From positions 352,113 to 416,112 of the forward strand of contig NZ_BBXC01000011.1 of assembly GCF_001570525.1 (NCBI RefSeq): DNA of 64,000 nt, in the 5' to 3' direction. This stretch comes from Herbidospora sakaeratensis (GTDB lineage: Bacteria > Actinomycetota > Actinomycetes > Streptosporangiales > Streptosporangiaceae). Each line of letters begins with the position of its first letter. Positions within the stretch are counted from its first letter, which is position 1. Of this stretch, positions 1 to 64,000 are shown one piece after another. A program made the position numbers and the translations under genes. A model generated the notes under the pieces. That model worked only from the letters and a program-made list of their open reading frames with translations, had not been told where the DNA came from and did no database searches.

Positions 1-1297
1 GGGTCGGCGTGGGCGTCGGACTCGGGGTGGGGGTGGGGCTGGGGGTCGGCGTGGGCGTGGGGGTCGGGTTCGGGCCGTCGGTCAGGGTGGGGGTGGTCCA
101 GTCGCGCCACTCGGCGAGGTTGCCCGACGCCCGCGACGAGACGCGGATCGCGCCCGCGTCGTTGCCCGTCTTCAGCAGGTGCTTGCGCAGGTTCTTGTTG
201 AGCTGGTCGCGCCACTCCGCGCGGTTGGCGCAGTGGGTGCCGTCGGCGACGTCCGACCAGTAGGAGATGTTCTCGCCCGCGCCGAGCGCCTTGTAGACCT
301 CGGCTCCGGCCAGGGCCGCGACGCTGGCCGAGCGCGGGCCGAGGTTGGCGATGTGCGGGTTGTCCATGACGTACAGGCCGCGCGGAGCGATCATGGCGAC
401 GACCGAGTGCGTGTCGACGGGGAGCCGCGTCGGGCTGCCGGTGAACGAGCCGAACGCGTCGCCGAACCACGGCTGCTCGCCGTAGGCGCTGCTCAGGCTC
501 TGCGCCCCTTCACCCGGCACACCCCGAAGGATCGGCACGCCGGCCGTGCCCGACTCGATCGGCATGGTCAGCGCGATGCGCTGGTCGAACGCGCCCGCGA
601 CGAACGCGCCCTTGCCGAAGCGGGAACAGCCGGTCACGCCGGTCGCGTCGGCCTTGAGGATCGAGCTCCCGGACGACTCGATGACGTCGATGATGCGGGA
701 GACGCCCCAGCCCCAGGCGACCAGCAGGCCGGTCTGGCTCTGCGCGCCGTAGATGCTGTAGAAGGCGCCCTGCTTGTTGTTGCGCGGGGTGCCCTCACGG
801 CCGACCGTGTAGGGGTCGTACCTGATGACGGCCACCCCGGCGGCCTTGATGGCGTTGATGTCGGCGCCGAATCCCCCGTACACGACGACGACGGGGAACG
901 GCCCGTTGCCGCTGGGCACCTCGACCGGGGCGGAGAAGCTGGAGCTGCGGCCCTGGTGGGAGACGTTGACGGTGATGCTGGTCCGGGAGACGGTGCCGGT
1001 GACGCTCGACGGCTTGCCGGGCTTCTCGCCGTAGATGAAGCGCTCGGAAAGGCGCTTGATCTCCTCACGGCGGCAACGCCAGTCGGCCTTGCTGGTGATC
1101 CGGGTGTTGTTCAGCCGCCGGAACGGGTCGGGCAGGCGGGAGTTCGTCGGGAGCGACCCGGCGTCGGGCAGGGTCACGGCGCAGTCGGCGCCCTCGTTCT
1201 CGACCGTGGAGGCCGCCGAGGCGGGTGACAGAGTGACCGCTCCGGCGATCGTGAGGACGGCCGTCGTGAACACGACGACCATCGAGCGGAAGGACAC
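1..1297 (-). CDS. Secreted CE15 glucuronoyl esterase, 3' end beyond window
   Basis: Predicted to hydrolyse the ester between 4-O-methyl-glucuronic acid of xylan and lignin, outside the cell. The GTG start at 1297 has GGGAG about 7 nt upstream and opens a signal peptide ending near SPASA. The CE15 signature GCSRFGKGA is present with nucleophile Ser225; Glu248 (IESGTAG) and His355 (GTHC) complete the usual triad. After about residue 400 the frame becomes a Pro-Thr linker and runs off the left edge, so a carbohydrate-binding module probably follows. The G-rich start of the window is this linker read on the other strand. The promoter region (1298-1500) carries a CelR-like box, which fits plant-polymer control. 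Confidence 0.88.
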   Translation of the reverse strand, partial: MSFRSMVVVFTTAVLTIAGAVTLSPASAASTVENEGADCAVTLPDAGSLPTNSRLPDPFRRLNNTRITSKADWRCRREEIKRLSERFIYGEKPGKPSSVTGTVSRTSITVNVSHQGRSSSFSAPVEVPSGNGPFPVVVVYGGFGADINAIKAAGVAVIRYDPYTVGREGTPRNNKQGAFYSIYGAQSQTGLLVAWGWGVSRIIDVIESSGSSILKADATGVTGCSRFGKGAFVAGAFDQRIALTMPIESGTAGVPILRGVPGEGAQSLSSAYGEQPWFGDAFGSFTGSPTRLPVDTHSVVAMIAPRGLYVMDNPHIANLGPRSASVAALAGAEVYKALGAGENISYWSDVADGTHCANRAEWRDQLNKNLRKHLLKTGNDAGAIRVSSRASGNLAEWRDWTTPTLTDGPNPTPTPTPTPSPTPTPSPTPTPT

Positions 1298-1340
1298 TGG
1301 GCTCTCCCTTCGGGAGGGGTGGGTGGCGGGCCCAGTGTCG

Positions 1341-1350
1341 GGAGCGCTCC
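1341..1350. promoter_or_regulatory. CelR/CebR-like operator palindrome
   Basis: GGAGCGCTCC is a perfect 10-bp palindrome. In context it matches 12 of 14 positions of TGGGAGCGCTCCCA, the operator of CelR/CebR LacI-family regulators of cellulose utilisation in actinomycetes. It lies 44 bp upstream of the glucuronoyl esterase start. The site is seen; its function is inferred. Confidence 0.6.
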
Positions 1351-1370
1351 GAAAGTCGTCAACGCCACGA

Positions 1371-1491
1371 CGAAACGTTTCGACCGGCGATACGGCTGTG
1401 AACTGCTTCGATTCTCGTGTACGTTTCAGCGTCCAGCGAAAGTAGCTGAAATCATCAGGTTTCAGACGATCTTCGGATCGAAAAGTTTCGA
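1371..1491. promoter_or_regulatory. Cluster of GAAA/TTTC inverted repeats
   Basis: Three inverted repeats share GAAA/TTTC arms: CGAAACGTTTCG (1371-1382, perfect palindrome), CTGAAA-N8-TTTCAG (1446-1465) and TCGAAA-AG-TTTCGA (1478-1491). GAAA...TTTC palindromes are known upstream of actinomycete xylanase genes. The last copy is only 17 nt before the GTG of the rightward gene at 1509, so the cluster could serve both divergent genes. Confidence 0.5.
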
Positions 1492-1508
1492 GGCACTATG
1501 ATCGTTCT

Positions 1509-2060
1509 GTGTACTGGGACCCCCTCCCCGAGGCGCTCGAACAGATCGCGGTTCGAAGACATCTGGCAGGCCATTTCCGCGGCACCTGGGAACGGCGGAA
1601 CCCGCTGAACGTCCCCGGCCCCTTCTACGGCGCCGACACCGACACGTGCGGAGCCGGACCGATCGTCGCGCCCCGGCACGTGTTGTGCGATGCCGAAGGA
1701 CAGGAGTTCGTCTACCGGCAGGCGCGCGACCGCGACGGGCTCGGCGAGATTCTGGACGCCATCGAGGAGGAGCCGTTCGGCGACTACGCCCGCGACGGAG
1801 ACGACCGCTGGACGCCCGAGTCGGTGCGCGAATGGTGGGCCCGACGCGGGCAGGTTCGCGCCTTCGCCGAAAGCCTGGCTGCGGAGTACGCGACGAGCGA
1901 CCGGGATTGGGACCGTGATCGGGTGCCGGCACTCCGGGATTTCGCCGCGTCGATCGACAACGGAGAACTGGAGGAATACCTCCGGAACTACCTGTTCTGG
2001 CTGACCGAACGACGATCACCCCGCGACGGGGAACCGCTGCCCGACCTGGGTCACCTCTGA
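1509..2060 (+). CDS. Conserved hypothetical protein, 183 aa
   Basis: A soluble acidic protein starting at GTG 1509 (MYWDPLPEALEQIAV). It has no signal peptide, membrane segment or recognised catalytic motif. It is rich in Trp and acidic residues and ends in a helical stretch (about 140-170). I recall similar proteins in streptomycetes but know no function. It is divergent from the glucuronoyl esterase across a 211-bp control region, so co-regulation is possible. The start is not certain because no clear ribosome binding site is seen. Confidence 0.7.
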   Translation: MYWDPLPEALEQIAVRRHLAGHFRGTWERRNPLNVPGPFYGADTDTCGAGPIVAPRHVLCDAEGQEFVYRQARDRDGLGEILDAIEEEPFGDYARDGDDRWTPESVREWWARRGQVRAFAESLAAEYATSDRDWDRDRVPALRDFAASIDNGELEEYLRNYLFWLTERRSPRDGEPLPDLGHL

Positions 2061-2114
2061 CGGAATTCCCGCGTCAGGCGATTGCGGCTTTGCCGGAAAA
2101 GAGCAGCGGGCTTT

Positions 2115-2870
2115 TCATCGGCCGTGCAGGATCATCCCCAGCAACGCCTCATGCGTCTCCCGGTCGGCTGCCACCAGAAGGCCCTCCCCCGTCTCGAACG
2201 GCCCCCCGTTGAGGTCGGTCACCACGCACCCGGCCGTCCGGCACACCGCCAGCGCCGCCGCGAAGTGCACGCTGTCCCGCTTGTCTCCGTCGCTCAGATA
2301 GGCCGCGCGCCGCCCGGCCGCCACCCAGAAGCAGGCCAGCGAGGTCGACATGACCCGGGGGCTGAACCTCTCGGCGAAGCCGGGAGCCGCGATCACCGAC
2401 AGCAGGTCGCCATAAGGCGGGTCGAGGTTGAAGTCGACCAGCTTCGAGTCGGGAGACGGCGTCAACGGCTGGTCGCCCACCTGGGCCCGGACGCCGTCGG
2501 TCCAGAAGACCTCGCCGCTGATCGGGTCGGCCGCCGCCGCGGCCACGTCCCGGCCGCCCACCCGGAGGGCCACGTTCACGGCGATCAAGGGGGTCTGGGC
2601 GGCGAAGTTCAGGGTGCCGCACAGGGGGTCGACCATCCACGTCCGGTCGGACGAGCCGCTCAGGCCGGTCTCCTCGCCCAGGAAGGCGTCATCGGGGCGG
2701 TGCTCGCTGATCAGGTCGAGGATGGCCTGCTCGGCCTCGAGGTCGGCCTGGGTGGCGAAGTCGACGGACGTCTTGTCGTACCGGGGCACCGGCTTTCCGT
2801 AGAGGGAACGGACGACGGCGGCGCCCGTCTCGGCGGCGGCAACGGCCAGTTCGGCATCAGAAAGACTCAT
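2115..2870 (-). CDS. Inositol monophosphatase-family protein with altered metal site
   Basis: A 251-aa FIG/IMPase-superfamily fold. The first metal-binding motif GEETG is at 65-69. The second motif, normally DPxDGTxNF, reads DPLCGTLNF (81-89): the second Asp is Cys84. The C-terminal Asp motif is kept in weakened form (KRDSVHF, Asp199). In human IMPase the equivalent Asp93 binds metal, so this protein may have low or different activity. The gene is divergent from the propionyl-CoA synthetase with about 45 bp between starts. Substrate unknown; inositol phosphate, histidinol phosphate and sugar phosphates are all possible for the family. Confidence 0.8.
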   Translation of the reverse strand: MSLSDAELAVAAAETGAAVVRSLYGKPVPRYDKTSVDFATQADLEAEQAILDLISEHRPDDAFLGEETGLSGSSDRTWMVDPLCGTLNFAAQTPLIAVNVALRVGGRDVAAAAADPISGEVFWTDGVRAQVGDQPLTPSPDSKLVDFNLDPPYGDLLSVIAAPGFAERFSPRVMSTSLACFWVAAGRRAAYLSDGDKRDSVHFAAALAVCRTAGCVVTDLNGGPFETGEGLLVAADRETHEALLGMILHGR

Positions 2871-2915
2871 ATGTCCATCCTGACCCGCGAGATGGGCAGG
2901 CGTACTGTGAAATTC

Positions 2916-4759
<1,844 letters not shown>

Positions 4760-4763
<4 letters not shown>

Positions 4764-5116
4764 GGGACGGTCTCCGGCAGCAGATGGAATGCGGGGATGT
4801 GACGTGGGCGAACGAGACCGAAATCCCGGCGATCCAAGGTCGCTATCTGCCTGACACCAAGGCGCTCGGCGACGGCCATGACGGAGACGTCCACCGTGTC
4901 GAGGTCGGCGCCCTTGTACTGACGGACGAGGTCAGCCGCCCGCCGCATATCGACGGGAACAGCTCGACCGGCTCGAAGGTCTCCACCGCCGGCTCCAGGA
5001 AGCCGGCATGCGCCTCCGGGCCGAGCTTCCCGCAGACGTGCCCAAGAAACGGGGTGTTTGTTCTTGCGGTTGGCACCGGCCACCATCGGGCCGGTATCCA
5101 GATGCGCCACGGTCAA
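4760..5116 (-). pseudogene. PIN-domain toxin (VapC-like), frameshifted and shortened
   Basis: The N-terminus (HLDTGPMVAGANRKNKH, from TTG 5116) and the C-terminus (DTVDVSVMAVAERLGVRQIATLDRRDF) are clear PIN ribonuclease sequence in one frame. The middle of that frame is nonsense (Arg/Gly/Pro-rich). The expected middle, KLGPEAHAGFLEPAVETFEPVEL, lies in another frame (about 4965-5050). The protein is also short: the stretch between ANRKNKH and the KLGPE segment lacks roughly 25 residues. An intact PIN protein is about 135 aa, so this is probably an inactive toxin. Its TTG start overlaps the antitoxin stop (TTGA). The 3' end overlaps prpE by 4 bp. Confidence 0.72.
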
Positions 5117-5328
5117 ACCGGGCGAATGAACCGCTCCGCCAAGATCTCTTCCACCCGTTCCGAAAGATCCTCGTCGCCCTCACCGATGCCGATGAACGAC
5201 ACCTGACGCTGCGGCCTGTCGGCGATCACCGGGTCGGCGAGTTCGTTCTGCACCAGTCGCAGCACGCGACGCGCCTGGCCGGGCGAGAGTCTGTCGATCA
5301 GGTGGCGCAGCTCTTCGTAGGCAGGCAC
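5113..5328 (-). CDS. Antitoxin of a VapBC-type pair, 71 aa
   Basis: A small protein from GTG 5328 (VPAYEELRHLIDRLSP). It has a helical N-terminal half and the C-terminal motif GIGEGDEDLSERVEEILAERF (46-67 region), a pattern typical of actinobacterial antitoxins paired with PIN toxins, where this tail contacts the toxin. It sits directly upstream of the decayed PIN gene with a TTGA overlap. The frame is intact, unlike the toxin. The start is a judgement, as the ribosome binding site is weak. The neighbouring NUDIX protein repeats the same tail. Confidence 0.7.
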   Translation of the reverse strand: MPAYEELRHLIDRLSPGQARRVLRLVQNELADPVIADRPQRQVSFIGIGEGDEDLSERVEEILAERFIRPV

Positions 5329-5369
5329 GGCGCCAGTGTAATCCGGCTCAAATGGCTGGCAGGGAGGTT

Positions 5370-5999
5370 CTAGAGCCGCATCTGATAGAGGCCGTAGGCC
5401 GCCACGGAGGACGCGTCGGTGACCTCGCCGCGCCTGATCATCTGCTCGAAATCCGCGCGTGACACCCACTTCTGCCGCATGTCCTGTTCGGTGACCTCGC
5501 GGGCCGTCTCGCCCGTGGTCAGGCCCGTCGCCACGAAGGCGTGCATCGACTGGGTGCTGAGGCCGTGGGAGTTGTCGAGCCGGCCGAGGAACCGGAGGTT
5601 CTCGGCCCGCAGCCCGGTCTCCTCCGCGAGTTCGACCCGCGCCTCGGCTTCGCGGTCGGGGGCCTTCGCCCCGCCCTGGGGGAAGCTCCACGAGCGGCGC
5701 CTGATCGGGTAGCGGTACTCCTCGACCAGGTGGAAGCCGCCGTTCTCCTCGGGGATGACCAGCACGAAGTCGGAGCGTTCGACGTAACCGTAGACGCCGG
5801 GGGTGCCGTCGGGGTAGACGATCTCGTCTTCGTGGACGGTCATCCAGGGGTTCCGGTAGACCTCCCGGGTCGAGATCGTCGTGATCACCGGGCCGGAGAA
5901 GCGCTCCGCCAGGATCTCCTCGACCCGTTCTGAGACGGAGCCGTCGCCCGACTCGCCGATGCCGCTGAGGGACAAGCGACGGCGCTGCTGGTCGTCCAT
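5370..5999 (-). CDS. NUDIX hydrolase with antitoxin-like N-terminal segment
   Basis: 209 aa from ATG 5999, with AGGGTGA 8 nt upstream. Residues 45-209 resemble ADP-ribose/nucleoside-diphosphate NUDIX pyrophosphatases: EEYRYPIRRRSWSFPQGG leads into the NUDIX box, which ends VELAEETGL. The box is shortened in its first half and the usual Arg of REUxEExGU is Val, so activity is not assured. Residues 8-37 closely match the C-terminal tail of the adjacent antitoxin (GIGE...SERVEEILAERF), which is not a normal NUDIX part and suggests a local duplication and fusion. Confidence 0.82.
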   Translation of the reverse strand: MDDQQRRRLSLSGIGESGDGSVSERVEEILAERFSGPVITTISTREVYRNPWMTVHEDEIVYPDGTPGVYGYVERSDFVLVIPEENGGFHLVEEYRYPIRRRSWSFPQGGAKAPDREAEARVELAEETGLRAENLRFLGRLDNSHGLSTQSMHAFVATGLTTGETAREVTEQDMRQKWVSRADFEQMIRRGEVTDASSVAAYGLYQMRL

Positions 6000-6157
6000 G
6001 ACCACTCACCCTAAGCGTGATGGAAGGGTCCAGGGTCTCGGACGTCCGTTAAACCCGTCAGTACGGGCGGTTTCCCCCAGGGAACATATATGACATATCA
6101 CCGTAACGGATGATCTATAGCGTCCAGCGCAATACCGGGTTCCTCAAGGAGCACGTG

Positions 6158-9100
6158 GTGCGCAAAGTCCTGATCTCCCTCGCTTCCCTCTCCCTCACCC
6201 TCGTCACCCTCCACGCACAACCGGCAGCCGCCAAGGTCGAGCTCGACCTCGAAACGCTGACCGGCGCCGAGGCCATCTCCCTCATGGCCGCCGGCAAGCT
6301 CACCTCGGTCGAGCTGACCAAGGCGTACATCGACCGGATCACCGCGCTGAACAAGCGCGGGCCGGGGCTCAACGCGGTCACCGACCTCAATCCGAACGCC
6401 TTAAGAGAAGCGGAGGCGTACGACCGCCTCCGCAAGAAGGGCAAGTCGCTCGGGCCCGCCATGGGGCTGCCGATCCTGCTCAAGGACCTGATCGACGTCG
6501 AGGGCATGGCCACGACGGCGAACAACTGGTCGTTGCGGCAGTCGTTCCCGGCCTCCGACGCCGGCATCACCAAGAAGCTGAAGGAACGCGGTGTCGTGAT
6601 CCTCGGCAAGGTGGGCCTGTCCGAATACGCCAACAGTTTCGGCAACCAGCCCTCCGGTTTCGGGAACTACGGCGGCCAGGTCATCAACGGCATCGACGCC
6701 GACCAGAACCCCTCCGGGTCGTCATCGGGCACCGGCGCCGCCATGGCCGCGGCCCTGTCGACGCTGGGCATCGGGACCGAGACCTCCGGCTCGATCATCT
6801 CGCCGTCGAACGCGCAGTCGCTCGTGGGGCTGCGGCCCACCGTCGGCCTCGTGCCCGGGTACGGCATCGCGCCCATCTCGGCCTCGCAGGACATCGCCGG
6901 ACCGATGGTCCGCAGCGTCTCCGACGCCGCGCTCACGCTGGCCTCGATCGCCGGGCCCGACCCGGTGGCCGACGCCGGGTACAAGGCCATGTTCGGCGAC
7001 GACTACATCGAGAAGGGCATCATCCCGGCGCTCCCCGCCACGCTGCCCGACTACATGAAGGCCCTCGACCTGAACTTCGTGGCCGGGAAGAAGATCGGCT
7101 ACAACGGCAACCTCACCGAGGGCAGCCCGCTCAAGATCGCGTACGACGCCCTCGTGGCCGCTGGAGCGATCATGGTGCCCCGGCCGACGGCGACCGTCCC
7201 CTCGTTGCCCGCGCTGCCCAGCGGCTACGAGCAGCACAAGAGCATCGACTCCTACTACGAGCGGCTCGGCCCGCAGGCGCCGATCAAGTCGCTGCTCCAG
7301 GAGATCCAGGTCAACCAGGCCGAAGCGCACCAGGCGCTGAAGTTCGGCAACAACTCCCACCTGAACGCGTCGTTGTCGGACGTGACGCCGGGCGGGGCCA
7401 ACGAGCAGCTCTACCGCACCAACCTGGCGATCCGTAAGGCCGCCTGGCACAAGGCCATCGACGACATGATGACCTACCCCAACTCCGACCCGGCGCAGCC
7501 CGCCGACCCGGTGATCGCCATCCTGGGCAGCACGCCGAGCGCCCCGCAGGCCGGCTACCCGACGATCACGATCCCGATGGGCTACACCGCGACCCAGCGG
7601 CGGGCCCAGAACGTCGCGGTCCACGGCGGCGCCTACGACGAGTTCGACCTCCTCGGCGTGGCCTACGTCATCGAGCAGGCCACCAAGCTTCGGCAGCCGG
7701 CCTCGCTGGTCAACCCGAGCATGTACCGCTGCGCTAAGACGACCCCGGCCCCGCCGTTCGCGGCGCGCGGCGGCTGCAACCCCGACTACGACGCGGTCCT
7801 CAAGGTGACCGGCTACGACTCGCGTGCCCTCGGCTTCTCGCTGGAGACCGAGACCGCGCAGAGCCTGATCAAGAAGCTCCGGAACGACGAGGTCTCGGCC
7901 GAGGAGCTCACCCGCGCCTACCTCGACCGCATCGCGCTGACCAACGCCGAGGGCCCGGCCCTGCAGGCCGTGCGCGAGATCAACGTGGACGCGATCAAGG
8001 AGGCCCGCAAGCTCGACCACGAGCGCGGCAGGTACCGCAGCCCCGACGCGCGGCCCGCCCTCTGGGGCCTGCCGGTGCTGCTGAACGACACCATTGACGC
8101 CACGTCGTTGTCGACCACCGGCGGCTCGATCGCCCTCCAGGGCACCAAGCCCGCCGCCGACGCGGCCCTCGTCGCCAAGCTGAAGGCGGCCGGCGCGATC
8201 ATCCTGGGCAAGACCAACGTCACCGAGCTGAACGGCGTCTTCGACGCCAACCTGCCCAAGGGCTACAGCTCGCTCGGCGGTCAGGTCCTGCTCCCGAACG
8301 ACACCGACAAGACCCCGGCGGGTTCGTCGGCCGGCGCCGCGGCGGCCACCGCCTCGGGTCTGGCCGCGATCACGATCGGCATGGAGACCTCGCCCGACTC
8401 GGCGCAGCTCCTCGCCCCGGCCGACGCGGCCGGCGTGGTGGGCCTCAAGCCGACCGTCGGCCTGGTCAGCACCTCCGGTGTCCTGCCGGTCGCCAAGTCG
8501 CAGGACGCGCTCGGCCCGATCACCCGCAGCGTCGGCGACGCCGCGACGATCCTCAACGTGATCGACGACTCCGACGCCGACTACACCAAGGATCTGAAGG
8601 CCGACGCCCTCGCCGGCAAGAAGATCGCCGTGGTGTCCAGCACGAGCGCGCCCTACCAGGACGCGATCGCCAAGCTCCAGGGCCTCGGCGCGACCGTGAC
8701 CCAGGTGAACGTCGCCACGCCGGCCGCGACCGACAGCATCGTCGGCACCGAGTTCAAGCGTGACGTCAACGCCTACCTGGCCGCGACCAAGCCCGGGACG
8801 ACGCTGCAGAGCATCATCGACTACAACGTCGCCAACCCGGTCGAGGGCCTGAAGTACCAGCAGGGCCAGCTGCTGGCCGCCAACGCGGTCGACCTGTCCG
8901 ACCCCGCGACCAGCGCCAAGTACACGGCCGACCTCGCGAACGGCAAGGCCGCCAACAAGGCGGTCCTGGACACGGTCCTCGGTGGCTACGACCTGATCAT
9001 GGTCCCGAGCGGCAGCAACGTGATCGGCTACGCCGACCGGGCCGGCTACCCCGCGCTCACCATCCCGGCCGGGTATGGCGCGCAGGCCAGCTCGGCGGGC

Positions 9101-9310
9101 CGCAACCCCATCGGGGTGACCCTCATCGGCGGCGCCTTCTCCGAGGCGAAGCTGCTGGCGGGCGGCCACGCGCTGGAGCAGGCGATCGACGACCGCCTCG
9201 CGCCCAGCTACACCAACCCCAGCATGTGGCGCTGCGTGCCGGAGAGCACCTTCTTCACCGGGGAGTTCTGCCTGCCGGGCGACCGCCAGGCGCCCCGCTA
9301 CAAGGGCTGA
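6158..9310 (+). CDS. Secreted tandem amidase-signature protein
   Basis: About 1050 aa starting at GTG 6158 with AAGGAG 6 nt upstream. The signal peptide ends near AQPAAA. There are two amidase-signature units, about residues 25-530 and 560-1045. The first keeps the Ser-cisSer-Lys triad: Lys109 (LLKD), GSSSGTG near 188 and Ser212 (TSGS). In the second, the Lys is Asn643 (LLND) and the Ser loop reads TSPDSAQ, so it is probably inactive. Family members hydrolyse amides; the extracellular substrate is unknown. Short Cys-containing segments follow each unit (MYRCAK..., MWRCVP...). Confidence 0.85.
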   Translation: MRKVLISLASLSLTLVTLHAQPAAAKVELDLETLTGAEAISLMAAGKLTSVELTKAYIDRITALNKRGPGLNAVTDLNPNALREAEAYDRLRKKGKSLGPAMGLPILLKDLIDVEGMATTANNWSLRQSFPASDAGITKKLKERGVVILGKVGLSEYANSFGNQPSGFGNYGGQVINGIDADQNPSGSSSGTGAAMAAALSTLGIGTETSGSIISPSNAQSLVGLRPTVGLVPGYGIAPISASQDIAGPMVRSVSDAALTLASIAGPDPVADAGYKAMFGDDYIEKGIIPALPATLPDYMKALDLNFVAGKKIGYNGNLTEGSPLKIAYDALVAAGAIMVPRPTATVPSLPALPSGYEQHKSIDSYYERLGPQAPIKSLLQEIQVNQAEAHQALKFGNNSHLNASLSDVTPGGANEQLYRTNLAIRKAAWHKAIDDMMTYPNSDPAQPADPVIAILGSTPSAPQAGYPTITIPMGYTATQRRAQNVAVHGGAYDEFDLLGVAYVIEQATKLRQPASLVNPSMYRCAKTTPAPPFAARGGCNPDYDAVLKVTGYDSRALGFSLETETAQSLIKKLRNDEVSAEELTRAYLDRIALTNAEGPALQAVREINVDAIKEARKLDHERGRYRSPDARPALWGLPVLLNDTIDATSLSTTGGSIALQGTKPAADAALVAKLKAAGAIILGKTNVTELNGVFDANLPKGYSSLGGQVLLPNDTDKTPAGSSAGAAAATASGLAAITIGMETSPDSAQLLAPADAAGVVGLKPTVGLVSTSGVLPVAKSQDALGPITRSVGDAATILNVIDDSDADYTKDLKADALAGKKIAVVSSTSAPYQDAIAKLQGLGATVTQVNVATPAATDSIVGTEFKRDVNAYLAATKPGTTLQSIIDYNVANPVEGLKYQQGQLLAANAVDLSDPATSAKYTADLANGKAANKAVLDTVLGGYDLIMVPSGSNVIGYADRAGYPALTIPAGYGAQASSAGRNPIGVTLIGGAFSEAKLLAGGHALEQAIDDRLAPSYTNPSMWRCVPESTFFTGEFCLPGDRQAPRYKG

Positions 9311-9322
9311 CCACCTGAACCG

Positions 9323-9359
9323 AGAAGGGCCCGCGTTCCCCGCGCAGGCCCTTCTTTTT
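9323..9359 (+). terminator. Rho-independent terminator after the tandem amidase
   Basis: A 9-bp stem AGAAGGGCC / GGCCCTTCT (9323-9331, 9347-9355) is followed by a short T-run, 13 bp past the amidase stop. Confidence 0.8.
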
Positions 9360-9453
9360 CTGTGTACGTCGTGAGCCACTCGCCCCGGTCTCAGGGTGGG
9401 CGGAGCCGTAAAGAAAAGTGCTCTTTGACGGGCCCGCACCTCCGCGCGGCCGA

Positions 9454-9495
9454 ACTATGTCGGCATTGACTTATATAACCTAGAACTGACATAGT
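9454..9495 (+). promoter_or_regulatory. ArsR-type promoter/operator, probably leaderless
   Basis: Perfect inverted arms ACTATGTC (9454-9461) and GACATAGT (9488-9495) bracket TTGACT (9466-9471). CATAGT (9490-9495), 18 bp later, is a plausible -10 and overlaps the right arm. Transcription would then begin at about the GTG at 9503, giving a leaderless mRNA, and the ArsR product could repress itself by covering the -10. Confidence 0.55.
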
Positions 9496-9502
9496 CGGGC
9501 AC

Positions 9503-9826
9503 GTGAACGCCTTCGACGTGCTGGGCGATCCCGTGCGCCGCCGCATCATCGAGCTCCTCAGCGAAGGCGAGCTGACCTCGGGTGCGATCACCGCGACCGT
9601 GCGGGCGGAGTTCGGGATCTCTCATTCGGCCGTCGCGCAGCACCTGCGGGTGCTCCGCGAGAGCGGCTTCGCGACCGTGCGCGCCGAGGGCACCCGACGC
9701 CTCTACGTCGTCGATTCCACCCCCCTCCGGGAGGTCGACGTGTGGCTCGAACCGTTTCGCCGCTTCTGGTCCCAGCGCCTCGACGCCCTGGAGACCGAGC
9801 TGGCTCGCACGAGGAGGAAGAAATGA
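9503..9826 (+). CDS. ArsR-family transcriptional regulator
   Basis: 107 aa. The winged helix begins FDVLGDPVRRRIIELL, with recognition region ISHSAVAQHLRVLRESG (about 33-50) and wing VRAEGTRRLYVVD. No metal-binding Cys cluster is present, so it is not a metal sensor. It overlaps the following AHSA1-type gene by 4 bp (ATGA); ArsR/SRPBCC pairs of this kind are common in actinobacteria. It probably controls its own promoter through the inverted repeat at 9454-9495. Confidence 0.87.
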   Translation: MNAFDVLGDPVRRRIIELLSEGELTSGAITATVRAEFGISHSAVAQHLRVLRESGFATVRAEGTRRLYVVDSTPLREVDVWLEPFRRFWSQRLDALETELARTRRKK

Positions 9827-10383
9827 TCGACATCGGCTGGACCTCCCGCGAGGTCACCCGCGACGACGAGACCGTCGCCGTCGTGCTGCGCCGCGACTTC
9901 GGCTCCCCCGTCGACGACGTCTGGGACGCCCTGACCGACCCCGAACGCCTCAAGCGCTGGTTCCTCCCGGTCAGCGGCGACCTGCGGCCCGGCGGCGTGT
10001 TCGCCACCGAGGGCGGGGCCGGGGGAACCATCCTGACCTGCGAGAAGCCGCTGCTCAAGGTCACCTACGGCGACGAGACGAGCATCGTCACGGTCACCCT
10101 GACCGGCAAGGACGACGCGACCACCCTCGAACTGACCCATTCGGTCCCGGTCGCGATGGCCCAGAGCGGCGCGGGCGCGCTCTGGGTCGGCCCCGGCTGG
10201 GACGAGGCGTTCCTGGCGCTGGAGCTCTTCCTCACCGGCAAGGAGGCCCGGGGCCAGGTCACCCCCGAATACGGGCAGGCCACCGTGGCGGCCTGGGCCG
10301 CCGCGATCGAGGCGTCCGGCACCGCGACGGCCGAGGAGATCGAGACGGCCCGGCAGATGGCCCTGCAGCAGTACGCGTCCTAG
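9823..10383 (+). CDS. SRPBCC/AHSA1-family protein
   Basis: 186 aa from ATG 9823 with GAGGAGGAAG upstream. The START-like helix-grip fold is shown by VLRRDFGSPVDDVWDALTDPERLKRWFLPVSGDL at the start and the paired strand-turn elements that follow. These proteins bind hydrophobic ligands or act with Hsp90-like partners; the ligand cannot be read from the sequence. Translationally coupled to the ArsR gene. The C-terminal 50 residues are helical (TVAAWAAAIEAS...). Confidence 0.83.
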   Translation: MIDIGWTSREVTRDDETVAVVLRRDFGSPVDDVWDALTDPERLKRWFLPVSGDLRPGGVFATEGGAGGTILTCEKPLLKVTYGDETSIVTVTLTGKDDATTLELTHSVPVAMAQSGAGALWVGPGWDEAFLALELFLTGKEARGQVTPEYGQATVAAWAAAIEASGTATAEEIETARQMALQQYAS

Positions 10384-11093
10384 ACCTCCTCGGGATCATG
10401 GCCCAGCGCCGCGCGACCGCCGTCCACGGGGAGCACGGCGCCGCTGACGAACGAGGCGGCGTCCGAGAGCAGGTAGGCGACGGCTTCGGCGACCTCCTCC
10501 GGCCGGCCGACCCGGCCGATCGGGTGGAGGCGGCGCATCTCCTCCTCCACCCGATCGTTCGTGTACGCCGCGTAGCGCTCCGTCCAGATCGAGCCCAGCG
10601 CGACCGCGTTGACCCTGATGCCGCAGGGTCCGTAGTCGACGGCGAGCGCCTTCGTCAGCCCCTCGGTGGCGGCCTTCGCCGTCGCGTAGGCCATGGCTCC
10701 CCGGACCGGGCGCTGCGCCTGGTGGGAGGAGACGTTGACGATCGCGCCCCGGTGCTTCGGGAGGAACCTCCTGATCGCCGTCGTGCAGCCGACGACGACG
10801 GGGTCGAGGTTCCGCCCGATCACGTCGATGACCTCGCGCGGCGGGTCGGCGTGCAGGGACACGTCACGGAACACGGCCGCGTTGTTGACCCAGCCGACCA
10901 GCTCGCCGTGCTCCTCGGCCAGGTCGGCGGCCCTCTCGGCGACGGCCGGATCGGCCGCGTCGCCTTCCACGGGGATGCCGACCGGCCCGGGATCGAGGTC
11001 GACCACCACCACCCGGCCGTCGCGTGACAACCGCTCGGCGATGGCCCGGCCGATCCCCCGGCCTCCTCCGGTGACCACATAGGTACGTCGCAT
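10380..11093 (-). CDS. SDR-family NAD(P)-dependent oxidoreductase
   Basis: Classical short-chain dehydrogenase of about 237 aa from ATG 11093 (MRRTYVVTGGGRGIG). The cofactor motif TGGGRGIG is at 8-15, then NNAA, the catalytic Ser region NVSSHQ, and YATAK (YxxxK). The C-terminal VDGG is normal. Asp in VVVDLD after strand 2 suggests NAD preference. An in-frame ATG at 11102 adds MLG. It ends 4 bp into the AHSA1 gene (convergent) and its start abuts the divergent gene at 11101, so the two starts share almost the same bases. Confidence 0.85.
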   Translation of the reverse strand: MRRTYVVTGGGRGIGRAIAERLSRDGRVVVVDLDPGPVGIPVEGDAADPAVAERAADLAEEHGELVGWVNNAAVFRDVSLHADPPREVIDVIGRNLDPVVVGCTTAIRRFLPKHRGAIVNVSSHQAQRPVRGAMAYATAKAATEGLTKALAVDYGPCGIRVNAVALGSIWTERYAAYTNDRVEEEMRRLHPIGRVGRPEEVAEAVAYLLSDAASFVSGAVLPVDGGRAALGHDPEEV

Positions 11094-11100
11094 GCCTAGC

Positions 11101-11973
11101 ATGATGCGCGTGACAAGGCTGGACGAGCGAGAGTGGCGGGCCCGCCAGGAGGCCCACCACACCCGGGTGGACGTGTGGATCGAGCCCCACCTCGAACGCC
11201 GCAGACGATCCCGGGCCCACCCGGTCGAGGACTTCCTGTTCAGCTACTACGGCTACCGCCCCAGCCGGTTGCGGCGCTGGCATCCCGGCGCGTTCACCGT
11301 CCTGGACGGGGCCGCCGACTTCGGCACCGGCTACGTCGACGTGCCCGGCGGCCAGACCCTCGACGTCGCCGACCTGGTCGCCCGCCGCCTCGACTCGATC
11401 ACCTGGATCGCCGACCTGCTGCGGCGCACCGCCTCCCGGGCCGGCCAGTTCGGCTGCTTCGGCATGCACGAATGGGCCATGGTCTACCGGACCGAGGAGA
11501 TCCGCCACTCCTCCCAGCCGCTCCGCCTGTCACCGCAACGGGTCGCCGCGGCCGTCGAGGAACGCCCGCTGAAGTGCACCCACTTCGACGCCTACCGCTT
11601 CTTCACCGAACCCGCCCGGCCCCTGAACACGCTGCCGCTCTCGCGCGAACTCCAGCCCGCGACGGAACAACCCGGCTGCCTGCACGCGAACATGGACCTC
11701 TACAAGTGGGCGGTCAAGCTCTCGCCCCTGGTGCCCGGCGAACTGGTGGCCGACTGCTTCGAACTGGCCTGGGACATCAGAGCGGTCGACATGCGCGCCA
11801 GCCCTTATGACCTGCGGCACCTGGGCTACGAGCCGATCCCGATCGAGACGCCCGAGGGCCGCACGGTCTACGCGGCGACGCAGCGGGAGTTCGCCGGCCG
11901 GGCGGCCCCGCTGCGCGCCGAACTGATCGCCTGGTGCGACCGGCTCAGCGCCGCACTCAGCTCTGCACGATGA
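11101..11973 (+). CDS. Conserved actinobacterial protein of unknown function
   Basis: 290 aa (start ATG 11101; ATG 11092 and GTG 11110 are alternatives). Similar proteins (HPVEDFLFSYYGYRPSRL...) are often labelled 3-methyladenine DNA glycosylase in databases, but I see no helix-hairpin-helix or catalytic motif supporting that. Cys, His and Trp are conserved-looking (FGCFGMHEWAMVYR, KCTHFDAYRFF, LHANMDLYKWAVKL). It is soluble and lacks a signal peptide. Leave the function open. Confidence 0.72.
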   Translation: MMRVTRLDEREWRARQEAHHTRVDVWIEPHLERRRRSRAHPVEDFLFSYYGYRPSRLRRWHPGAFTVLDGAADFGTGYVDVPGGQTLDVADLVARRLDSITWIADLLRRTASRAGQFGCFGMHEWAMVYRTEEIRHSSQPLRLSPQRVAAAVEERPLKCTHFDAYRFFTEPARPLNTLPLSRELQPATEQPGCLHANMDLYKWAVKLSPLVPGELVADCFELAWDIRAVDMRASPYDLRHLGYEPIPIETPEGRTVYAATQREFAGRAAPLRAELIAWCDRLSAALSSAR

Positions 11974-12283
11974 CGACGCCGTGCCCCTTCGCGGCCGCCG
12001 CCGCGAAGAAGGCCCGCAACCGCTCGTAGTGGTCTCTGACGTAGTCGGCCTCGTCGTCGGGCAGGTCGTGGTCGAGCGACTCCCAGGGCGTGGCCGCCAG
12101 GTAGCCGGCCGAGGCCCTGACCTGGTCGGGGGTGAGCCGGTCGCCGTCGATGACGTCGTAGGGAGCGTCGGCCAGCAGGTCGGCGAGGTCGTCGCCGGCC
12201 TTGTCGATGTCGAACTCCGGCTCCGGCGGCTCGGCGTCGAGCCGATCGGCCGGGACGCAGGCATAGGCGTTGACGACTCCCAC
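11957..12283 (-). CDS. DUF1877 (YfbM-like) protein, short form
   Basis: 108 aa from GTG 12283 (VGVVNAYACVPADRLD), aligned by its start to the longer paralogue at 25827-26246 (MGITCQYLNVRPEEID). It keeps the family pattern: beta start, LTPDQVRASAGYLAATP, HDLPDDEADYVRDHYERLRAFFAAAAAKGHGVVIVQS. The middle region is about 30 residues shorter than in the paralogue. Function of the family is unknown. Its 3' end overlaps the convergent gene by 17 bp. Confidence 0.72.
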   Translation of the reverse strand: MGVVNAYACVPADRLDAEPPEPEFDIDKAGDDLADLLADAPYDVIDGDRLTPDQVRASAGYLAATPWESLDHDLPDDEADYVRDHYERLRAFFAAAAAKGHGVVIVQS

Positions 12284-12325
12284 CGGCCGCACCCTAGAAG
12301 ACCACCCGCCGGGGCGGGAAGTGGC

Positions 12326-13072
12326 TCAGGACCGCATCCGCTCGACCACCGTCTCGGCGGGCCGGCCCAGCAGCGACTCCAGGTCGCCGGTCTGGCGTTC
12401 GAGGGCGCCCCCTCTGACCAGCCCGTTCAGCCAGGCCATCGGGCCGGGCCCCGCGTCGGGCACCTCCTCGTAGGCGACGCCGAGAGCCTCGGCGACCTCC
12501 GGGTAGGTCCACAGCGGGCCGGTCAGGTCGTAGGCGCGGCCGAGGTGGCCCTCGCCGGTCAGGGCGTTCGCCGCCGCCTGGGCCAGGTCTTCGCGGAAGG
12601 CGGTGTTCAGGCCCCGGCCGCCGGTGCTGCTCCGGATGACGCCCTCGGTGACCCGGGGCAGGAAGGCGTCGCCGTAGAAGGGGTTGCGCAGGATGGTGCA
12701 GGCCAGGCCGCTCGCGAAGATGGCCTGTTCGGTGGCGTGGTGGGCCTCGGTCATTCCGGTGGCGACCGTGTCGGCGTCCAGGAAGCTCGTGTAGACGACG
12801 GCGGTCACGCCCGCCGCCACGGCGGCGTCGATCACGTTGCGGTGCTGGGCGATCCGGCGGGCGGCGTCGAGTTCCGGTGAGGAGATCAGCAGCAGCCGGT
12901 CGACCCCGGCGAACGCCGCCTCCAGGCTGTGAGGGTCGTCGTAGTCGCCGTGCCGCGCCTCGATCCCCGCCGGGAGGCGGGAGACATCGCGCGCTATGGC
13001 GACCACGTCACCTTTGAGCCGGTCGAGAACCAGGCGGCCGAGCTGGCCGGTGGCGGCGGTGACTGCGTACAT
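12326..13072 (-). CDS. NmrA/QorB-like NAD(P)H-binding oxidoreductase
   Basis: 248 aa from ATG 13072 with GAGGAG close upstream. The Rossmann start YAVTAATGQLGRLVLDRL and HGDYDDPHSLEAAFAGVDRLLLISS are typical of the atypical-SDR NmrA/YtfG (QorB) group, which reduces quinones or senses NADP. YTSF and LRNPFYGDAFLP follow as in that group. It stands alone. A divergent surface-protein gene begins 178 bp away. Confidence 0.82.
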   Translation of the reverse strand: MYAVTAATGQLGRLVLDRLKGDVVAIARDVSRLPAGIEARHGDYDDPHSLEAAFAGVDRLLLISSPELDAARRIAQHRNVIDAAVAAGVTAVVYTSFLDADTVATGMTEAHHATEQAIFASGLACTILRNPFYGDAFLPRVTEGVIRSSTGGRGLNTAFREDLAQAAANALTGEGHLGRAYDLTGPLWTYPEVAEALGVAYEEVPDAGPGPMAWLNGLVRGGALERQTGDLESLLGRPAETVVERMRS

Positions 13073-13249
13073 GGAACTCCTCGGTGTGCGGAAACCCGCC
13101 GGACAGTGAATCGATCCCCTCCGACGGGCGCCACTGGTTTTCCGCGGGACAGACGAGCTCATTGAGGCCGGTGACGATTCGGAGTCGCCGTCAACCACGG
13201 GGCCGACAGGGCCGTCTCCCTATACGCCTTCGTGGAACGAGGAGTTGCG

Positions 13250-14017
13250 GTGCGCATTCGACGGGCTTTATACGCGTCAATCGGCTTGATCGGATTTGTG
13301 GCGCTCTGCCCGCCGGCTCATGCGGCGACCGACGTCGTCGAATACTCGTGCACGCCCAAGGACGGGACCGCGCAGACGGTGCGGATCAAGGTCGAGCTCA
13401 CCATGCCCGCCACCGCGCGCCCCGGTGAGCAGTTCTCCATCACCCACCGGGCCACCTACGCCGACTCGACGGCGATCCAGGCCACCGCGGATCTGCCCGC
13501 CGACGCGAAGATGTACGCCTACGTCTCGATCAGCGGCTTCCCGTCGAACCTCACCTCGGGCACCGGGGTGGGCGACGTGGTCGGGCCGGTGACCGCCGGG
13601 AACACGATCACCCTGCCGACGACCGCCACGGCGGTGCGCTCGACGCCGAGCACGGCCGGGACCGGGACCGTGCGGCCCGGCGACATCACCTTCGGCACGA
13701 CACCGCAGGAGCGGCTGATCGACTGCGAGCCGCAGAACTCCGACGCTCTCACCACCTACGACCTGGTCGTCGCCGAGTCAGGCGCGAGCGACACCCCCAC
13801 GCCGGCCGCGACGGTCACCGAGACCGTCACCGACGAACCCGTCGACGACGAGCCGGTCGACGAGGAGACCGGCCTGGAGACCCCAGAAGGCGGGGTCGCT
13901 ACCGGTGGCGGCGGGGCGGCGGGGCCCGATGGGCGGGTCATCGTGCTCGTCGGGGCGACGGTGTTCGCCGCCGCGCTGGGCGGGCTGGCGCTGCGCCGCC
14001 GTCTCCTGCCCCGGTGA
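13250..14017 (+). CDS. Secreted, membrane-anchored surface protein
   Basis: 255 aa from GTG 13250, with GAGGAG 6-8 nt upstream. The signal peptide ends near PPAHA. A beta-rich domain (about 28-170) contains two Cys (YSC, DCE) that could pair, and resembles the DUF6801-type domains of actinobacterial surface proteins. A Thr/Glu/Asp/Pro linker (about 185-220) and a C-terminal membrane helix with RRRLLPR tail (about 232-255) follow. There is no LPxTG sorting motif. Function unknown; probably a cell-envelope protein. Confidence 0.75.
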   Translation: MRIRRALYASIGLIGFVALCPPAHAATDVVEYSCTPKDGTAQTVRIKVELTMPATARPGEQFSITHRATYADSTAIQATADLPADAKMYAYVSISGFPSNLTSGTGVGDVVGPVTAGNTITLPTTATAVRSTPSTAGTGTVRPGDITFGTTPQERLIDCEPQNSDALTTYDLVVAESGASDTPTPAATVTETVTDEPVDDEPVDEETGLETPEGGVATGGGGAAGPDGRVIVLVGATVFAAALGGLALRRRLLPR

Positions 14018-14060
14018 GCGGAGCGGTCGTGGCGTCTCAGGGTGGGCGGGAGCCGTAACG

Positions 14061-14100
14061 AAAAAGAAGAGCCGGGCCGGTCGCGGTGACGGCCCGGCTC
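14061..14100 (-). terminator. Terminator of the GH3 gene
   Basis: A 10-bp perfect stem GAGCCGGGCC / GGCCCGGCTC (14069-14078, 14091-14100) is followed on the minus strand by TTCTTTTT. It lies between convergent genes; the T-run makes it strongest for the leftward GH3 gene. Confidence 0.78.
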
Positions 14101-14106
14101 GGGGTT

Positions 14107-16731
14107 CTACGACAGGTCGGAGCAGGCCAGCGCGTCAGGGTCGTCGGCCGCCTGCGGGACCCAGCGCACGTTGGCGAACGACGCCGAGAACGCCCCTTCC
14201 GTGTAGACCAGGAAGGGCGTGTTCACGTTCTCGAAGTCGAGGCCGTTCGCGAAGCAGGACACCGGGATCTTCACGGTCGACTTGCCGTCGCCGGCCAGGC
14301 CGGTGAACAGGTTGGTCGCGACCACCTCGGCGAAGCACGGGTAGACGCAGTGGGCGCTGATCACCGTCCGGGCCGCGGGGGCCGAGTGGACGATGGTGTC
14401 GAAGACCAGCGCGGCGTCGGCGTTCAGGTATCCGCGCAGGTCGGAGCCGCCCGCCGGGTTCTGGTAGTAGATCTGGCCGGGGCCGGTGCCGGCCCAGGTG
14501 GTCTTCAGCGCGTCGCCCTGGACGTTGACGTCGGCGGGCACCGTGTTGATGTTGGCGTGGGCGGCGGCGCCGTCGGGGCCGATCTCGGTGCCGCCCCAGT
14601 TCTCGGGGGAGCCGATGAAGCTGCGGTACGGCGCGACGTCGGTCCGGACGAAGACCTCCAGGTCTTCGGTGGCCGTGCCGCCGCCGCCCGTCGAGGTGCA
14701 CGAGGGGAACTCGTGGGAGCTCTCGTCGAGGGTGCCGACGTCGCCGGTCTGGCCGTTCGAGAGGCCGTATCCGGCCGGGAACAGCGGGTCGTAGCCGGGG
14801 TCGCCGGGGTTGAGCGGCGACTGGCAGGCGCTCTTGGGCCAGGAGTAGGAGAGCTTGCCGGTGAAGTCGTGCCGCCCGACCAGCACGTCGGCGACGCCGC
14901 CGCCCTCGGTGCCGGGGAGCCAGGCCGCGACGAAGGCGTCGGAGCGGTTGAGCTCCTTGTTGACGTACAGGGGACGGCCGGTGACGTAGACGGTCACGAC
15001 GGGGGCGCCCTTGCCGGCCACCTTGTCGAGGACGGCCAGGTCGCCGGGGTAGAGCTTGGCCGCTTCGAGGGTGCGCCTGGTCAGGTCGCCGACGCCTTCG
15101 GCGTAGGGGGTCTCGCCGAGCACGGCGACCACGGCGTCGAACTGCGCCGGGTCGACCCCGTCGGCGGTCTCGCTGAAGGTCACGTTGGCCGTGCCGAGGG
15201 CCTGGCGGAGGCCGGCGAGGATGGTCGTGCCGTTGGGGAAGTCGGCGTTGGTGTTGCCGGTGCCCTGCCAGGTCAGCGACCAGCCGCCGGTCTGGTTCTG
15301 CAGGTTGTCGGCGCTCTTGCCGACGACCAGCACCTTCGCGTTCTTGGCCAGCGGCAGCACGCCGCCGTTGTTCTTCAGCAGCACCTGCGACTTGCGCACG
15401 GCCTCGCGGGCCAGCTTCGTGGCCTGGAGGCGCGACTCGTCGCCGGCCAGCACGCGGTCGGAGGGGCGGCGGCCGTCGAAGATGCCGGCGCGGTACTTGA
15501 CGCGCAGGATGCGGGTGACGGCGTCGTCGATGCGGGACATGGCGATCTCGCCCGACTCGACCTGGGCGATGGTGTTGGCGATGAACGCCTTCCACTCGTT
15601 GGGCACCATCACGATGTCCATGCCGGCGTTGATCGCCTGGGCGCAGCTGGCGTTGGTGCAGCCGGCCACCTGGCCGATGCCGTTCCAGTCGGACACGACC
15701 AGGCCGTCGAAGCCCATCTTGCCCTTGAGGATGTCGGTGATGGCCTTCTTGCTGCCGTGCAGCTTGCCCTCGTTGATCCCGAGGTCCTCGTTGGTCCAGC
15801 TGTTGAACGACACCATGACCGACTGGGCGCCGGCCGCGAGCGCGCCGTAGTAGCCCTGGCCGTGGACGTTGATCATCTCGGCTTCGGACGAGGGGTTGAC
15901 GCCCTGGTCGGCGCCGAGGCGGGTGCCGCCGTCGCCGATGAAGTGCTTGGCGGTGGCGATGACGCCGCGGTTGCCCATCCGGCGCCAGCTGGAGTCCTGC
16001 AGCCCCTGGACGGCTTCGTAGCCGTAGGCGCGGGCGAGGTTGGGGTCTTCGGCGTACCCCTCGTAGGTGCGGCCCCAGCGGTCGTCGCGGACGACGGCGA
16101 GGGTGGGCGCGAAGGCCCAGTCCTGGCCCGTCACGCGGAGCTGCTCGGCCGTGGCCTCGCTGATCTTGCGGATGAGGCAGGGGTCGGCGGCGGCGCCCAG
16201 GCCGATGTTGTGCGGGAAGAGCGTCGCGCCGAAGACGTTGTTGTTGCCGTGGACGGCGTCGATGCCCCAGATCACCGGGACCTTGGTGCGGGTCGTCACG
16301 GAGGCGTCGTAGAAGGCGTCGGCGAGGTCGAGCCAGCTGCCGGCCGGGGCGTGCTTGTTCCCCCCGGGCCAGGAGCCGCCGCCGTTGAGGACCGACCCGA
16401 TGAAGTACTGCTTGACCTCGGCCGGGGTGATCGCGTTGATCTCGGGCTGGGTCATCTGGCCGACCTTCTCGGCCAGGGTCATGTCGGCGACGAGCCGGGC
16501 GACCTTGCGCTCGATGGCCGGGTCTTTCTCGATCTTGCTCTCGACCTTCGGCCAGTCGCTGTAGGTCGGGAGGGTTTCCTCGATCTTCGCGCACCCGTTC
16601 TCGAGGGCGGGCGGACCGGCGACCGGGGGTTCGGCGGCCGTCGCGGGCCCCGGTGAGGCGACGACGGCGCTTAACAGCAGGGACAAACCACTGAGGACGG
16701 CGAAGCGTCTCTTTCGCATGGAGGGCTGCAC
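14107..16731 (-). CDS. Secreted GH3 beta-glucosidase (ExoP-like glucan glucohydrolase)
   Basis: About 874 aa. The start is GTG 16731 (in-frame ATG 16719 also possible); the signal peptide ends near PATAA. The GH3 N-domain contains KHFIGDGGT and the nucleophile in VVSDWNG (about Asp348). The GH3 C-domain follows (about 430-650, LLKNNGGVLPL), and then a C-terminal beta domain of ExoP type (about 690-874). Likely releases glucose from beta-1,3 or beta-1,4 glucans or cellodextrins outside the cell. Promoter and LacI-type operators lie directly upstream. Confidence 0.9.
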   Translation of the reverse strand: MQPSMRKRRFAVLSGLSLLLSAVVASPGPATAAEPPVAGPPALENGCAKIEETLPTYSDWPKVESKIEKDPAIERKVARLVADMTLAEKVGQMTQPEINAITPAEVKQYFIGSVLNGGGSWPGGNKHAPAGSWLDLADAFYDASVTTRTKVPVIWGIDAVHGNNNVFGATLFPHNIGLGAAADPCLIRKISEATAEQLRVTGQDWAFAPTLAVVRDDRWGRTYEGYAEDPNLARAYGYEAVQGLQDSSWRRMGNRGVIATAKHFIGDGGTRLGADQGVNPSSEAEMINVHGQGYYGALAAGAQSVMVSFNSWTNEDLGINEGKLHGSKKAITDILKGKMGFDGLVVSDWNGIGQVAGCTNASCAQAINAGMDIVMVPNEWKAFIANTIAQVESGEIAMSRIDDAVTRILRVKYRAGIFDGRRPSDRVLAGDESRLQATKLAREAVRKSQVLLKNNGGVLPLAKNAKVLVVGKSADNLQNQTGGWSLTWQGTGNTNADFPNGTTILAGLRQALGTANVTFSETADGVDPAQFDAVVAVLGETPYAEGVGDLTRRTLEAAKLYPGDLAVLDKVAGKGAPVVTVYVTGRPLYVNKELNRSDAFVAAWLPGTEGGGVADVLVGRHDFTGKLSYSWPKSACQSPLNPGDPGYDPLFPAGYGLSNGQTGDVGTLDESSHEFPSCTSTGGGGTATEDLEVFVRTDVAPYRSFIGSPENWGGTEIGPDGAAAHANINTVPADVNVQGDALKTTWAGTGPGQIYYQNPAGGSDLRGYLNADAALVFDTIVHSAPAARTVISAHCVYPCFAEVVATNLFTGLAGDGKSTVKIPVSCFANGLDFENVNTPFLVYTEGAFSASFANVRWVPQAADDPDALACSDLS

Positions 16732-16738
16732 ACGCGAA

Positions 16739-16787
16739 ATCCTGACCGTGTTACTGGACCGAGTCAATATGTTCACAAGAGCGCTCT
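16739..16787 (-). promoter_or_regulatory. GH3 promoter with LacI-type operator
   Basis: On the minus strand TTGACT (16762-16767) is followed after 17 bp by CAGGAT (16739-16744); transcription would begin about at the GTG 16731, implying a leaderless mRNA. AGAGCGCTCT (16778-16787), a perfect palindrome of the GAGCGCTC class bound by LacI-family sugar repressors, lies just upstream of the -35. Confidence 0.55.
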
Positions 16788-16852
16788 CTCAGAGAGAAGT
16801 CGCAGCACATCGCCTTGATCGCGGAATTCCCACGTTATGAATTAAGTCATTG

Positions 16853-16866
16853 GGAGAGCGTTCTCC
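16853..16866. promoter_or_regulatory. GGAGA-N4-TCTCC inverted repeat
   Basis: GGAGAGCGTTCTCC has perfect 5-bp arms around GCGT and resembles CelR-class operators. It lies midway between the divergent GH3 and GH95-like genes, so it could act on either. The 322-bp gap 16732-17053 holds this, the GH3 promoter and the 16-bp palindrome at 16972; nothing else was seen. Confidence 0.45.
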
Positions 16867-16971
16867 TGCAGGTCGGGCTGACATCGGCATAAGTTTCGAC
16901 CACTGGGACGCGTGATGAAGCCGTTATGGACGAACGTCTTCAGAAACCTGCGGGAAACACTCTATGGTTTT

Positions 16972-16987
16972 GAGATAACGTTATCTC
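16972..16987 (+). promoter_or_regulatory. Perfect 16-bp palindrome upstream of GH95-like gene
   Basis: GAGATAACGTTATCTC is a perfect palindrome centred on CG, the form of LacI-family operators. It lies 66 bp upstream of the GH95-like ATG. It differs in sequence from the GGAGCGCTCC class nearby, so a different repressor probably binds it. Confidence 0.65.
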
Positions 16988-17053
16988 GACCGGTCCAGGC
17001 GCGGCCGGTAGAGGTCTTTTGCCTGCTCAGGCAGGGGCAGAAAGGCACCCCCC

Positions 17054-19786
17054 ATGAGAACAACCCGAGGCATCCTGGCGGCGGCCGTGGCCGCTTCCCT
17101 CCTGACGGCGCTCCCCGCCGAGGCGGCGGTCCCGACCGCCGACCAGCAGTGGGCCGAGATCCAGCAGCTCGTCGGCGCGGTCAAGGGCCGCTGGACGACC
17201 CAGAACTACTCCGGCGCGGTCAACCGCACCATGCCCGACACGGCCCTCCTCGGCAACGGCGACATCGGCGTGACCTCCGGCGGCAGCCAGGGGAGCAAGA
17301 CCTTCTACATCTCCAAGGGCGACTTCTGGACGTCCGCCGGCAGCCCCTCCCTGGTGGCGCTCGGCAACGTGACGATCCAGGCCGACACCACGATCACCGC
17401 CACGAACCTGGCGCTGGGCTCGACCGCGACGGCGTCCAGCAACCATCCGTCGTTCCCGCCGTCGCGCGCGGTCTCGGGCGCCTGGGGCTCCGGTTACGAG
17501 GGCTGGGTCTCCAACGTGGGCAAGCCGCAGTGGCTGCGCCTCGACCTGGGCTCGGCGAAGACCTTCCGCCGCTACATCCTCAGGCACGACCAGGCCGCCC
17601 GCCCCGGCGAGGCCGCCAACAACGGCAAGAACTGGACGCTCGAAGCCAGCACCGACGGCCAGACCTGGACCACGATCGACACCGTCACCGGCAACACGGC
17701 GGCCACGACCGACCGCACGTTCGCCCCGGTGACCGCGCGCTATCTGCGCCTGAACCTGACCGAGCCGACCCAGGGCACCACCGGCGACTCGATCAACAAC
17801 CCGCGTGCCCGCGTCGGCACCTTCGAGCTGTACGACGCCGAGGGCCCCACCCAGCCGACCGGCGACTTCCTGGAGGAGCAGAACGTCCTCAAGGGCGACG
17901 TCGACACGTCCATGCAGCTCGGCGGCGTGCCCGTGACGATGAAGACCTTCACCGGCGCCGACAGCAACGTGGTCGTCACCTCCATCACCTCCCGGGGCGA
18001 CCGGCCGGTCCGGCTGCGCGCCCAGACCGTCGTCGGCACCCCCGACGCGCGTGGCGGCATGGTGCAGACCTCCGGCGTCCAGGGCGACACCCTGTGGGCC
18101 ACCCGCCAGACCCCCGCGAGCAGCCGGGGCGTCTCCCGGGCGTCGCTGGCCACCCGGGTGATCGGCGGGAACCCGGCGGTCTCGAACGGCCGCGTCGACT
18201 TCGAGCTGGCCCCCGGCCAGACCGTCGACGTCGTGACGGCCGTCGCGGGCGGCGGCGTCAACCCGGCCGACCCGGGCCCGGCCGCGATCGCCCTGGCGGG
18301 GGCCCAGACCGCCGCGTCGGTCGACGACCTCTACGCCGCTCACCTCGACTGGTGGAAGAACTACTGGCTGCGCTCCTACGTCGACCTCGACGACGACGTG
18401 CTGGAGCGCTTCTACTACAGCTCGCTGTACTTCCTCGGCAGCTCGCTGCGCGAGGGCAAGACCGCTTCGGGCCTGTACGGCATCTGGGCCACCACCGACT
18501 TCCCGCAGTGGGGCGGCGACTTCCACCTCAACTACAACTGGCAGGCCAACTACTACGGCGTCTACAGCTCCAACCGGCCGGAGCTGGCGCTGCCCTACTT
18601 CGACGCGGTCGACGCCTTCGTGCCGGAGGCCCGCCGCCGCGCCGCCGAGGACCTGCGCCGGGTGAAGCCCGACTACGTCGACGCCCGTTTCCCGAGCGGC
18701 GGCGTGCAGAGCGGCGTGCTGTTCCCCGTGGGCATCAGCCCGTTCGGCACCACGAGCGACGACAACTACCACAACCAGGTGGCCAACGCCCTGTTCACGG
18801 TGACCCAGCACATCGAGTACTGGCAGTACACCCGCGACGAGCAGTGGCTGCGCGAGACCGGCTACCCCTTCATGAAGGACGTCGCCGCGTTCTTCGAGAA
18901 CTGGGTCGAGGAGGACCCGGCCACCGGCGCCCTGTCGTTCTGGGGCGGCCCGCACGAGATCACCTGGGCCAAGAACCCCAGCGCCGACCTCGGCATGCTG
19001 AAGCTGCTGCTGACCACGCTGGAGGAGACCAGCACCCGGCTCGGCCTCGACGCCGGCCACCGCTGGGTGTGGGGCAAGATGTTGCGCAACCTGCCCCCGA
19101 TCCCCACGACGACCTACCAGGGCAAGACGGTCTACGCCCTCGGCGAGCCCGGCACCATCAGCGACAACCGGGCGATCCGCCCCGGCGACAACACGGTCAA
19201 CCTGGAGTTCGTCCACCCGGGCGGACAGATCGGCATCGGCTCCCCCGCCGCGGAGCGGCAGACCGCCATCGACACGATCAACGCGATGAACTCGTGGGGC
19301 CAGGACAACAGCTTCCCGAAGGTCTTCACCCAGGCCGCCCGGGTCGGCTACCCCGGCCAGACGATCATCGACCGCCTCAAGCAGCAGATCAACCAGCACG
19401 CGGTGGCCAACCTGCGCATCTCCGACGGCAACCACGGCCTGGAGAAGGCCGGTGCGATCGAGGCGCTGAACAACCTGCTGCTGCAGAGCTGGGACGGCCT
19501 GGTCACGGTCTTCCCGGTGTGGCCGGCCGGCAAGAGCGGGGCGTTCCACAACCTGCGTGAGAAGGGCGGCCTGGTCGTGAGCGCGTCCCGGACCGGGGAC
19601 GCGGTGGAGTACGTCACCGTGAAGAGCGAGCAGGGCGGGGTGTTCGAGGTCAAGAACCCCTGGTTCGGCACGAAGGTCGACGTCACGGCCGACGACGGCA
19701 CGGCGAGCAACGTCGGCGCCGGGAAGTCCACCCTGCGCGTCAACGCGGCGAAGGGCACGACCTACACGTTCACGCCCGCCCAGTAG
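17054..19786 (+). CDS. Secreted GH95-like glycosidase with inserted discoidin domain
   Basis: 910 aa. The signal peptide ends near LPAEA. An N-terminal beta domain (LLGNGDIGV, about 65) is interrupted at about 112-262 by an F5/8 type C (CBM32-like) module (ALGSTATASSNHPSF ... RYLRLNL ... GTFELYD). The (alpha/alpha)6 barrel follows (about 330-770), including WGGDFHLNYNWQANYYG near 485-500, and a C-terminal beta domain closes it. GH95 enzymes are alpha-L-fucosidases or related alpha-galactosidases; the exact sugar is uncertain here. The upstream palindrome at 16972 suggests a dedicated repressor. Confidence 0.78.
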   Translation: MRTTRGILAAAVAASLLTALPAEAAVPTADQQWAEIQQLVGAVKGRWTTQNYSGAVNRTMPDTALLGNGDIGVTSGGSQGSKTFYISKGDFWTSAGSPSLVALGNVTIQADTTITATNLALGSTATASSNHPSFPPSRAVSGAWGSGYEGWVSNVGKPQWLRLDLGSAKTFRRYILRHDQAARPGEAANNGKNWTLEASTDGQTWTTIDTVTGNTAATTDRTFAPVTARYLRLNLTEPTQGTTGDSINNPRARVGTFELYDAEGPTQPTGDFLEEQNVLKGDVDTSMQLGGVPVTMKTFTGADSNVVVTSITSRGDRPVRLRAQTVVGTPDARGGMVQTSGVQGDTLWATRQTPASSRGVSRASLATRVIGGNPAVSNGRVDFELAPGQTVDVVTAVAGGGVNPADPGPAAIALAGAQTAASVDDLYAAHLDWWKNYWLRSYVDLDDDVLERFYYSSLYFLGSSLREGKTASGLYGIWATTDFPQWGGDFHLNYNWQANYYGVYSSNRPELALPYFDAVDAFVPEARRRAAEDLRRVKPDYVDARFPSGGVQSGVLFPVGISPFGTTSDDNYHNQVANALFTVTQHIEYWQYTRDEQWLRETGYPFMKDVAAFFENWVEEDPATGALSFWGGPHEITWAKNPSADLGMLKLLLTTLEETSTRLGLDAGHRWVWGKMLRNLPPIPTTTYQGKTVYALGEPGTISDNRAIRPGDNTVNLEFVHPGGQIGIGSPAAERQTAIDTINAMNSWGQDNSFPKVFTQAARVGYPGQTIIDRLKQQINQHAVANLRISDGNHGLEKAGAIEALNNLLLQSWDGLVTVFPVWPAGKSGAFHNLREKGGLVVSASRTGDAVEYVTVKSEQGGVFEVKNPWFGTKVDVTADDGTASNVGAGKSTLRVNAAKGTTYTFTPAQ

Positions 19787-19800
19787 GCGGCTGAACCAGG

Positions 19801-19829
19801 AAGGCCCGGCGCGGACCGCGCCGGGCCTT
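19801..19829 (+). terminator. Strong hairpin after GH95-like gene
   Basis: AAGGCCCGGCGCGG and CCGCGCCGGGCCTT are perfectly complementary (14 bp arms, essentially only the loop bases unpaired), starting 15 bp after the stop and followed by TCTCATTCCT. No long T-run, as is common in actinomycetes. Confidence 0.75.
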
Positions 19830-19830
19830 C

Positions 19831-20262
19831 TCATTCCTCGTCAGGGTCGGCGATCTCGATGATGTGGAGGGGGTTGTCGAGGGCCGCCGACGGGCCCTCC
19901 CATTTGGCGGCGGAGACCGTGAGGATCGGGCAGACGCTCGCGTCCGCGATCGCCGCCACGTGGGCGTCCCACGGCGCGAGGCCGGTTTTGTTCATGACCT
20001 TCGCGAGCATGACCGCCTGGTCGACGCCGTTGAGGGACGCGACCATGACATGGGTGAGCCGGGCGAGGCCCCCGAGAAGGGCCTGGGCGTCGGCGTCACC
20101 GGGTAAGGCGCTCGCGACGCCGGCCATCGCGAGCACCGGGACGACCAGAGGCTGACCGATCGCGTCGTAGCCCTGCAGGAGCTTGATCAGCCCGACGTCT
20201 CCACGGGCCATCTCCTCGATCGTGCCGGTGTCGAGGATCATGGGCGTGGGGACGTGACTCAC
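19831..20262 (-). CDS. PIN-like toxin of a VapBC-type pair
   Basis: 143 aa from GTG 20262, overlapping the antitoxin stop (GTGA). PIN features: first acidic residue Asp11 in MILDTG and Asp99 in APWDAHVAAIADASVCPILT. The usual last acidic cluster after ILT is replaced (TVSAAKW), so catalytic competence is uncertain. The family cleaves RNA. Gene order antitoxin-toxin with translational coupling supports the call. Confidence 0.72.
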   Translation of the reverse strand: MSHVPTPMILDTGTIEEMARGDVGLIKLLQGYDAIGQPLVVPVLAMAGVASALPGDADAQALLGGLARLTHVMVASLNGVDQAVMLAKVMNKTGLAPWDAHVAAIADASVCPILTVSAAKWEGPSAALDNPLHIIEIADPDEE

Positions 20263-20543
20263 GTGGCACCACCGGGAGCGGCGAGTCCCTTGTCTCTGAG
20301 CTGCCGGGCGATGTGCGCCCTCATCCTTTCGACGCGCGCGCCCACGGCGGGGTCGGCGTCGGCCTCGTCGAGTTTGGCCTGCCAGGCGGCCCGGGCGGCG
20401 AGGTCACGGGCGTGCAGCGACTCCATCGCGGCCGTCACGACCGCCGACACCGAGGGGGCGAACCCACTCTCGACGAGACGGTCGGCGAAGGCGGCCAGAT
20501 CGCGGTCGAGCGTCAGGCTGATCTTTTTCTTGCCTTCGGTCAT
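20259..20543 (-). CDS. Antitoxin (VapB/ParD-like), 94 aa
   Basis: Starts at ATG 20543. Its N-terminus KKKISLTLDRDLAAFADRLVESG has the ribbon-helix-helix pattern of DNA-binding antitoxins, followed by a charged helical tail that would bind the toxin. It overlaps the toxin gene by 4 bp. There is no ribosome binding site, but a -10 (TAGGAT, 20555-20550 on the minus strand) lies just before the ATG, consistent with a leaderless mRNA. Confidence 0.76.
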   Translation of the reverse strand: MTEGKKKISLTLDRDLAAFADRLVESGFAPSVSAVVTAAMESLHARDLAARAAWQAKLDEADADPAVGARVERMRAHIARQLRDKGLAAPGGAT

Positions 20544-20549
20544 ACTTTT

Positions 20550-20601
20550 ATCCTACCGCTCTCCGGCTCCATGAGAAGGCGCTCATCGGCGGCTCATGGA
20601 G
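20550..20601 (-). promoter_or_regulatory. Promoter and inverted repeat of the toxin-antitoxin pair
   Basis: TAGGAT (minus strand, 20550-20555) ends 6 nt before the antitoxin ATG. Upstream, CTCCATGAG (20567-20575) and CTCATGGAG (20593-20601) are perfect 9-bp inverted arms 17 bp apart, a likely antitoxin autoregulatory site or a hairpin. Confidence 0.45.
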
Positions 20602-20668
20602 TGCTCACGCCCGGCTTCGAAGCTCTTCTCAGGCGGGCGCGTCGCCCGCCCCTACGGGAGGGGTTCCG

Positions 20669-21232
20669 ATGAGGAAGAACGTTCTGCTGGGCGGGGTCGT
20701 GCTGGGTGTGCTGCTGGGGGCCGGGGTCGCCGCGCCGGCCAGTGCCGAGGAGCGGGCGTGCCGAGGGACGCTGCGGGCCGTCACGGTCGACAACCTGCGG
20801 GTGCCCTCGGGGGCCACGTGCACGCTGGCCGGCACGAAGATCAAGGGCACGCTCAAGGTCGAGCGGGGGGCCACGCTGGTCGCCCGGGGGATCCGGGTCG
20901 AGGGCAACGTCCAGGGCGAGAACGCCAAGGCCGTCAGCGTGCTCGCCGGGTCTCACGTCAAGGGCAGCGTGCAGGTCAAGCAGGGCGGCGCGGCGACCGT
21001 CACCTCGTCGCGGATCGACTCCGACATCCAGCTCGACGCCAACAAGCGCTACCTGAGGGTGAACTCCAACCGGGTCGGCGGGTCGATCCAGGTCGTCGGG
21101 AACCGGGGCGGCGCGCAGATCAAGGGCAACACCATGAAGGGCAACCTCCAGTGCAAGGAGAACTCGCCCCGGCCGACGGGCGGCGGCAACAAGGCCGGCG
21201 GCAACAAGGAGGACCAGTGCCGCCGGCTCTAG
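20669..21232 (+). CDS. Secreted repeat protein, 187 aa
   Basis: ATG 20669 has GGGAGGGG upstream. The signal peptide ends near APASA. The mature part is a run of short beta elements (GTLKVERGATLVARGIRVEGNV, HVKGSVQVKQGGAATV, SDIQLDANK, GSIQVVGNRGGAQIKGN) with a period of roughly 20 residues, suggesting a small right-handed beta-solenoid. Cys at both ends (ACRGT, CTLAG, QCKEN, QCRRL) may form disulfides. The tail is Gly/Asn/Lys-rich. Function unknown; wall-associated or extracellular. Confidence 0.72.
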   Translation: MRKNVLLGGVVLGVLLGAGVAAPASAEERACRGTLRAVTVDNLRVPSGATCTLAGTKIKGTLKVERGATLVARGIRVEGNVQGENAKAVSVLAGSHVKGSVQVKQGGAATVTSSRIDSDIQLDANKRYLRVNSNRVGGSIQVVGNRGGAQIKGNTMKGNLQCKENSPRPTGGGNKAGGNKEDQCRRL

Positions 21233-22413
21233 CCGGGGTAGTCCGGGAGCCGGAACGAGGTGTGCACCCGCAGGCCCACGCTCGACGCCGTCAGCAGCCT
21301 GACGGCCGGAGCGGGCAGGCGGTTGAGGACCCGCATCCCGTACACGAGATTGCGCAGGGCCCGGTCGGTGCCGGGCACCAGCCGTTTGGCCGCGCCGATC
21401 GCGAAGGCCCTGCTTCTCCGTACGTAGCCGGCCAGCTCGTGCTCGTAGGAGGCGAAGGCGTGGTTGTGGTCGGGGAATCGCGCCAGTTCGCCGGCCATGA
21501 CGTAGGCGCCGACCATGGCCAGGCTGGTGCTGCCGCCGACGGCCGGGCCGGGGCAGTAGCCGGCGTCGCCGACCAGGGTGACGCGGCCCTTCGACCAGGT
21601 GTCCATGCGTAACTGGGTCACCGAGTCGAAGTAGAACGCGGGGGTGTCGTCGAGGCGGTCGAGCAGCTGGGCCGCCTCGCCGCCGAGGTCGGCGAAGTGC
21701 TCCTTGAGCAGGGTCTTCTGCCTGGCCGCGTCGCGGTGGTGGTAGTCGAGCGGGGCGGAGGTGCGGAACATGAACAGGCCGCGCACGTTCTCGTGGTGGT
21801 GGTAGATCGCCGCCATCCGGTTCACCGCGACGATCCCGTCGACCCGGCCGGGTGTGCCGTGATGGTCGGTCAGCGTCAGCACCGCGAGGTAGGCGCCGAT
21901 CCAGGCCGAGTAGGCGGACTCGGGGCCGAAGGTCAGCCGCCGCACGTTCGAGTGGAGGCCGTCGGCGCCGATGACGAGGTCGAACTCGCGCGGCGGGCCC
22001 TGCTCGAAGGTCACCAGCCGGTCGTCGACGGACACGATCGAGTCGCCGAAGAGGTATTCGACGTGGTCGCGGCCCGCTTCGTAGAGGATCTCGCTGAGGT
22101 CGTCGCGCATGATCTCGACGTGGTCGCCGGCCGACTTCGCCATCAGGGCGCCGATGCGGATCTCGGCCGGGCGCGCGTCGCCGGGGCGGCGGAACGAGAG
22201 CAGTTCGACGCCGGTGCGGCGATCCCTGATCTGGTCGTGTACGCCCATGCGGCGGGCGATCTCCAGTGCGGGGCGGAACAGGTCGACCGCGTGCCCGCCG
22301 GCCTTGCGCAGCGCGGGGTGCTTCTCGACGACGGTGACGGCATGGCCTCGGCGGGCGAGCCAGTAGGCGGCGAGCGGGCCCGCCACGCTCGCGCCGGAGA
22401 TCAGGATTCGCAT
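21229..22413 (-). CDS. FAD-dependent monooxygenase (PHBH/TetX-like)
   Basis: 394 aa from ATG 22413 with AAGGAG 7 nt upstream. The Rossmann motif SGASVAGPLAAYWL is at 6-19, the DG motif GADGLHSNVRR near 160, and the second FAD motif GDAGYCPGPAVGGSTSLAM near 295. Such enzymes hydroxylate aromatic or polyketide substrates with NAD(P)H, including some that inactivate antibiotics. It is divergent from a TetR gene and three overlapping inverted repeats lie between, so it is probably the TetR target. Converges on the repeat protein with 4 bp overlap. Confidence 0.88.
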   Translation of the reverse strand: MRILISGASVAGPLAAYWLARRGHAVTVVEKHPALRKAGGHAVDLFRPALEIARRMGVHDQIRDRRTGVELLSFRRPGDARPAEIRIGALMAKSAGDHVEIMRDDLSEILYEAGRDHVEYLFGDSIVSVDDRLVTFEQGPPREFDLVIGADGLHSNVRRLTFGPESAYSAWIGAYLAVLTLTDHHGTPGRVDGIVAVNRMAAIYHHHENVRGLFMFRTSAPLDYHHRDAARQKTLLKEHFADLGGEAAQLLDRLDDTPAFYFDSVTQLRMDTWSKGRVTLVGDAGYCPGPAVGGSTSLAMVGAYVMAGELARFPDHNHAFASYEHELAGYVRRSRAFAIGAAKRLVPGTDRALRNLVYGMRVLNRLPAPAVRLLTASSVGLRVHTSFRLPDYPG

Positions 22414-22423
22414 CGGAAAGCTC

Positions 22424-22466
22424 CTTACTTAACAGTAGGTAAGTTGCTGACTTAACGGATGGTAAG
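22424..22466. promoter_or_regulatory. Overlapping TetR-type operators
   Basis: CTTAC-N10-GTAAG (22424-22443), TAAGT-N5-ACTTA (22440-22454) and CTTA-N8-TAAG (22451-22466) interlock between the divergent monooxygenase and TetR starts. The first is only 11 bp from the monooxygenase ATG, which suits repression of both genes. Confidence 0.62.
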
Positions 22467-22471
22467 CCACT

Positions 22472-23005
22472 GTGAGTTCCATGGGGAGGCCGACCGACAC
22501 CCGCGACCGCATCCTGGCCACCGCCCGGGAGCTCTTCCTGGAGAAGGGGGTGCGCGACACCAGCCTGCAGCACATCGCCGACCGGCTCGGGATCACCAAA
22601 CCGGCGCTCTACTACCACTTCTCCTCCCGCGACGACCTGCTGCGCACGATCGTCACGCCGATGTTCGAGGAGCTGGAGGCGTTCCTGGCCGAGCAGGCCG
22701 GAGCCACGGCCGAGGAGCTGCTGGGGGCCTACTTCGACCTGGCCTGGCGGCGGCGCGACACGCTGGTGATGATCCTGTCCGACCTCTCCGTGCTGCACGA
22801 GCTCGACCTGATCGCCCGCATGCTGGCCTTCCGCGAAGGGCTCACCACGATCCTGATGGGCGGCGCGCCGGAGCTCGGCGCGCGGATCCGCGCCACGGTC
22901 GCCGTCGGCGGGCTCTCCGACACCGTGGTGATGTTCCCCCGGGAGCCGTACGAGCAGGTCAGGCAGGCCGCCGTGGCGGCCGCGATTATGGCGCTGCGCG
23001 GGTGA
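22472..23005 (+). CDS. TetR-family regulator
   Basis: 177 aa from GTG 22472 (ATG 22481 possible). The HTH is canonical: RDRILATARELFLEKGVRDTSLQHIADRLGITKPALYYHFSSRDDLL. The C-terminal ligand domain is variable, as expected. Its start is 58 bp from the divergent monooxygenase start and the interlocking repeats lie between, so it most likely represses both genes until a small, perhaps toxic, aromatic ligand binds. Confidence 0.88.
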   Translation: MSSMGRPTDTRDRILATARELFLEKGVRDTSLQHIADRLGITKPALYYHFSSRDDLLRTIVTPMFEELEAFLAEQAGATAEELLGAYFDLAWRRRDTLVMILSDLSVLHELDLIARMLAFREGLTTILMGGAPELGARIRATVAVGGLSDTVVMFPREPYEQVRQAAVAAAIMALRG

Positions 23006-23055
23006 ACATCCCCGACTTATAGTTCCTTCCGGAAGATTCAGCGCCGGGAGCCGTC

Positions 23056-25899
23056 GTGACACTTCGCATCAGGGCCCTGGGGCCGCTGGACGTGCCCGGC
23101 GCCGAGGCGCTGACCCGGTCGGGCAACCCCCGGCGGCTGCTGGCCGCGCTGCTCGTGCGCTCCCCCGGCGTGGTCGCCGCCGACACCCTCGCCGACGTCG
23201 TCTGGCAGGGCGTCCCGCCCGCGCGGGCCGACGCGGCGCTCCAGACGGTCGTGTCCCGGCTGCGCTCGCAACTGCGCGCGGCCGGCCTCGACGACGTGCT
23301 GCACACCCGCCACCCCGGCTACGCCCTCGTCGTCGACCCCGCCTGGTTCGACGTCACCGCCTTCGAAGACCTGGCCGAACGCGGGCGCGGCCTGCTCGCG
23401 ACCCGTCCGCGCGAGGCGCTCGCGCTGCTCGACGAAGGGCTGGCGCTCTGGCGGGGCGGCGCGTACGCCGAATACGCCCACGAGGACTTCGCGATGGCCG
23501 AGGTCGCCCGGCTGACCGAGTTGCGGTCGTCGGCCCGGGAGGACCGCGCCGAGGCCGCGCTGCGGCTGAACCGGCCGGAAGACGCGCTGGCCACGCTCGA
23601 CACGGTGATCGCCGAGTCGCCGATGCGGGAACGGTCCCGGGGTCAGCTCATGCTCGCCCTCTATCGGCTCGGACGGCAGGTCGAGGCGCTGGCCGCCTAC
23701 CGGGCGTACCGGACCATGCTCGACGAGGAACTCGGCCTGGAACCGCAGCAGGCGCTGCGCGACCTGGAGACCCGCATCCTGCGCCACGACCCCGCGCTGC
23801 ACCCCCGCGAGCCCGCCGAACCACCGGCCACGTCACTGGTCGGGCGCGACCACCTGCTCGCCGACCTGCGCGACCGGCTGGGCCGGGCCCGGGTCGTGAC
23901 GCTGACCGGGCCGGGCGGGGTCGGCAAGACGCGGCTCGCGGCGGAGGCGTCGGAGGGCGGCGCGCTGGTCGACCTGTCGTCGTTGCCGACGGGGGCCGAG
24001 GTCGCCGGGGCGATGCTGACCACGCTCGGCGTGCACCTGGTCGACGGATCGGCGCCGCTCGACCGGCTGGTCGACTACCTGCGCTCCCGCGACACGCTGC
24101 TCGTGCTGGACAACTGCGAGCACGTCGTCGAGTCGGCCGCCGCGGCCGCCCAGGCCATCGCGGCGGCGTGCCCGGCGGTGCGGATCCTGGCCACCTCGCG
24201 CCTGCCGCTCGGGCTGCCGGTCGAGCAGATCGTGCCGGTGCCGCCGCTCGGCGCGGAGGCGGTCGAGCTGTTCCGGCTGCGGGCGGCGGCGCTCGCGCCC
24301 GGGGTCGACGTCGCGGGCGACGCGGCCGAGGAGTTGTGCCGCCGTCTCGACGGGATCCCGCTGGCCATCGAACTGGCGGCCGGGCGGCTGCGGGTGATGA
24401 GCCCGGCCGAGATCCTGGCGTCGGGCGGCCTGCTGCGCACCTCCTACCGACAGGCGGCCGACCGCCATCGCACGCTCGACGCGGTGATCGACTGGTCCTA
24501 CCGCCTCCTCGACGACGACGACCGGCGGTTGTTCGCCCGGCTCTCGGTCTTCCCGGGCGTGTTCACCGCCCACGACGCGGCCCGGGTCTGCGGGCTCGAC
24601 CCGGTGGCCGCGCTCGACCGGATCGGCGACCTGGTCGACCGGTCGATGGTGGTGGCGGTCGCGGGGGGCGACGTGACGGCGTACACGATGCTGGAGACCC
24701 TGCGCGCGTTCGCGCGCGAGCGGCTCGCCGAGAGCGGCGAGGAAGCCGGCCTCCGGCAGGCGCACGCGCGGGACCTGCTGGAACTGGTGCGGCGCGGGGC
24801 CGAGCGCATCGACGGCGCGTGGGTGGCCGAGGTCGACCGGCGGTTCGGCGACATCCGCGCCGCGCACCTGTGGGCGCTCGACCACGACCTGACGCTCGAC
24901 CTGTGGCTGATCGGCGAACTGGCCGACTGGGCCGAGCTGCGCATGCCGGCCGAGCTCGAAGACTGGGCCAAGGCGGCGGCCCGCCGCTGGTCGGAGACCG
25001 GCCACGCCGACGACGAACCCCTCGCCGCCCTCGCGCTGGGGGTGGCCGCGGGCTGCGCCCGGTTCCGCAGCGACTACGAGGAGGCCAAGCGGCTGGCCCG
25101 GTTGTCGCTGCGGCTGCTCGGCCCCGACGACCCGTTCCGCCGGTTCGCCGTGTTCGTGCGGGCCGAACTGGCCCTGCTGAGCGGCGACCTCGACGAGGCG
25201 CGGCGGCTCGGCCTCGACGTGCTGCGCTGGGCCGAGACGGCCGACGACGAACTGCGGGCCGGTTACGTCCGCGCCTCGCTGGTGCTGGTGTCCGCCTACG
25301 GCGGCCGTCCGGAACAGGCGGTCGCCGACGCCACCGCGATGCTCGACACGTGCCGGTCTCCGGTGGTCAGGGGCTGGGCCCTGTACGTCCTGGGCGAGTC
25401 ACTCCTCGACACCGACCCCGGCCGGGCCGGGAGGCTGCTCGCCGAGGCCAGGTCACAGGCCGTCGCCACGGGCGACCGCTACTGCGAGGGCGTCGCGCTG
25501 ACCTCGCTGGCGTCGGTGACCGCCCGCCACGGCGACCCGGACGCGGCCGTCGACCTCTACGTCGAGGTCATCACCCACTGGGAACACCACGGGAACCGGC
25601 TCCAGCAGTGGGCCACGATCCGGGGCGCGGCGTTCCTGCTGGCCCAGCGCGGCGACCTCGCCTCGGCGCTGGCCGTGCTCGACGCCGTCGCCGCCCAGAA
25701 GGGCGCCACGCCCCTGTACGGCGCCGACGCCGACCGCCTGCGCGAACTCCGGGCCCGCGCGGCGGGCACGCCGCCCGGGGAACCGGTGGGAGACCTCCAC
25801 CGCTTCACCCTCGACCGGCTGCGGCGTCACACGAGCACGACCACCACGGCGTCGCCGTTCTTGGCGCAGGCGGTGAAGAAGTCCCAGAGCCCGGCGTAG
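23056..25899 (+). CDS. AfsR/SARP-family transcriptional regulator
   Basis: 947 aa from GTG 23056. Domains: OmpR-type winged helix (1-95, RLLAALLVRSPGVVAADTLADVVW), bacterial transcriptional activation domain (100-245), NB-ARC ATPase with Walker A GPGGVGKT (285-292) and Walker B LLVLDNCEH (348-356), then helical repeats (about 580-930). This group controls secondary metabolism or enzyme production. No biosynthetic cluster is adjacent, so its target is open. The last 24 codons (HTSTTTTASPFL...) overlap the conserved end of the convergent DUF1877 gene, suggesting the original stop was lost. Confidence 0.88.
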   Translation: MTLRIRALGPLDVPGAEALTRSGNPRRLLAALLVRSPGVVAADTLADVVWQGVPPARADAALQTVVSRLRSQLRAAGLDDVLHTRHPGYALVVDPAWFDVTAFEDLAERGRGLLATRPREALALLDEGLALWRGGAYAEYAHEDFAMAEVARLTELRSSAREDRAEAALRLNRPEDALATLDTVIAESPMRERSRGQLMLALYRLGRQVEALAAYRAYRTMLDEELGLEPQQALRDLETRILRHDPALHPREPAEPPATSLVGRDHLLADLRDRLGRARVVTLTGPGGVGKTRLAAEASEGGALVDLSSLPTGAEVAGAMLTTLGVHLVDGSAPLDRLVDYLRSRDTLLVLDNCEHVVESAAAAAQAIAAACPAVRILATSRLPLGLPVEQIVPVPPLGAEAVELFRLRAAALAPGVDVAGDAAEELCRRLDGIPLAIELAAGRLRVMSPAEILASGGLLRTSYRQAADRHRTLDAVIDWSYRLLDDDDRRLFARLSVFPGVFTAHDAARVCGLDPVAALDRIGDLVDRSMVVAVAGGDVTAYTMLETLRAFARERLAESGEEAGLRQAHARDLLELVRRGAERIDGAWVAEVDRRFGDIRAAHLWALDHDLTLDLWLIGELADWAELRMPAELEDWAKAAARRWSETGHADDEPLAALALGVAAGCARFRSDYEEAKRLARLSLRLLGPDDPFRRFAVFVRAELALLSGDLDEARRLGLDVLRWAETADDELRAGYVRASLVLVSAYGGRPEQAVADATAMLDTCRSPVVRGWALYVLGESLLDTDPGRAGRLLAEARSQAVATGDRYCEGVALTSLASVTARHGDPDAAVDLYVEVITHWEHHGNRLQQWATIRGAAFLLAQRGDLASALAVLDAVAAQKGATPLYGADADRLRELRARAAGTPPGEPVGDLHRFTLDRLRRHTSTTTTASPFLAQAVKKSQSPA

Positions 25900-26246
25900 T
25901 GGCGGCGGTAGTAGTCCTCGTCGTCGACGCCCGGGTAGACGCCGGTCATCGCCGCGCCGTCGTAGCGCAGCACGCCCGGGAGCGACTCGGCGGCGACGGC
26001 CACCTGCTCGGGCGACAGGTAACGCGGCGGGCCGTAGGGGAACTCGTGGCCGGTCTCCAGGGGCGTGCCGCCGAAGACGACGTCGACCGGCAGGTCCTTC
26101 AGGAGGGCGGCCAGCCCGTCCCACGCCTTGTCGACGTCGAGGCCGCGTTCGACGTCCTCCATCAGCTCGTCGAGCCGCTGGGGGTGCGTGAGGAGGGGGT
26201 CGATCTCCTCCGGCCGCACGTTGAGGTACTGGCACGTGATTCCCAT
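25827..26246 (-). CDS. DUF1877 (YfbM-like) protein
   Basis: 139 aa from ATG 26246 (MGITCQYLNVRPEEIDPLL). It has the complete family layout: beta start, helical LDELMEDVERGLDVDKAWDGLAALL, GGTPLE, YLSPEQVAVAAESLP, then DDEDYYRRHYAGLWDFFTACAKNGDAVVVVLV. Function of the family is unknown; several members behave as immunity- or stress-like small proteins, but nothing nearby proves that. Paralogue of 11957-12283. Its 3' end lies inside the AfsR-type gene on the other strand. Confidence 0.8.
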   Translation of the reverse strand: MGITCQYLNVRPEEIDPLLTHPQRLDELMEDVERGLDVDKAWDGLAALLKDLPVDVVFGGTPLETGHEFPYGPPRYLSPEQVAVAAESLPGVLRYDGAAMTGVYPGVDDEDYYRRHYAGLWDFFTACAKNGDAVVVVLV

Positions 26247-26278
26247 GCGGTTCGGGCTCCCGGGCGTAGGGTCGGCGG

Positions 26279-26902
26279 ATGGGACGTATCGAGAACGCCA
26301 AGACACTGTACGAGCAGGCCGTCTTCATCGGGACCGAGGGCGCCCTCGACATGGCCGACCTGGCGCTCGACAGCCTGGAGGCCGATCTCATGCTGGCCCG
26401 CGGGCGGATCACCCACGCCCGCTACCTCTCCGGCGAGGGCGACGGCGACGTCACCGCGTTCGAGCGGGCCGTCGACCTCTACAACTCCCTCGGCGACACC
26501 CGGGGCGAGGCCGAGGCGCTGTTCTGGGTCGGCATCTACCACCAGGTCGTGGCGGGCGAGGACGACGTGGCCCGGCCCTTCTTCGAGCGCGCCCGCGACC
26601 TGGCGACCGGGGCGGGCGACCGCGAGACGCTGGCGTACACACTGCGGCATCTGGCCTTCGCCTCGAAGGGCACCCCGGAGGCCCGGGAACTGCTGGAGGA
26701 GTCGACCCGGCTGCGCCGTGAGCTCGGGTTCCTGCCGGGGGTGGCGGCGAACCTGGTCGGGCTGGCCTACCTGGCGCGCGACGAGGGCCGCGACGGCGAC
26801 GCGGCCGACCTGATCGCCGAGGCGCGGGAGACGGCGGAACGGGCGGGCGCCCACCGCGTGCTCCAGTGGGCCGACGAGTTCACCACTCCGCCGGGGTCGT
26901 GA
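26279..26902 (+). CDS. TPR-repeat protein, 207 aa
   Basis: Alpha-helical repeats throughout: [66 protein letters not shown], and so on. No DNA-binding or catalytic domain. The composition resembles the C-terminal repeats of AfsR/LuxR regulators. A LuxR-type HTH remnant follows on the opposite strand, so it is probably not a split half of that gene. Starts 33 bp from the divergent DUF1877 gene. A protein-interaction role is inferred from the fold only. Confidence 0.75.
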
Positions 26903-27055
26903 CCGCCCGCTCGTCGAGGGCCTTGGCGAGCTGCCTGCGGGAGGTGACGCCGAGTTTCCGGAAGATCTTGCGCAGGTGGTAGTCGACCGTGTTCGCGCCG
27001 CCCCGGGCCGGCCGGGCGATGGTCTGCTCCTGCGGGGTGAGGGTGGGGGCTGGAA
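26880..27055 (-). pseudogene. LuxR-type HTH remnant with internal deletion
   Basis: Minus-strand reading gives [17 protein letters not shown] directly joined to [25 protein letters not shown] and a stop. Intact LuxR HTHs have about 14 more residues between these parts (the scaffold and recognition helices, ...EIGARLFLSPR...). The deletion removes the DNA-recognition helix, and no N-terminal part precedes it, so this is a decayed C-terminal fragment. It overlaps the end of the TPR gene. Confidence 0.65.
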
Positions 27056-27075
27056 CGCAACGACGCGGATCTTTG

Positions 27076-27249
27076 CTACTTCAGTGGCATCACGTGACTT
27101 CGACGACTCCCTGTACGGCGGCCGACCGTGGCCAGCGGCAGGAACCGCTGACCGGCCAGCCCGCTTAGACCATGGCGATGCAGCCAGGCCAGCAGCCAGA
27201 CCGGCAGGCGCAGCAACAGGGTGAGCCACGGGCCACGCTTCCTCTTCAT
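27076..27249 (-). pseudogene. Truncated deazaflavin-dependent nitroreductase-like fragment
   Basis: 57 aa from ATG 27249 (MKRKRGPWLTLLLRLPVWLLAWLHRHGLSG), ending [16 protein letters not shown] then stop. The beginning matches the N-terminus of F420-dependent (DDN-type) nitroreductases (RLP..LYRHGLG...GRRSGRPR), which normally continue for about 90 more residues. It lies 29 bp after cadD on the same strand. A functional small protein cannot be excluded, but truncation is likelier. Confidence 0.5.
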
Positions 27250-27278
27250 GGTCGTTCCTGTTCGTCGACGCGCCCGGC

Positions 27279-27875
27279 TCACAGGCCGAACGCGCCGCCT
27301 TCCACGAGGATGACCACACCGATGCCGATCAGGACCACCGGCAACAGGATGTGGCCCCACCGGCTCAGCGCCCTGGCGATGACCGGGCGGGTGGCGAAGA
27401 ACCAACCGGCGGCGATCCACACCGCCAGCAGGATCAAGAACACGATCACGTAGACGCTCATGCCGCCCAGCCCGGCCGTGGCGAAGACCGGGACGTAGAC
27501 GCCGATGTTGTCGCCGCCGTTGGCGAAGGTGACAGCGGCCACCTCCAAGACCTTCGGCCGGCCCCGCCGCTTGTCCCTGTCCTCCTCCGGATCGTCGCGG
27601 TGCCGCCAAGCCTGGACGCCCGCCTTCACGCCCAGCGCGAGAGGCAGCAGACCGAGGTAGGGAATCGCGGCATCCGGCAGGAACGTCGCCCCGAACGCAG
27701 CCGCCACCGCCGCACCCAAGATGGCGGCGAAGCCCAGGTATTGGCCGGTCGCGATGCTGCGCGTCGCCCCCTTGTGCCCGGCCCCCTGGGCGAAGAACAG
27801 GGCCAGAATCATGATGTCGTCGATGTTGGTGACGGCGAACAGGCCCACCGCCTGGGGAATGACGCCGACGTTCAC
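27279..27875 (-). CDS. cadD: CadD-family cadmium resistance transporter
   Basis: 198 aa from GTG 27875 with GGAGG about 10 nt upstream. A polytopic membrane protein with five to six hydrophobic helices. It has the family signatures AVTNIDDIMILALFFAQ near the start and TFANGGDNIGVYVPVFA in the middle, with a charged loop (HRDDPEEDRDKRRGR) between. The family exports or sequesters cadmium and similar ions. No metal-responsive regulator (CadC/ArsR with Cys) is adjacent, unlike staphylococcal cadDX. The flanking genes are decayed, so it may have arrived by transfer. Confidence 0.82.
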   Translation of the reverse strand: MNVGVIPQAVGLFAVTNIDDIMILALFFAQGAGHKGATRSIATGQYLGFAAILGAAVAAAFGATFLPDAAIPYLGLLPLALGVKAGVQAWRHRDDPEEDRDKRRGRPKVLEVAAVTFANGGDNIGVYVPVFATAGLGGMSVYVIVFLILLAVWIAAGWFFATRPVIARALSRWGHILLPVVLIGIGVVILVEGGAFGL

Positions 27876-28044
27876 GACCGCCCCACCCTCCAGGCGTTGC
27901 GGGCAGAGTCGGAGGAACAGCCGCAGGTGCCCTTGTGCCGGGCACGGCGGAACTCGGAACGTGAATGCATGATCAACCTTCAAGCGCTTCAGACAGTCGG
28001 TACGCGGCGGACGTGCCACCCGGCCGGACGGCACGGCGAGCGCG

Positions 28045-28431
28045 TCACCGTCGAAGAACCTGCAAGGCGGACAGAGAAGGCCGCAGCCCGGCCAAGACGC
28101 CGCCCATCACCATCAGCCGACCACCCTGCCCAGCGCCCAGGCCCGACCGGGTGACGTCCGACAGGCAGAACAGCCAACGGCCGTCCTGATCAGCGGACGC
28201 AGGAGGCATGGCCGCCCAGCCTCGCGGCGGCATGGCCACCTCGTCAGAACAGACCACCGGCTGCTCGGAGTCATCGCGAGCCAGATCAGAACTGACCGCC
28301 TGCTCCGCATGGATGCCGGCGGAAGGGAAAACCGCCGCACTCGCGGAGGACACGAACACGTCGGGCATGACGAGGTACACCAGAAGCGCCAGGGCATGCA
28401 GTACGAGGACTGCCCACCTCCGTCGCTTCAC
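28045..28431 (-). CDS. Small exported or membrane-anchored protein, unknown
   Basis: 128 aa from GTG 28431, with GGAG 6 nt upstream (GGAGACTTCG). An N-terminal hydrophobic helix (RRRWAVLVLHALALLVYLVMPDVF) looks like a signal anchor. The rest is Ala/Ser/Asp-rich with two Cys (VVCSDE, LFCLSD) that could pair. A second hydrophobic patch lies near residue 105 (GGRLMVMGGVLAGL). I do not recognise it. It is divergent from the AraC gene and upstream of cadD, 169 bp apart, with nothing notable in the gap. Confidence 0.5.
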   Translation of the reverse strand: MKRRRWAVLVLHALALLVYLVMPDVFVSSASAAVFPSAGIHAEQAVSSDLARDDSEQPVVCSDEVAMPPRGWAAMPPASADQDGRWLFCLSDVTRSGLGAGQGGRLMVMGGVLAGLRPSLSALQVLRR

Positions 28432-28624
28432 CGAAGTCTCCAGGTCTGCCGTGCCCGTCCCATCGCAGCCTGCCGCCGACGATCGCACAGCGTCGTACGG
28501 GAGGAAGCTTCGAGGCTTCCTAGCGAAAGACCGCCACAGCCACCGTGCCCGGCGAAACGGGGCCGACAATGCTCACGGCTGCCCATCCTGCCGGAAATGG
28601 GACGCCAGCTGTGCGTCCTTTTCC

Positions 28625-29644
28625 ATGGAACGACACGCCGGAGAGGACCGATCATCTGGTGTGCTCCTCAGCAATCGTGCCGTCTTCGCCAGCTCCGACC
28701 TCGACGAGGTTCGCGGCGAGGTCGCCAAGGTGTTCTGCCCCCACCGGCTGGACCTGGCCGAGCATGCGAACCTGCTGTCGGCCCGGTTCAACTCGGTCCA
28801 GCTCGGCTCGGTCCGCGTCAGCTACCTCGACTACGGGGGCGACGTGCACATCGAGCCGGGCGAGCTCGGCACCTTCTTCCTCGTCATGATCCCGCTCGCC
28901 GGGCGGAGCCTGATCCGCGCCGGCGACCGGGAGATCGTCTCGACCCCCGCGCTGGCCGCGCTGCCCTCGCCGACCCGCCACCTCGACATGCGCTGGGCGG
29001 CCGGCTGCCCCCAGCTGGTCATCAAGTTCGAGCGCGCCTCCGTCGAGCGCTCGCTGGAGCAGCTGCTCGGCGAGCCGGTCGCCGACCCGCTCGTCTTCGA
29101 CCTCGGCATGGACCTGACGACCGGCTGGACCCGGTCGTGGCGGGACATGGCCGACCTGCTGGTCAGGGAGGGCGAACGCGACGACGGGCTGACCGGCCAT
29201 CCGCTGGCCATCGCCCATCTGGAGAACGCGCTGGTCAGCCTGTTGCTGACGATGCAGCCGTCCAACTACCGCGAGCGGCTGACCGCGCCCCGGCAGGCCG
29301 CGCTGCCGAAGGTGGTGCGCCGGGCGATGGAGTTCGTCGACGGGCACGCGCACCTGCCGCTGACCACCGCCGACATCGCGGGCGCGGTCGCGGTGAGCGG
29401 GCGATCCCTCCAGGAGGGGTTCCGCGCCCACCTCGGGCTGACCCCGATGGCCTACCTGCGGCGGGTGCGGATGGCGAAGGTGCACGAGGAGCTCAAGGCC
29501 GCCGACCCGGCGCGGGCCACGGTCACCACGGTGGCCGCGCGGTGGGGCTTCCTGCACCAGGGACGGTTCGCCGCCCAGTACCGCGAACGTTATGGGCTGC
29601 CGCCGTCGGAGACGCTGCGGAGAGGGCCCGCGTCAGGTGGATGA
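28625..29644 (+). CDS. AraC-family regulator
   Basis: 339 aa from ATG 28625 (GTG 28661 possible). The N-terminal AraC_binding_2-type domain starts at LLSNRAVFASSDLDEVRGEVAKVF. The C-terminal double HTH (about 240-335) contains TTADIAGAVAVSGRSLQEGFRAHLGLTPMAYLRRVRMAKVHEEL and VTTVAARWGFLHQGRFAAQYRERYG. Homologues control aromatic and styrene catabolism. It lies 101 bp upstream of the styAB-type genes in the same direction, so it is their probable activator. Confidence 0.87.
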   Translation: MERHAGEDRSSGVLLSNRAVFASSDLDEVRGEVAKVFCPHRLDLAEHANLLSARFNSVQLGSVRVSYLDYGGDVHIEPGELGTFFLVMIPLAGRSLIRAGDREIVSTPALAALPSPTRHLDMRWAAGCPQLVIKFERASVERSLEQLLGEPVADPLVFDLGMDLTTGWTRSWRDMADLLVREGERDDGLTGHPLAIAHLENALVSLLLTMQPSNYRERLTAPRQAALPKVVRRAMEFVDGHAHLPLTTADIAGAVAVSGRSLQEGFRAHLGLTPMAYLRRVRMAKVHEELKAADPARATVTTVAARWGFLHQGRFAAQYRERYGLPPSETLRRGPASGG

Positions 29645-29745
29645 CATCCGCGCTCAGCGGATGGCCCGGCCCGGCGGGCCGAACGTACCGTTCTTGTCAG
29701 GCGCCGATCGCAACTCCACTCCTGACATCGAAGGGACACACCACC

Positions 29746-30969
29746 ATGCGGGACATTCTTGTCGTCGGCGCCGGTCAGGCCGGTCTCCACCTGGCCATCG
29801 GCCTGCTCAAGCAGGGCTACGACGTCACCGTGATCTCCAACCGCACCCCCGAGGACATCCGCGACGGGCGGGTCATGTCCGGCCAGTGCATGTTCGGCAC
29901 CGCGCTCGGCCACGAGCGCGAACTCGGCCTCGACCGGTGGGCCGACGACTGCCCGCCCATCGAGGGCATCGCGCTCACCGTCCCGAGCCCGGAGGGCGGC
30001 AAGTTACTCGACTGGGCCGGACGCCTCGACGTCCCGGCCCGCTCGGTCGACCAGCGGGTGAAGATGCCCGTCTGGCTGGGCGAGTTCGAACGGCTCGGCG
30101 GCAAGCTCGTGATCCACGACGCCACCCCCGAGGACCTGGAGAGTTACGCCGCCCGCTACGACCTCGTCCTCGTCGCCGCCGGGAAGGGGCAGATCGCCTC
30201 GCTCTTCGAGCGCGACCCGGCCCGCTCCCCGTACGCCGCGCCGCAGCGCGCCCTCGCGGTCACCTACGTCAACGGCCTGACCCCCCGCCCCGACCACTCG
30301 GCGGTCTGCTTCAACCTGCTCCCGGGCGTGGGCGAGTACTTCGTCTTCCCCGCCCTCACCCACACCGGCCCCTGCGAGATCATGGTCTTCGAGGGCGTGC
30401 CCGGCGGTCCCATGGACTGCTGGGGCGACGTGCGCACCCCCGCCGAGCACCTGGCGCGCGGCCGCCGGATCCTGGAGACCTTCTTCCCGTGGGAGGCCGA
30501 GCGCTGCGGCGCGGTCGAGCTCACCGACGACAACGCCGTCCTGACCGGCCGCTTCGCCCCGACGGTCCGCCACCCCGTCGCCGTGTTGCCCTCGGGCGCG
30601 CCGATCCTCGGCGTCGCCGACGTCGTGGTGCTGAACGACCCGATCACCGGGCAGGGCAGCAACAACGCCGCCAAGTGCGCCGCCGCCTACCTGAAGGCCA
30701 TCGTCGAGCGGGGCGGCAAGCCGTTCGACGCCGACTGGATGCGGGCCACCTTCGAGGGCTTCTGGACGCAGGCCAAGCACGTCACCGCCTGGACCAACGC
30801 CCTGCTGGCCCCGGCCGAACCCCACCACCTCGCCCTGCTGGGCGCGGCCCAGCAGCACCCCGAGGTCGCCCACCGGTTCGTCAACGGCTTCGACGACCCG
30901 TCCGACTACGCCGAGTGGTTCATGGACGCCGACAGCGCCGGCGCCTACCTGGGGAGGGTCGCGGCATGA
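29746..30969 (+). CDS. styA: Styrene/indole monooxygenase, oxygenase component
   Basis: 407 aa from ATG 29746. The FAD fold is shown by LVVGAGQAGLHLAIGL (5-20), and the family pattern by RDGRVMSGQCMFGTALGHERELGL and NDPITGQGSNNAAKCAAAYL. These single-component-FAD oxygenases receive FADH2 from a separate reductase and epoxidise styrene or indole. Coupled to the reductase gene by ATGA overlap. No styrene oxide isomerase or phenylacetaldehyde dehydrogenase gene is near, so indole or another aryl alkene may be the real substrate. Confidence 0.88.
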   Translation: MRDILVVGAGQAGLHLAIGLLKQGYDVTVISNRTPEDIRDGRVMSGQCMFGTALGHERELGLDRWADDCPPIEGIALTVPSPEGGKLLDWAGRLDVPARSVDQRVKMPVWLGEFERLGGKLVIHDATPEDLESYAARYDLVLVAAGKGQIASLFERDPARSPYAAPQRALAVTYVNGLTPRPDHSAVCFNLLPGVGEYFVFPALTHTGPCEIMVFEGVPGGPMDCWGDVRTPAEHLARGRRILETFFPWEAERCGAVELTDDNAVLTGRFAPTVRHPVAVLPSGAPILGVADVVVLNDPITGQGSNNAAKCAAAYLKAIVERGGKPFDADWMRATFEGFWTQAKHVTAWTNALLAPAEPHHLALLGAAQQHPEVAHRFVNGFDDPSDYAEWFMDADSAGAYLGRVAA

Positions 30970-31517
30970 GATCGCTCCGTGAGGCCCTCGGGCAGTTCGC
31001 CACCGGGGTGGCGGTGATCACCACGGCGACCGGCGAGGGCGAGCGGGCCGGGGTGACCGTCAACTCCTTCACCTCGGTCTCGCTCGATCCGCCGCTGGTG
31101 CTCTGGTGCCTGTCGAACCGGGCGCCCAGCGCGCCGGTCTTCCTGAAGGCCGGCCGGTTCGCCGTCAACGTGCTGGCCGCCGACCAGGACCACCTGTCGC
31201 GGCGGTTCGCCACCCCTTCGGCCGACAAGTTCGCCGGGGTCGACCTGCTCGGTTCTCCCCTGCCGATCCTGGCCGGGACGCTGGCCGCCTTCGTCTGCCG
31301 GACCGAACGCGTGCACGACGGCGGCGACCACCACATCTTCGTCGGGGCGGTGGAGCACTACCAGCGCGCCGAAGGGGAGCCGCTCGTCTTCCACTCGGGC
31401 CGTTACCGGGAGATCGCGGCGACCAGGCCGCCGTCGACGACCAGGTCCTGGCCGTTGACGTACGACGCGGCGGCGGAGGCGAGGAAGGCGACCGCGTCGG
31501 CCACGTCGTCCGGGTAG
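30966..31517 (+). CDS. styB: Flavin reductase partner (StyB-like)
   Basis: 183 aa. The flavin-reductase split-barrel: EALGQFATGVAVITTATGEGERAGVTVNSFTSVSLDPPLVLWCL, NVLAADQDHLSRRFA, HHIFVGAVEHYQRAEGEPLVFHSGRY. Supplies FADH2 to the oxygenase. The family usually ends soon after HSGRYRE; here the frame continues about 35 residues (ATRPPSTTRSWPLTY...) across the 3' end of the convergent SDR gene. That tail looks like read-through of antisense sequence rather than a domain. Confidence 0.87.
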   Translation: MRSLREALGQFATGVAVITTATGEGERAGVTVNSFTSVSLDPPLVLWCLSNRAPSAPVFLKAGRFAVNVLAADQDHLSRRFATPSADKFAGVDLLGSPLPILAGTLAAFVCRTERVHDGGDHHIFVGAVEHYQRAEGEPLVFHSGRYREIAATRPPSTTRSWPLTYDAAAEARKATASATSSG

Positions 31518-32155
31518 CCGAGCCGGCCCGAGGCCACCGAGGCCAGCGCGACGGCGGCGGCCTCGGCGGAGATGTGCTCGTGGAACATCGGGGTCTCGAT
31601 GTAGCCGGGGCTCACCGAGTTGACGCGCACGCCCCTCGGGCCCAGCTCGGCCGCGAGGGTGCGGGTCAGGTTGTGGACGGCGGCCTTCGAGGCGGCGTAC
31701 AGGGCCGCGCCGGACAGGCCGCGGTGCAGCGCCCAGGAGGCGTTGACCACGATCGACGCGCCCTCGGCCAGCAGAGGGAGGGTCTTCTGGATCGTGAAGA
31801 AGACGCCTTTGACGTTGGTCGTCATGACGTGGTCGAAGCCGGCCTCGGTGACCTCGCCGAGCGGCTGGAACAGGGCGGTGCCGGCGTTGGCGAAGACGAC
31901 GTCCAGCCGCCCGAACCGGCTCCCGATCACGGCCGCCAGCCGGTCGAGGTCGGGCAGGCGGGTGACGTCGCCGAGCACGGGCAGGACGCGGTCGCCGGCC
32001 GCCAGGTGATCGACGGCGGCGTCGAGCCGGGTCTGGTCCCGGCCGGTGACGACCACGTGGGCGCCGCCGGCCAGCAGCCTCCCGGCCGTGGCCAGGCCGA
32101 TGCCGCTGGTGCCGCCGGTGACGAGCGCGATCTTGTCGTGGAACGTGTGGGTCAT
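31403..32155 (-). CDS. SDR-family oxidoreductase
   Basis: 250 aa. Classical motifs: TGGTSGIG (14-21), NAGTA, the catalytic Ser in NASWAL, YAASK (YxxxK), and PGYIETPM. Arg in VVVTGRDQ after strand 2 suggests NADP. Overlaps the styB-like gene tail-to-tail by 115 bp. Could act on an alcohol or epoxide-derived product, but nothing ties it to styAB except position. Confidence 0.87.
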   Translation of the reverse strand: MTHTFHDKIALVTGGTSGIGLATAGRLLAGGAHVVVTGRDQTRLDAAVDHLAAGDRVLPVLGDVTRLPDLDRLAAVIGSRFGRLDVVFANAGTALFQPLGEVTEAGFDHVMTTNVKGVFFTIQKTLPLLAEGASIVVNASWALHRGLSGAALYAASKAAVHNLTRTLAAELGPRGVRVNSVSPGYIETPMFHEHISAEAAAVALASVASGRLGYPDDVADAVAFLASAAASYVNGQDLVVDGGLVAAISR

Positions 32156-32224
32156 GCGTCCAGCGTGCCGACGGGCGCGCGGGGGCGACAGTGCGCAGTG
32201 ATCATGGGTGTGGCGCCACCACCC

Positions 32225-32986
32225 TCAGCGGGGGGTGTAGAGCTCCAGGTACCACGACGGGTGGTCGGCCACCACGAGGGTCGTCATGTCGAAGAACAGG
32301 TCGCCCGCTTCGGGGTGCCGGATCGCCTTGATCGCCTGGACCGGCGGCCCCACGTCGTGGCGGCCCCAGAGCTCGGCGAACTCCGGGCTCACCGCGCTCA
32401 GGTCGGCGACCACCCGAGCGAACCCGGGGTCGTCGGGGGCGTGCGCGGCGTCGGCGCGGTAGGCGGCCACGACGGCCGGCGCGACCGACTCCCACTCGAC
32501 GTGCATGGCCCGGTAGCGGGCGTTGGTGAAGAACGCGACCAGGCAGTTGTGGTCGGTGTCGCCGTAGCGGAAGGTGCGCTGCGCCGCGTCGTTGACGGCG
32601 ACCAGGTTCCAGTAGCGGTCGCGCAGCATGGCGGGCGGCGTCCAGGTGTCGAGCAGGCGGCGCAACCCGGGGGTGACCTCGGCGGCGCGGGCCGCCCCGG
32701 CGCGGGGCGGGTTGAGGCCGGCCAGCAGGTAGACGTGGGCGCGCTCGGGCTCGGTCAGGCGCAGCGCACAGCCGATCGCGTCGAGGACCTCGGCCGAGAC
32801 GTTGATGTCGCGGCCCTGCTCCAGCCAGGTGTACCAGGACACGCCGACCCCGGCCAGCACGGCGACCTCCTCGCGGCGCAGGCCCGGCGTCCGGCGGCGG
32901 CCGGCCACCGCCATGCCGACGTCGGCGGGGGTGAGCCGGGCCCGGCGGGTGCGCAGGAAATCGCTGAGCTGCTCGCGGCGGGCCAT
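32225..32986 (-). CDS. XRE-family regulator with MmyB-like ligand domain
   Basis: 253 aa. The N-terminal HTH has RRTPGLRREEVAVLAGVGVSWYTWLEQGRDI (about 30-60). The C-terminal MmyB-like PAS-type domain (about 105-250) contains RDRYWNLVAVNDAAQRTF and ELWGRHDVGPPVQAIKAIRHPEAGDL. The group is widespread in actinomycetes and often regulates an adjacent SDR; the SDR gene begins 70 bp downstream on the same strand. TACCAT lies 5 nt before the ATG, so the mRNA may be leaderless. Confidence 0.87.
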   Translation of the reverse strand: MARREQLSDFLRTRRARLTPADVGMAVAGRRRTPGLRREEVAVLAGVGVSWYTWLEQGRDINVSAEVLDAIGCALRLTEPERAHVYLLAGLNPPRAGAARAAEVTPGLRRLLDTWTPPAMLRDRYWNLVAVNDAAQRTFRYGDTDHNCLVAFFTNARYRAMHVEWESVAPAVVAAYRADAAHAPDDPGFARVVADLSAVSPEFAELWGRHDVGPPVQAIKAIRHPEAGDLFFDMTTLVVADHPSWYLELYTPR

Positions 32987-33081
32987 ATGTCATGGTAGGC
33001 ATCCGCGCAGGAGGGCTGCCCCTCCCCGTCTCTAGGGACTGCTCCGCAGCTCGCGGACCCCCGTTTTCCTAGCGTGAAGCC

Positions 33082-33786
33082 ATGACAATCAGCCTCAGAA
33101 GATCGGTCCTCTTAGCGGCGGCCACGTTGTCGGTCGTGCCCGTCCTCGCGACCCCCGCCGCCGCCACGGCCGCCGCGGTCACCGCCGGGACCTGCGCCGA
33201 GGGAACCGGCGGACAGCTCACTTACACGGCGGAGCCCGGCGTCGCCAACGACCTCACCATCACCCAGGACAACGGGATCCTCCGGCTGGAGGACGAAGCC
33301 GGCACGATCAAGGGCTGCACGGCGGAGAGCCCGACCACCGTGGTGACCGCGCTCGCCAGGAAGATCAAGGTCGTGCTCGGCGACGGCGACGACGTCGTCG
33401 TGGTGAACGTGCTGCCGCAGGGGCAGCGGGTGGTCGTCCTCGGCGGCGACGGCGACGACGAGCTGCGCGGCAGCGGGAACGCCGACGACCTGCGCGGCGG
33501 CAAGGGCGACGACACCCTCCGGGGCAACGGCGGCGACGACTCCCTGCGCGGCGAGGCGGGCGAGGACGAGCTGCGCGGCGGCGTCGGGGCCGACGAGCTC
33601 CAGGGCGGCACGGGCAGCGACGACCTGAGCGGCGGCGCGGGCCCCGACGAGCTCAACGGCGGCAGCGGCGACGCCGACGCCGACGAGCTCAACGGGGGCA
33701 CCGGCGCCGACGAACTGAACGGCGGCGCGGGCGCCGACTCCTGCAACGGCGGCCCGGGCGCCGACACCACCACCCGCTGCGAGTAG
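33082..33786 (+). CDS. Secreted RTX-type calcium-binding repeat protein
   Basis: 234 aa. The signal peptide ends near the ATAAA region. A beta domain (about 35-110) precedes roughly twelve nonapeptide-like repeats GGxGxDELxG/GGxGxDDLxG (about 125-230), the RTX calcium-binding pattern forming a beta roll. Two Cys near the end (SCNGG, RCE) may cap the roll. There is no catalytic domain, and RTX proteins in actinomycetes leave by Sec, as here. The DNA repeats in this stretch simply encode the motif. Role unknown. Confidence 0.82.
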   Translation: MTISLRRSVLLAAATLSVVPVLATPAAATAAAVTAGTCAEGTGGQLTYTAEPGVANDLTITQDNGILRLEDEAGTIKGCTAESPTTVVTALARKIKVVLGDGDDVVVVNVLPQGQRVVVLGGDGDDELRGSGNADDLRGGKGDDTLRGNGGDDSLRGEAGEDELRGGVGADELQGGTGSDDLSGGAGPDELNGGSGDADADELNGGTGADELNGGAGADSCNGGPGADTTTRCE

Positions 33787-33789
33787 CCG

Positions 33790-34884
33790 TCAGGCGATCT
33801 CGACGGCGGCCTTCTCGCCGTCGGAGAGGAACGACGCGAGCGCCTCCCCCTCCTCGGCCACCGCGTCGCGGTCGGCCCGGGAGAGGTCGCGCAGCGGCTC
33901 GACGACCACCGTGCCGTCCCTCACCGTCCAGGTGGCGGAGACCCGGCCGTCGACCAGGACGACCCGGGTGCCCGCGATCGACACGCCCCGGTGGGCGTCG
34001 TCGACGATCCGGGTGCGGTCGTCGTACCCGAGGAGCGCGTTGTCGAAGGCGGGCAGGAACCGCACCGGCGCGGGGGTGCCGGGGTCGGGGCGCGGCGCGT
34101 CGGGCAGGTCGAGCAGCTCGCGGCCCCGCTCGTCGCGGAAGGAGACCAGCTCCCCGCGTACCGCGGCGACCGCGGCCGGCAGCCCGGCCAGCCCGCACCA
34201 GGAGCGCAGGTCGGCCGTGGCGGCGGGCCCGTAGGCGGCCAGGTAGCGCCGCACCAGCGTCTCGCCGACCGGATCGCAGCCGTTCGGCGCGGGCGGGTCG
34301 AGCTCCCGGCCCAGCCACGTCGAGATCGGCACGTTGCGCACCCCCGCCTTGGCCCGCCACACCCCGCGCGGCGGCAGCTGCGCCATCGGGATCAGGGCGG
34401 AGACCAGCATCTCGCCCAGCGGCCGGGGTTCGGGCAGCGGCCACCGCTCGGCCATCGTCCGGGCCAGCTCGCCCATCGTGCGCGGCTCGCCGTCGGCCAT
34501 CAGGGCCCGGCCGGCCGCCGCGAGCTCGTCGAGGTCGACGTCGGCCAGGTCGCGCCGGTAGACGCCGAGCACCCGCTGGCGCAGCATGGCGTCGTGCCGG
34601 GCCCGCCAGGCCACGACGTCGTCGGCCGTGACCAGGTGGACGGTCCGGCGCATGAGATGGGTGCGCACGACGTCCCGGCCGACCAGCAGGCCGGAGAGCG
34701 CCGCCGGGTCGAAGCCGCGCAGCCGCGACCAGAGCCCGATGAACGGCTCCTGCGGCTCCTGCGCCTGCATCCCGCACAGGTGCGCGACGGCGTCGAGGAC
34801 CGGCAGATCGGCCCGGTCGAGCAGCAGCTGCCGGGCGAGGGTGGCGCGGTTGAGGGCCCGGTTGTCCAGAACGGTCATCGGCAT
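33790..34884 (-). CDS. Winged-helix AlkZ-like DNA glycosylase (HTH_42 family)
   Basis: 364 aa. Tandem winged-helix protein of the AlkZ/YcaQ superfamily. The catalytic QxQ motif is Gln40-Ala-Gln42 (CGMQAQEP), the AlkZ-like form. RTHLMRRTVHLVTADD, YLAAYGPAATADLRSWCGL and LLPAFDNALLGYDDR are characteristic. Family members remove alkylated bases or unhook crosslinks and can protect producers of DNA-damaging antibiotics, but most genomes have several with unknown substrates. It ends 3 bp after the RTX gene stop (convergent). Confidence 0.83.
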   Translation of the reverse strand: MPMTVLDNRALNRATLARQLLLDRADLPVLDAVAHLCGMQAQEPQEPFIGLWSRLRGFDPAALSGLLVGRDVVRTHLMRRTVHLVTADDVVAWRARHDAMLRQRVLGVYRRDLADVDLDELAAAGRALMADGEPRTMGELARTMAERWPLPEPRPLGEMLVSALIPMAQLPPRGVWRAKAGVRNVPISTWLGRELDPPAPNGCDPVGETLVRRYLAAYGPAATADLRSWCGLAGLPAAVAAVRGELVSFRDERGRELLDLPDAPRPDPGTPAPVRFLPAFDNALLGYDDRTRIVDDAHRGVSIAGTRVVLVDGRVSATWTVRDGTVVVEPLRDLSRADRDAVAEEGEALASFLSDGEKAAVEIA

Positions 34885-34950
34885 ACGCCCACGATCTCAG
34901 CAATAGCGGCCAGAAAGTGTCCTCTTCTCGGACAAGCTGGACCACTGTTA

Positions 34951-34966
34951 CATTACAGTCGTAATG
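34951..34966 (+). promoter_or_regulatory. CATTAC-N4-GTAATG operator
   Basis: A perfect inverted repeat CATTACAGTCGTAATG ends 10 bp before the TetR ATG and is followed by the GGAGG ribosome binding site. It is probably the autoregulatory site of that TetR. Confidence 0.6.
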
Positions 34967-34976
34967 GAGGTGGGAC

Positions 34977-35555
34977 ATGCGAGAACGATGGGTACCGGAC
35001 GCGCGCCGCAACGCCGTCGCCGACGCGGTGGGCCGGTTGCTGAACCGCGGCCACGGCACCTTCCCGGGCATGCGGGAGATCGCCGCCGAGGCCGGGGTGA
35101 CGACCGGCGCGCTGCAGCACCACTTCGCCACCAAGGACGACCTGCTGCTGTTCGCGCTCGACCACCACTGCCGCCGCTGCGCCGACCGGCTGAGAGCCCG
35201 GTCGGCCGAGGGCCCGCGCTCCGCGCGCCAGGCGCTGGCGGCGATCGTGACGGAGCTGCTCCCGCTCGACGACGACCGCGCCGCCGAGGCGAGCGTGGCC
35301 AGGGCGTTCGTGTCGCGGGCCGCGACCGATCAGGGCTTCGCCGCCCACTACCGCGCCCAGCGCGAGATCCTGCACGGCCTGCTCGGCGAGCAGTTCGGCC
35401 GCGCGGGCGCCCCCGACCCCACGGCCGCCGCCACGATCCTGGCGCAGGCCGTCGAGGGCATGCGGACCGACTGCCTGCTCCTCGGCCCGGACGCCGTCGA
35501 CCTCGACGCCGTCCTCGACCGGCTGCTCCCCCCGAACACAGAGGACATCGCGTGA
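34977..35555 (+). CDS. TetR/AcrR-family regulator
   Basis: 192 aa from ATG 34977 with GGAGG 6 nt upstream. HTH: FPGMREIAAEAGVTTGALQHHFATKDDLLLFALDHH (about 28-65). The C-terminal domain (BetI-like) is helical. It overlaps the SRPBCC gene by 4 bp (GTGA), so the two form a small operon behind the CATTAC...GTAATG site. The ligand might be what the SRPBCC protein binds, which is inference. Confidence 0.87.
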   Translation: MRERWVPDARRNAVADAVGRLLNRGHGTFPGMREIAAEAGVTTGALQHHFATKDDLLLFALDHHCRRCADRLRARSAEGPRSARQALAAIVTELLPLDDDRAAEASVARAFVSRAATDQGFAAHYRAQREILHGLLGEQFGRAGAPDPTAAATILAQAVEGMRTDCLLLGPDAVDLDAVLDRLLPPNTEDIA

Positions 35556-35983
35556 AGAGCGTCGAGTTCAGCACCACGACCACCCTGCCCGCCGCCCCCG
35601 AGCGGGTCTTCGAGCACCTGGCCGACCCCGGCAACCACGTGGGCCTGTCGCCGCTGGTCGTCGAGGTCCGCGACATCCGCCACGAACCGGGCGCGGTGCG
35701 CTTCACGGCGGTCGAGCGGTTCGCCTTCGGCCCGCTGCGCCACGACAACGTCATCGAGGTCGTGCTGCGCCTGGGCGACGGCTCGATCACGGGTGACGTG
35801 GTCAGCCCGGGCGGCGTGCGGGTGGCGTACGGCTACCGCATCGACGCGGCGCCCGGCGGGACACAGGTGGTCGACCACTACCGGCTGTCGGCGCCGTTCG
35901 GGCTGCTGCGGTTCTCGGTCGGCCAGGCGAAGAAGGTGCAGGCGGCGAGGGGGCGGGAACTGGCCCGCCGCTTCGCCGCCTGA
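35552..35983 (+). CDS. SRPBCC-family protein
   Basis: 143 aa from GTG 35552. The polyketide-cyclase-like helix-grip fold is seen in VEFSTTTTLPAAPERVFEHLADPGNHVGLSPLVVEVRDI and the later GGTQVVDHYRLSAPFGLLRFSVGQAKK. No catalytic residues can be named. Members bind hydrophobic small molecules. Translationally coupled to the TetR gene. It ends 10 bp before the convergent giant gene. Confidence 0.82.
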   Translation: MKSVEFSTTTTLPAAPERVFEHLADPGNHVGLSPLVVEVRDIRHEPGAVRFTAVERFAFGPLRHDNVIEVVLRLGDGSITGDVVSPGGVRVAYGYRIDAAPGGTQVVDHYRLSAPFGLLRFSVGQAKKVQAARGRELARRFAA

Positions 35984-35993
35984 CACCGGTTCA

Positions 35994-38900
35994 TCAGAGG
36001 GATTCGTTGCGGGTGAAGCGGAACAGCGCGGTGTGCGAGGCCGCCGCCCCCTCACCCGTGTCGACGTGCAGCGTCAGGCACTTGTCCAGGTACGTCTGCG
36101 GCGTGCGCCAGACCACCTGGTAACTGCCGTATCCGAGCACCTGCAGCTCGGCGGCGCCCTCGGCGGGCGTCGGCTGGCCGGTGGGCAGGCCCGTCCGGCA
36201 GTCGAAGGGGCTGACGGTCAGGGCCGCCGTGGTGAGGCCGTTGACCGGGGCGCCGGTCGCGTCGGTCAGCCGCCACTTCACCTGGATGCCCTGGCCGGCC
36301 TTGGCCACGTTGACCACGCCGTCGTTGCGGATCGGCGCGGCGAAGCCCGTGAAGACGTACGCCACCGAGTAGGTCGCCGACACCGGCGGGGTGAGGTTGC
36401 CCTCGTTGTCCTTCGCCCCGGCGCACGTGGCGGTGTAGACCCCGACCCCGGCGGGTGTTCCGCCGGTGAGCGTCAGCGTGGCCTTGGTCGCCACGCCGGA
36501 GCCCCGGTCGACGGTCGCGCAGCCGGGCGTGGGCGCGGCGCGCAGCCGGTAGGTCGCGCCGTCGGCCACGCCGGTGACGCTGACCTGCGGTCCGGCCGTG
36601 TCGGGGCCGGTCCAGCTGACCGTGAGGGTCTTCTCGACACCCTTGGCGACGGCGCGGCCGCCGTGGTCCTGGAGCAGCGGGTCGACGGTGACCTTCACCT
36701 CGCCGGAGCGCCGCTCCCCGGTGAACCGGAACGCCATGGCCAGCTTCTCGGCCGGGTAGGGGTGACCGGCGGGCGGGAGCTGCGGGGAGACCGCCGTCCA
36801 CTGGCCGCCCACGGCCGCGCCGTCGGGGGTGGTGACCGCGAGCGCGCCCGAAAGCGCCTGGGCCACCCGGGTCGGCTGGCTCATGGTGACCGTGAGGCCC
36901 TCGCCGTCGGCCTCGACCTTCTCGACCTCGGCCGGTTCGGCGCGGAACAGGTTGACGTCGACGTCGGTGTGCGGGGGCAGCACCTTCAGCACCCGCGACT
37001 CGGCCGGCAGGTAGCCGTCCTTGGTGTAGACGACCTTCCACCAGCCTTCCGGCACGTCCCAGCCGTAGCGGCCGTCGGCGTCGGTGACCTGCGGATTCAG
37101 GTCGCCGTAGACCGCCGCGTCCCACGGCTGCCACGGTCCTTCCGGCGCCGGGGCGCGCAGCAGCGTCGCGGTGACGCCTTCGACGCGGCGGGCGTCCAGG
37201 CCCTCGTAGAGGTAGCCGGACGGGTCGAAGCGGTAGTCGATGTCGGCGTCGGGCTGGGGGCGGTTCGGGTCGCGGTAGGAGGTGTCCCGCTCGGACCAGC
37301 GGCACTCCTCGGCGCTGTTCATCTCGCGGCGCAGCGCCGCGATGTCGTTGTTGAGCGGGATCTCCAGGGCCTTGCCGACGCCCCAGCTGACCGCCCAGAC
37401 CGCGACGGTGCCCAGGCCGAACGTCGCCGGGGCGAGCGCCAGGCCGATGGCGCCCGACACGCCGGTGTAGACGTCGAGCATCACGGCCCGCCGCATCAGC
37501 TGCTGGAGGTGGTGGCGGTGGACGTCGCCCAGCGAGCCGTCCCGGCACCGGTTGGCCATGTCCATCATCTTGTTGAGCTCGGTGTACTTCTCGTCGGCGC
37601 TCTCCATCGAGTTGATGGAGTCCCAGTTGGTGATGTTCCAGAAGGACGTCTGGAAGATCGCCCGCGCCGGTCCGGCGACGAACCCGGCCGCGTTCAGCGA
37701 CCTGACCAGCGGCGAACCGGGCGCCTGGCGCGCCAGCGCGCCGACGTCGACGATCGCCGCCGCCTCACTGGTGTACCGCCCGGTCGTGGCGACCGTCAGG
37801 GGGTCGCTGCCCGACAGGACGGGCTCGTAGACGGGCACACCCGAGGCGCGGGCCGCCACGACGGCGGCGGCGTCCGGCTCGTAGCCGGGCAGCGGCTCGA
37901 TGAGCAGCTTCACGCGCCCCTGCGCGGCCGGGCCGAGCTTCGGCATCGGGACGGTGAACTCCTGGCTGACGGCGTCTCCGTCGGTCACCGGCTCCGAGAG
38001 GACCGCGGTTCGCGGGTCGAAGAGCCCGTCGGCCGGGTCGGGGGCGGGCGGGAGCGGCAGCGGCGGCCGGTCCTGGCGCGCCGCGTAGGTGATCGTCAGG
38101 TCGCCGACCTCCTGGGCCTTCGGCTTGGTCGTCACGCTGTAGACGTCGTCCTGACCCGCCACGGGCGTGAGGGGCAGGTCCAGCGAGCCGAGCCGGGCGC
38201 GCGGGTCGCCGACCGGGCCGCTGAACGTGGCCCGGACCGTGACCTCCAGGGCCGGGTTCCACACCCACGGGAAACGGGCCACGCCGTCGACCGGGCGGAA
38301 GGTCCTGCTCATGCCCGGCTGGGACATGGTCACCGACTCCAGCACGCCGGCGTGCGGGTCGACGACCACGGTCACCGGCTCGGACACGAGCTCTGCCGCG
38401 CCGACGGCGGCGGAGGCCAGCAGGACGTGCCGCGCCGCCTCGTCTCCGGCGCCGAGGTCGACGACGGCGTGCCAGCGCCCGCCAGCCCCGGCGTCGGCCT
38501 CGGCGATCACGGTGTCGCCGTCGCGGACGGCGACATGGGCACCGGCGGGGGCCAGCCCCGAGACGGTGAACCGGCCGGTCCGGCTCGACGACGGCGCGCC
38601 CAGCGTGACCGTGCCCACCCGGACCCCGGCCGATCCCAGGGCTTCGGTGAGGTCACCGGAGGAGACCGACAGGGAGAACGGCAACTCCGTTCCGGGCGTC
38701 GCGGGCGTGCGGACGTACACGTCGAGCGTGCGCGCCCGCGCGGCCGGGAGCGGGATCACCACGGCGTTCGCCTCACGGGTGAACGCCACCGGCTTGCCGT
38801 CCCGCAGGACCGCGTCGTCGGGCACCGTGACGCCCGGGGGAAGCGTCAGCGTGGCGCTGCCGCTGCGGGTGGTGTTCTGGAATTCGACGTCGGCGCGCAG

Positions 38901-41900
38901 GTGGGCCAGCGCGCCGGGCAGCACGGCGTCGGTGACGGCGTCGAAGCCGCTGCGATCGCCGCGGACCAGCGTCGACGGCGCGCCGAGCCGCAGGTCGCCG
39001 AGGTCGAGCTCCTCGCCCGCCCCGACCGTCACGAGCCGCTGGACCGAACCGGTCTGCTGGTCGCGGCACGCGACCACGGTGAGCACGTAGGTGCCCGCGG
39101 CGGGCGCGGAGACCCGCAGCCCCGGACCGGCGAAGTCGGCGGCCGCCGAGGTGGCCGGGCCGTCGATCCTCGCGCAGGTGCGGCCGGTGCGGGGGGTGCC
39201 GTCGGGTTCGAGGACGCGCGCGACGATCCTGGACGTCTCGTGGAGCTCCACCGTCAGCGGGATGTCGGGCGACTCCCCCGCGACGGCCTCGGCGCAGCCC
39301 TTGCTCAGGCCCCGGACGCCGCCGTCGGCGCAGAAGCTCACCGTCGAGCCCGGGGACACCTCGACCGGGACCTCGCCGGTCCAGACGGCGATCCGGCGGC
39401 CGCCGGCCACGACCTCGGGGCTGACGGTGCCGGCCGTCATGACGTCGAGCTCCTGCTCGGTGCGGTCGCCGTCCATCGAGACCACGACCACCTTGGGCCG
39501 CACGACGTAGCCGGACACGCCCGGGAAGACCAGCGCCACCGGGGCGTCGGCGCTCGCCGCCACCTCGGGTGTGGTCTGCCTGGCGCGGGTGGCGAACACG
39601 GCGGTGCGGGTGCCGCCGCCGAACACCTGGGCCGACCAGGTGCCGTCGGCGGCCGACTCGACGCGGCCGGACACGCCGACCCCGCCGACCGTCTGCCGGA
39701 TCGTGACCGCCGCCCGGAGCGGGCGGCCGTCCTCGTCGGCGACCGTGCCGCGCACGGTCACCTTGGGCAGCGCCTCGGCGGTCACCACGACCGCGTTGGC
39801 CCCGGCCGTCAGGGTCAGCTTCTTCTCCGGTACGGCGGCCAGGCCGTAGGTCGCGAGCGTCTGCCCGGGCACGGTGATCTTCGCGGTCACCTCGGTGCCC
39901 GCGTCGAGGGTGCCGAAGGCGACCCGCCCGTTCTCGTCGGTCCGGGCCGACCGGGCCCCGGTCCGGGTGGTGAGCACGACCGGGACGTCGGCCAGCGCCG
40001 CGCCGCCGGTCCGGTTCAGCGTCAGGGTCAGCGACGCGGGGGCGTGCGGCGCGACGGTCGCGTCGACCGCCTGGCCGGCGGCGACCGCCACCGTCGCCGG
40101 CGGGGTGCCGTCGAGGCCGTCGGAGCGGCGGGTGGTGATCCGGTAGTCGGGCGCCGGCACGACCGGCACGGAGAGCGTGCCGTTGGCCTTCAGCTGGGTG
40201 ACGTGCCCGGTGCCGGTGGTGTCGCTCCAGACCTGGAGGCGCACGCCGTCGGGCTCGCCGCCCGGGACGGTGACGCCGATCCTGATCAGGCCGCCGACCG
40301 TGGCGGGCAGCCCGGCGACCGGCCGCGAGAGCGCGTGCCCCGCGCCGTCGGCGAGCCGCAGCGTGCCCGACACGATCTCGGTCACGCCCTCGGGCAGCGG
40401 CCAGGCGCCCTTGTACTGCCCGGCCCGCTCCTCCGCGAGCGGCACGGTGACCGGCTTCGCCGGGTCGTCGGCGGTGCGCACGACGAGGGCGGCGGTGGCG
40501 GTGAAGCCCGCCGCGCCGACCACCGCGAAGGTGGCCTCGCGGCCGAGTGCGAGCACCGTCGACCCGCCCACCTTGGGCAGGTTGGCGGCGGCCTCGGTGA
40601 CGGCCAGGTCGTCGACGCGCACCGTGGCGTCCTTGGTCAGCCGGAGCTGCTCGGCGCCGCGCAGCACGGCGACCGCGTAGGTGTACTCGGTCCCGGCGGC
40701 GACCGTGGTGTCGTCGTGGGCCGTCGCGTTGGGGGCCAGGTCGGCCAGCTTCACGCCGTCGCGCAGCACCCGGTAGCCGGTCAGGCCGGTGGCGTTGGAC
40801 GCCTCCCACTGGAGGCGCACCCGCGCGCCGGGCCCGGCCACCGCCGAGAGCGGGGCCTCCCCGGGCGGCACGTCGCCCAGCAGGGTGACGCTCCTGGTCA
40901 GCGGCGCCGACGTCCGGCCGTCCGCGTCCTTGGCGACGACGGCGACCTCGACGGTCGAGCCGGGGGTGAGCCCCGACGGCGTGGCCCGGGTGAGGGGCGC
41001 GGTCACGGTGGCGACCTTCGTGCCGTCGACGCTCACCTCGTAGGTCGTGGCCGTGGCGCTCGCGGCCGGCCAGGAGAGGGCGACGCTGGTGGTGCCGGGT
41101 TCGGCGGTCAGCGCGGCGTCCGCCGGCCAGGTCGGCGCGGGGGCGTCGGCCGGGACGGCGCGGTAGAGGTGCGAGGGTTGCGGCGTGTCGGTGCGGGGGG
41201 CCGTGAACGCCGTGCTCGCCGACAGGAAGGCCAGGGTGGAGCCGGTCCCGCTCAGCGCGAAGGCGTTCACGAAGTCGGGGTAGATCACCATCTCGCCGGG
41301 GACGGGGTCGGCGATCCGGCCGTCCAGACCGGAGCTGACCAGCGCGGGAGCGCGGCCGGGCTCGGCCGGTTGCGCCCACACGGCGCCCGAGCGGCGGAAC
41401 GCGACGGTCGAGCCGTCGGCGCTCAGCCGCGCGGCGACGGGCAGGTCGTCGGAGGCGAAGGCGACCTCGCCGGAGACATGAGGGGCCTTGGCCGAGGCCG
41501 CCAGCGTCACGTCGGCCGAAGGGCCGGTGACCAGGTCGGCGACGACGACCGCGGGGCCGTCGCCGCCGAAGGCGGTCCGGCGTCCGGCCTGGTCGAGGTG
41601 GGGGGCCCAGGCGGCGTGCTGGGCCTGGGTCAGCGCCCGCTCCCCGGCCAGCCGGTCACCGGACGCGGCGTCGAAGCGCAGGAGCAGGCGCTCGTCGCCG
41701 TCGGCCACGTTGACCGCGAGCACCTTCCCGTCACCGGACAGGGCGAAGCTCCGCACGTCGGGCTCCGGCACCACGAGGTCCTCCGGGCGGACGACGTGCG
41801 GCACCGGCGCGGCGTCGGCCGGCCGGGTGACCAGCAGCACGCCCTCGGGCGAGGGGAGGTCGTCGTACTCGGGCAGCGGCAGCGAGAGGCCCACGGCCAG

Positions 41901-42437
41901 CCGCCGGCCGTCCGCGCTCAGGGCGAGGCTCCGGAGCCGGTGCTCGTAGGACGGCACGCCGAGGTCGGGAAGCGGGATCCAGACGGTGGCGTCGGTGAGC
42001 CGGTCCCGGACGAAGATCGCCTGCTGGAGATCGGGGTCGGCCGAGGCCGGCAGCCCGAGGTCGGCGGCGCTCGACCCGGCGGCCGTGAAGGCGACCGTCC
42101 GGCCGTCGCCGCTGATCGCGGCGTCGAGCACCTGCGGCACGGGCCGCCCTTCGGGGTCGAGGCCGACGACCTCCTCGCCGCCGCCGCTCACGTCGGTGGC
42201 CGCCAGGACCGGTGGGTCGTCTCCCCGTGGAGACAGGTGTAAGGCCGTGACGCCGTCGGCCGACAGCGCCAGCTGCCCGGCCTGGACGGTTAAATCGGGC
42301 ACCTCGGCCCGGCTGTCGACCCGGTAGGCCCTCGGCAGCGGGTCGGCGGCTCCGGCCGCCATGGCCGCCTGCGGGACCGTTCCCAGCTGGACGGCGAGGC
42401 TGAGCACCAGCGCTCCGACGAGAAAGGGTGTTCGCAC
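35994..42437 (-). CDS. Giant secreted multidomain surface protein with PxKF C-terminus
   Basis: 2147 aa from GTG 42437 with AAGGAG 6 nt upstream; signal peptide near AAMAA. Rough domains: TolB/WD40-like propeller (50-430, repeated ALSADG/ALSGDG blades); two fibronectin III-like (440-600); carboxypeptidase-regulatory/CnaB-like folds (about 800-860, 890-940, others to 1550); a helical segment with a hydrophobic stretch (about 1652-1692, DVYTGVSGAIGLALAPATF...); a DPSGYLYEG/TDADGRYGWDVPEGWW module (1735-1825); and a PxKF domain (2025-2120, VKWRLTDATG). No enzyme motif or anchor is seen. Likely an extracellular binding or scaffold protein. Confidence 0.82.
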   Translation of the reverse strand: MRTPFLVGALVLSLAVQLGTVPQAAMAAGAADPLPRAYRVDSRAEVPDLTVQAGQLALSADGVTALHLSPRGDDPPVLAATDVSGGGEEVVGLDPEGRPVPQVLDAAISGDGRTVAFTAAGSSAADLGLPASADPDLQQAIFVRDRLTDATVWIPLPDLGVPSYEHRLRSLALSADGRRLAVGLSLPLPEYDDLPSPEGVLLVTRPADAAPVPHVVRPEDLVVPEPDVRSFALSGDGKVLAVNVADGDERLLLRFDAASGDRLAGERALTQAQHAAWAPHLDQAGRRTAFGGDGPAVVVADLVTGPSADVTLAASAKAPHVSGEVAFASDDLPVAARLSADGSTVAFRRSGAVWAQPAEPGRAPALVSSGLDGRIADPVPGEMVIYPDFVNAFALSGTGSTLAFLSASTAFTAPRTDTPQPSHLYRAVPADAPAPTWPADAALTAEPGTTSVALSWPAASATATTYEVSVDGTKVATVTAPLTRATPSGLTPGSTVEVAVVAKDADGRTSAPLTRSVTLLGDVPPGEAPLSAVAGPGARVRLQWEASNATGLTGYRVLRDGVKLADLAPNATAHDDTTVAAGTEYTYAVAVLRGAEQLRLTKDATVRVDDLAVTEAAANLPKVGGSTVLALGREATFAVVGAAGFTATAALVVRTADDPAKPVTVPLAEERAGQYKGAWPLPEGVTEIVSGTLRLADGAGHALSRPVAGLPATVGGLIRIGVTVPGGEPDGVRLQVWSDTTGTGHVTQLKANGTLSVPVVPAPDYRITTRRSDGLDGTPPATVAVAAGQAVDATVAPHAPASLTLTLNRTGGAALADVPVVLTTRTGARSARTDENGRVAFGTLDAGTEVTAKITVPGQTLATYGLAAVPEKKLTLTAGANAVVVTAEALPKVTVRGTVADEDGRPLRAAVTIRQTVGGVGVSGRVESAADGTWSAQVFGGGTRTAVFATRARQTTPEVAASADAPVALVFPGVSGYVVRPKVVVVSMDGDRTEQELDVMTAGTVSPEVVAGGRRIAVWTGEVPVEVSPGSTVSFCADGGVRGLSKGCAEAVAGESPDIPLTVELHETSRIVARVLEPDGTPRTGRTCARIDGPATSAAADFAGPGLRVSAPAAGTYVLTVVACRDQQTGSVQRLVTVGAGEELDLGDLRLGAPSTLVRGDRSGFDAVTDAVLPGALAHLRADVEFQNTTRSGSATLTLPPGVTVPDDAVLRDGKPVAFTREANAVVIPLPAARARTLDVYVRTPATPGTELPFSLSVSSGDLTEALGSAGVRVGTVTLGAPSSSRTGRFTVSGLAPAGAHVAVRDGDTVIAEADAGAGGRWHAVVDLGAGDEAARHVLLASAAVGAAELVSEPVTVVVDPHAGVLESVTMSQPGMSRTFRPVDGVARFPWVWNPALEVTVRATFSGPVGDPRARLGSLDLPLTPVAGQDDVYSVTTKPKAQEVGDLTITYAARQDRPPLPLPPAPDPADGLFDPRTAVLSEPVTDGDAVSQEFTVPMPKLGPAAQGRVKLLIEPLPGYEPDAAAVVAARASGVPVYEPVLSGSDPLTVATTGRYTSEAAAIVDVGALARQAPGSPLVRSLNAAGFVAGPARAIFQTSFWNITNWDSINSMESADEKYTELNKMMDMANRCRDGSLGDVHRHHLQQLMRRAVMLDVYTGVSGAIGLALAPATFGLGTVAVWAVSWGVGKALEIPLNNDIAALRREMNSAEECRWSERDTSYRDPNRPQPDADIDYRFDPSGYLYEGLDARRVEGVTATLLRAPAPEGPWQPWDAAVYGDLNPQVTDADGRYGWDVPEGWWKVVYTKDGYLPAESRVLKVLPPHTDVDVNLFRAEPAEVEKVEADGEGLTVTMSQPTRVAQALSGALAVTTPDGAAVGGQWTAVSPQLPPAGHPYPAEKLAMAFRFTGERRSGEVKVTVDPLLQDHGGRAVAKGVEKTLTVSWTGPDTAGPQVSVTGVADGATYRLRAAPTPGCATVDRGSGVATKATLTLTGGTPAGVGVYTATCAGAKDNEGNLTPPVSATYSVAYVFTGFAAPIRNDGVVNVAKAGQGIQVKWRLTDATGAPVNGLTTAALTVSPFDCRTGLPTGQPTPAEGAAELQVLGYGSYQVVWRTPQTYLDKCLTLHVDTGEGAAASHTALFRFTRNESL

Positions 42438-42528
42438 GAGAATCTCCTTGTGATCGGCGATCACCCGGACGATGTCAAGCGGCCCTTGGGACCCGATTGG
42501 ATGCGACTTGGGACCGACTCAAGCACAC

Positions 42529-42576
42529 CGTCAACAAAGGGTTGACGGCATCCAAATCGTCAACCTACTGTTGACG
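42529..42576 (+). promoter_or_regulatory. Twin perfect 7-5-7 inverted repeats
   Basis: CGTCAAC-AAAGG-GTTGACG (42529-42547) and CGTCAAC-CTACT-GTTGACG (42558-42576) are identical in both arms, with different spacers. The second ends 2 nt before the ATG at 42579. The HTH protein that follows is the obvious candidate binder. Confidence 0.7.
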
Positions 42577-42578
42577 GT

Positions 42579-43271
42579 ATGAGCGATTCTCCCGTCGTAC
42601 GGCTGGACGATCTCATCAACGGGATCAAGGCGGCCAACCCCAACGTCCTCGAACAACTCTCCGGCGCCGTGCTCATGGCCGAGCACATGGGCGACGTCGC
42701 CGACCACCTCATCGGCCACTTCGTCGACCAGGCCCGCAAGTCGGGCGCGTCCTGGACCGACATCGGCCGCAGCATGGGCGTCACCAAGCAGGCGGCCCAG
42801 AAGCGGTTCGTGCCCAAGCTCGACGAAGGCCAGCAGCAGTTCTCCCGGTTCACCCCGCGCGCGAAGACGGCCATCGGCGAGGCGCAGCGGCTCGCCAAGG
42901 AGCTGGGCCATCCCATGGCCGGGCAGGCGCACCTGCTGGTCGCGATGCTCGCCGACGCCGACGGCCTCGCCGTGAAGGCCCTGGTCGAGATCGGCCTCGA
43001 CCTCGACGAGGCCCGGGGGGCGGCGCGCGCGGCGCTGCCGGAGACCGGCGAGGCGCTGCCCGGGAACGCCGAACTCGGGGAGGACAACAAGCGCCTCCTG
43101 GAGCTCACCTTCCAAGAGGCGCTGCGGCTCGGGCACAACTACATCGGCACCGAGCACATGGTGCTCGCCCTGCTGAGTGCGGAGAACCCGGTCCTGGTCG
43201 CGCTCGGGGTGACCCGGGAGCGGTTCCAGGAGGCGGTGCTCGCCTTCCTCAAGGGATACGCGCCGAAGTAG
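42579..43271 (+). CDS. HTH plus Clp-N-terminal-domain protein
   Basis: 230 aa. Residues 58-78 (SWTDIGRSMGVTKQAAQKRF) form an HTH. Residues 90-228 are two Clp N-terminal (double-helical repeat) units: FTPRAKTAIGEAQRLAKELGHPMAGQAHLLVAMLAD and KRLLELTFQEALRLGHNYIGTEHMVLALLS, as in ClpA/ClpC substrate- or adaptor-binding domains. No AAA+ ATPase is attached. It may be a regulator whose stability or partner is set by the Clp system. The kinase gene follows 17 bp downstream. Confidence 0.85.
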   Translation: MSDSPVVRLDDLINGIKAANPNVLEQLSGAVLMAEHMGDVADHLIGHFVDQARKSGASWTDIGRSMGVTKQAAQKRFVPKLDEGQQQFSRFTPRAKTAIGEAQRLAKELGHPMAGQAHLLVAMLADADGLAVKALVEIGLDLDEARGAARAALPETGEALPGNAELGEDNKRLLELTFQEALRLGHNYIGTEHMVLALLSAENPVLVALGVTRERFQEAVLAFLKGYAPK

Positions 43272-43288
43272 AACCCCGGTGGGGGGTG

Positions 43289-44818
43289 ATGGCGTCCAAT
43301 GGGATTGTGGACATGGCGTTGCGGGCCGGCGATCCCCGGTCGATCGGGCCCTACATGGTGGTCTCCCGGCTCGGAGAAGGTGGCCAGGGCGTCGTCTACC
43401 TGGGCGAACGGGACGGGGAGCCGGTCGCGGTCAAGGTGCTGCGGCACGGCGCCGACGACGCGGTGATCCGGGAGGTGAACTCCACCCGGCAGGTCGCGGG
43501 GTTCTGCACCGCGCGCATCGTCGACGTCGCGCTCGACCACGATCCGCCCTACATCGTCAGCGAGTACGTCGCCGGCACCCCTCTCGACCGGGTGCCGCCC
43601 CGCAAAGGCGCGGAGTTGCAGCGGATCGCCATCGGGACCGCCACGGCGCTGGTGGCGATCCACCGGGCGGGGGTGATCCACCGCGACTTCAAGCCGGGCA
43701 ACGTGCTGCTGGCCCCCGACGGCCCGCGCGTCATCGACTTCGGCATCTCGCGGCTCAGCCACAGCGAGACCACCGGGCGGGCCATCGGCAGCCCGCCCTA
43801 CATGGCCCCCGAGCAGTACTCCGGGGAGCGGGTCACGGCCGCCGCCGACGTGTTCGCGTGGGGCGCGACCATGGTGTTCGCGGCGACCGGGCGGGTGCCG
43901 TTCGACGGCGACAACATCGCGGCCGTCGCCTACCGGGTGCTGCACGCCGAACCCGACCTGACCGGGGTGCCGCGCGTGTTGTTGCCTCTGGTACGCCGGT
44001 GCCTCGCCAAGTCGCCCACCGAGCGCCCCACCTCGAAGGAGGTGCTGCTCAGCCTGCTCGGGCACGACGGCGAAGACGACCTCGACGTGCTGGAGTCGGG
44101 CCGGATCGAGGCCACCCGGCCGGTCGCGGGCAAGCCGGTCCCGTGGCGAGCCGGGCTCGCGGTGCTGGCCGGCGTGGCGGTGATCGCGACGGCCGTCGTG
44201 TTCTGGCCGCACGGCGACCGGCCGCCCGAGACGCAGGCCGAGCTCGCGGCGGCGCTGTCGGAGGTCTACCGGAAGACCCCGACCGCCACCTTCACCAGCG
44301 AGGGCGGCATGGGCCAGGGCGACAACCTCGCCCGGTCGCGGGGCACCGTCACGATCGCCGGAGACCCGAGCCTGCCCCACGACGACTTCGTCGCCGACAT
44401 CACGTACGGGAGCGAGCAGACCCGCCGCTACACGATCAGGGACCGGCGGGTGGTGGAGACCGGGGCGTCGCTCGGCGAGTTCGGCGACGGGGGCAACGAG
44501 CCGCCGATCCTGGTGACGGCGACGGCGGGGCTCACCGTGATCCGGTCGCTGATCGTCCAGGGCAACGCGACGTTCGAGCGCGACGGCCGGGTCTACCGGG
44601 GCATCGTCCCGGGCAACCTGACGGGCGACGCGCTGAAACTGCTGCTCGTCGAGTACGCCGGCGAGGCCGTCGACCGATCGCTGGTCACCTACACGCTGAC
44701 GATCGACGAGGCCGACCGGCCGGTCTCGTTCGTGCTCGACGTCGGCCGGCCGCTCGGGGACGCGGGGTTGTTCACGACGACCTTCCGGTCGGCGTACACC
44801 GACTTCAGGAGTCGGTGA
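43289..44818 (+). CDS. Membrane Ser/Thr protein kinase
   Basis: 509 aa from ATG 43289 (GTG 43286 possible). Kinase domain 20-270: glycine loop GEGGQGVVY (about 30-38), VAVKVL lysine (about 50), HRDFKPGN (131-138), DFG (about 152-154) and APEQYSG. A membrane helix at 286-305 (AGLAVLAGVAVIATAVVFW) leads to an extracellular domain of about 200 residues with a LppX/LprG-like beta pattern but no PASTA repeats. It is probably co-transcribed with the HTH/Clp-N gene, which could be a phosphorylation target. Confidence 0.9.
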   Translation: MASNGIVDMALRAGDPRSIGPYMVVSRLGEGGQGVVYLGERDGEPVAVKVLRHGADDAVIREVNSTRQVAGFCTARIVDVALDHDPPYIVSEYVAGTPLDRVPPRKGAELQRIAIGTATALVAIHRAGVIHRDFKPGNVLLAPDGPRVIDFGISRLSHSETTGRAIGSPPYMAPEQYSGERVTAAADVFAWGATMVFAATGRVPFDGDNIAAVAYRVLHAEPDLTGVPRVLLPLVRRCLAKSPTERPTSKEVLLSLLGHDGEDDLDVLESGRIEATRPVAGKPVPWRAGLAVLAGVAVIATAVVFWPHGDRPPETQAELAAALSEVYRKTPTATFTSEGGMGQGDNLARSRGTVTIAGDPSLPHDDFVADITYGSEQTRRYTIRDRRVVETGASLGEFGDGGNEPPILVTATAGLTVIRSLIVQGNATFERDGRVYRGIVPGNLTGDALKLLLVEYAGEAVDRSLVTYTLTIDEADRPVSFVLDVGRPLGDAGLFTTTFRSAYTDFRSR

Positions 44819-45479
44819 GCGCGGCCGAGGTCGCGACGACCGCCTGGAGGTGGCGGCGCATCGCCAGGGCGGCCATCTCGGCGTCGCCGTCCTTGATGGC
44901 CTCGTAGATGGCCCGGTGCTCGGCGCGGGCCTGCGCGGCCCGGCCCGGCGAGGCCGACACGGCGAGCGCCTGGTCCTGCAGGACCGCGCGCAGGTCTTCG
45001 ACCAGGCGGGAGAACAGCGGGTTGCCGGTGGCCTGCGCGATGGCGATGTGGAACCGGGCGTCGATCTTGTTGCGCTCGGCCGGGTCGTCGTTGTCCTCGA
45101 ACGCGGCGACCAGTTCGGCCAGGCCGTCGAGGTCCTCCTGGGTGCGCCGTTCGGCCGCCAGCCGGGCCGCCGGCACCTCCAGGTAGCGGCGCACCTCGTT
45201 CAGCTGCGACGGCAGGTACTGGCCGCTGAGCAGGTGCGACTGCACGCGGGTGGCGGCCACGAAGGTGCCCTTGCCGGCGTAGGACTTGGTCAGGCCCAGG
45301 GCGTTCAGGCTGTGCAGGGCCTCCCTGATGACCGAGCGGCTGACCCCGAACGACGCCGCGAGTTCCGCCTCCGATGGGAGACGGTCGTCGACCGCGAAGT
45401 GACGCGACTCGATCAGTTCGATGAGCTGCGTACGAACGTGCTCCGCCGCGCTCTTCTGCTCGACAGGGACGACCTTCAT
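44805..45479 (-). CDS. GntR-family (FadR subfamily) regulator
   Basis: About 224 aa from ATG 45479, with AAGGA about 10 nt upstream; ATG 45500 is in frame. The winged HTH is VRTQLIELIESRHFAVDDRLPSEAELAASFGVSRSVIREALHSLNALGL. The FCD ligand domain is all-helical, with the metal/acid-binding His pattern (DARFHIAIAQATGN ... ARAEHRAIYEAIKDGD). FadR-type regulators sense sugar acids and similar organic acids, which suits control of the divergent catabolic cluster. Same strand as, and just downstream of, the C45 gene. Converges on the kinase gene by 14 bp. Confidence 0.87.
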   Translation of the reverse strand: MKVVPVEQKSAAEHVRTQLIELIESRHFAVDDRLPSEAELAASFGVSRSVIREALHSLNALGLTKSYAGKGTFVAATRVQSHLLSGQYLPSQLNEVRRYLEVPAARLAAERRTQEDLDGLAELVAAFEDNDDPAERNKIDARFHIAIAQATGNPLFSRLVEDLRAVLQDQALAVSASPGRAAQARAEHRAIYEAIKDGDAEMAALAMRRHLQAVVATSAALTDS

Positions 45480-45496
45480 TCCGGGTAGGTCCTTCT

Positions 45497-46594
45497 TCAT
45501 CTCGGGGCCAGGGTTCTCGTCTCCCACCGTGCCACGCAGGGTCGCCCCGCGGCGAGATGCATCGTACGGCCGGACACGTCCATGATCACACCGGCGATCG
45601 TCGCGGTGCGCTCACGTTCGTGCACATTCTCGTCGGGGTGCTGGCAGACGCTCGACGGGCTGTCCTGGTGGTCGGCGAGCACCTTCTTGAGGTCGTCGAC
45701 CGACAGGCTGGGCCGTTCGCCCAGGCTCTCGGTGACGTTGCGCAGCCGCGTGAACGTGTGGGGCTTGCGGCGCGCGTACAGATCCTCGCCTGTCAGGTCG
45801 GCGGACCGGAAGTGGTTGGCGTGCGTGATCTGGCCGTCTTCGGGGGTGAGAATGCGCACACCGCCGGGGCGGGGGGCCGTTTCGAGGTCGGCGGCGAAGC
45901 CGGTGTCGTCGGCCAGCAGGTAGTTGGCCGACAGGGCGCGCTCGGCCCCGGCGATCGTCTCGGCCGCCGCCGCGCCCGACTCGCTGTCGAGGGCCGCGCG
46001 CAGCAGGACGTGGTAGGGCACCCCGATCCGGCCCTCGTCGCCGTCGCTGATCAGGGTGTTGGTGCACAGTCCGACGCCCGCGTCGTTCATGCCGACCTTG
46101 GCGAGCAGCCCGGCCTCGACCAGCGTGACGAACGAGGGGCCGTCGTCGCGGGTGACCTCCAGGAGCATCGCGGTGTCCATCGAGTGGAGCAGCCAGTCCC
46201 AGTTCTGCGCGATGAGCGTGGTGCCGGTGGCCGAGCGGTCGGGCAGCAGCGTCAGCGACGTGCACTCGTGGGGCATCTCCCGGCTGCCGGCGTGGAACAT
46301 GATCTCGCTGCGGGTGTTGAGCGCGAGGATCTCGTCCACGTCGAGGCCGGCGCCCTCGGCGATGCCCCGCATCTCGGTCAGCGACGCGGGCGCGAAGTCG
46401 CCGACGACGTCGCGGTACTGCGCGGCGTGGGCGCGCACGGTGGCCCAGTCCCATCCGGCGTAGTGCTCGAAGACCCGCTGGTAGGCGGCTATCGAACGGT
46501 GGATCCGGGTGCGGGCCAGCGCGCCGTACCGCCTGCCGCGCTCGGCGGGAGGTCCGGCCACGCGGACCACAGGGAACTCCCCAGGAAAGTGCAT
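45497..46594 (-). CDS. C45-family Ntn hydrolase/acyltransferase
   Basis: 365 aa. Family C45 (acyl-CoA:6-aminopenicillanate acyltransferase-like), a self-processing fold whose mature N-terminal nucleophile is Cys111 in HECTSLTLLP. The preceding helical propeptide (ERGRRYGALARTRIHRSIAAYQRV) is typical. FWDW-like NWDWLL, NEAGL-like GMNDAGVGLCTN and TANH-like THANHF elements are present. It may cleave or form an amide or ester bond on the imported substrate, or be a general deacylase. First gene of the leftward pair with GntR, divergent from the catabolic cluster. Confidence 0.83.
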   Translation of the reverse strand: MHFPGEFPVVRVAGPPAERGRRYGALARTRIHRSIAAYQRVFEHYAGWDWATVRAHAAQYRDVVGDFAPASLTEMRGIAEGAGLDVDEILALNTRSEIMFHAGSREMPHECTSLTLLPDRSATGTTLIAQNWDWLLHSMDTAMLLEVTRDDGPSFVTLVEAGLLAKVGMNDAGVGLCTNTLISDGDEGRIGVPYHVLLRAALDSESGAAAAETIAGAERALSANYLLADDTGFAADLETAPRPGGVRILTPEDGQITHANHFRSADLTGEDLYARRKPHTFTRLRNVTESLGERPSLSVDDLKKVLADHQDSPSSVCQHPDENVHERERTATIAGVIMDVSGRTMHLAAGRPCVARWETRTLAPR

Positions 46595-46620
46595 GGAACA
46601 GGCCGCTCCCTCACGTGAGG

Positions 46621-46657
46621 CTGGACAACCGTCCAGGGTGCCTGGCTGTCAGACATG
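46621..46657. promoter_or_regulatory. Putative GntR sites between divergent units
   Basis: CTGGAC-N4-GTCCAG (46621-46636) and, 9 bp on, CTGTCAGACATG (46646-46657, containing TGTC-A-GACA) lie between the C45 and SDR genes. A near copy, CTGCCAGACAAG, occurs at 52150-52161 in the only other sizeable gap of the cluster. The 181-bp gap 46595-46775 otherwise shows nothing clear. Confidence 0.45.
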
Positions 46658-46775
46658 TTGATTGTGGGAGCCTCGGCCCAAAAGTGTCAACTCGCCGGTT
46701 TTTCGGGCATAACGCCTTGCCAGAACTCAAAACTCAGGTTCATGATGTCAGGCAGCCCTACAGGTTGGAGTTGTG

Positions 46776-47528
46776 GTGACATCTGTGCTGATAGCCGGCG
46801 GCGCGAGCGGCATCGGGGCCGCCACGGCGGCCCGGCTGCGCGCGGCGGGCGCCGACGTGCACGTGGCCGACCTCGACGCGGCCGGCGCGGCCGAGGTCGT
46901 CAAGGCCCTCGACGCCCACCCCGGTTCCGGGACGGCGAGCCACGTCGACCTGGCCACCGCCGACGGACCCGCCCAGGCGGTCGCCGACGCCGTCGAGGCG
47001 CACGGCCGCCTGGATGCCATCGTCTTCTGCGCGGGCCTTCTCGTCGAGACCGAATTGGCAAATTTCTCCGCGTCCGAATGGGACCGGACCATGGCGCTCA
47101 ACCTCCGGGCCCCCTTCTTCCTGACCCAGGCCGCGGCCCCCCACCTGGCGGCGTCGCCGCACGGCCGGGTGGTGCTCACGGGCTCGACCGCCGCCTTCCG
47201 GGGCGGCGGCGGGAGCTTCGCCTACGCCGCCTCCAAGGGCGGTCTCGTCGCGCTGACCAGGTCACTCGCGGTCGCGATGGGCCCCGACGGGGTCTGCGTC
47301 ACCTGCGTCTGCCCCGGCTGGATCGACACCCCGTTCAACGACCCCTACTGGCGGCGCGTGGGCGGCAAGGACGGCGGGAACGTCGCCGCGCTGGAGTCGC
47401 GCATCCCCCTGGGCGGCCAGGGCGTTCCGGACGACGTCGCCGCCGTCGTCGAGTTCCTCGTCTCCCCCGGCTCCCGTTATCTGACCGGCCAGGCCCTCGT
47501 CGTCGACGGCGGCCTGCTCGCCTCATGA
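46776..47528 (+). CDS. SDR-family oxidoreductase, first gene of catabolic cluster
   Basis: About 250 aa from GTG 46776 with TTGGAG upstream (GTG 46773 also possible). Motifs: GGASGIG (8-14), Asp in VADLDAAGA suggesting NAD, CAG in place of NAG, catalytic Ser in TGSTAAF, YAASK, PGWIDTPF. Probably oxidises a sugar, polyol or hydroxy-acid hydroxyl. The next gene starts 60 bp on, in the same direction. Confidence 0.86.
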   Translation: MTSVLIAGGASGIGAATAARLRAAGADVHVADLDAAGAAEVVKALDAHPGSGTASHVDLATADGPAQAVADAVEAHGRLDAIVFCAGLLVETELANFSASEWDRTMALNLRAPFFLTQAAAPHLAASPHGRVVLTGSTAAFRGGGGSFAYAASKGGLVALTRSLAVAMGPDGVCVTCVCPGWIDTPFNDPYWRRVGGKDGGNVAALESRIPLGGQGVPDDVAAVVEFLVSPGSRYLTGQALVVDGGLLAS

Positions 47529-47588
47529 GGCCAGGCACATGATCTCCACCAGTCCCCGGCCGTCCGCTCGCCTCGGGAGGTCGTCCAC

Positions 47589-48035
47589 ATGATCCGCACC
47601 GAATCCGTCGTCACCCTCGAACTCGCCGACCGCCTCATCAGGGCCGCCCAGGACGGCGCGGGCAAGCCGATGGCCATCGCCGTCACCGACCGGCACGGCC
47701 ACGTCGTCGCCGCCGCGCGCATGGACGGGGCCTCGCACGTCGCCCTCACCCTCGCCGTCGACAAGGCGTTCACCGCCGCCGCGTTCAACGCGCCCACCGA
47801 CGCGTGGGGCGAGGTCACCAAGCCCGGCGCGGCCGACTGGGGCCTCACCTCGGCACTCGCCGGTCGCATCGTCATCCTGGCCGGCGGGTTCCCGCTGCGG
47901 AGCGACGGTGAGCTGATCGGCGCCATCGGGGTGAGCGGCGCCGCCCCCCACGTCGACAACTCGGTCGCCCTGCACGCGCTGCGGTCGTGCGCCGAGGTCG
48001 TCGACTCCTTCGCCTCGTCCCATCCCGCCGTTTAA
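47589..48035 (+). CDS. GlcG/HbpS-like protein
   Basis: 148 aa. The DUF336 (GlcG/HbpS) fold: LELADRLIRAAQDGAGKPMAIAVTDRHGHVVAAARMDGASHVALTLAVDKAFTAAAF and a Gly-rich GELIGAIGVSG. Members bind heme or cobalamin, or accompany glycolate, propanediol and sugar-acid catabolic genes; some are enzymes acting on ketones. The role here is unknown, and position within the cluster argues for a part in catabolism. Next start is 12 bp downstream. Confidence 0.82.
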   Translation: MIRTESVVTLELADRLIRAAQDGAGKPMAIAVTDRHGHVVAAARMDGASHVALTLAVDKAFTAAAFNAPTDAWGEVTKPGAADWGLTSALAGRIVILAGGFPLRSDGELIGAIGVSGAAPHVDNSVALHALRSCAEVVDSFASSHPAV

Positions 48036-48047
48036 GGAGCCCGAAGA

Positions 48048-48473
48048 ATGTCGCTGGCCCAGCAAAAGGTCGTGGTCCTCGCCTACTCCGGATACCAGGA
48101 GCTCGACTTCTGGTATCCGGTGCTGCGCGGCCGCGAGGAGGGCGCGACCGTCCACATCGTGGCCGCCGCCGCGGGGGCGGAGAGCATCCTCGGCTACCCC
48201 GTCATCCCCGACACCGACGCCGCCGACCTCGACCCCGCCTCGGTCGACGTGATCATCGCCCCCGGCGTCGCGCCGTGGGACCTCCCCCAGCCGAGCGGCG
48301 CGCAGGTCGCCCTGGTCACCGCCGTGCACGCGGCCGGCGGGCGGGTCGCCTCGGTCGGCAACGGCGCGTCGGTGGTCGCCCAGGCCATCGGCGAGCAGGC
48401 CGAACGGGTCGTGTCCGCCGACGGCACCAACGACCTCGCCGAGTTGTTCGCCACCATCCGCAGAGGAGTCTGA
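48048..48473 (+). CDS. DJ-1/PfpI-family protein lacking the nucleophile
   Basis: 141 aa. Starts MSLAQQKVVVLAYSGYQELDFWYPVLRGREEGATV, closely like the full-length PfpI protein three genes later (YQELELWYPVLRFREDGAQV). The nucleophile elbow, ICH in that paralogue, is VGN here: Cys and His are Gly104 and Asn105. It is also about 80 residues shorter. It is probably non-catalytic, perhaps a partner subunit of the active copy. Separated from the next gene by 5 bp. Confidence 0.78.
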   Translation: MSLAQQKVVVLAYSGYQELDFWYPVLRGREEGATVHIVAAAAGAESILGYPVIPDTDAADLDPASVDVIIAPGVAPWDLPQPSGAQVALVTAVHAAGGRVASVGNGASVVAQAIGEQAERVVSADGTNDLAELFATIRRGV

Positions 48474-48478
48474 ATCCG

Positions 48479-49519
48479 ATGGAAGTCTTCAGGACCGTTC
48501 TGGGCGACGTCTCACCCGAGACGTCCGGCCGGTTCCTCACCCACGAGCACCTCCTCTACGGCTACCCGGGCGCGGAGCTCGACCACCGGACCGTGCTCGA
48601 CTACGAGAACAACGTCGCGTTCATCGCCAAGCAGGTCGCCGACGGCATGACGGACTGGGGCTTCGGCACGCTCGTCGACATGACCCCGCCGGAGGTCGGC
48701 CGCCACCCCGAGCTGATGGCCGAGGTCGCCCGCCGGACCGGCATGAACGTCATCGCGATCACCGGCTTCTTCCCCGAGCGGATGGGCGTGCCCTACTACT
48801 GGCGGCGGCAGACGGTCGAGGAGCTGACCGACTTCTTCGTGAAGGACCTCACCGAGGGCATGGTCTTCGCCTGGCAGCAGACGCCGTACAAGGCCGGCGC
48901 CATCAAGATCGCGACCGGGCAGGAGAGCGTCACGCCGCAGCCGAGCCCGATCGGGCCGAACGGCCGCCGCATCCACGAGGTCGAGGACAAGGTCATCCGG
49001 GCCGCCGGGCGGGCCTCCCGCATCGTCGGCTGCGCGATCAACACGCACACCGACCCGATGGACTACCGCGTCACCAACCCCGGCATCGAGCAGCTCGACA
49101 TCCTTGAGGAGGAGGGCGCCGACCCGGCCAAGGTGATCATCGGGCACGCCTTCGTCGAGCCCGACGAGGGCCAGCTGCACGAGATCCTCAACCGGGGCGC
49201 CAACCTCCAGCTCGACCACATCGGCATCCCGTGGCGCGTCGACACCGTCGAGGAGCTCGACGAGCGCATGGCCAACGCGTTCGTGGGCCTGATCAACGAG
49301 GGCTTCACCAGCCAGCTCGTGCTCTCGTACGACCGCTGGTTCTACAACCCGCGCTCCGACGTCACGGAGTCGGACCCGCAGCTCGCCAACGAGCGCGTCG
49401 ACCTCGGTTACATGTGGACCTCGTTCATCCCGCGCCTGAAGAGCAAGGGCGTGACCGACGCGCAGATCGACGCGATCACCCGCGACAACGCCGCCCGCAT
49501 CTTCTCCATCAAGGTCTGA
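48479..49519 (+). CDS. Phosphotriesterase-family metal hydrolase (probable lactonase)
   Basis: 346 aa from ATG 48479. The complete binuclear site of the PTE family is present: His22 and His24 (THEH), Lys143 (AGAIKIATG, the carboxylated lysine), His190 (INTHTD), His223 (IIGHAF) and Asp285 (LSYDRW). Most bacterial members hydrolyse lactones, not organophosphates. In this cluster a sugar lactone made by one of the dehydrogenases is the logical substrate. Next gene 8 bp downstream. Confidence 0.88.
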   Translation: MEVFRTVLGDVSPETSGRFLTHEHLLYGYPGAELDHRTVLDYENNVAFIAKQVADGMTDWGFGTLVDMTPPEVGRHPELMAEVARRTGMNVIAITGFFPERMGVPYYWRRQTVEELTDFFVKDLTEGMVFAWQQTPYKAGAIKIATGQESVTPQPSPIGPNGRRIHEVEDKVIRAAGRASRIVGCAINTHTDPMDYRVTNPGIEQLDILEEEGADPAKVIIGHAFVEPDEGQLHEILNRGANLQLDHIGIPWRVDTVEELDERMANAFVGLINEGFTSQLVLSYDRWFYNPRSDVTESDPQLANERVDLGYMWTSFIPRLKSKGVTDAQIDAITRDNAARIFSIKV

Positions 49520-49527
49520 GGAACAAC

Positions 49528-50193
49528 GTGGAACTCTCCCAGGCACGCATCGTCGTGCTGGTCGAAAACCTCTACCAGGAGCTGGAGCTCTGGTATCCGG
49601 TCCTGCGTTTCCGCGAGGACGGCGCGCAGGTGCGGGTGGTGGGCCCGTCGACGGACGAGGTGTACGCCAGCAAGATCGGCTACCCCGCCCGCGCCGACCT
49701 CACCGTGGCCGACGTCGACCTCGACTCGGTCGACGCCGTGATCATCCCGGGCGGCTTCTCGCCCGAGTACCTGCGGCGCAACCCCGCCATGGTGAAGCTG
49801 GTCAGGGACGCCGACGCCGGCAACCTGGTCGTGGCGGCCATCTGCCACGCGGGCTGGATGCTGGCCACGGCCGGGATCGTGGCCGGGCGCGACGCGACGT
49901 GCGTGGCGACCATCAAGGACGACGTCATCAACGCCGGCGCGAACTTCAGGGACGAACCGGTCGTCGTGGACGGCAACCTGATCACCTCCCGGCTGCCCAA
50001 CGACCTGCCGGAGTTCTGCGCGGCGATCAAGGACGCGCTCGAAGCGCGGGAGCCGGCCAAGGGCGGCCCGCTCCCGGCCCTCAACGAGCCGCCGAACTCC
50101 TCCCCCGCCTACACGGCGACCGCGATCATGAAGAACCGCGCGGCGGGCCCCGGCTCGTCCAACTACCGGGCCTACGCGGTCCTGGACGCGTGA
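49528..50193 (+). CDS. DJ-1/PfpI-family protein with intact Cys
   Basis: 221 aa from GTG 49528 with GAGGAAC upstream. The nucleophile elbow AAICHAGW has Cys106-His107, and ELELWYP supplies the acidic partner. Families include proteases, amidases, glyoxalase III and hydratases (isonitrile hydratase). The C-terminal 45 residues (AKGGPLPALNEPPNSSPAYTA...) are a Pro-rich extension. Paired with the Cys-less paralogue at 48048; the PTE gene sits between them. Confidence 0.84.
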   Translation: MELSQARIVVLVENLYQELELWYPVLRFREDGAQVRVVGPSTDEVYASKIGYPARADLTVADVDLDSVDAVIIPGGFSPEYLRRNPAMVKLVRDADAGNLVVAAICHAGWMLATAGIVAGRDATCVATIKDDVINAGANFRDEPVVVDGNLITSRLPNDLPEFCAAIKDALEAREPAKGGPLPALNEPPNSSPAYTATAIMKNRAAGPGSSNYRAYAVLDA

Positions 50194-50195
50194 CC

Positions 50196-51131
50196 ATGCG
50201 CGTCGACGTCCATCACCACGCGATCTTCCCGGCCTACGCCGAGGTGCTGCGGGGGCTCGGGATCGGGGCCCAGCCGGGCGTCGGCCTGCCCGGATGGTCG
50301 GTCGGCGCGTCGCTCTCGATGATGGACGACCTGGGCCTCGACCTGGCGGTGTTGTCCGCCGGGTCGCCCGGGTTCTTCTTCGACGGCGACCAGGCGCTCG
50401 CCCGGGAGCTCTGCGAGAGCACCAACGCCGACCTGGCCGCGACGGTCGCCGCGCACCCCACCCGGTTCCGGGCGTTCGTCGCGGTGCCGCTGCCGTCGGT
50501 GGGCGACGCGCTGCACACGATCGAGCGGTGGGCCGGTCATGACGCGTTCGTCGGCGTCGGCCTGCTGACCAACTACGCGGGCCGGTATCTGGGCGATCCG
50601 GCCTTCGAGCCCGTGCTGGCCGAGCTCGACCGGCGGCAGGCGGTGGTGCACGTCCACCCCCAGCTGCCGGTGCACTACCCGGCCGCCGAGCTCCAGCTGC
50701 GGCCGTCGCTGATCGAGTACGTCTTCGACACCACCCGGGCCGTCGTCAACCTGCTGCTGAACGGCGCCCACGACCGTTATCCGGGCATCACCTGGATCTT
50801 CTCCCATTGCGGCGGCACCGCCCCCTACCTGGCCGGACGTCTCGCCATCGCCGAACCGCTGCCGGAGCTGGAGCAGGTCGGCGAGGGCGGCGTCCACCGG
50901 GCGCTCCGGCGGTTCCACTACGACTTCGCCCTGGCCACCACGCCCTACGCGCTCGGCTCGGCGCTGAAGCTGGCCGGTCCGGAACGGTTCCTGATCGGCT
51001 CGGACTTCCCGTTCGTCGACGAGAAGACGGTCGCGGCCTGCCTGCGCGAAGCGGCCGACCTGCTGGGCCCAGACCTGACCACCGTCGCCGAGAACAATCC
51101 CGCCCGGCTCTTCCCGAACCTGAAGGGGTGA
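50196..51131 (+). CDS. Amidohydrolase (ACMSD/dihydroxybenzoate decarboxylase-like)
   Basis: 311 aa from ATG 50196 (upstream GTG 50190 possible). Amidohydrolase-2 motifs: DVHHHA at the start, VHVHPQLP, IFSHCGG and IGSDFPF, giving the His-x-His, His, His, Asp metal set. Family members decarboxylate aromatic acids or hydrolyse lactones (for example 2-pyrone-4,6-dicarboxylate or fuconolactone hydrolases). A second lactonase or a decarboxylase step is plausible. It ends 4 bp before the esterase gene. Confidence 0.84.
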   Translation: MRVDVHHHAIFPAYAEVLRGLGIGAQPGVGLPGWSVGASLSMMDDLGLDLAVLSAGSPGFFFDGDQALARELCESTNADLAATVAAHPTRFRAFVAVPLPSVGDALHTIERWAGHDAFVGVGLLTNYAGRYLGDPAFEPVLAELDRRQAVVHVHPQLPVHYPAAELQLRPSLIEYVFDTTRAVVNLLLNGAHDRYPGITWIFSHCGGTAPYLAGRLAIAEPLPELEQVGEGGVHRALRRFHYDFALATTPYALGSALKLAGPERFLIGSDFPFVDEKTVAACLREAADLLGPDLTTVAENNPARLFPNLKG

Positions 51132-51135
51132 GACA

Positions 51136-52089
51136 GTGCCGCAGTTCGACCTCCCGCTCCCGCAGCTGCGCGAATACCGCTACCCGGAACCGGAACCGGC
51201 CGACTTCGACGCCTTCTGGGCCCGCACCCTCGCCGAACAGCCGTCCGTGGACGTCACCTTCGAGCCCCACGACGCGGGCCTGACCACGGTCGACACCTGG
51301 GACGTCACGTTCACCGGCTACGGCGGCGACCCCATCAAGGCGTGGCTGCTGCTGCCCGCGAACAGGACCGGCCCCGTCCCGACGGCGGTCGAATATCTCG
51401 GGTACGGCTCGGGGCGCGGCCTCCCGATCGAGTCCCTGGCCTATGTGTCGTCGGGTTTCGGCCACTTCGTCATGGACACCCGGGGTCAGGGCAGCTCGTG
51501 GCGGGCCGGCGACACCGGCGACCCGTCGGCGACTGGCCCGGCCGTGCCCGGCTATATGACACGGGGCATCCTCGACCCGGACGACTACTACTACCGCCGC
51601 CTCTACACCGACGCCGTGAGAGCCGTCGACGCGGTCAGGGAGCACCCCGGCGTGGCCGAGGTGGCCGTCACCGGCAGATCCCAGGGCGGCGCGTTGTCGC
51701 TGGTCGTGGCCGGTCTGCGCGACGACGTCGCCGGAGCGATCCCGCACGTGCCGTTCCTGTCGGCGTTCCGCCGGGGCACCGCGATCACCGAACGGGAGCC
51801 CTACGCCGAGATCGTGCGCTGGTGCTCGATCCACCGCACGAAGTGGGAGCGGGCGTTCGCCACGCTCGCCTACTTCGACGCCACCGCCTTCGCGGCGCGG
51901 GCGACCTGCCGTGGTTCGTTCTCGGTCGCGCTGATGGACGGCGTCTGCCCGCCTTCCACCGTGTACGCCGCCTTCAACGCCTACCAGGGCCCGAAGGACA
52001 TCACGGTGTGGCCGTACAACAACCACGAGGGCGGCGGCCCCGAGGACCAGCTCAGAACCGTCCGGGTGCTCCGCGAACTCTTCCGATAA
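51136..52089 (+). CDS. CE7 acetylxylan esterase/deacetylase
   Basis: 317 aa from GTG 51136, no signal peptide, so cytoplasmic. Alpha/beta hydrolase of the CE7 family: RGQGSSW motif at 116-122, nucleophile Ser182 (GRSQGG), Asp267 (LMDGVCPPS) and His296 (NNHEGG). These enzymes deacetylate imported xylo-oligosaccharides, other acetylated sugars or cephalosporin C. Being cytoplasmic and next to an importer gene set, it suggests that the transported compound carries acetyl esters. Confidence 0.88.
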   Translation: MPQFDLPLPQLREYRYPEPEPADFDAFWARTLAEQPSVDVTFEPHDAGLTTVDTWDVTFTGYGGDPIKAWLLLPANRTGPVPTAVEYLGYGSGRGLPIESLAYVSSGFGHFVMDTRGQGSSWRAGDTGDPSATGPAVPGYMTRGILDPDDYYYRRLYTDAVRAVDAVREHPGVAEVAVTGRSQGGALSLVVAGLRDDVAGAIPHVPFLSAFRRGTAITEREPYAEIVRWCSIHRTKWERAFATLAYFDATAFAARATCRGSFSVALMDGVCPPSTVYAAFNAYQGPKDITVWPYNNHEGGGPEDQLRTVRVLRELFR

Positions 52090-52119
52090 CACCAAATCGT
52101 GACAAACGGAGCCTTGTTC

Positions 52120-52161
52120 GGCTCTGTAACACGAGGCAACATTTCAAACCTGCCAGACAAG
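52120..52161 (+). promoter_or_regulatory. Internal control region of catabolic cluster
   Basis: In the 108-bp gap 52090-52197, GAGCC-N6-GGCTC (about 52120-52135) can form a hairpin. CTGCCAGACAAG (52150-52161), matching 10 of 12 bases of the site at 46646-46657, lies within CCTGC-N7-GCAGG. An internal promoter or attenuator for the downstream genes is likely. Confidence 0.4.
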
Positions 52162-52197
52162 CAGGCAGCCTGACCGGCTGCTGGGAAAGGGGTCGGC

Positions 52198-53214
52198 GTG
52201 AAATCAGCTCTGCTGTACGGCCACAACGACCTGCGTGTAGAGAACCGGCCCGACCCGAAGGCGGGCGAGGGCCAGGCCGTCATCAGGATTCACGCCTCGG
52301 GCGTCTGCCCCAGCGACATCCGCAGCTACACCGCCGCGACGGCCGCCAAGCGCGACCCGTGGACGCCCGGCCACGAGATCGCCGGCGTCGTGACGGAACT
52401 CGGCGGCGGCGACACCGGAGACCTCCAGGTCGGCGACCGGGTCGCGGTCGACTGGCGCGGCGTCTGCGGCCGCTGCCACCAGTGCGTCAGGGGCGCGGCC
52501 AACTTCTGCGAGAACCTGATCAAGTACCCGATCGCCGGTTTCGCCGAGGCGACCGTCATGCCGGTGGAGCAGCTCAGCAAGCTCCCCGACGGCGTCGGCT
52601 TCGAGTCGGCCAGCTTCGCCGAACCGCTGGCCTGCGTCGTCAACGCCCACCGCGCGCTGCCGCTGCCGCTGACCGAGAACGTGCTGGTCGTCGGGGCCGG
52701 CCCGATCGGCCTGCTGCACACCCAGGTCGCCCGGGCGCGGGGCGGCCGGGTCATCGTCACCGACCTGAAGGCCGACCGGCTGAAGGTCGCCCAGCAACTC
52801 GGCGCGCACGACGTCGCCGAGGCCGCGAACCAGCGGGAGGCGGTGCTCGACCTCACCGGCGGACGCGGCGCCGACGTCGTGATCGTCACGGTCGGCGTCC
52901 CGGCGGTCATCGAGGCCGCGTTCGGCCTGGTGGCCAAGAACGGCGTGGTCAACCTGTTCGCCGGCACCCACCCGAAGGGGGCCATCGCCCTCAACCCCGA
53001 CGTGCCCCACTACGACCAGGTCTCCGTCAACGGCAGCCACGACTTCATCCCCAACGACTTCGCGACCGCCCTGCGCCTGCTCCGGTTCGGCCACGTCGAC
53101 GTCGCCCCGCTGATCAGCCACCGGTTCCCGCTCGACGCGGTCGCCGAGGCCTTCGAAACGACGAAACAGCAACTGGGCCTGAAGTCCCTGGTTGTCGCAG
53201 AAGGAGAGAAATGA
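52198..53214 (+). CDS. Zinc-dependent medium-chain dehydrogenase 1
   Basis: 338 aa from GTG 52198. Zinc MDR: GVCPSDIR (catalytic Cys), GHEIAGVV (His-Glu), and a structural zinc loop CGRCHQCVRGAANFCEN with four Cys. Rossmann motif VVGAGPIGLLHTQ; Asp in IVTDLKADR favours NAD. Related to sorbitol and L-threonine dehydrogenases. It probably oxidises a polyol or sugar. Overlaps the aldolase start by 4 bp (ATGA). Confidence 0.87.
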   Translation: MKSALLYGHNDLRVENRPDPKAGEGQAVIRIHASGVCPSDIRSYTAATAAKRDPWTPGHEIAGVVTELGGGDTGDLQVGDRVAVDWRGVCGRCHQCVRGAANFCENLIKYPIAGFAEATVMPVEQLSKLPDGVGFESASFAEPLACVVNAHRALPLPLTENVLVVGAGPIGLLHTQVARARGGRVIVTDLKADRLKVAQQLGAHDVAEAANQREAVLDLTGGRGADVVIVTVGVPAVIEAAFGLVAKNGVVNLFAGTHPKGAIALNPDVPHYDQVSVNGSHDFIPNDFATALRLLRFGHVDVAPLISHRFPLDAVAEAFETTKQQLGLKSLVVAEGEK

Positions 53215-53984
53215 GCACCCACTGGCCCCGCCGTCGTATGCACCACGTCTTCGCCCCCGACGGGCGGGCCGTGATCGCCGCCATGGACGCCGGGATCACC
53301 AAGGGCGTCGCCCCCGGCCTTGAGCGGGGCCGCGCCGCGGTCAAGCGCATCGTCGACGGCGGCGTCGACGCGATCCTGGCCACCATCGGCCTGGCCCGCG
53401 CGGCGGCCGACGAGCTCGGCGGCACCGGCCTCATCCTGGCCCTCGACAGCGAGATCCCCTCGGCGCGGTACGGCGTCGAGCAGGCCGTCCGGTGGGGGGC
53501 CGACGCGCTGGAGCTCAAGGTGTTCCCGGGCAACCCCGAGGTCACCAAGATGGGCGAGCTGCGCGAACTCTGCGCCGAGGGCGACAAGTGGGGCATGCCG
53601 GTGATGGCCGAGCCGATCCCCGTCGGCTTCAAGGCGCTGGAGGCCCACACGCTGGCCAACATCGCCCACGGCGCGCGGGTGTCGGCCGAGGCGGGCGCCG
53701 ACTTCGTGAAGGCCCAGTACACCGGCACCCCCGAGGAGTACCGCGAGGTCGTCGAGGGCTGCTTGGTCCCGGTGCTCGCGCTCGGCGGCCCGATGAAGCC
53801 GACCCCGCTGCACGCGCTGCAGATGGCCCACGACGCGATCCAGGCCGGGGCGAGCGGCGTCGTCTACGGCCGCAACATCGTCGAAGCCGAACGCCCCGAC
53901 CGCATGGTCGCGGCCCTGGTCGAGATCGTGCACGGCGGCGCGAGCGTCGACGTGGCCGCCAAGCACCTCAACATCCCTCTCTGA
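53211..53984 (+). CDS. Class I aldolase (DhnA/LsrF/DeoC superfamily)
   Basis: 257 aa from ATG 53211 with AAGGAG upstream. TIM barrel: AVIAAMDAGI (strand 1 Asp), ILALDSEIPS, LELKVFPGNP, PVMAEPIP, then ADFVKAQYTG with the Schiff-base Lys167, and LALGGP (phosphate-binding turn). It would cleave a phosphorylated ketose or sugar acid, matching the FGGY kinase two genes on. LsrF-type thiolases share this fold, so the chemistry is not fixed. Confidence 0.82.
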   Translation: MSTHWPRRRMHHVFAPDGRAVIAAMDAGITKGVAPGLERGRAAVKRIVDGGVDAILATIGLARAAADELGGTGLILALDSEIPSARYGVEQAVRWGADALELKVFPGNPEVTKMGELRELCAEGDKWGMPVMAEPIPVGFKALEAHTLANIAHGARVSAEAGADFVKAQYTGTPEEYREVVEGCLVPVLALGGPMKPTPLHALQMAHDAIQAGASGVVYGRNIVEAERPDRMVAALVEIVHGGASVDVAAKHLNIPL

Positions 53985-53999
53985 GAAGGAGCCGACGAG

Positions 54000-55043
54000 A
54001 TGATGCGTGCCGCCGTCTTCCACGGCGGCCGGGACATCCGGATCGAGGAGATGCCGATCCCGCTGCCCGGCCCCCGTGAGGTGCTGGTGCGGGTGGGCGC
54101 GGCCGGGGTCTGCGGCAGCGACGTGCTGGCCTTCCGCGGCCAGGGCCCGTGGCAGCACAACCCCGAGAAGCCCGGCCGGGACGGTCACGAGCTGGCCGGC
54201 GAGATCGCCGCGCTCGGTTCGGAGGTCACCGGCCTGGCCGTCGGCCAGCGGGTCGCCGTCGAACCGAAGCACCTCATCGCCTGCGGCCAGTGCCCGCCCT
54301 GCCGCAACGGCCGGTCGCACCTGTGCCGCCGACGGGGCTACGTCGGCGACGTCCACGTGACCAGCGAGGGCTTCGCCGAATACGACCTGGCCCCCGCCGA
54401 GCGTGTCCACGTGTTGCCGGACGCGGTCTCCCTCGCGGCGGGGGCCGTCCTCGACTGCTACGCGTGCGGCGTGCACACCCACAACCTGGTGCGGACGCCC
54501 GCCGGGAGCAGGGCGGTCGTGCTGGGCAGCGGCACGATGGGCCTGACCATGGGCCAGGTGCTGCGCGCCCACGGGATCGAGGTCCTGCTCACCGGCACCG
54601 CCAAGGAGTTCCTCGACCTGGCGCTGGAGGCGGGCGCCGCCGACGAGGTGGCCTTCGCCCACGACGCGCGCGGAAAGATCGAGGACTTCACCCAGGGCAA
54701 GGGCGCCGACCTGGTCGTCGACGCCGTCGCCATCCCGAACGTGACGCTCCAGCAGGCGGTCGAGTCGGTCGCCGAGGGCTCCCCGATCTGCGTGCTCGGC
54801 GTCTACCCGACCCCGCCGCGTGTCGAGCCCCACGTCGCCTACGTGAAGGAGGCGTCCATCCACTGGTCCAACAGCTACGGCCCCGGCGCGTACGCCGAGG
54901 CGCTGCGGCTGGTGGCCGAGGGCCGGGTCGCGGCCGATCCGCTCATCACCCACCGGTTCCCGCTCGACCGGATCGTCGAGGCGTTCACCGCCGCCGACGA
55001 GAAGGAGCGGTCGCTGGCCATGAAGGTCCTGATCGAGCCCTAG
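54000..55043 (+). CDS. Zinc-dependent medium-chain dehydrogenase 2
   Basis: 347 aa. GVCGSDVLAF (catalytic Cys), GHELAGEI (His-Glu), and a structural zinc loop CGQCPPCRNGRSHLC. Cofactor motif VLGSGTMGLTMGQ; the residue after strand 2 is not the usual Asp (LLTGTAKEF), so cofactor preference is unclear. Paralogous to the dehydrogenase at 52198 but clearly different, so two oxidation steps, or an epimerising oxidation-reduction, are possible. Next gene starts 15 bp later. Confidence 0.87.
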   Translation: MMRAAVFHGGRDIRIEEMPIPLPGPREVLVRVGAAGVCGSDVLAFRGQGPWQHNPEKPGRDGHELAGEIAALGSEVTGLAVGQRVAVEPKHLIACGQCPPCRNGRSHLCRRRGYVGDVHVTSEGFAEYDLAPAERVHVLPDAVSLAAGAVLDCYACGVHTHNLVRTPAGSRAVVLGSGTMGLTMGQVLRAHGIEVLLTGTAKEFLDLALEAGAADEVAFAHDARGKIEDFTQGKGADLVVDAVAIPNVTLQQAVESVAEGSPICVLGVYPTPPRVEPHVAYVKEASIHWSNSYGPGAYAEALRLVAEGRVAADPLITHRFPLDRIVEAFTAADEKERSLAMKVLIEP

Positions 55044-55058
55044 AAGGAGGTGACCGGC

Positions 55059-56369
55059 ATGCACGTCCTGGCGATCGACCAGGGGTCGAGCGGCGCGAAG
55101 GCCGCCGTCGTCGACGGCGAGGGCCGCATCGTCGCCATGACCTCGCGGCGCACGCCGGTCGACCACCCCGAGACGACCGCCGTGCAGGCCGACCCCGAGA
55201 TGTGGTGGCGGGCGCTGGTCTGGTGCGTCTCCCGGCTGCCGCTCGAAAACGTACGAGCGGTCGCGATCTCCGGGTTCATGCACACGGTCGTGCCGGTCAC
55301 CGACGAGGGCAAGGTCACCGGGCCCGCGCTGCTGTGGCCCGACCAGCGTCCGGCCGGGCCGAGCGCGGCCGACCGGGTGGCGTGGTGGGCCGGGCACGAC
55401 CCGCTGGCCCTGCTGACCAGGTGGTACCTGCCGGTCAAGGACTTCCTGCGGATGCGGCTCACCGGCGAGTTCGGCACCGACCGCTACGAGGCGAGCGGCA
55501 CCGGCTTCCTGCGCGACGGCGGCTGGTCTCCGGCGGTCGCCTACGACGCCGGCGTCTCCGTGGCGAAACTCCCGCCGATCGGCGAACCGCTCGACATCGC
55601 CGGGACGGTCACGAAGGAGGCCGCCGCCGCGACCGGGCTCGCCGAAGGCACCCCCGTCGTCATGGGCACCGGCGACTGGATGGCCACCCTGCTCGGCGCG
55701 TCGGCCGTGCTGCCGCACAGGGTCTGCGTCTATCTCGGCACGGCCGGCGCGGTCGGCGGCTTCGCCTCCGCCGAATCCGCCGCCGCGCTGACCGAGCCCC
55801 GGTGTTTCGCCGCCGCGACCTCGACGGGGTCGGCGCTCGACTGGATCGGCGGGCTGACCGGCAGAGGAGCCCCCGAAGCGGTCGCGGCGGCGGAGTCGGC
55901 GCCGCCCGGATCACGCGGGGTGGTGTTCCTGCCCCACCTGATGGGTGAACGCGGCCTGGGTCACGACCCCTCGGCGCGGGGGTCGGTGCACGGTCTGACC
56001 CTGGCCCATGGCGCCCCCGATCTGGCGAGAGCCGTCATCGAAGGAACCTCCTACTGGCTGAGAGTGATCGCCGGCGCGGCGCTGGACCAGCACGGCGAGG
56101 CGGAACTGGTCGCGGTCGGCGGCGGCGCCCGCAGCGACCTCTGGTTGCGCGTCCTCGCGGCCGTGCTGAAGCGCGACCTGACGGTCCCCGAGACGACCGA
56201 GGCCGGGCTCCTCGGCACGGCCATGATCGCCCACCGGGCGCTGACCGGTCAGGCGTCCCACGAGCGGTGGACACGGGTCGCCAGGACCGTGCCCGCCGAT
56301 CCGAACCTGGCGAACGTGTACGAACCGCTCTTCGAGGAGTTCCTCCACCTGGAGGAACGCCACCGGTAG
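55059..56369 (+). CDS. FGGY-family carbohydrate kinase
   Basis: 436 aa from ATG 55059 with the ideal ribosome site AAGGAGGTGA. FGGY motifs: AIDQGSSGAKAAVVD (phosphate 1), SGFMHTVVP, WPDQRP, GTGDWMA, YLGTAG and AVGGGARSDLWLRVLA. Closest in style to xylulokinase or gluconate kinase, but the short length and W at the usual sugar-contact position leave the substrate open. It phosphorylates the imported or oxidised sugar before aldol cleavage. Confidence 0.88.
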   Translation: MHVLAIDQGSSGAKAAVVDGEGRIVAMTSRRTPVDHPETTAVQADPEMWWRALVWCVSRLPLENVRAVAISGFMHTVVPVTDEGKVTGPALLWPDQRPAGPSAADRVAWWAGHDPLALLTRWYLPVKDFLRMRLTGEFGTDRYEASGTGFLRDGGWSPAVAYDAGVSVAKLPPIGEPLDIAGTVTKEAAAATGLAEGTPVVMGTGDWMATLLGASAVLPHRVCVYLGTAGAVGGFASAESAAALTEPRCFAAATSTGSALDWIGGLTGRGAPEAVAAAESAPPGSRGVVFLPHLMGERGLGHDPSARGSVHGLTLAHGAPDLARAVIEGTSYWLRVIAGAALDQHGEAELVAVGGGARSDLWLRVLAAVLKRDLTVPETTEAGLLGTAMIAHRALTGQASHERWTRVARTVPADPNLANVYEPLFEEFLHLEERHR

Positions 56370-56452
56370 CCCTCGGGCTGCCCGACCCAGAACCGATGCG
56401 CACGGGGGGCGCTCATACACCGCTTTCGCGACCGCCATTGCCAGGAGAAGAA

Positions 56453-57760
56453 ATGCAACGACCGTGGAACAGCGCACTCAAGGTCATCACCGCCACGTCG
56501 GCGGCGGCCGCACTCATGCTCGCCTCGGCCTGCGGCGCGGACGACGCCGCGGAGGGCAACGCCACCGGTGAGGTCACCGGCGCCATCGACGTGTGGATGG
56601 GCGACCCGATCGGCGCCGCCCAGCAGCCGACGATCGTCCAGCTCGCCAAGGACTACGAGACCGCCCACCCCGGCACCAAGGTGAACCTCCGGTTCCTCGG
56701 CGCCGACGCGCACAAGACCTACCTGACCAGCATCGCCGGCGGCACCGTGCCCTGCGTCGCGCTCATCGGCAACACGTGGAGCCCGGAGTTCGCCGGCCTC
56801 CAGGCCCTGGAGCCGATCGCGCAGGACCCGGCGTCGATGAAGGGCGTCTACACCCAGAGCATGATCGACTCGACCGTGCTCGACGGCGTCTCCTACGCGG
56901 TGCCCTACGACACCGGGGTGCGGGCGCTCATCTACCGCAAGGACCTGTTCGACAAGGCCGGCCTGGCGGCCCCCAAGACCTGGGACGACGTGCTGAGCTC
57001 GGCGACCAGGGTGCAGCAGGACAACCCCGGCGTCAACGGCTTCGGCATCGTCGGCGGCAACCAGTGGTACTGGCTGCCGATGATCTGGAACTGGGGCGGC
57101 GAGATCGCCACCCAGGAGGGCGGCGCCTGGAAGGCCAAGGTCGACTCGCCCGAGGCGGTCGCGGCCTTCACCTTCTACGCCGACCTGCTGACCAAGCACA
57201 AGCTGGCCCCCGAAGGGGCGGCCACCTGGCAGGGCGCCGACGCGTCGAAGGCGTTCGCGCTCGGCCAGATCGGCATGATGGTCGGCGGCTCGTGGGACCT
57301 GAAGACGATCCTCGCGCAGAACCCCGGGATGGAGCAGCAGCTCGGCACCGCGCCGCTGCCCGCCGGTCCCGGCGGCAACAACGACACCTTCGCGGGCGGC
57401 AGCAACCTGGCCATCTTCAAGGGGTGTGACAACAAGGCGACCGCCAAGAGCTTCGTCGACTTCCTGATGAAGACCGACAACCTCGTCCCGGTCACCACCA
57501 AGATCGGTCTCCTCCCGGCGACCGTCGACGCCCTGGAGAAGGAGCGCACCAGCGGTTCGTTCTCCACCCCGCTGCTGCGGGCCTACGCCGAGCAGGCGCC
57601 GAACACGCGGTCGATCCCGCCGGTGGCCACGTGGGGCAAGGTCGAGGGCACCGGGGCCATCGTCAACGCGATGCAGGCGATCATGAACGGGCAGAAGACG
57701 CCCGACGCGGCCATGCAGGAACTGGCCTCGCAGATTGACGCCGCGATCGGACAACAATGA
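56453..57760 (+). CDS. ABC sugar-binding lipoprotein
   Basis: 435 aa from ATG 56453 with AGGAGAAG upstream. The lipobox LASAC places the lipidated Cys at 27. CUT1-type binding protein: LRFLGADAHKTYLTSIAGG, YAVPYDTGVRALIYRKDLFDKAGL, PKTWDDV, FALGQIGMMVGGSWDL, AGGSNLAIFKGC. Captures a sugar, oligosaccharide or glycoside outside the membrane. It overlaps the first permease gene by 4 bp. Confidence 0.92.
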   Translation: MQRPWNSALKVITATSAAAALMLASACGADDAAEGNATGEVTGAIDVWMGDPIGAAQQPTIVQLAKDYETAHPGTKVNLRFLGADAHKTYLTSIAGGTVPCVALIGNTWSPEFAGLQALEPIAQDPASMKGVYTQSMIDSTVLDGVSYAVPYDTGVRALIYRKDLFDKAGLAAPKTWDDVLSSATRVQQDNPGVNGFGIVGGNQWYWLPMIWNWGGEIATQEGGAWKAKVDSPEAVAAFTFYADLLTKHKLAPEGAATWQGADASKAFALGQIGMMVGGSWDLKTILAQNPGMEQQLGTAPLPAGPGGNNDTFAGGSNLAIFKGCDNKATAKSFVDFLMKTDNLVPVTTKIGLLPATVDALEKERTSGSFSTPLLRAYAEQAPNTRSIPPVATWGKVEGTGAIVNAMQAIMNGQKTPDAAMQELASQIDAAIGQQ

Positions 57761-58689
57761 CCTCTACCACCACCGGGCGGGCGGGCCACTCGGTCGCGCC
57801 CGCCCGGGCAGGGCTGAGATGGGACCGCTTCGCACTGCCCAGCCTGCTGCTCGCCCCTCTCCTGGCCGTGATCCTGGGAGTGGTCGGCTACCCCATCGTC
57901 CGGACCGTCTGGCTCTCGTTCCACGAGGGCGAATACCTGATGACCGGGGCCTTCAACGGCGTCGACAACTACACGGAGATCTTCGGCGACCCCTACTTCC
58001 TCGCCGCGCTCCTGCGCACGACGGTCTTCGCGGTCGTCTGCGTGGTCACCACGCTGCTGATCAGCCTGGCCATCGCGCTGGTCCTGGACGCCGGGTCGTG
58101 GGCGGCCAGGATCGTCACGGTGGTCGTGCTGCTGCCCTGGGCGATGCCCCGGGTGGCCAGCGGCATCATCTGGAAGTGGATGTTCAACGACCAGTACGGC
58201 ATCGCCAACTGGTTGCTGGTCTCCCTCGGGTTCGACTCGTTCAGGGGCTACGCCTGGTTCAACGACGGCTTCGCCTCGCTGGTCGCCATCACGATCGCCG
58301 TGGTCTGGCACTCGGTGCCGTTCATCGCGATCTCGATGCTGGCCGGGCTGCGCGCGACGCGGGGTGAGGTGCTGGAGGCGGCCCGGGTCGACGGCGCGGG
58401 CTTCTACCAGCAGCTGATCAGGGTGCGGCTGCCGATGATGAAGCCGCTGCTGACGATCCTCGGCGTGATGTCGACGATCTTCGCGTACCAGTCGTTCGAC
58501 CACTTCCTGGTGATGACCACCCCGCCCGGCGGGCCCAGCCACAGCACCGAGGTGCTGTCGCTGCTGACCTGGCTGCAGGCGTTCACCGTGCTCGACCAGG
58601 GGGTCGCGGCGGCGATGGCCGTCGTCACGTTCGTGCTGCTGGCCGGGATCACCGCCGTCTACGTGAGGTTGTCGAAGGAGGGCGCATGA
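57757..58689 (+). CDS. ABC sugar permease (UgpA/MalF type)
   Basis: 310 aa, six predicted membrane helices. The EAA loop EVLEAARVDGAGFYQQLIRVRLPMMKPL (about 205-232) contacts the ATPase. N-terminal cytoplasmic tail of about 25 residues. Forms a heterodimer with the next gene product; starts overlap by 4 bp. Confidence 0.93.
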   Translation: MTSTTTGRAGHSVAPARAGLRWDRFALPSLLLAPLLAVILGVVGYPIVRTVWLSFHEGEYLMTGAFNGVDNYTEIFGDPYFLAALLRTTVFAVVCVVTTLLISLAIALVLDAGSWAARIVTVVVLLPWAMPRVASGIIWKWMFNDQYGIANWLLVSLGFDSFRGYAWFNDGFASLVAITIAVVWHSVPFIAISMLAGLRATRGEVLEAARVDGAGFYQQLIRVRLPMMKPLLTILGVMSTIFAYQSFDHFLVMTTPPGGPSHSTEVLSLLTWLQAFTVLDQGVAAAMAVVTFVLLAGITAVYVRLSKEGA

Positions 58690-59501
58690 CCCGGAGATTG
58701 ATCGTCTATCCGGCGATGGTGCTCATCTGCGTGGCGAGCCTGTTCCCGTTCTTCTGGATGATCGTCACCTCGCTCAAGCCGGACACCGAGATCTTCACGG
58801 TGTCTCCGCAGTTCATCCCGCACGAGCCGATCCTGTCGCGCTACACCGAGTTGTTCTCCGGGGCGATCCCGCGCCAGTTCCTCAACTCGCTGCTGGTCGC
58901 CGGGGTCACCACGGTCGTCACCGGGCTGATCGCGCTGCTGGCGGGCTACGCGCTGGCGCGGTTCAACGTGCCGATGAAGCGCTACCTGCTGATCGTGATC
59001 CTGTCGATCCAGATGCTGCCGCAGACGGTGCTGGTCATCCCGCTGTTCGTGGTGCTGCGCAACACCGACCTGCTCGGCACCTACCAGGGGCTCGTGTTGT
59101 CGCACCTGGCGCTGACGGTGGGGCTGGCGACGTACATGCTGCGCAGTTTCTTCATGGACATCCCGGTCTCCCTGGAGGAGTCGGCGATGGTCGACGGCGC
59201 CTCGCGGATGAAGGCCGTGCGGCTCGTCGTGTTCCCGCTCGTCTGGCCGGGGCTGGCGGCCAGTTCGATCTACGGGTTCATCACGTCGTGGAACGAGCTG
59301 ATGTTCTCGGCGACGTACATGCAGCAGTCGTCGCGGGAGACGCTCCCGGTCGCGCTGCAGCAGTTCTTCTCCAGCTACTACTCCGACTGGGGCGGCGTCA
59401 TGGCGGCCAGCGTGATCTTCACGATCCCGGTCGTCGTGTTCTTCCTGCTGGTCCAGAAGCGCCTCATGCAGGGCATGGTCGCGGGCGCGGTCAAGGGTTG
59501 A
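58686..59501 (+). CDS. ABC sugar permease (UgpE/MalG type)
   Basis: 271 aa, six membrane helices, EAA loop SLEESAMVDGASRMKAVRLVVFPLVWPGL (about 163-191). No ABC ATPase gene is present in the cluster. In actinomycetes a single shared ATPase (MsiK/MalK type) commonly serves many CUT1 importers, so it is probably encoded elsewhere. The next gene starts 16 bp after the stop. Confidence 0.93.
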   Translation: MTRRLIVYPAMVLICVASLFPFFWMIVTSLKPDTEIFTVSPQFIPHEPILSRYTELFSGAIPRQFLNSLLVAGVTTVVTGLIALLAGYALARFNVPMKRYLLIVILSIQMLPQTVLVIPLFVVLRNTDLLGTYQGLVLSHLALTVGLATYMLRSFFMDIPVSLEESAMVDGASRMKAVRLVVFPLVWPGLAASSIYGFITSWNELMFSATYMQQSSRETLPVALQQFFSSYYSDWGGVMAASVIFTIPVVVFFLLVQKRLMQGMVAGAVKG

Positions 59502-59517
59502 GAAAGGGTTGTGTCTG

Positions 59518-60633
59518 ATGTTGAAGCTCGGGGTCCTCGGGGTCGGGGCGATCGCCACGGTCGACTACGGGGTGCTGCCCAACCTGCACCACATCGCCGA
59601 CAAGGTGGAGCTGGTCGCGCTGTGCGACCCGGTGGAGGAGCGCACCGCCGCCGCCGCGAAGAGGTTCGGCGCGCGGGAGACCTACGCCACGCTCGACGAG
59701 ATGCTCGACGCGTCGGACGTCGACCTGGTGCTCAACCTGACCCCCATCCCGGCCCACGGCGCGACCTCGCTCAAGATCCTGGAGGCGGGCAAGCACCTGG
59801 CGACCGAGAAGCCGCTGGCCACCACGATGGAGGAGGCCGACGCCCTGATCGAGCTGGCCGCCGCGAGCGGCCTGAAGATCGTCTGCTCGCCGCCCAACAT
59901 GCTCTACCCGAGCCGCATCGAGGCGGCCCGGCTGATCCGCGAGGGCGTCATCGGCAAGGTCGCGTTCGCCAAGGTCAGGGCCAGCCACGGCGGCCCGGCC
60001 TCGATGATGAACTGGCCGACCGACCCGACGTGGTTCTACCAGGAGGGCTCCGGCCCGCTGTTCGACGTCGGCGTCTACGGCATCCACGAGATGCTCGGCC
60101 TGCTCGGCCCGGCCAGGCGGGTGTCGGCGTTCTCGGGCGTCACCGAGCCGACCCGGGTGGTGCGCTCCGGCCCGTACGCCGGCAAGGAGATCACCGTCAC
60201 CACCGACGACAACACCCTGATCATGCTCGACTTCGGCGGCGGCACCTTCGCGGTCGTCGACGGCACCTTCAACGTGAACGCCGCCAAGGGCCCCCGGCTG
60301 GAGGTCTTCGGGCGTGCGGGCACCCTGAACCTGCCCAACAACCTGCCGGTCAACGGCGGCCGGGGCATCGACCTGTTCCTGCTGGAGGCCGCCGCCGGGC
60401 TGAGCGGCTGGGTCGACCTCGACCTCGCCCACCTGGAACCGGCCCAGCAGCGGGTCGACAAGCTGCGCCGGGCGCTGCTCGTCGACCATCTCGCCGACGT
60501 GGTGAACGGCACCGCCGAGGAGGTCATGGGCGGCGACGTCGCCCGCCACGCGCTGGAGATCATGCTGAAGGCGCACGAGTCGGCCCGGACCGGTCAGGCC
60601 CTGGAGCTCACGACCACCTTCAACTGGTCGTGA
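59518..60633 (+). CDS. Gfo/Idh/MocA-family oxidoreductase
   Basis: 371 aa from ATG 59518. Rossmann start LGVLGVGAIATVDYGVLPN, the EKP motif (TEKPLATTMEEADALIELA) and a C-terminal beta-sheet domain with FDVGVYGIHEML. Such enzymes oxidise or reduce sugars, inositols and glycosides, often giving lactones or 3-keto sugars. It ends the rightward cluster and overlaps the convergent PP2C gene by 14 bp. A lactone product would feed the PTE-family hydrolase. Confidence 0.9.
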   Translation: MLKLGVLGVGAIATVDYGVLPNLHHIADKVELVALCDPVEERTAAAAKRFGARETYATLDEMLDASDVDLVLNLTPIPAHGATSLKILEAGKHLATEKPLATTMEEADALIELAAASGLKIVCSPPNMLYPSRIEAARLIREGVIGKVAFAKVRASHGGPASMMNWPTDPTWFYQEGSGPLFDVGVYGIHEMLGLLGPARRVSAFSGVTEPTRVVRSGPYAGKEITVTTDDNTLIMLDFGGGTFAVVDGTFNVNAAKGPRLEVFGRAGTLNLPNNLPVNGGRGIDLFLLEAAAGLSGWVDLDLAHLEPAQQRVDKLRRALLVDHLADVVNGTAEEVMGGDVARHALEIMLKAHESARTGQALELTTTFNWS

Positions 60634-61885
60634 CGACCAGCAGGGCGATGTCGTCTTCGTGGGCGCGGACGTCGACCAGCTCCTCGACGAGCCGGTCGGC
60701 GACCGCGTCGAGGTCGGCGAGGTCGCGGGTGCCCTGCCACAGCGCCTTCAGCACGCCCATGCCGGCGTCGATCGCCCGGTCGCGCCGCTCGACCAGGCCG
60801 TCGGTGTAGAGGAGCAGCCTGGTGCCGGCCGGGAAGGGCACCTTGTGCTCGACGTAGTTGTAGTCGACGACGCCCAGCGGCGGCCCCGCGCCGTCGTCGA
60901 GGAACCGGTAGGGCCCGCCGGGCACGTCGAGCAGCATCGGCAGCTGGCCCGCGTTCGCCCAGGTCAGGGTCTCGGCATGGGCGTCGTAGACGGCCAGGCA
61001 GCAGGTCACCAGGCGGGCCCGGTCGGCGGCCCGCAACACCACGGCCGACTGGCGCAGGATCTCGCCGGGCGACATGTGGCTGACCGCCAGGGCGCGCACG
61101 GCCGTGCGCATCTGCCCCATCACGGCGGCGGCCTGGATGCCCTTGCCCATGACGTCGCCGACCACGAGCGCGACCCGGCCCTCGTCGATCGGGATCAGGT
61201 CGACCCAGTCGCCGCCGACGTCGATGCCGCGCGCCGGATAGTAACGCCAGGCGTGCCGCACCCCGTGGACGTGCGGCAACGGCGAGAGCAGGCTGCGCTG
61301 CAACTCCACGGCGGCGTCGCGGTGCCGCTGGTAGAGGCGCGCGTTGTCCATGGCGACGGCGGCCTGCGCGGCCACGCCGGAGGCGAGCTGCTCGTGGCGG
61401 GCGGTGAACATGCCCACCTCGGGGTGGCCGAAGAAGAACCCGCCGAGCACCTCACCCGACGGTGAGATCACCGGCACCGCGAGGTAGCTGCGCACGTCGA
61501 GGTGGCCCTTGGGCATGCCGTGGTAGGGCGGGTTCTGGCCGTAGCGGGGGTCGGCGCGCACGTCGTGCATGCGGATGACGCCCTCGCCCTGGAACGTGGG
61601 GTCGAACACCTTGGTGTTGCGCGGCATCGGGAAACCCTCGAACGCGCTGCGGGGGACGCCGGAGAGCACGTACAGGAAGTAGCTCTCGCCGTTCATGTCG
61701 TAGACGTTGTAGAAGAACGAGCCGAAGGCGGCCCCGGTCAGCGAAGTCGCGGCGTCGCAGGCGGTGCGCACGATCCGAGGGAGGTCGAGGTCGGCGGCGA
61801 GCGCGCGGCCGACCTCGTGGAGGGTCTCGACGAGCCGGGTCTCCTCCTGGAGCCGCTCGATCAGGTCGTCGAGTTCGTGGGTCAT
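60620..61885 (-). CDS. GAF-PP2C (SpoIIE/RsbU-type) phosphatase
   Basis: 421 aa. GAF domain about 15-190 (LHEVGRALAADLDLPRIVRTACDAATSLTGAAFGSFFY ... GVAAQAAVAMDNARLY). PP2C-type phosphatase about 205-420 with metal motifs GGDWVDLI, VVGDVMGKG, YTDGLVE and HEDDIALLVV. It would dephosphorylate a STAS anti-sigma antagonist. Its start overlaps the STAS-containing gene (ATGA), so the likely substrate is that protein's STAS domain. The GAF domain would sense a small ligand or redox signal. Confidence 0.92.
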   Translation of the reverse strand: MTHELDDLIERLQEETRLVETLHEVGRALAADLDLPRIVRTACDAATSLTGAAFGSFFYNVYDMNGESYFLYVLSGVPRSAFEGFPMPRNTKVFDPTFQGEGVIRMHDVRADPRYGQNPPYHGMPKGHLDVRSYLAVPVISPSGEVLGGFFFGHPEVGMFTARHEQLASGVAAQAAVAMDNARLYQRHRDAAVELQRSLLSPLPHVHGVRHAWRYYPARGIDVGGDWVDLIPIDEGRVALVVGDVMGKGIQAAAVMGQMRTAVRALAVSHMSPGEILRQSAVVLRAADRARLVTCCLAVYDAHAETLTWANAGQLPMLLDVPGGPYRFLDDGAGPPLGVVDYNYVEHKVPFPAGTRLLLYTDGLVERRDRAIDAGMGVLKALWQGTRDLADLDAVADRLVEELVDVRAHEDDIALLVVTTS

Positions 61886-62709
61886 GAGCCGGCCCGGTGC
61901 TCGGAGAGGAGGTTCAACGCCTCCTCAGCGTTGTCGCGGACGGCCAGCACGGTGAGGCTCCCGGTCAGTTTGAGCAGCCGCTCGAGTGGGCCGGTCACGC
62001 CGGCCAGCACCATCAGCCCGCCCAGTTCGCGGGCCGCGACGGTGGAGACGAGGAGCACCCGCAGCCCGCTGGAGTCGCAGAACCCGACCCCGGACAGGTC
62101 GGCCGCGATGTGGGTGCGGCCGGAGGTGAGCAGGTCGTTGACCACCGCGTGCAGCTGCGGCGAGGTGATCACGTCGAGGTCGCCGGAGACGGTCACCAGC
62201 GGCCCGGCCGACCGGTGGGTCACGGCCACGCCGAGGCGCTGCTGCGCGCCGCCCCGGGGTTTGATCGAGTCGTCGTCGTTGACGTTCATGCGCATCTCCA
62301 CCCGGGAGCCGCCGTCGCCCTGCTCGATCGTCAGCTGGTCGCAGACCTCGCTCATGAGCCACAGGCCGAAGCCGCGGCGGCCGTCGAGCGAGGGCCGGGC
62401 AGGACTGAGGTGGGCGGGGGTGAGCCGGCCCGCCAGGTCGGTCACCTCCACGACGACCTGGCCGTCTTCCAGCCAGATCCGGACGGTGCCGTGCCCGTCG
62501 CCGTGCTCCAGCACGTTGACCACCGCCTCGTTGGCGGCGAACACGAGGTCATGGAGCCGGGCTCCGGCGAGCCCGGCGCCCGAGGCGAACGCGTCGATGC
62601 GGTCACGCATCGACCCGACGTCGTCGGTGATCGGCCAGGCCCCGGGCAGGTTCACGGGCACCTCAACGAGCTTCGCACCATTACACGACTGTATCGCGGG
62701 CTTCGTCAC
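61882..62709 (-). CDS. Fused RsbW-type kinase and STAS anti-sigma antagonist
   Basis: 275 aa from GTG 62709. Residues 15-145 are a GHKL kinase of RsbW/SpoIIAB type: N box NEAVVNVLEH (60-69), DLAGRL and GRRGFGLWLM (110-119). Residues 158-270 are a STAS domain with the phosphorylatable Ser214 in CDSSGLRVLL. Kinase and antagonist are usually separate proteins, so intramolecular phosphorylation is possible. The PP2C gene follows with overlap. No sigma factor gene is in view, so the final target is unknown. Confidence 0.87.
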   Translation of the reverse strand: MTKPAIQSCNGAKLVEVPVNLPGAWPITDDVGSMRDRIDAFASGAGLAGARLHDLVFAANEAVVNVLEHGDGHGTVRIWLEDGQVVVEVTDLAGRLTPAHLSPARPSLDGRRGFGLWLMSEVCDQLTIEQGDGGSRVEMRMNVNDDDSIKPRGGAQQRLGVAVTHRSAGPLVTVSGDLDVITSPQLHAVVNDLLTSGRTHIAADLSGVGFCDSSGLRVLLVSTVAARELGGLMVLAGVTGPLERLLKLTGSLTVLAVRDNAEEALNLLSEHRAGS

Positions 62710-63299
62710 CGCACCCGGATCCCACCGAGGACGATGGTGACCAGGTCCTCCGCGAACCCCTCGGGCACCACGACCGGATCGCGCAGGGTGACCTCGTGAC
62801 AGGCCCCGATGATCATCGTCGCGGCGGCCGCGACCGGCGCGTCCGCCGCGAGTTCCCCCGCCTCCTGCCGCCGCCACAGATAGGCGGCGAGCTGGTCGCG
62901 CAGCCCCAGCCCACCCGCCGTGGGGTTGCCGAGCCCGGCGAACCGTTCGAGCACCTCGGGCGCCACGTTCGCGAACGCCGGCACGATGACCAGGTGCAGG
63001 TCAAGAGCCCTTTTCGTGTACGCGAGCAGCGCCCGCCCCACCTCCTCGCCGTCGCCGGGCAGCGGCGGCAGACCGCGCTCCGCGGCTTTGACGTGGCCGT
63101 GCAGACCGAGGGCGAGCAGCTCCTCCTTGTCGGCGAAGTGGTTGTAGAGCACCCCGGTGGCCACCTCGGCCTCCCGGGCGATCTCGCGCACGGTCAGCCC
63201 GCCGGCGCCGCGCCGGGCGATCAGCCGGGCGGCGGCGTCGACCAGGTGGTCGCGCAGATCGACCCCGGCCTCCACGGCCCGCGCCCGGCGCGGCGCCAT
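62706..63299 (-). CDS. TetR-family regulator
   Basis: 197 aa from ATG 63299 (GTG 63302 possible), overlapping the methyltransferase stop (TGATG). HTH: HLVDAAARLIARRGAGGLTVREIAREAEVATGVLYNHFADKEELLALGLHGHV. The C-terminal domain is helical. Its stop overlaps the GTG of the kinase/STAS gene (GTGA), so all four genes are probably one operon, an unusual mix of ligand-sensing repressor and partner switch. Confidence 0.87.
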   Translation of the reverse strand: MAPRRARAVEAGVDLRDHLVDAAARLIARRGAGGLTVREIAREAEVATGVLYNHFADKEELLALGLHGHVKAAERGLPPLPGDGEEVGRALLAYTKRALDLHLVIVPAFANVAPEVLERFAGLGNPTAGGLGLRDQLAAYLWRRQEAGELAADAPVAAAATMIIGACHEVTLRDPVVVPEGFAEDLVTIVLGGIRVR

Positions 63300-64000
63300 C
63301 ACGGCCGCACCGCGCCGACCAGCAGCGCCGCGCCGTCGAGCAGCACGCCGTCGGGGGTCTCGAAGGCGCGCAGCACCGGGAGCAGCCGCTCGGCCGCGCC
63401 CTCTCCGGCCTGGTGCCGGATCGGCCCCCAGGCCCCCAGGAACGCCGCCGCGTCGGCGGCGTCGGCGCCCCAGTTCTGCGGCGCGTGGACCGGACGGGTG
63501 ACGACGCCGGCGAACCCGGCCTCGGTGAGCACCCGTTCGACCGTCTCGGGGTCGCCCAGGGAGAGGGGTCCGGCGTCCGGCGGCCCGGCGGGGAGGCCGA
63601 GGGCCGCGACGACGTGGGCCAGGTCGCCGTAACCGCGCATCGACAAAAAGGTGAGCCGCCCGCCCGGCGCGAGCGCCCGGCCGATGTTGGCGAAGGCGGC
63701 GACGGGATCGCCGAAGAACATGATCCCGAATCTACTGAGGGCCAGGTCGAACGACGAATCGGGGAACGGGTGCACCTGCGCGTCACCCCGCACGTACGAC
63801 ACGTCTCCCTCGCCGGTGAGCTCGCGGGCGGTGGCCAGCATCGGCCCCGACAGGTCGACGCCCAGGGCGGAGGCCGCCGTGCGCGCGGCCAGCCGGGTGG
63901 TCCGCCCGGTGCCGCACCCGATGTCCAGGACCCGGTCGCCGGGCCGGACGGCGTCGAGGAGGAACGGGTTGAAGGCGTCGTTGACGGCGTTGTAGCGGTC
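63299..64000 (-). CDS. Class I SAM-dependent methyltransferase, 5' end beyond window
   Basis: The visible 233 codons lack the start, which lies past the right edge. Motif I is VLDIGCGTGRTTRLAA, then VDLSGPMLATAREL, GDAQVHPFPDSSFDLALSRFGIMFFGDPVAAFANIGRALAPGGRLTFLSM. This is the UbiE/Methyltransf_11 type, acting on a small molecule. First visible gene of the leftward operon with TetR and the partner-switch genes. Confidence 0.88.
   Translation of the reverse strand, partial: DRYNAVNDAFNPFLLDAVRPGDRVLDIGCGTGRTTRLAARTAASALGVDLSGPMLATARELTGEGDVSYVRGDAQVHPFPDSSFDLALSRFGIMFFGDPVAAFANIGRALAPGGRLTFLSMRGYGDLAHVVAALGLPAGPPDAGPLSLGDPETVERVLTEAGFAGVVTRPVHAPQNWGADAADAAAFLGAWGPIRHQAGEGAAERLLPVLRAFETPDGVLLDGAALLVGAVRP

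Follow-up and report, generated by a model that had tools for sequence, protein, structure and literature searches.

A two-layer catabolic regulon proposed for a conserved PfpI/PTE-like gene cluster of Herbidospora sakaeratensis

A cluster of 15 co-directional genes with divergent GntR and C45 genes, lying in a 64-kb stretch of DNA (the window) from the soil actinomycete Herbidospora sakaeratensis, is best explained as a two-layer catabolic regulon under the control of GntR, with an upper layer for acyl removal and lactone opening and an exchangeable lower one, for a sugar-acid-type compound, a reading to which we give a probability of about one half. Across phyla the upper layer would consist of a PTE-like lactonase and the PfpI1/PfpI2 pair acting as a single heteromeric enzyme, often with a C45 acyl hydrolase and an amidohydrolase family 2 (Amidohydro_2) enzyme and in several actinomycetes with a CE7 esterase and an SDR. 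It would strip acyl groups from the imported compound, then open the lactone and handle a dicarbonyl or keto intermediate. In the Herbidospora lower layer the freed polyol or acid would be oxidised by a Gfo/Idh/MocA dehydrogenase (GFO) and zinc dehydrogenases, phosphorylated by an FGGY kinase and cleaved by a class I aldolase to give triose phosphate, the corresponding layer elsewhere being ROK with cupin, or 3-oxo-tetronate kinase with class II aldolase. The reaction order of the original prediction (deacetylation, lactone formation, ring opening, phosphorylation, aldol cleavage) is plausible.

Gene content and conservation of the neighbourhood

All 17 genes are intact, and the families and positions originally assigned to the 15 co-directional genes were found correct with Pfam profiles and a start check, the divergent FadR-type GntR and C45 genes being confirmed likewise (Table 1). 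Against H. mongoliensis, dN/dS was 0.08-0.37 in 16 of the 16 genes compared (GFO lies outside that locus), and the order from GntR to the second permease is the same in six other Herbidospora and three Acrocarpospora, whose loci stop at that permease, before GFO; together these argue that the cluster is more than chance, and the conserved neighbourhood that the original prediction expected is present in these nine named relatives. All 17 genes were also found in two further actinomycete genomes, with the order rearranged in one. The genome G324 holds both halves (46776-52089 and 52198-60633) together in rearranged order, its second-half proteins being 38-76% identical. Of 394 class genomes, the same 3 (own genome counted) have both the aldolase and the PTE, which favours the two-layer regulon. 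Matches of the GlcG/HbpS-like gene by tblastn were confined to the loci of Herbidospora, Acrocarpospora, G142 and G324. The G324 locus has an altered PfpI1 end that adjoins two transposase-like genes, and a BNR-repeat protein sits beyond its binding-protein gene. A PMC search, mostly short of full-text depth (PMC11987610, PMC12694930 and PMC8206213 included), gave no published description of the gene set, in line with the claim that it matched no described pathway.

Table 1. Genes and operator-like sites of the cluster, with positions in the window
Feature	Position	Strand or location	Basis
FadR-type GntR regulator (GntR + FCD)	44805..45527	-	Pfam PF07729, PF00392
C45 autoproteolytic acyltransferase/hydrolase	45497..46594	-	NF040521 269.2 bits vs cut-off 85
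Operator-like site CTGTCAGACAT	46646..46656	C45 side of divergent gap	rank 2 and rank 1 of 63,990 positions (two matrices, no Herbidospora sites)
Operator-like site ATGTCAGGCAG	46745..46755	just upstream of SDR	rank 4; rank 3 with matrix whose training set included the identical G324 site
SDR oxidoreductase	46776..47528	+	PF13561; YAASK
GlcG/HbpS-like protein, accessory	47589..48035	+	PF03928
PfpI1, DJ-1/PfpI protein without catalytic Cys	48048..48473	+	PF01965 38.7 bits
PTE-like (phosphotriesterase/lactonase superfamily) hydrolase	48479..49519	+	PF02126 156 bits; six metal ligands
PfpI2, active-type PfpI, ICHAG motif	49528..50193	+	TIGR01382 148.7 bits vs cut-off 139.05
Amidohydrolase family 2 enzyme	50196..51131	+	PF04909
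CE7 (AXE1) esterase	51136..52089	+	PF05448 320 bits; RGQ/GRSQGG/HEGG
Operator-like site CTGCCAGACAA	52150..52160	gap between halves	rank 1 and rank 2 (two matrices)
Zinc-dependent dehydrogenase 1	52198..53214	+	PF08240/PF00107
DhnA/LsrF-type class I aldolase	53211..53984	+	PF01791; NF005556 190.5 bits < cut-off 241
Zinc-dependent dehydrogenase 2	54000..55043	+	Pfam
FGGY kinase, short divergent form	55050..56369	+	PF00370/PF02782; XylB 243 bits < cut-off 380
CUT1 solute-binding lipoprotein	56453..57760	+	PF01547
ABC permease 1	57757..58689	+	PF00528
ABC permease 2	58686..59501	+	PF00528
Gfo/Idh/MocA dehydrogenase (GFO)	59509..60633	+	PF01408/PF22725; EKP motif

The constant core and its exchangeable tails

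PfpI1-PTE-PfpI2 forms the constant centre, frequently accompanied by GntR, C45 and Amidohydro_2, and it occurs in other actinomycetes and in Proteobacteria next to different tails without the FGGY/aldolase half, a joint occurrence that favours the two-layer regulon. Screening Proteobacteria for the PTE at E 1e-60 gave matches in 2 of 268, 1 of 300 and 1 of 147 genomes, the centre genome counted each time. Enzymes of the PTE/PLL superfamily bind two metals through H-x-H, K, H, H and D. Alignment confirmed the prediction of all six ligands (H22/H24, K143, H190, H223 and D285), with the last four invariant in 20 rows and HxH nearly so (one row truncated there). The top Foldseek match of the AF2 model (pLDDT 86.8) is the Geobacillus kaustophilus lactonase; lactonases as top fold matches favour the two-layer regulon, and lactonase activity is predicted from fold similarity. 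Plasmid searches with the PTE gave 23 records, every one below 60% identity, two rhizobial matches (about 29-35%) having no annotated PfpI in context (the PLSDB gene tables are incomplete), and the distant PTE of G035 (33-37%) had no PfpI inside its 20 kb. Nothing above 60% was found with PfpI2 (4 records), aldolase (2), C45 (39) or CE7 (8), and the module was absent from four plasmid contexts (two C45, one aldolase with no annotation, one CE7).

The view that the PfpI genes are inserts is contradicted by their flanking the PTE in 8 of 8 actinomycete loci scanned outside Herbidospora/Acrocarpospora and by the pair adjoining it in the proteobacterial loci L032 and L033; in both G647 copies the pair lies one gene (GntR) from the PTE, and the L034 locus ends at the PTE. 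PfpI1 reads VGNGAS at the position of ICHAG in PfpI2 and so has no Cys nucleophile, the elbow Cys being missing in 16/16 loci and the TIGR01382 score (25.3) below the cut-off. PfpI2 has the Cys-His motif at the nucleophile elbow in all 16 and a conserved C-terminal tail. The two are fused into one protein in Alcaligenaceae SAGV5, and a study of P. aeruginosa PfpI, a methylglyoxalase, describes active sites shared between protomers (PMC11987610), both of which favour the two-layer regulon, the low inter-domain confidence of the fused model (pTM 0.55) counting against it. It is possible, if somewhat doubtful, that PfpI1 and PfpI2 are obligate partners in an active/inactive DJ-1-family heteromer that processes one intermediate jointly with the PTE-like hydrolase, an undescribed catabolic chemistry kept across phyla amid exchange of transporters and lower pathway.

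Among the other enzymes, Glu110-Cys111 of C45 is invariant (9/9 rows), as are H6, H8, H154, H204 and D270 of the Amidohydro_2 enzyme (8 rows). CE7 esterases are marked by RGQ, GxSQG and HE, and all three motifs are present here, with no signal peptide seen by eye. Both dehydrogenases keep zinc-binding Cys/His, GFO has EKP, the FGGY kinase GTGDW, and DFVK of the aldolase carries a candidate Schiff-base Lys. The predicted LsrF-like aldolase is an LsrF relative but is placed, with ADH-synthase/LsrF relatives, as DeoC/LacD-type, no equivalog cut-off being reached; the FGGY family held, but in alignment the kinase is a short divergent form; and the CUT1 importer has its binding protein and two permeases but no ABC ATPase gene among the 17. 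An AI-2 (LsrK/LsrF) reading was rejected, the FGGY kinase scoring 83 against the AI-2 kinase model and 243 against XylB, and the aldolase reaching 163-190 with ADH synthase models but 111 with the LsrF model, as were inositol and levoglucosan dehydrogenase identities, with all scores below cut-off. A sialic acid reading was likewise set aside, with GntR nearest NanR (123.6 bits, cut-off 260), the ROK of D. fulvum nearest a NanK-type subfamily (111.8, cut-off 283) and no sialic acid lyase among the cluster families found.

The FGGY/aldolase half went undetected in the Dactylosporangium, Streptomyces, Pseudonocardiales and proteobacterial loci examined, and a whole-genome aldolase search in eight of those genomes, several of them incomplete MAGs, gave no match in six, the other two having only proteins of 32-34% identity outside the locus; by sequence comparison, this half is accessory. 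The CE7 esterase and SDR accompany the core in several actinomycetes, and the alternative tails are ROK and cupin, 3-oxo-tetronate kinase and class II aldolase, or M28/M20 peptidases. In the Streptomyces form the 3-oxo-tetronate kinase exceeds its cut-off (445.7 vs 350) and a perfect palindrome lies upstream of the kinase domain, which together favour the two-layer regulon; the kinase of L025 was called by the SBD_N/NBD_C criterion, its class II aldolase scoring 242 against a cut-off of 250. Binding proteins vary by lineage (CUT1; PotD-related, with a PotD model score of 41 bits against a cut-off of 582; TctC), so the substrate may differ between lineages, a point against the two-layer regulon.

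Regulator and operator-like sites

The regulator has a GntR HTH and an FCD domain, and relatives 47-100% identical adjoin PTE/PfpI genes in other genomes. PMC8206213 gives NyGTNxACNy as the FadR-type operator consensus, and sites matching this pattern are present at the cluster. With a matrix built without Herbidospora sites the cluster's three sites were 1st, 2nd and 4th of 63,990 positions, the training sites having been chosen by eye after the Herbidospora gaps had been inspected; the core motif is one shared by FadR-type regulators in general. The same or a near-same site as CTGCCAGACAA is found in the corresponding gap of six Herbidospora/Acrocarpospora/G142 sequences and was not seen in the G324 gap. 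In a leave-one-lineage-out test the same operator-like site preceded several transcription units, and did so in several lineages, which favours the two-layer regulon. CTGYCWGACA has no genome-wide enrichment in Herbidospora (11 sites, 3 in the cluster, vs 22 for the reversed control), and CTGTCWGACAG counts resemble reversed controls (G558 2 vs 2, G559 1 vs 2, G560 4 vs 1, G324 1 vs 1), the placing of the sites rather than their number being the sole telling feature. At L043 two sites outside score higher than the site before the binding-protein gene, and the one perfect palindrome of G324 falls outside the cluster. The latter, with the altered PfpI1 end, counts against the two-layer regulon, as does the failure to detect GntR, C45 or the stricter operator pattern in L024, L026, L027 and L033, most of them short contigs. 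Separate regulation of the halves, named at the outset as evidence against a single cluster, is not what the sites indicate, and the same FadR-type operator-like site on both makes one regulon probable.

Alternative readings and known systems

A sugar is inferred from the kinases, aldolases and CUT1 importer, and the C45, M20 and M28 hydrolases point to an additional amide or acyl group. These hydrolases fit an amide no less than a sugar ester and no enzyme outside the Streptomyces tail reaches a substrate-specific cut-off, both of which weigh against the two-layer regulon. It is rather unlikely that the core instead degrades a non-sugar amide or natural-product-like compound, with C45, M20, M28, PTE and Amidohydro_2 as amidases, lactonases or decarboxylases and the Herbidospora sugar half dealing with a glycosyl or polyol portion of some larger conjugate. 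M28 peptidases (in L032 also M20) and TctC-type or PotD-related binding proteins beside the core in L032 and G647 would suit such a compound, as would a C45 relative (45%) annotated next to a spermidine/putrescine-type ABC transporter in Streptomyces cadmiisoli and the finding of no sugar kinase among the L032/G647 genes scanned (a subset), which also disfavours the two-layer regulon; however, the core is accompanied by a CUT1 binding protein and its permeases in Herbidospora, Acrocarpospora, G142, G324 and Dactylosporangium, and kinases paired with aldolase or cupin recur among actinomycetes.

Two independent adjacent pathways, sharing a regulator through local operator duplication, would explain why the second half is missing from other core-bearing lineages but are improbable given the identical-type site in both gaps, the retention of both halves in G324 despite its rearranged order and the shared genomes of aldolase and PTE. 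Detoxification rather than carbon catabolism, with PfpI2 working as a glyoxalase or deglycase while PTE and C45 hydrolyse xenobiotics, would fit the methylglyoxalase activity described in PMC11987610, but is very improbable, the same conserved unit holding importer genes, kinase and aldolase. Under the two-layer regulon, a regulator, candidate operator and gene set in two phyla make a nutrient pathway directly testable, with an inducer screenable with one reporter. The Cys-less PfpI, constantly paired with an active-type one and fused to it in one lineage, offers a clean DJ-1-family pseudoenzyme case with a likely enzymatic role, and the PTE subfamily may gain a metabolic function.

The Thermotoga-type inositol pathway uses IolG and IolM, and Gfo/Idh/MocA and zinc dehydrogenases of that kind are also in the cluster, but they score 78.8 (cut-off 355) and 156.9 and 161 (cut-off 450) against those equivalogs. 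The 3-oxo-tetronate (four-carbon acid sugar) pathway OtnK/OtnC is found in the Streptomyces CBMA29 version, its aldolase just below cut-off, whereas the window's cluster has no such kinase, and FGGY and class I aldolase instead. The PTE shares its fold (TM 0.82/0.87, 3tn5) and six metal ligands with GkaP of G. kaustophilus but is 31% identical, with different gene neighbours, and has an extra stretch after the lysine ligand that is missing from three distant PTEs aligned. LhgR-type FadR operators (TTGTCTGACAA; PMC8206213) share the core TGTCWGACA with the cluster sites, a subfamily-general motif, but the target genes differ. Arabidopsis DJ-1D, a tandem protein (4ofw), is the top Foldseek match of the fused PfpI1-PfpI2 model, at 19% identity and whole-length TM 0.47/0.45 with low inter-domain confidence. 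The P. aeruginosa PfpI (PMC11987610) shares the Cys-His pair and N-terminal Glu region with PfpI2, which differs in its constant Cys-less partner, its conserved C-terminal tail and the fused pair of SAGV5.

Gene content and extent of the cluster

The gene set is real, conserved and catabolic, and has no assigned pathway. All gene families named in the original prediction were confirmed by Pfam and NCBIfam scans, with script checks finding the usual catalytic motifs in the cluster proteins. The 15 genes run in the order SDR, GlcG/HbpS, PfpI1, PTE (phosphotriesterase/lactonase superfamily), PfpI2, Amidohydro_2 (AH2), CE7, zinc dehydrogenase 1, DeoC/DhnA-type aldolase, zinc dehydrogenase 2, FGGY kinase, CUT1 binding protein, two permeases and Gfo/Idh/MocA (GFO), with GntR and C45 divergent from the run. 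The Pfam and NCBIfam scans detected no ABC ATPase among the cluster genes; in actinomycetes such importers as a rule use a shared ATPase, for instance MsiK.

Coordinates of the features discussed
Feature	Position	Strand	Remark
GntR	44805..45527	-	
C45	45497..46594	-	
Operator-like sites	46646, 46745		C45-SDR gap
First half	46776-52089		SDR to CE7
PfpI1	48048..48473		
PTE	48479..49519		
PfpI2	49528..50193		C-terminal tail KNRAAGPGSSNYRAYAVL
Inter-half gap	52090-52197		operator-like site 52150
Second half	52198-60633		zinc dehydrogenase 1 to GFO
FGGY kinase	55050-56369		
SpoIIE phosphatase with GAF domain, RsbA/STAS-type anti-sigma protein	60620-62877		converging on cluster end
PfpI1-PfpI2 fusion	L032:8614-9720		Alcaligenaceae SAGV5
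Two ORFs between PfpI1 and PTE	L038:10497-13581		G324
BNR-repeat protein	L043:3441-5309		G324

The genome is 8.6 Mb, and its PTE is 97-99% identical to that of Herbidospora species, the nearest named relatives. Against H. mongoliensis, dN/dS was 0.08-0.37 in 16/16 genes compared, GFO lying outside that locus. A single scan of the genome_contigs collection with the PTE query gave 20 loci, nine of which (six Herbidospora, three Acrocarpospora) keep the order from GntR to the second permease, where these loci stop, short of the place where GFO would lie. All 17 genes are present in genome G142, and likewise in G324, which belongs to a different family of that class, where PTE identity is 68-69% and the order is changed, with the binding protein, permeases and GFO on the opposite side of GntR/C45 and CE7 and AH2 swapped. 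The short FGGY kinase is among the least conserved cluster proteins between genera (56-62% identity to Acrocarpospora and G142, 38% to G324). The two additional ORFs in G324, between PfpI1 and PTE, match in length and in how they start, and resemble transposases by eye only. At locus L043 of this genome a sialidase-like BNR-repeat protein adjoins the binding-protein gene, followed by what is by eye a LacI-type regulator.

The kinase gene left of the cluster was found in the six Herbidospora loci and not detected in the Acrocarpospora loci, and no match to the right-hand SpoIIE gene was found in G142, so the unit is limited to about 44805 and 60633. PTE matches at E 1e-30 occurred in 12/200 genomes of the family, 11 with at least 86% identity, while PTE (E 1e-60) and the aldolase (E 1e-45) were found in the same 3/394 genomes of the class (own genome counted in both).

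A constant centre with variable surroundings

Comparison across lineages shows that the fixed centre, PfpI1-PTE-PfpI2, is smaller than the cluster, with the transporter and lower pathway varying around it. Among the 11 scan loci outside Herbidospora and Acrocarpospora the trio occurs together in 8/8 actinomycete loci (Pseudonocardiales and Jatrophihabitans MAGs, Streptomyces CBMA29 and four Dactylosporangium). In Proteobacteria the PfpI pair adjoins PTE in L032 (SAGV5) and L033, the L034 contig being cut at PTE. The PfpI genes, originally regarded as inserts, are the constant part, while the sugar half given prominence in the original prediction is the exchangeable part.

In D. fulvum, GntR (63%) and C45 (56%) run divergently from CE7-AH2, after which come the binding protein, permeases, cupin, ROK, PfpI1, PTE, PfpI2 and SDR; among the Dactylosporangium loci the GntR/C45 stretch was covered in this species only. 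The CBMA29 set includes GntR, C45, cupin, an Asp/Glu racemase-like protein, an Amidohydro_1 protein, a 3-oxo-tetronate kinase (445.7 bits against a cut-off of 350) and a class II aldolase just below the OtnC cut-off (242 against 250). SAGV5 has GntR, M20, M28, a TctC binding protein and AH2, with C45 not detected at the locus. G647, of the same family, carries two copies (L049, L050) of GntR, PTE, PfpI1, PfpI2, C45 and AH2, one beside an M28 peptidase (Pfam). ABC transporter genes lie near these copies, with a PotD-related binding protein far below cut-off. GntR and C45 are frequent but not constant companions of the centre in the loci seen, neither being detected in L024, L026, L027 and L033 (three of the four are contigs below 10 kb). 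A distant PTE (about 29%) on a Sinorhizobium chiapasense plasmid lies near M81 peptidase, biotin-carboxylase-like and hydantoinase genes.

Operator-like sites

Judged by sequence, both halves probably form one regulon. The C45-SDR and inter-half gaps have common sites with an inverted CTGY-N3-RCAG core, and with a matrix from 15 sites of other lineages 52150, 46646 and 46745 rank 1st, 2nd and 4th of 63,990 window positions. In leave-one-lineage-out scans the top site fell in a promoter gap of the module for 9/10 loci tested, the exception being L043, where two outside sites outscore that upstream of the binding protein. In the four Dactylosporangium loci the perfect palindrome CTGTCWGACAG precedes the binding protein, and D. 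fulvum has another one in the C45-CE7 gap. Occurrences inside the module were 2/2 in CBMA29 (8.5 Mb genome), 1/1 in D. siamense, 2/4 in D. fulvum and 0/1 in G324; genome-wide there were none in Herbidospora, SAGV5 and G647, whose sites are imperfect. Since genome counts resemble those of the reversed control, only the placing of the palindromes is informative. A stricter operator pattern was absent from L024, L026, L027 and L033. The motif agrees with the FadR-type consensus and is similar to the LhgR site TTGTCTGACAA footprinted in PMC8206213, and is therefore not exclusive to the cluster GntR, for which these sites are candidate targets.

Proposed pathway and the PfpI pair

In the preferred reading, the pathway would begin with substrate import and acyl-group removal by C45 and CE7; PTE would then open a lactone, the PfpI pair would deal with a dicarbonyl or keto intermediate, and a lower pathway specific to each lineage would follow. 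We infer both order and substrate. In Streptomyces the CBMA29 tail suggests a four-carbon sugar acid as a possible intermediate. The six metal ligands of PTE are conserved in the alignment, and the top Foldseek match of its model (pLDDT 86.8, pTM 0.89) was the G. kaustophilus lactonase (31% identity), followed closely by phosphotriesterase variants. The simplest assumption is that PTE acts in a lactonase-like way, but it may instead be an amidase or esterase.

PfpI2 has ICHAG in 16/16 loci, a YQELE-type N-terminal motif and a conserved C-terminal tail. This tail is outside the PfpI domain, conserved among actinomycetes and still recognisable in the proteobacterial proteins. PfpI1 also has the YQELE-type motif but lacks the elbow Cys in 16/16 loci, a count that takes in L024 (internal stop), L038 of G324 (altered end) and the fused L032 protein, and in most alignment rows is without a stretch of about 28 residues. 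The natural SAGV5 fusion is one protein of 368 residues, the model of which gave Arabidopsis DJ-1D as first Foldseek match with a pTM of 0.55, so that its domain packing is not established. According to PMC11987610, the active site of P. aeruginosa PfpI combines Cys112, His113 and Glu22 of one protomer with Asp86 of the other. Because that site spans two protomers, the Cys-less PfpI1 could by analogy shape the active site of PfpI2.
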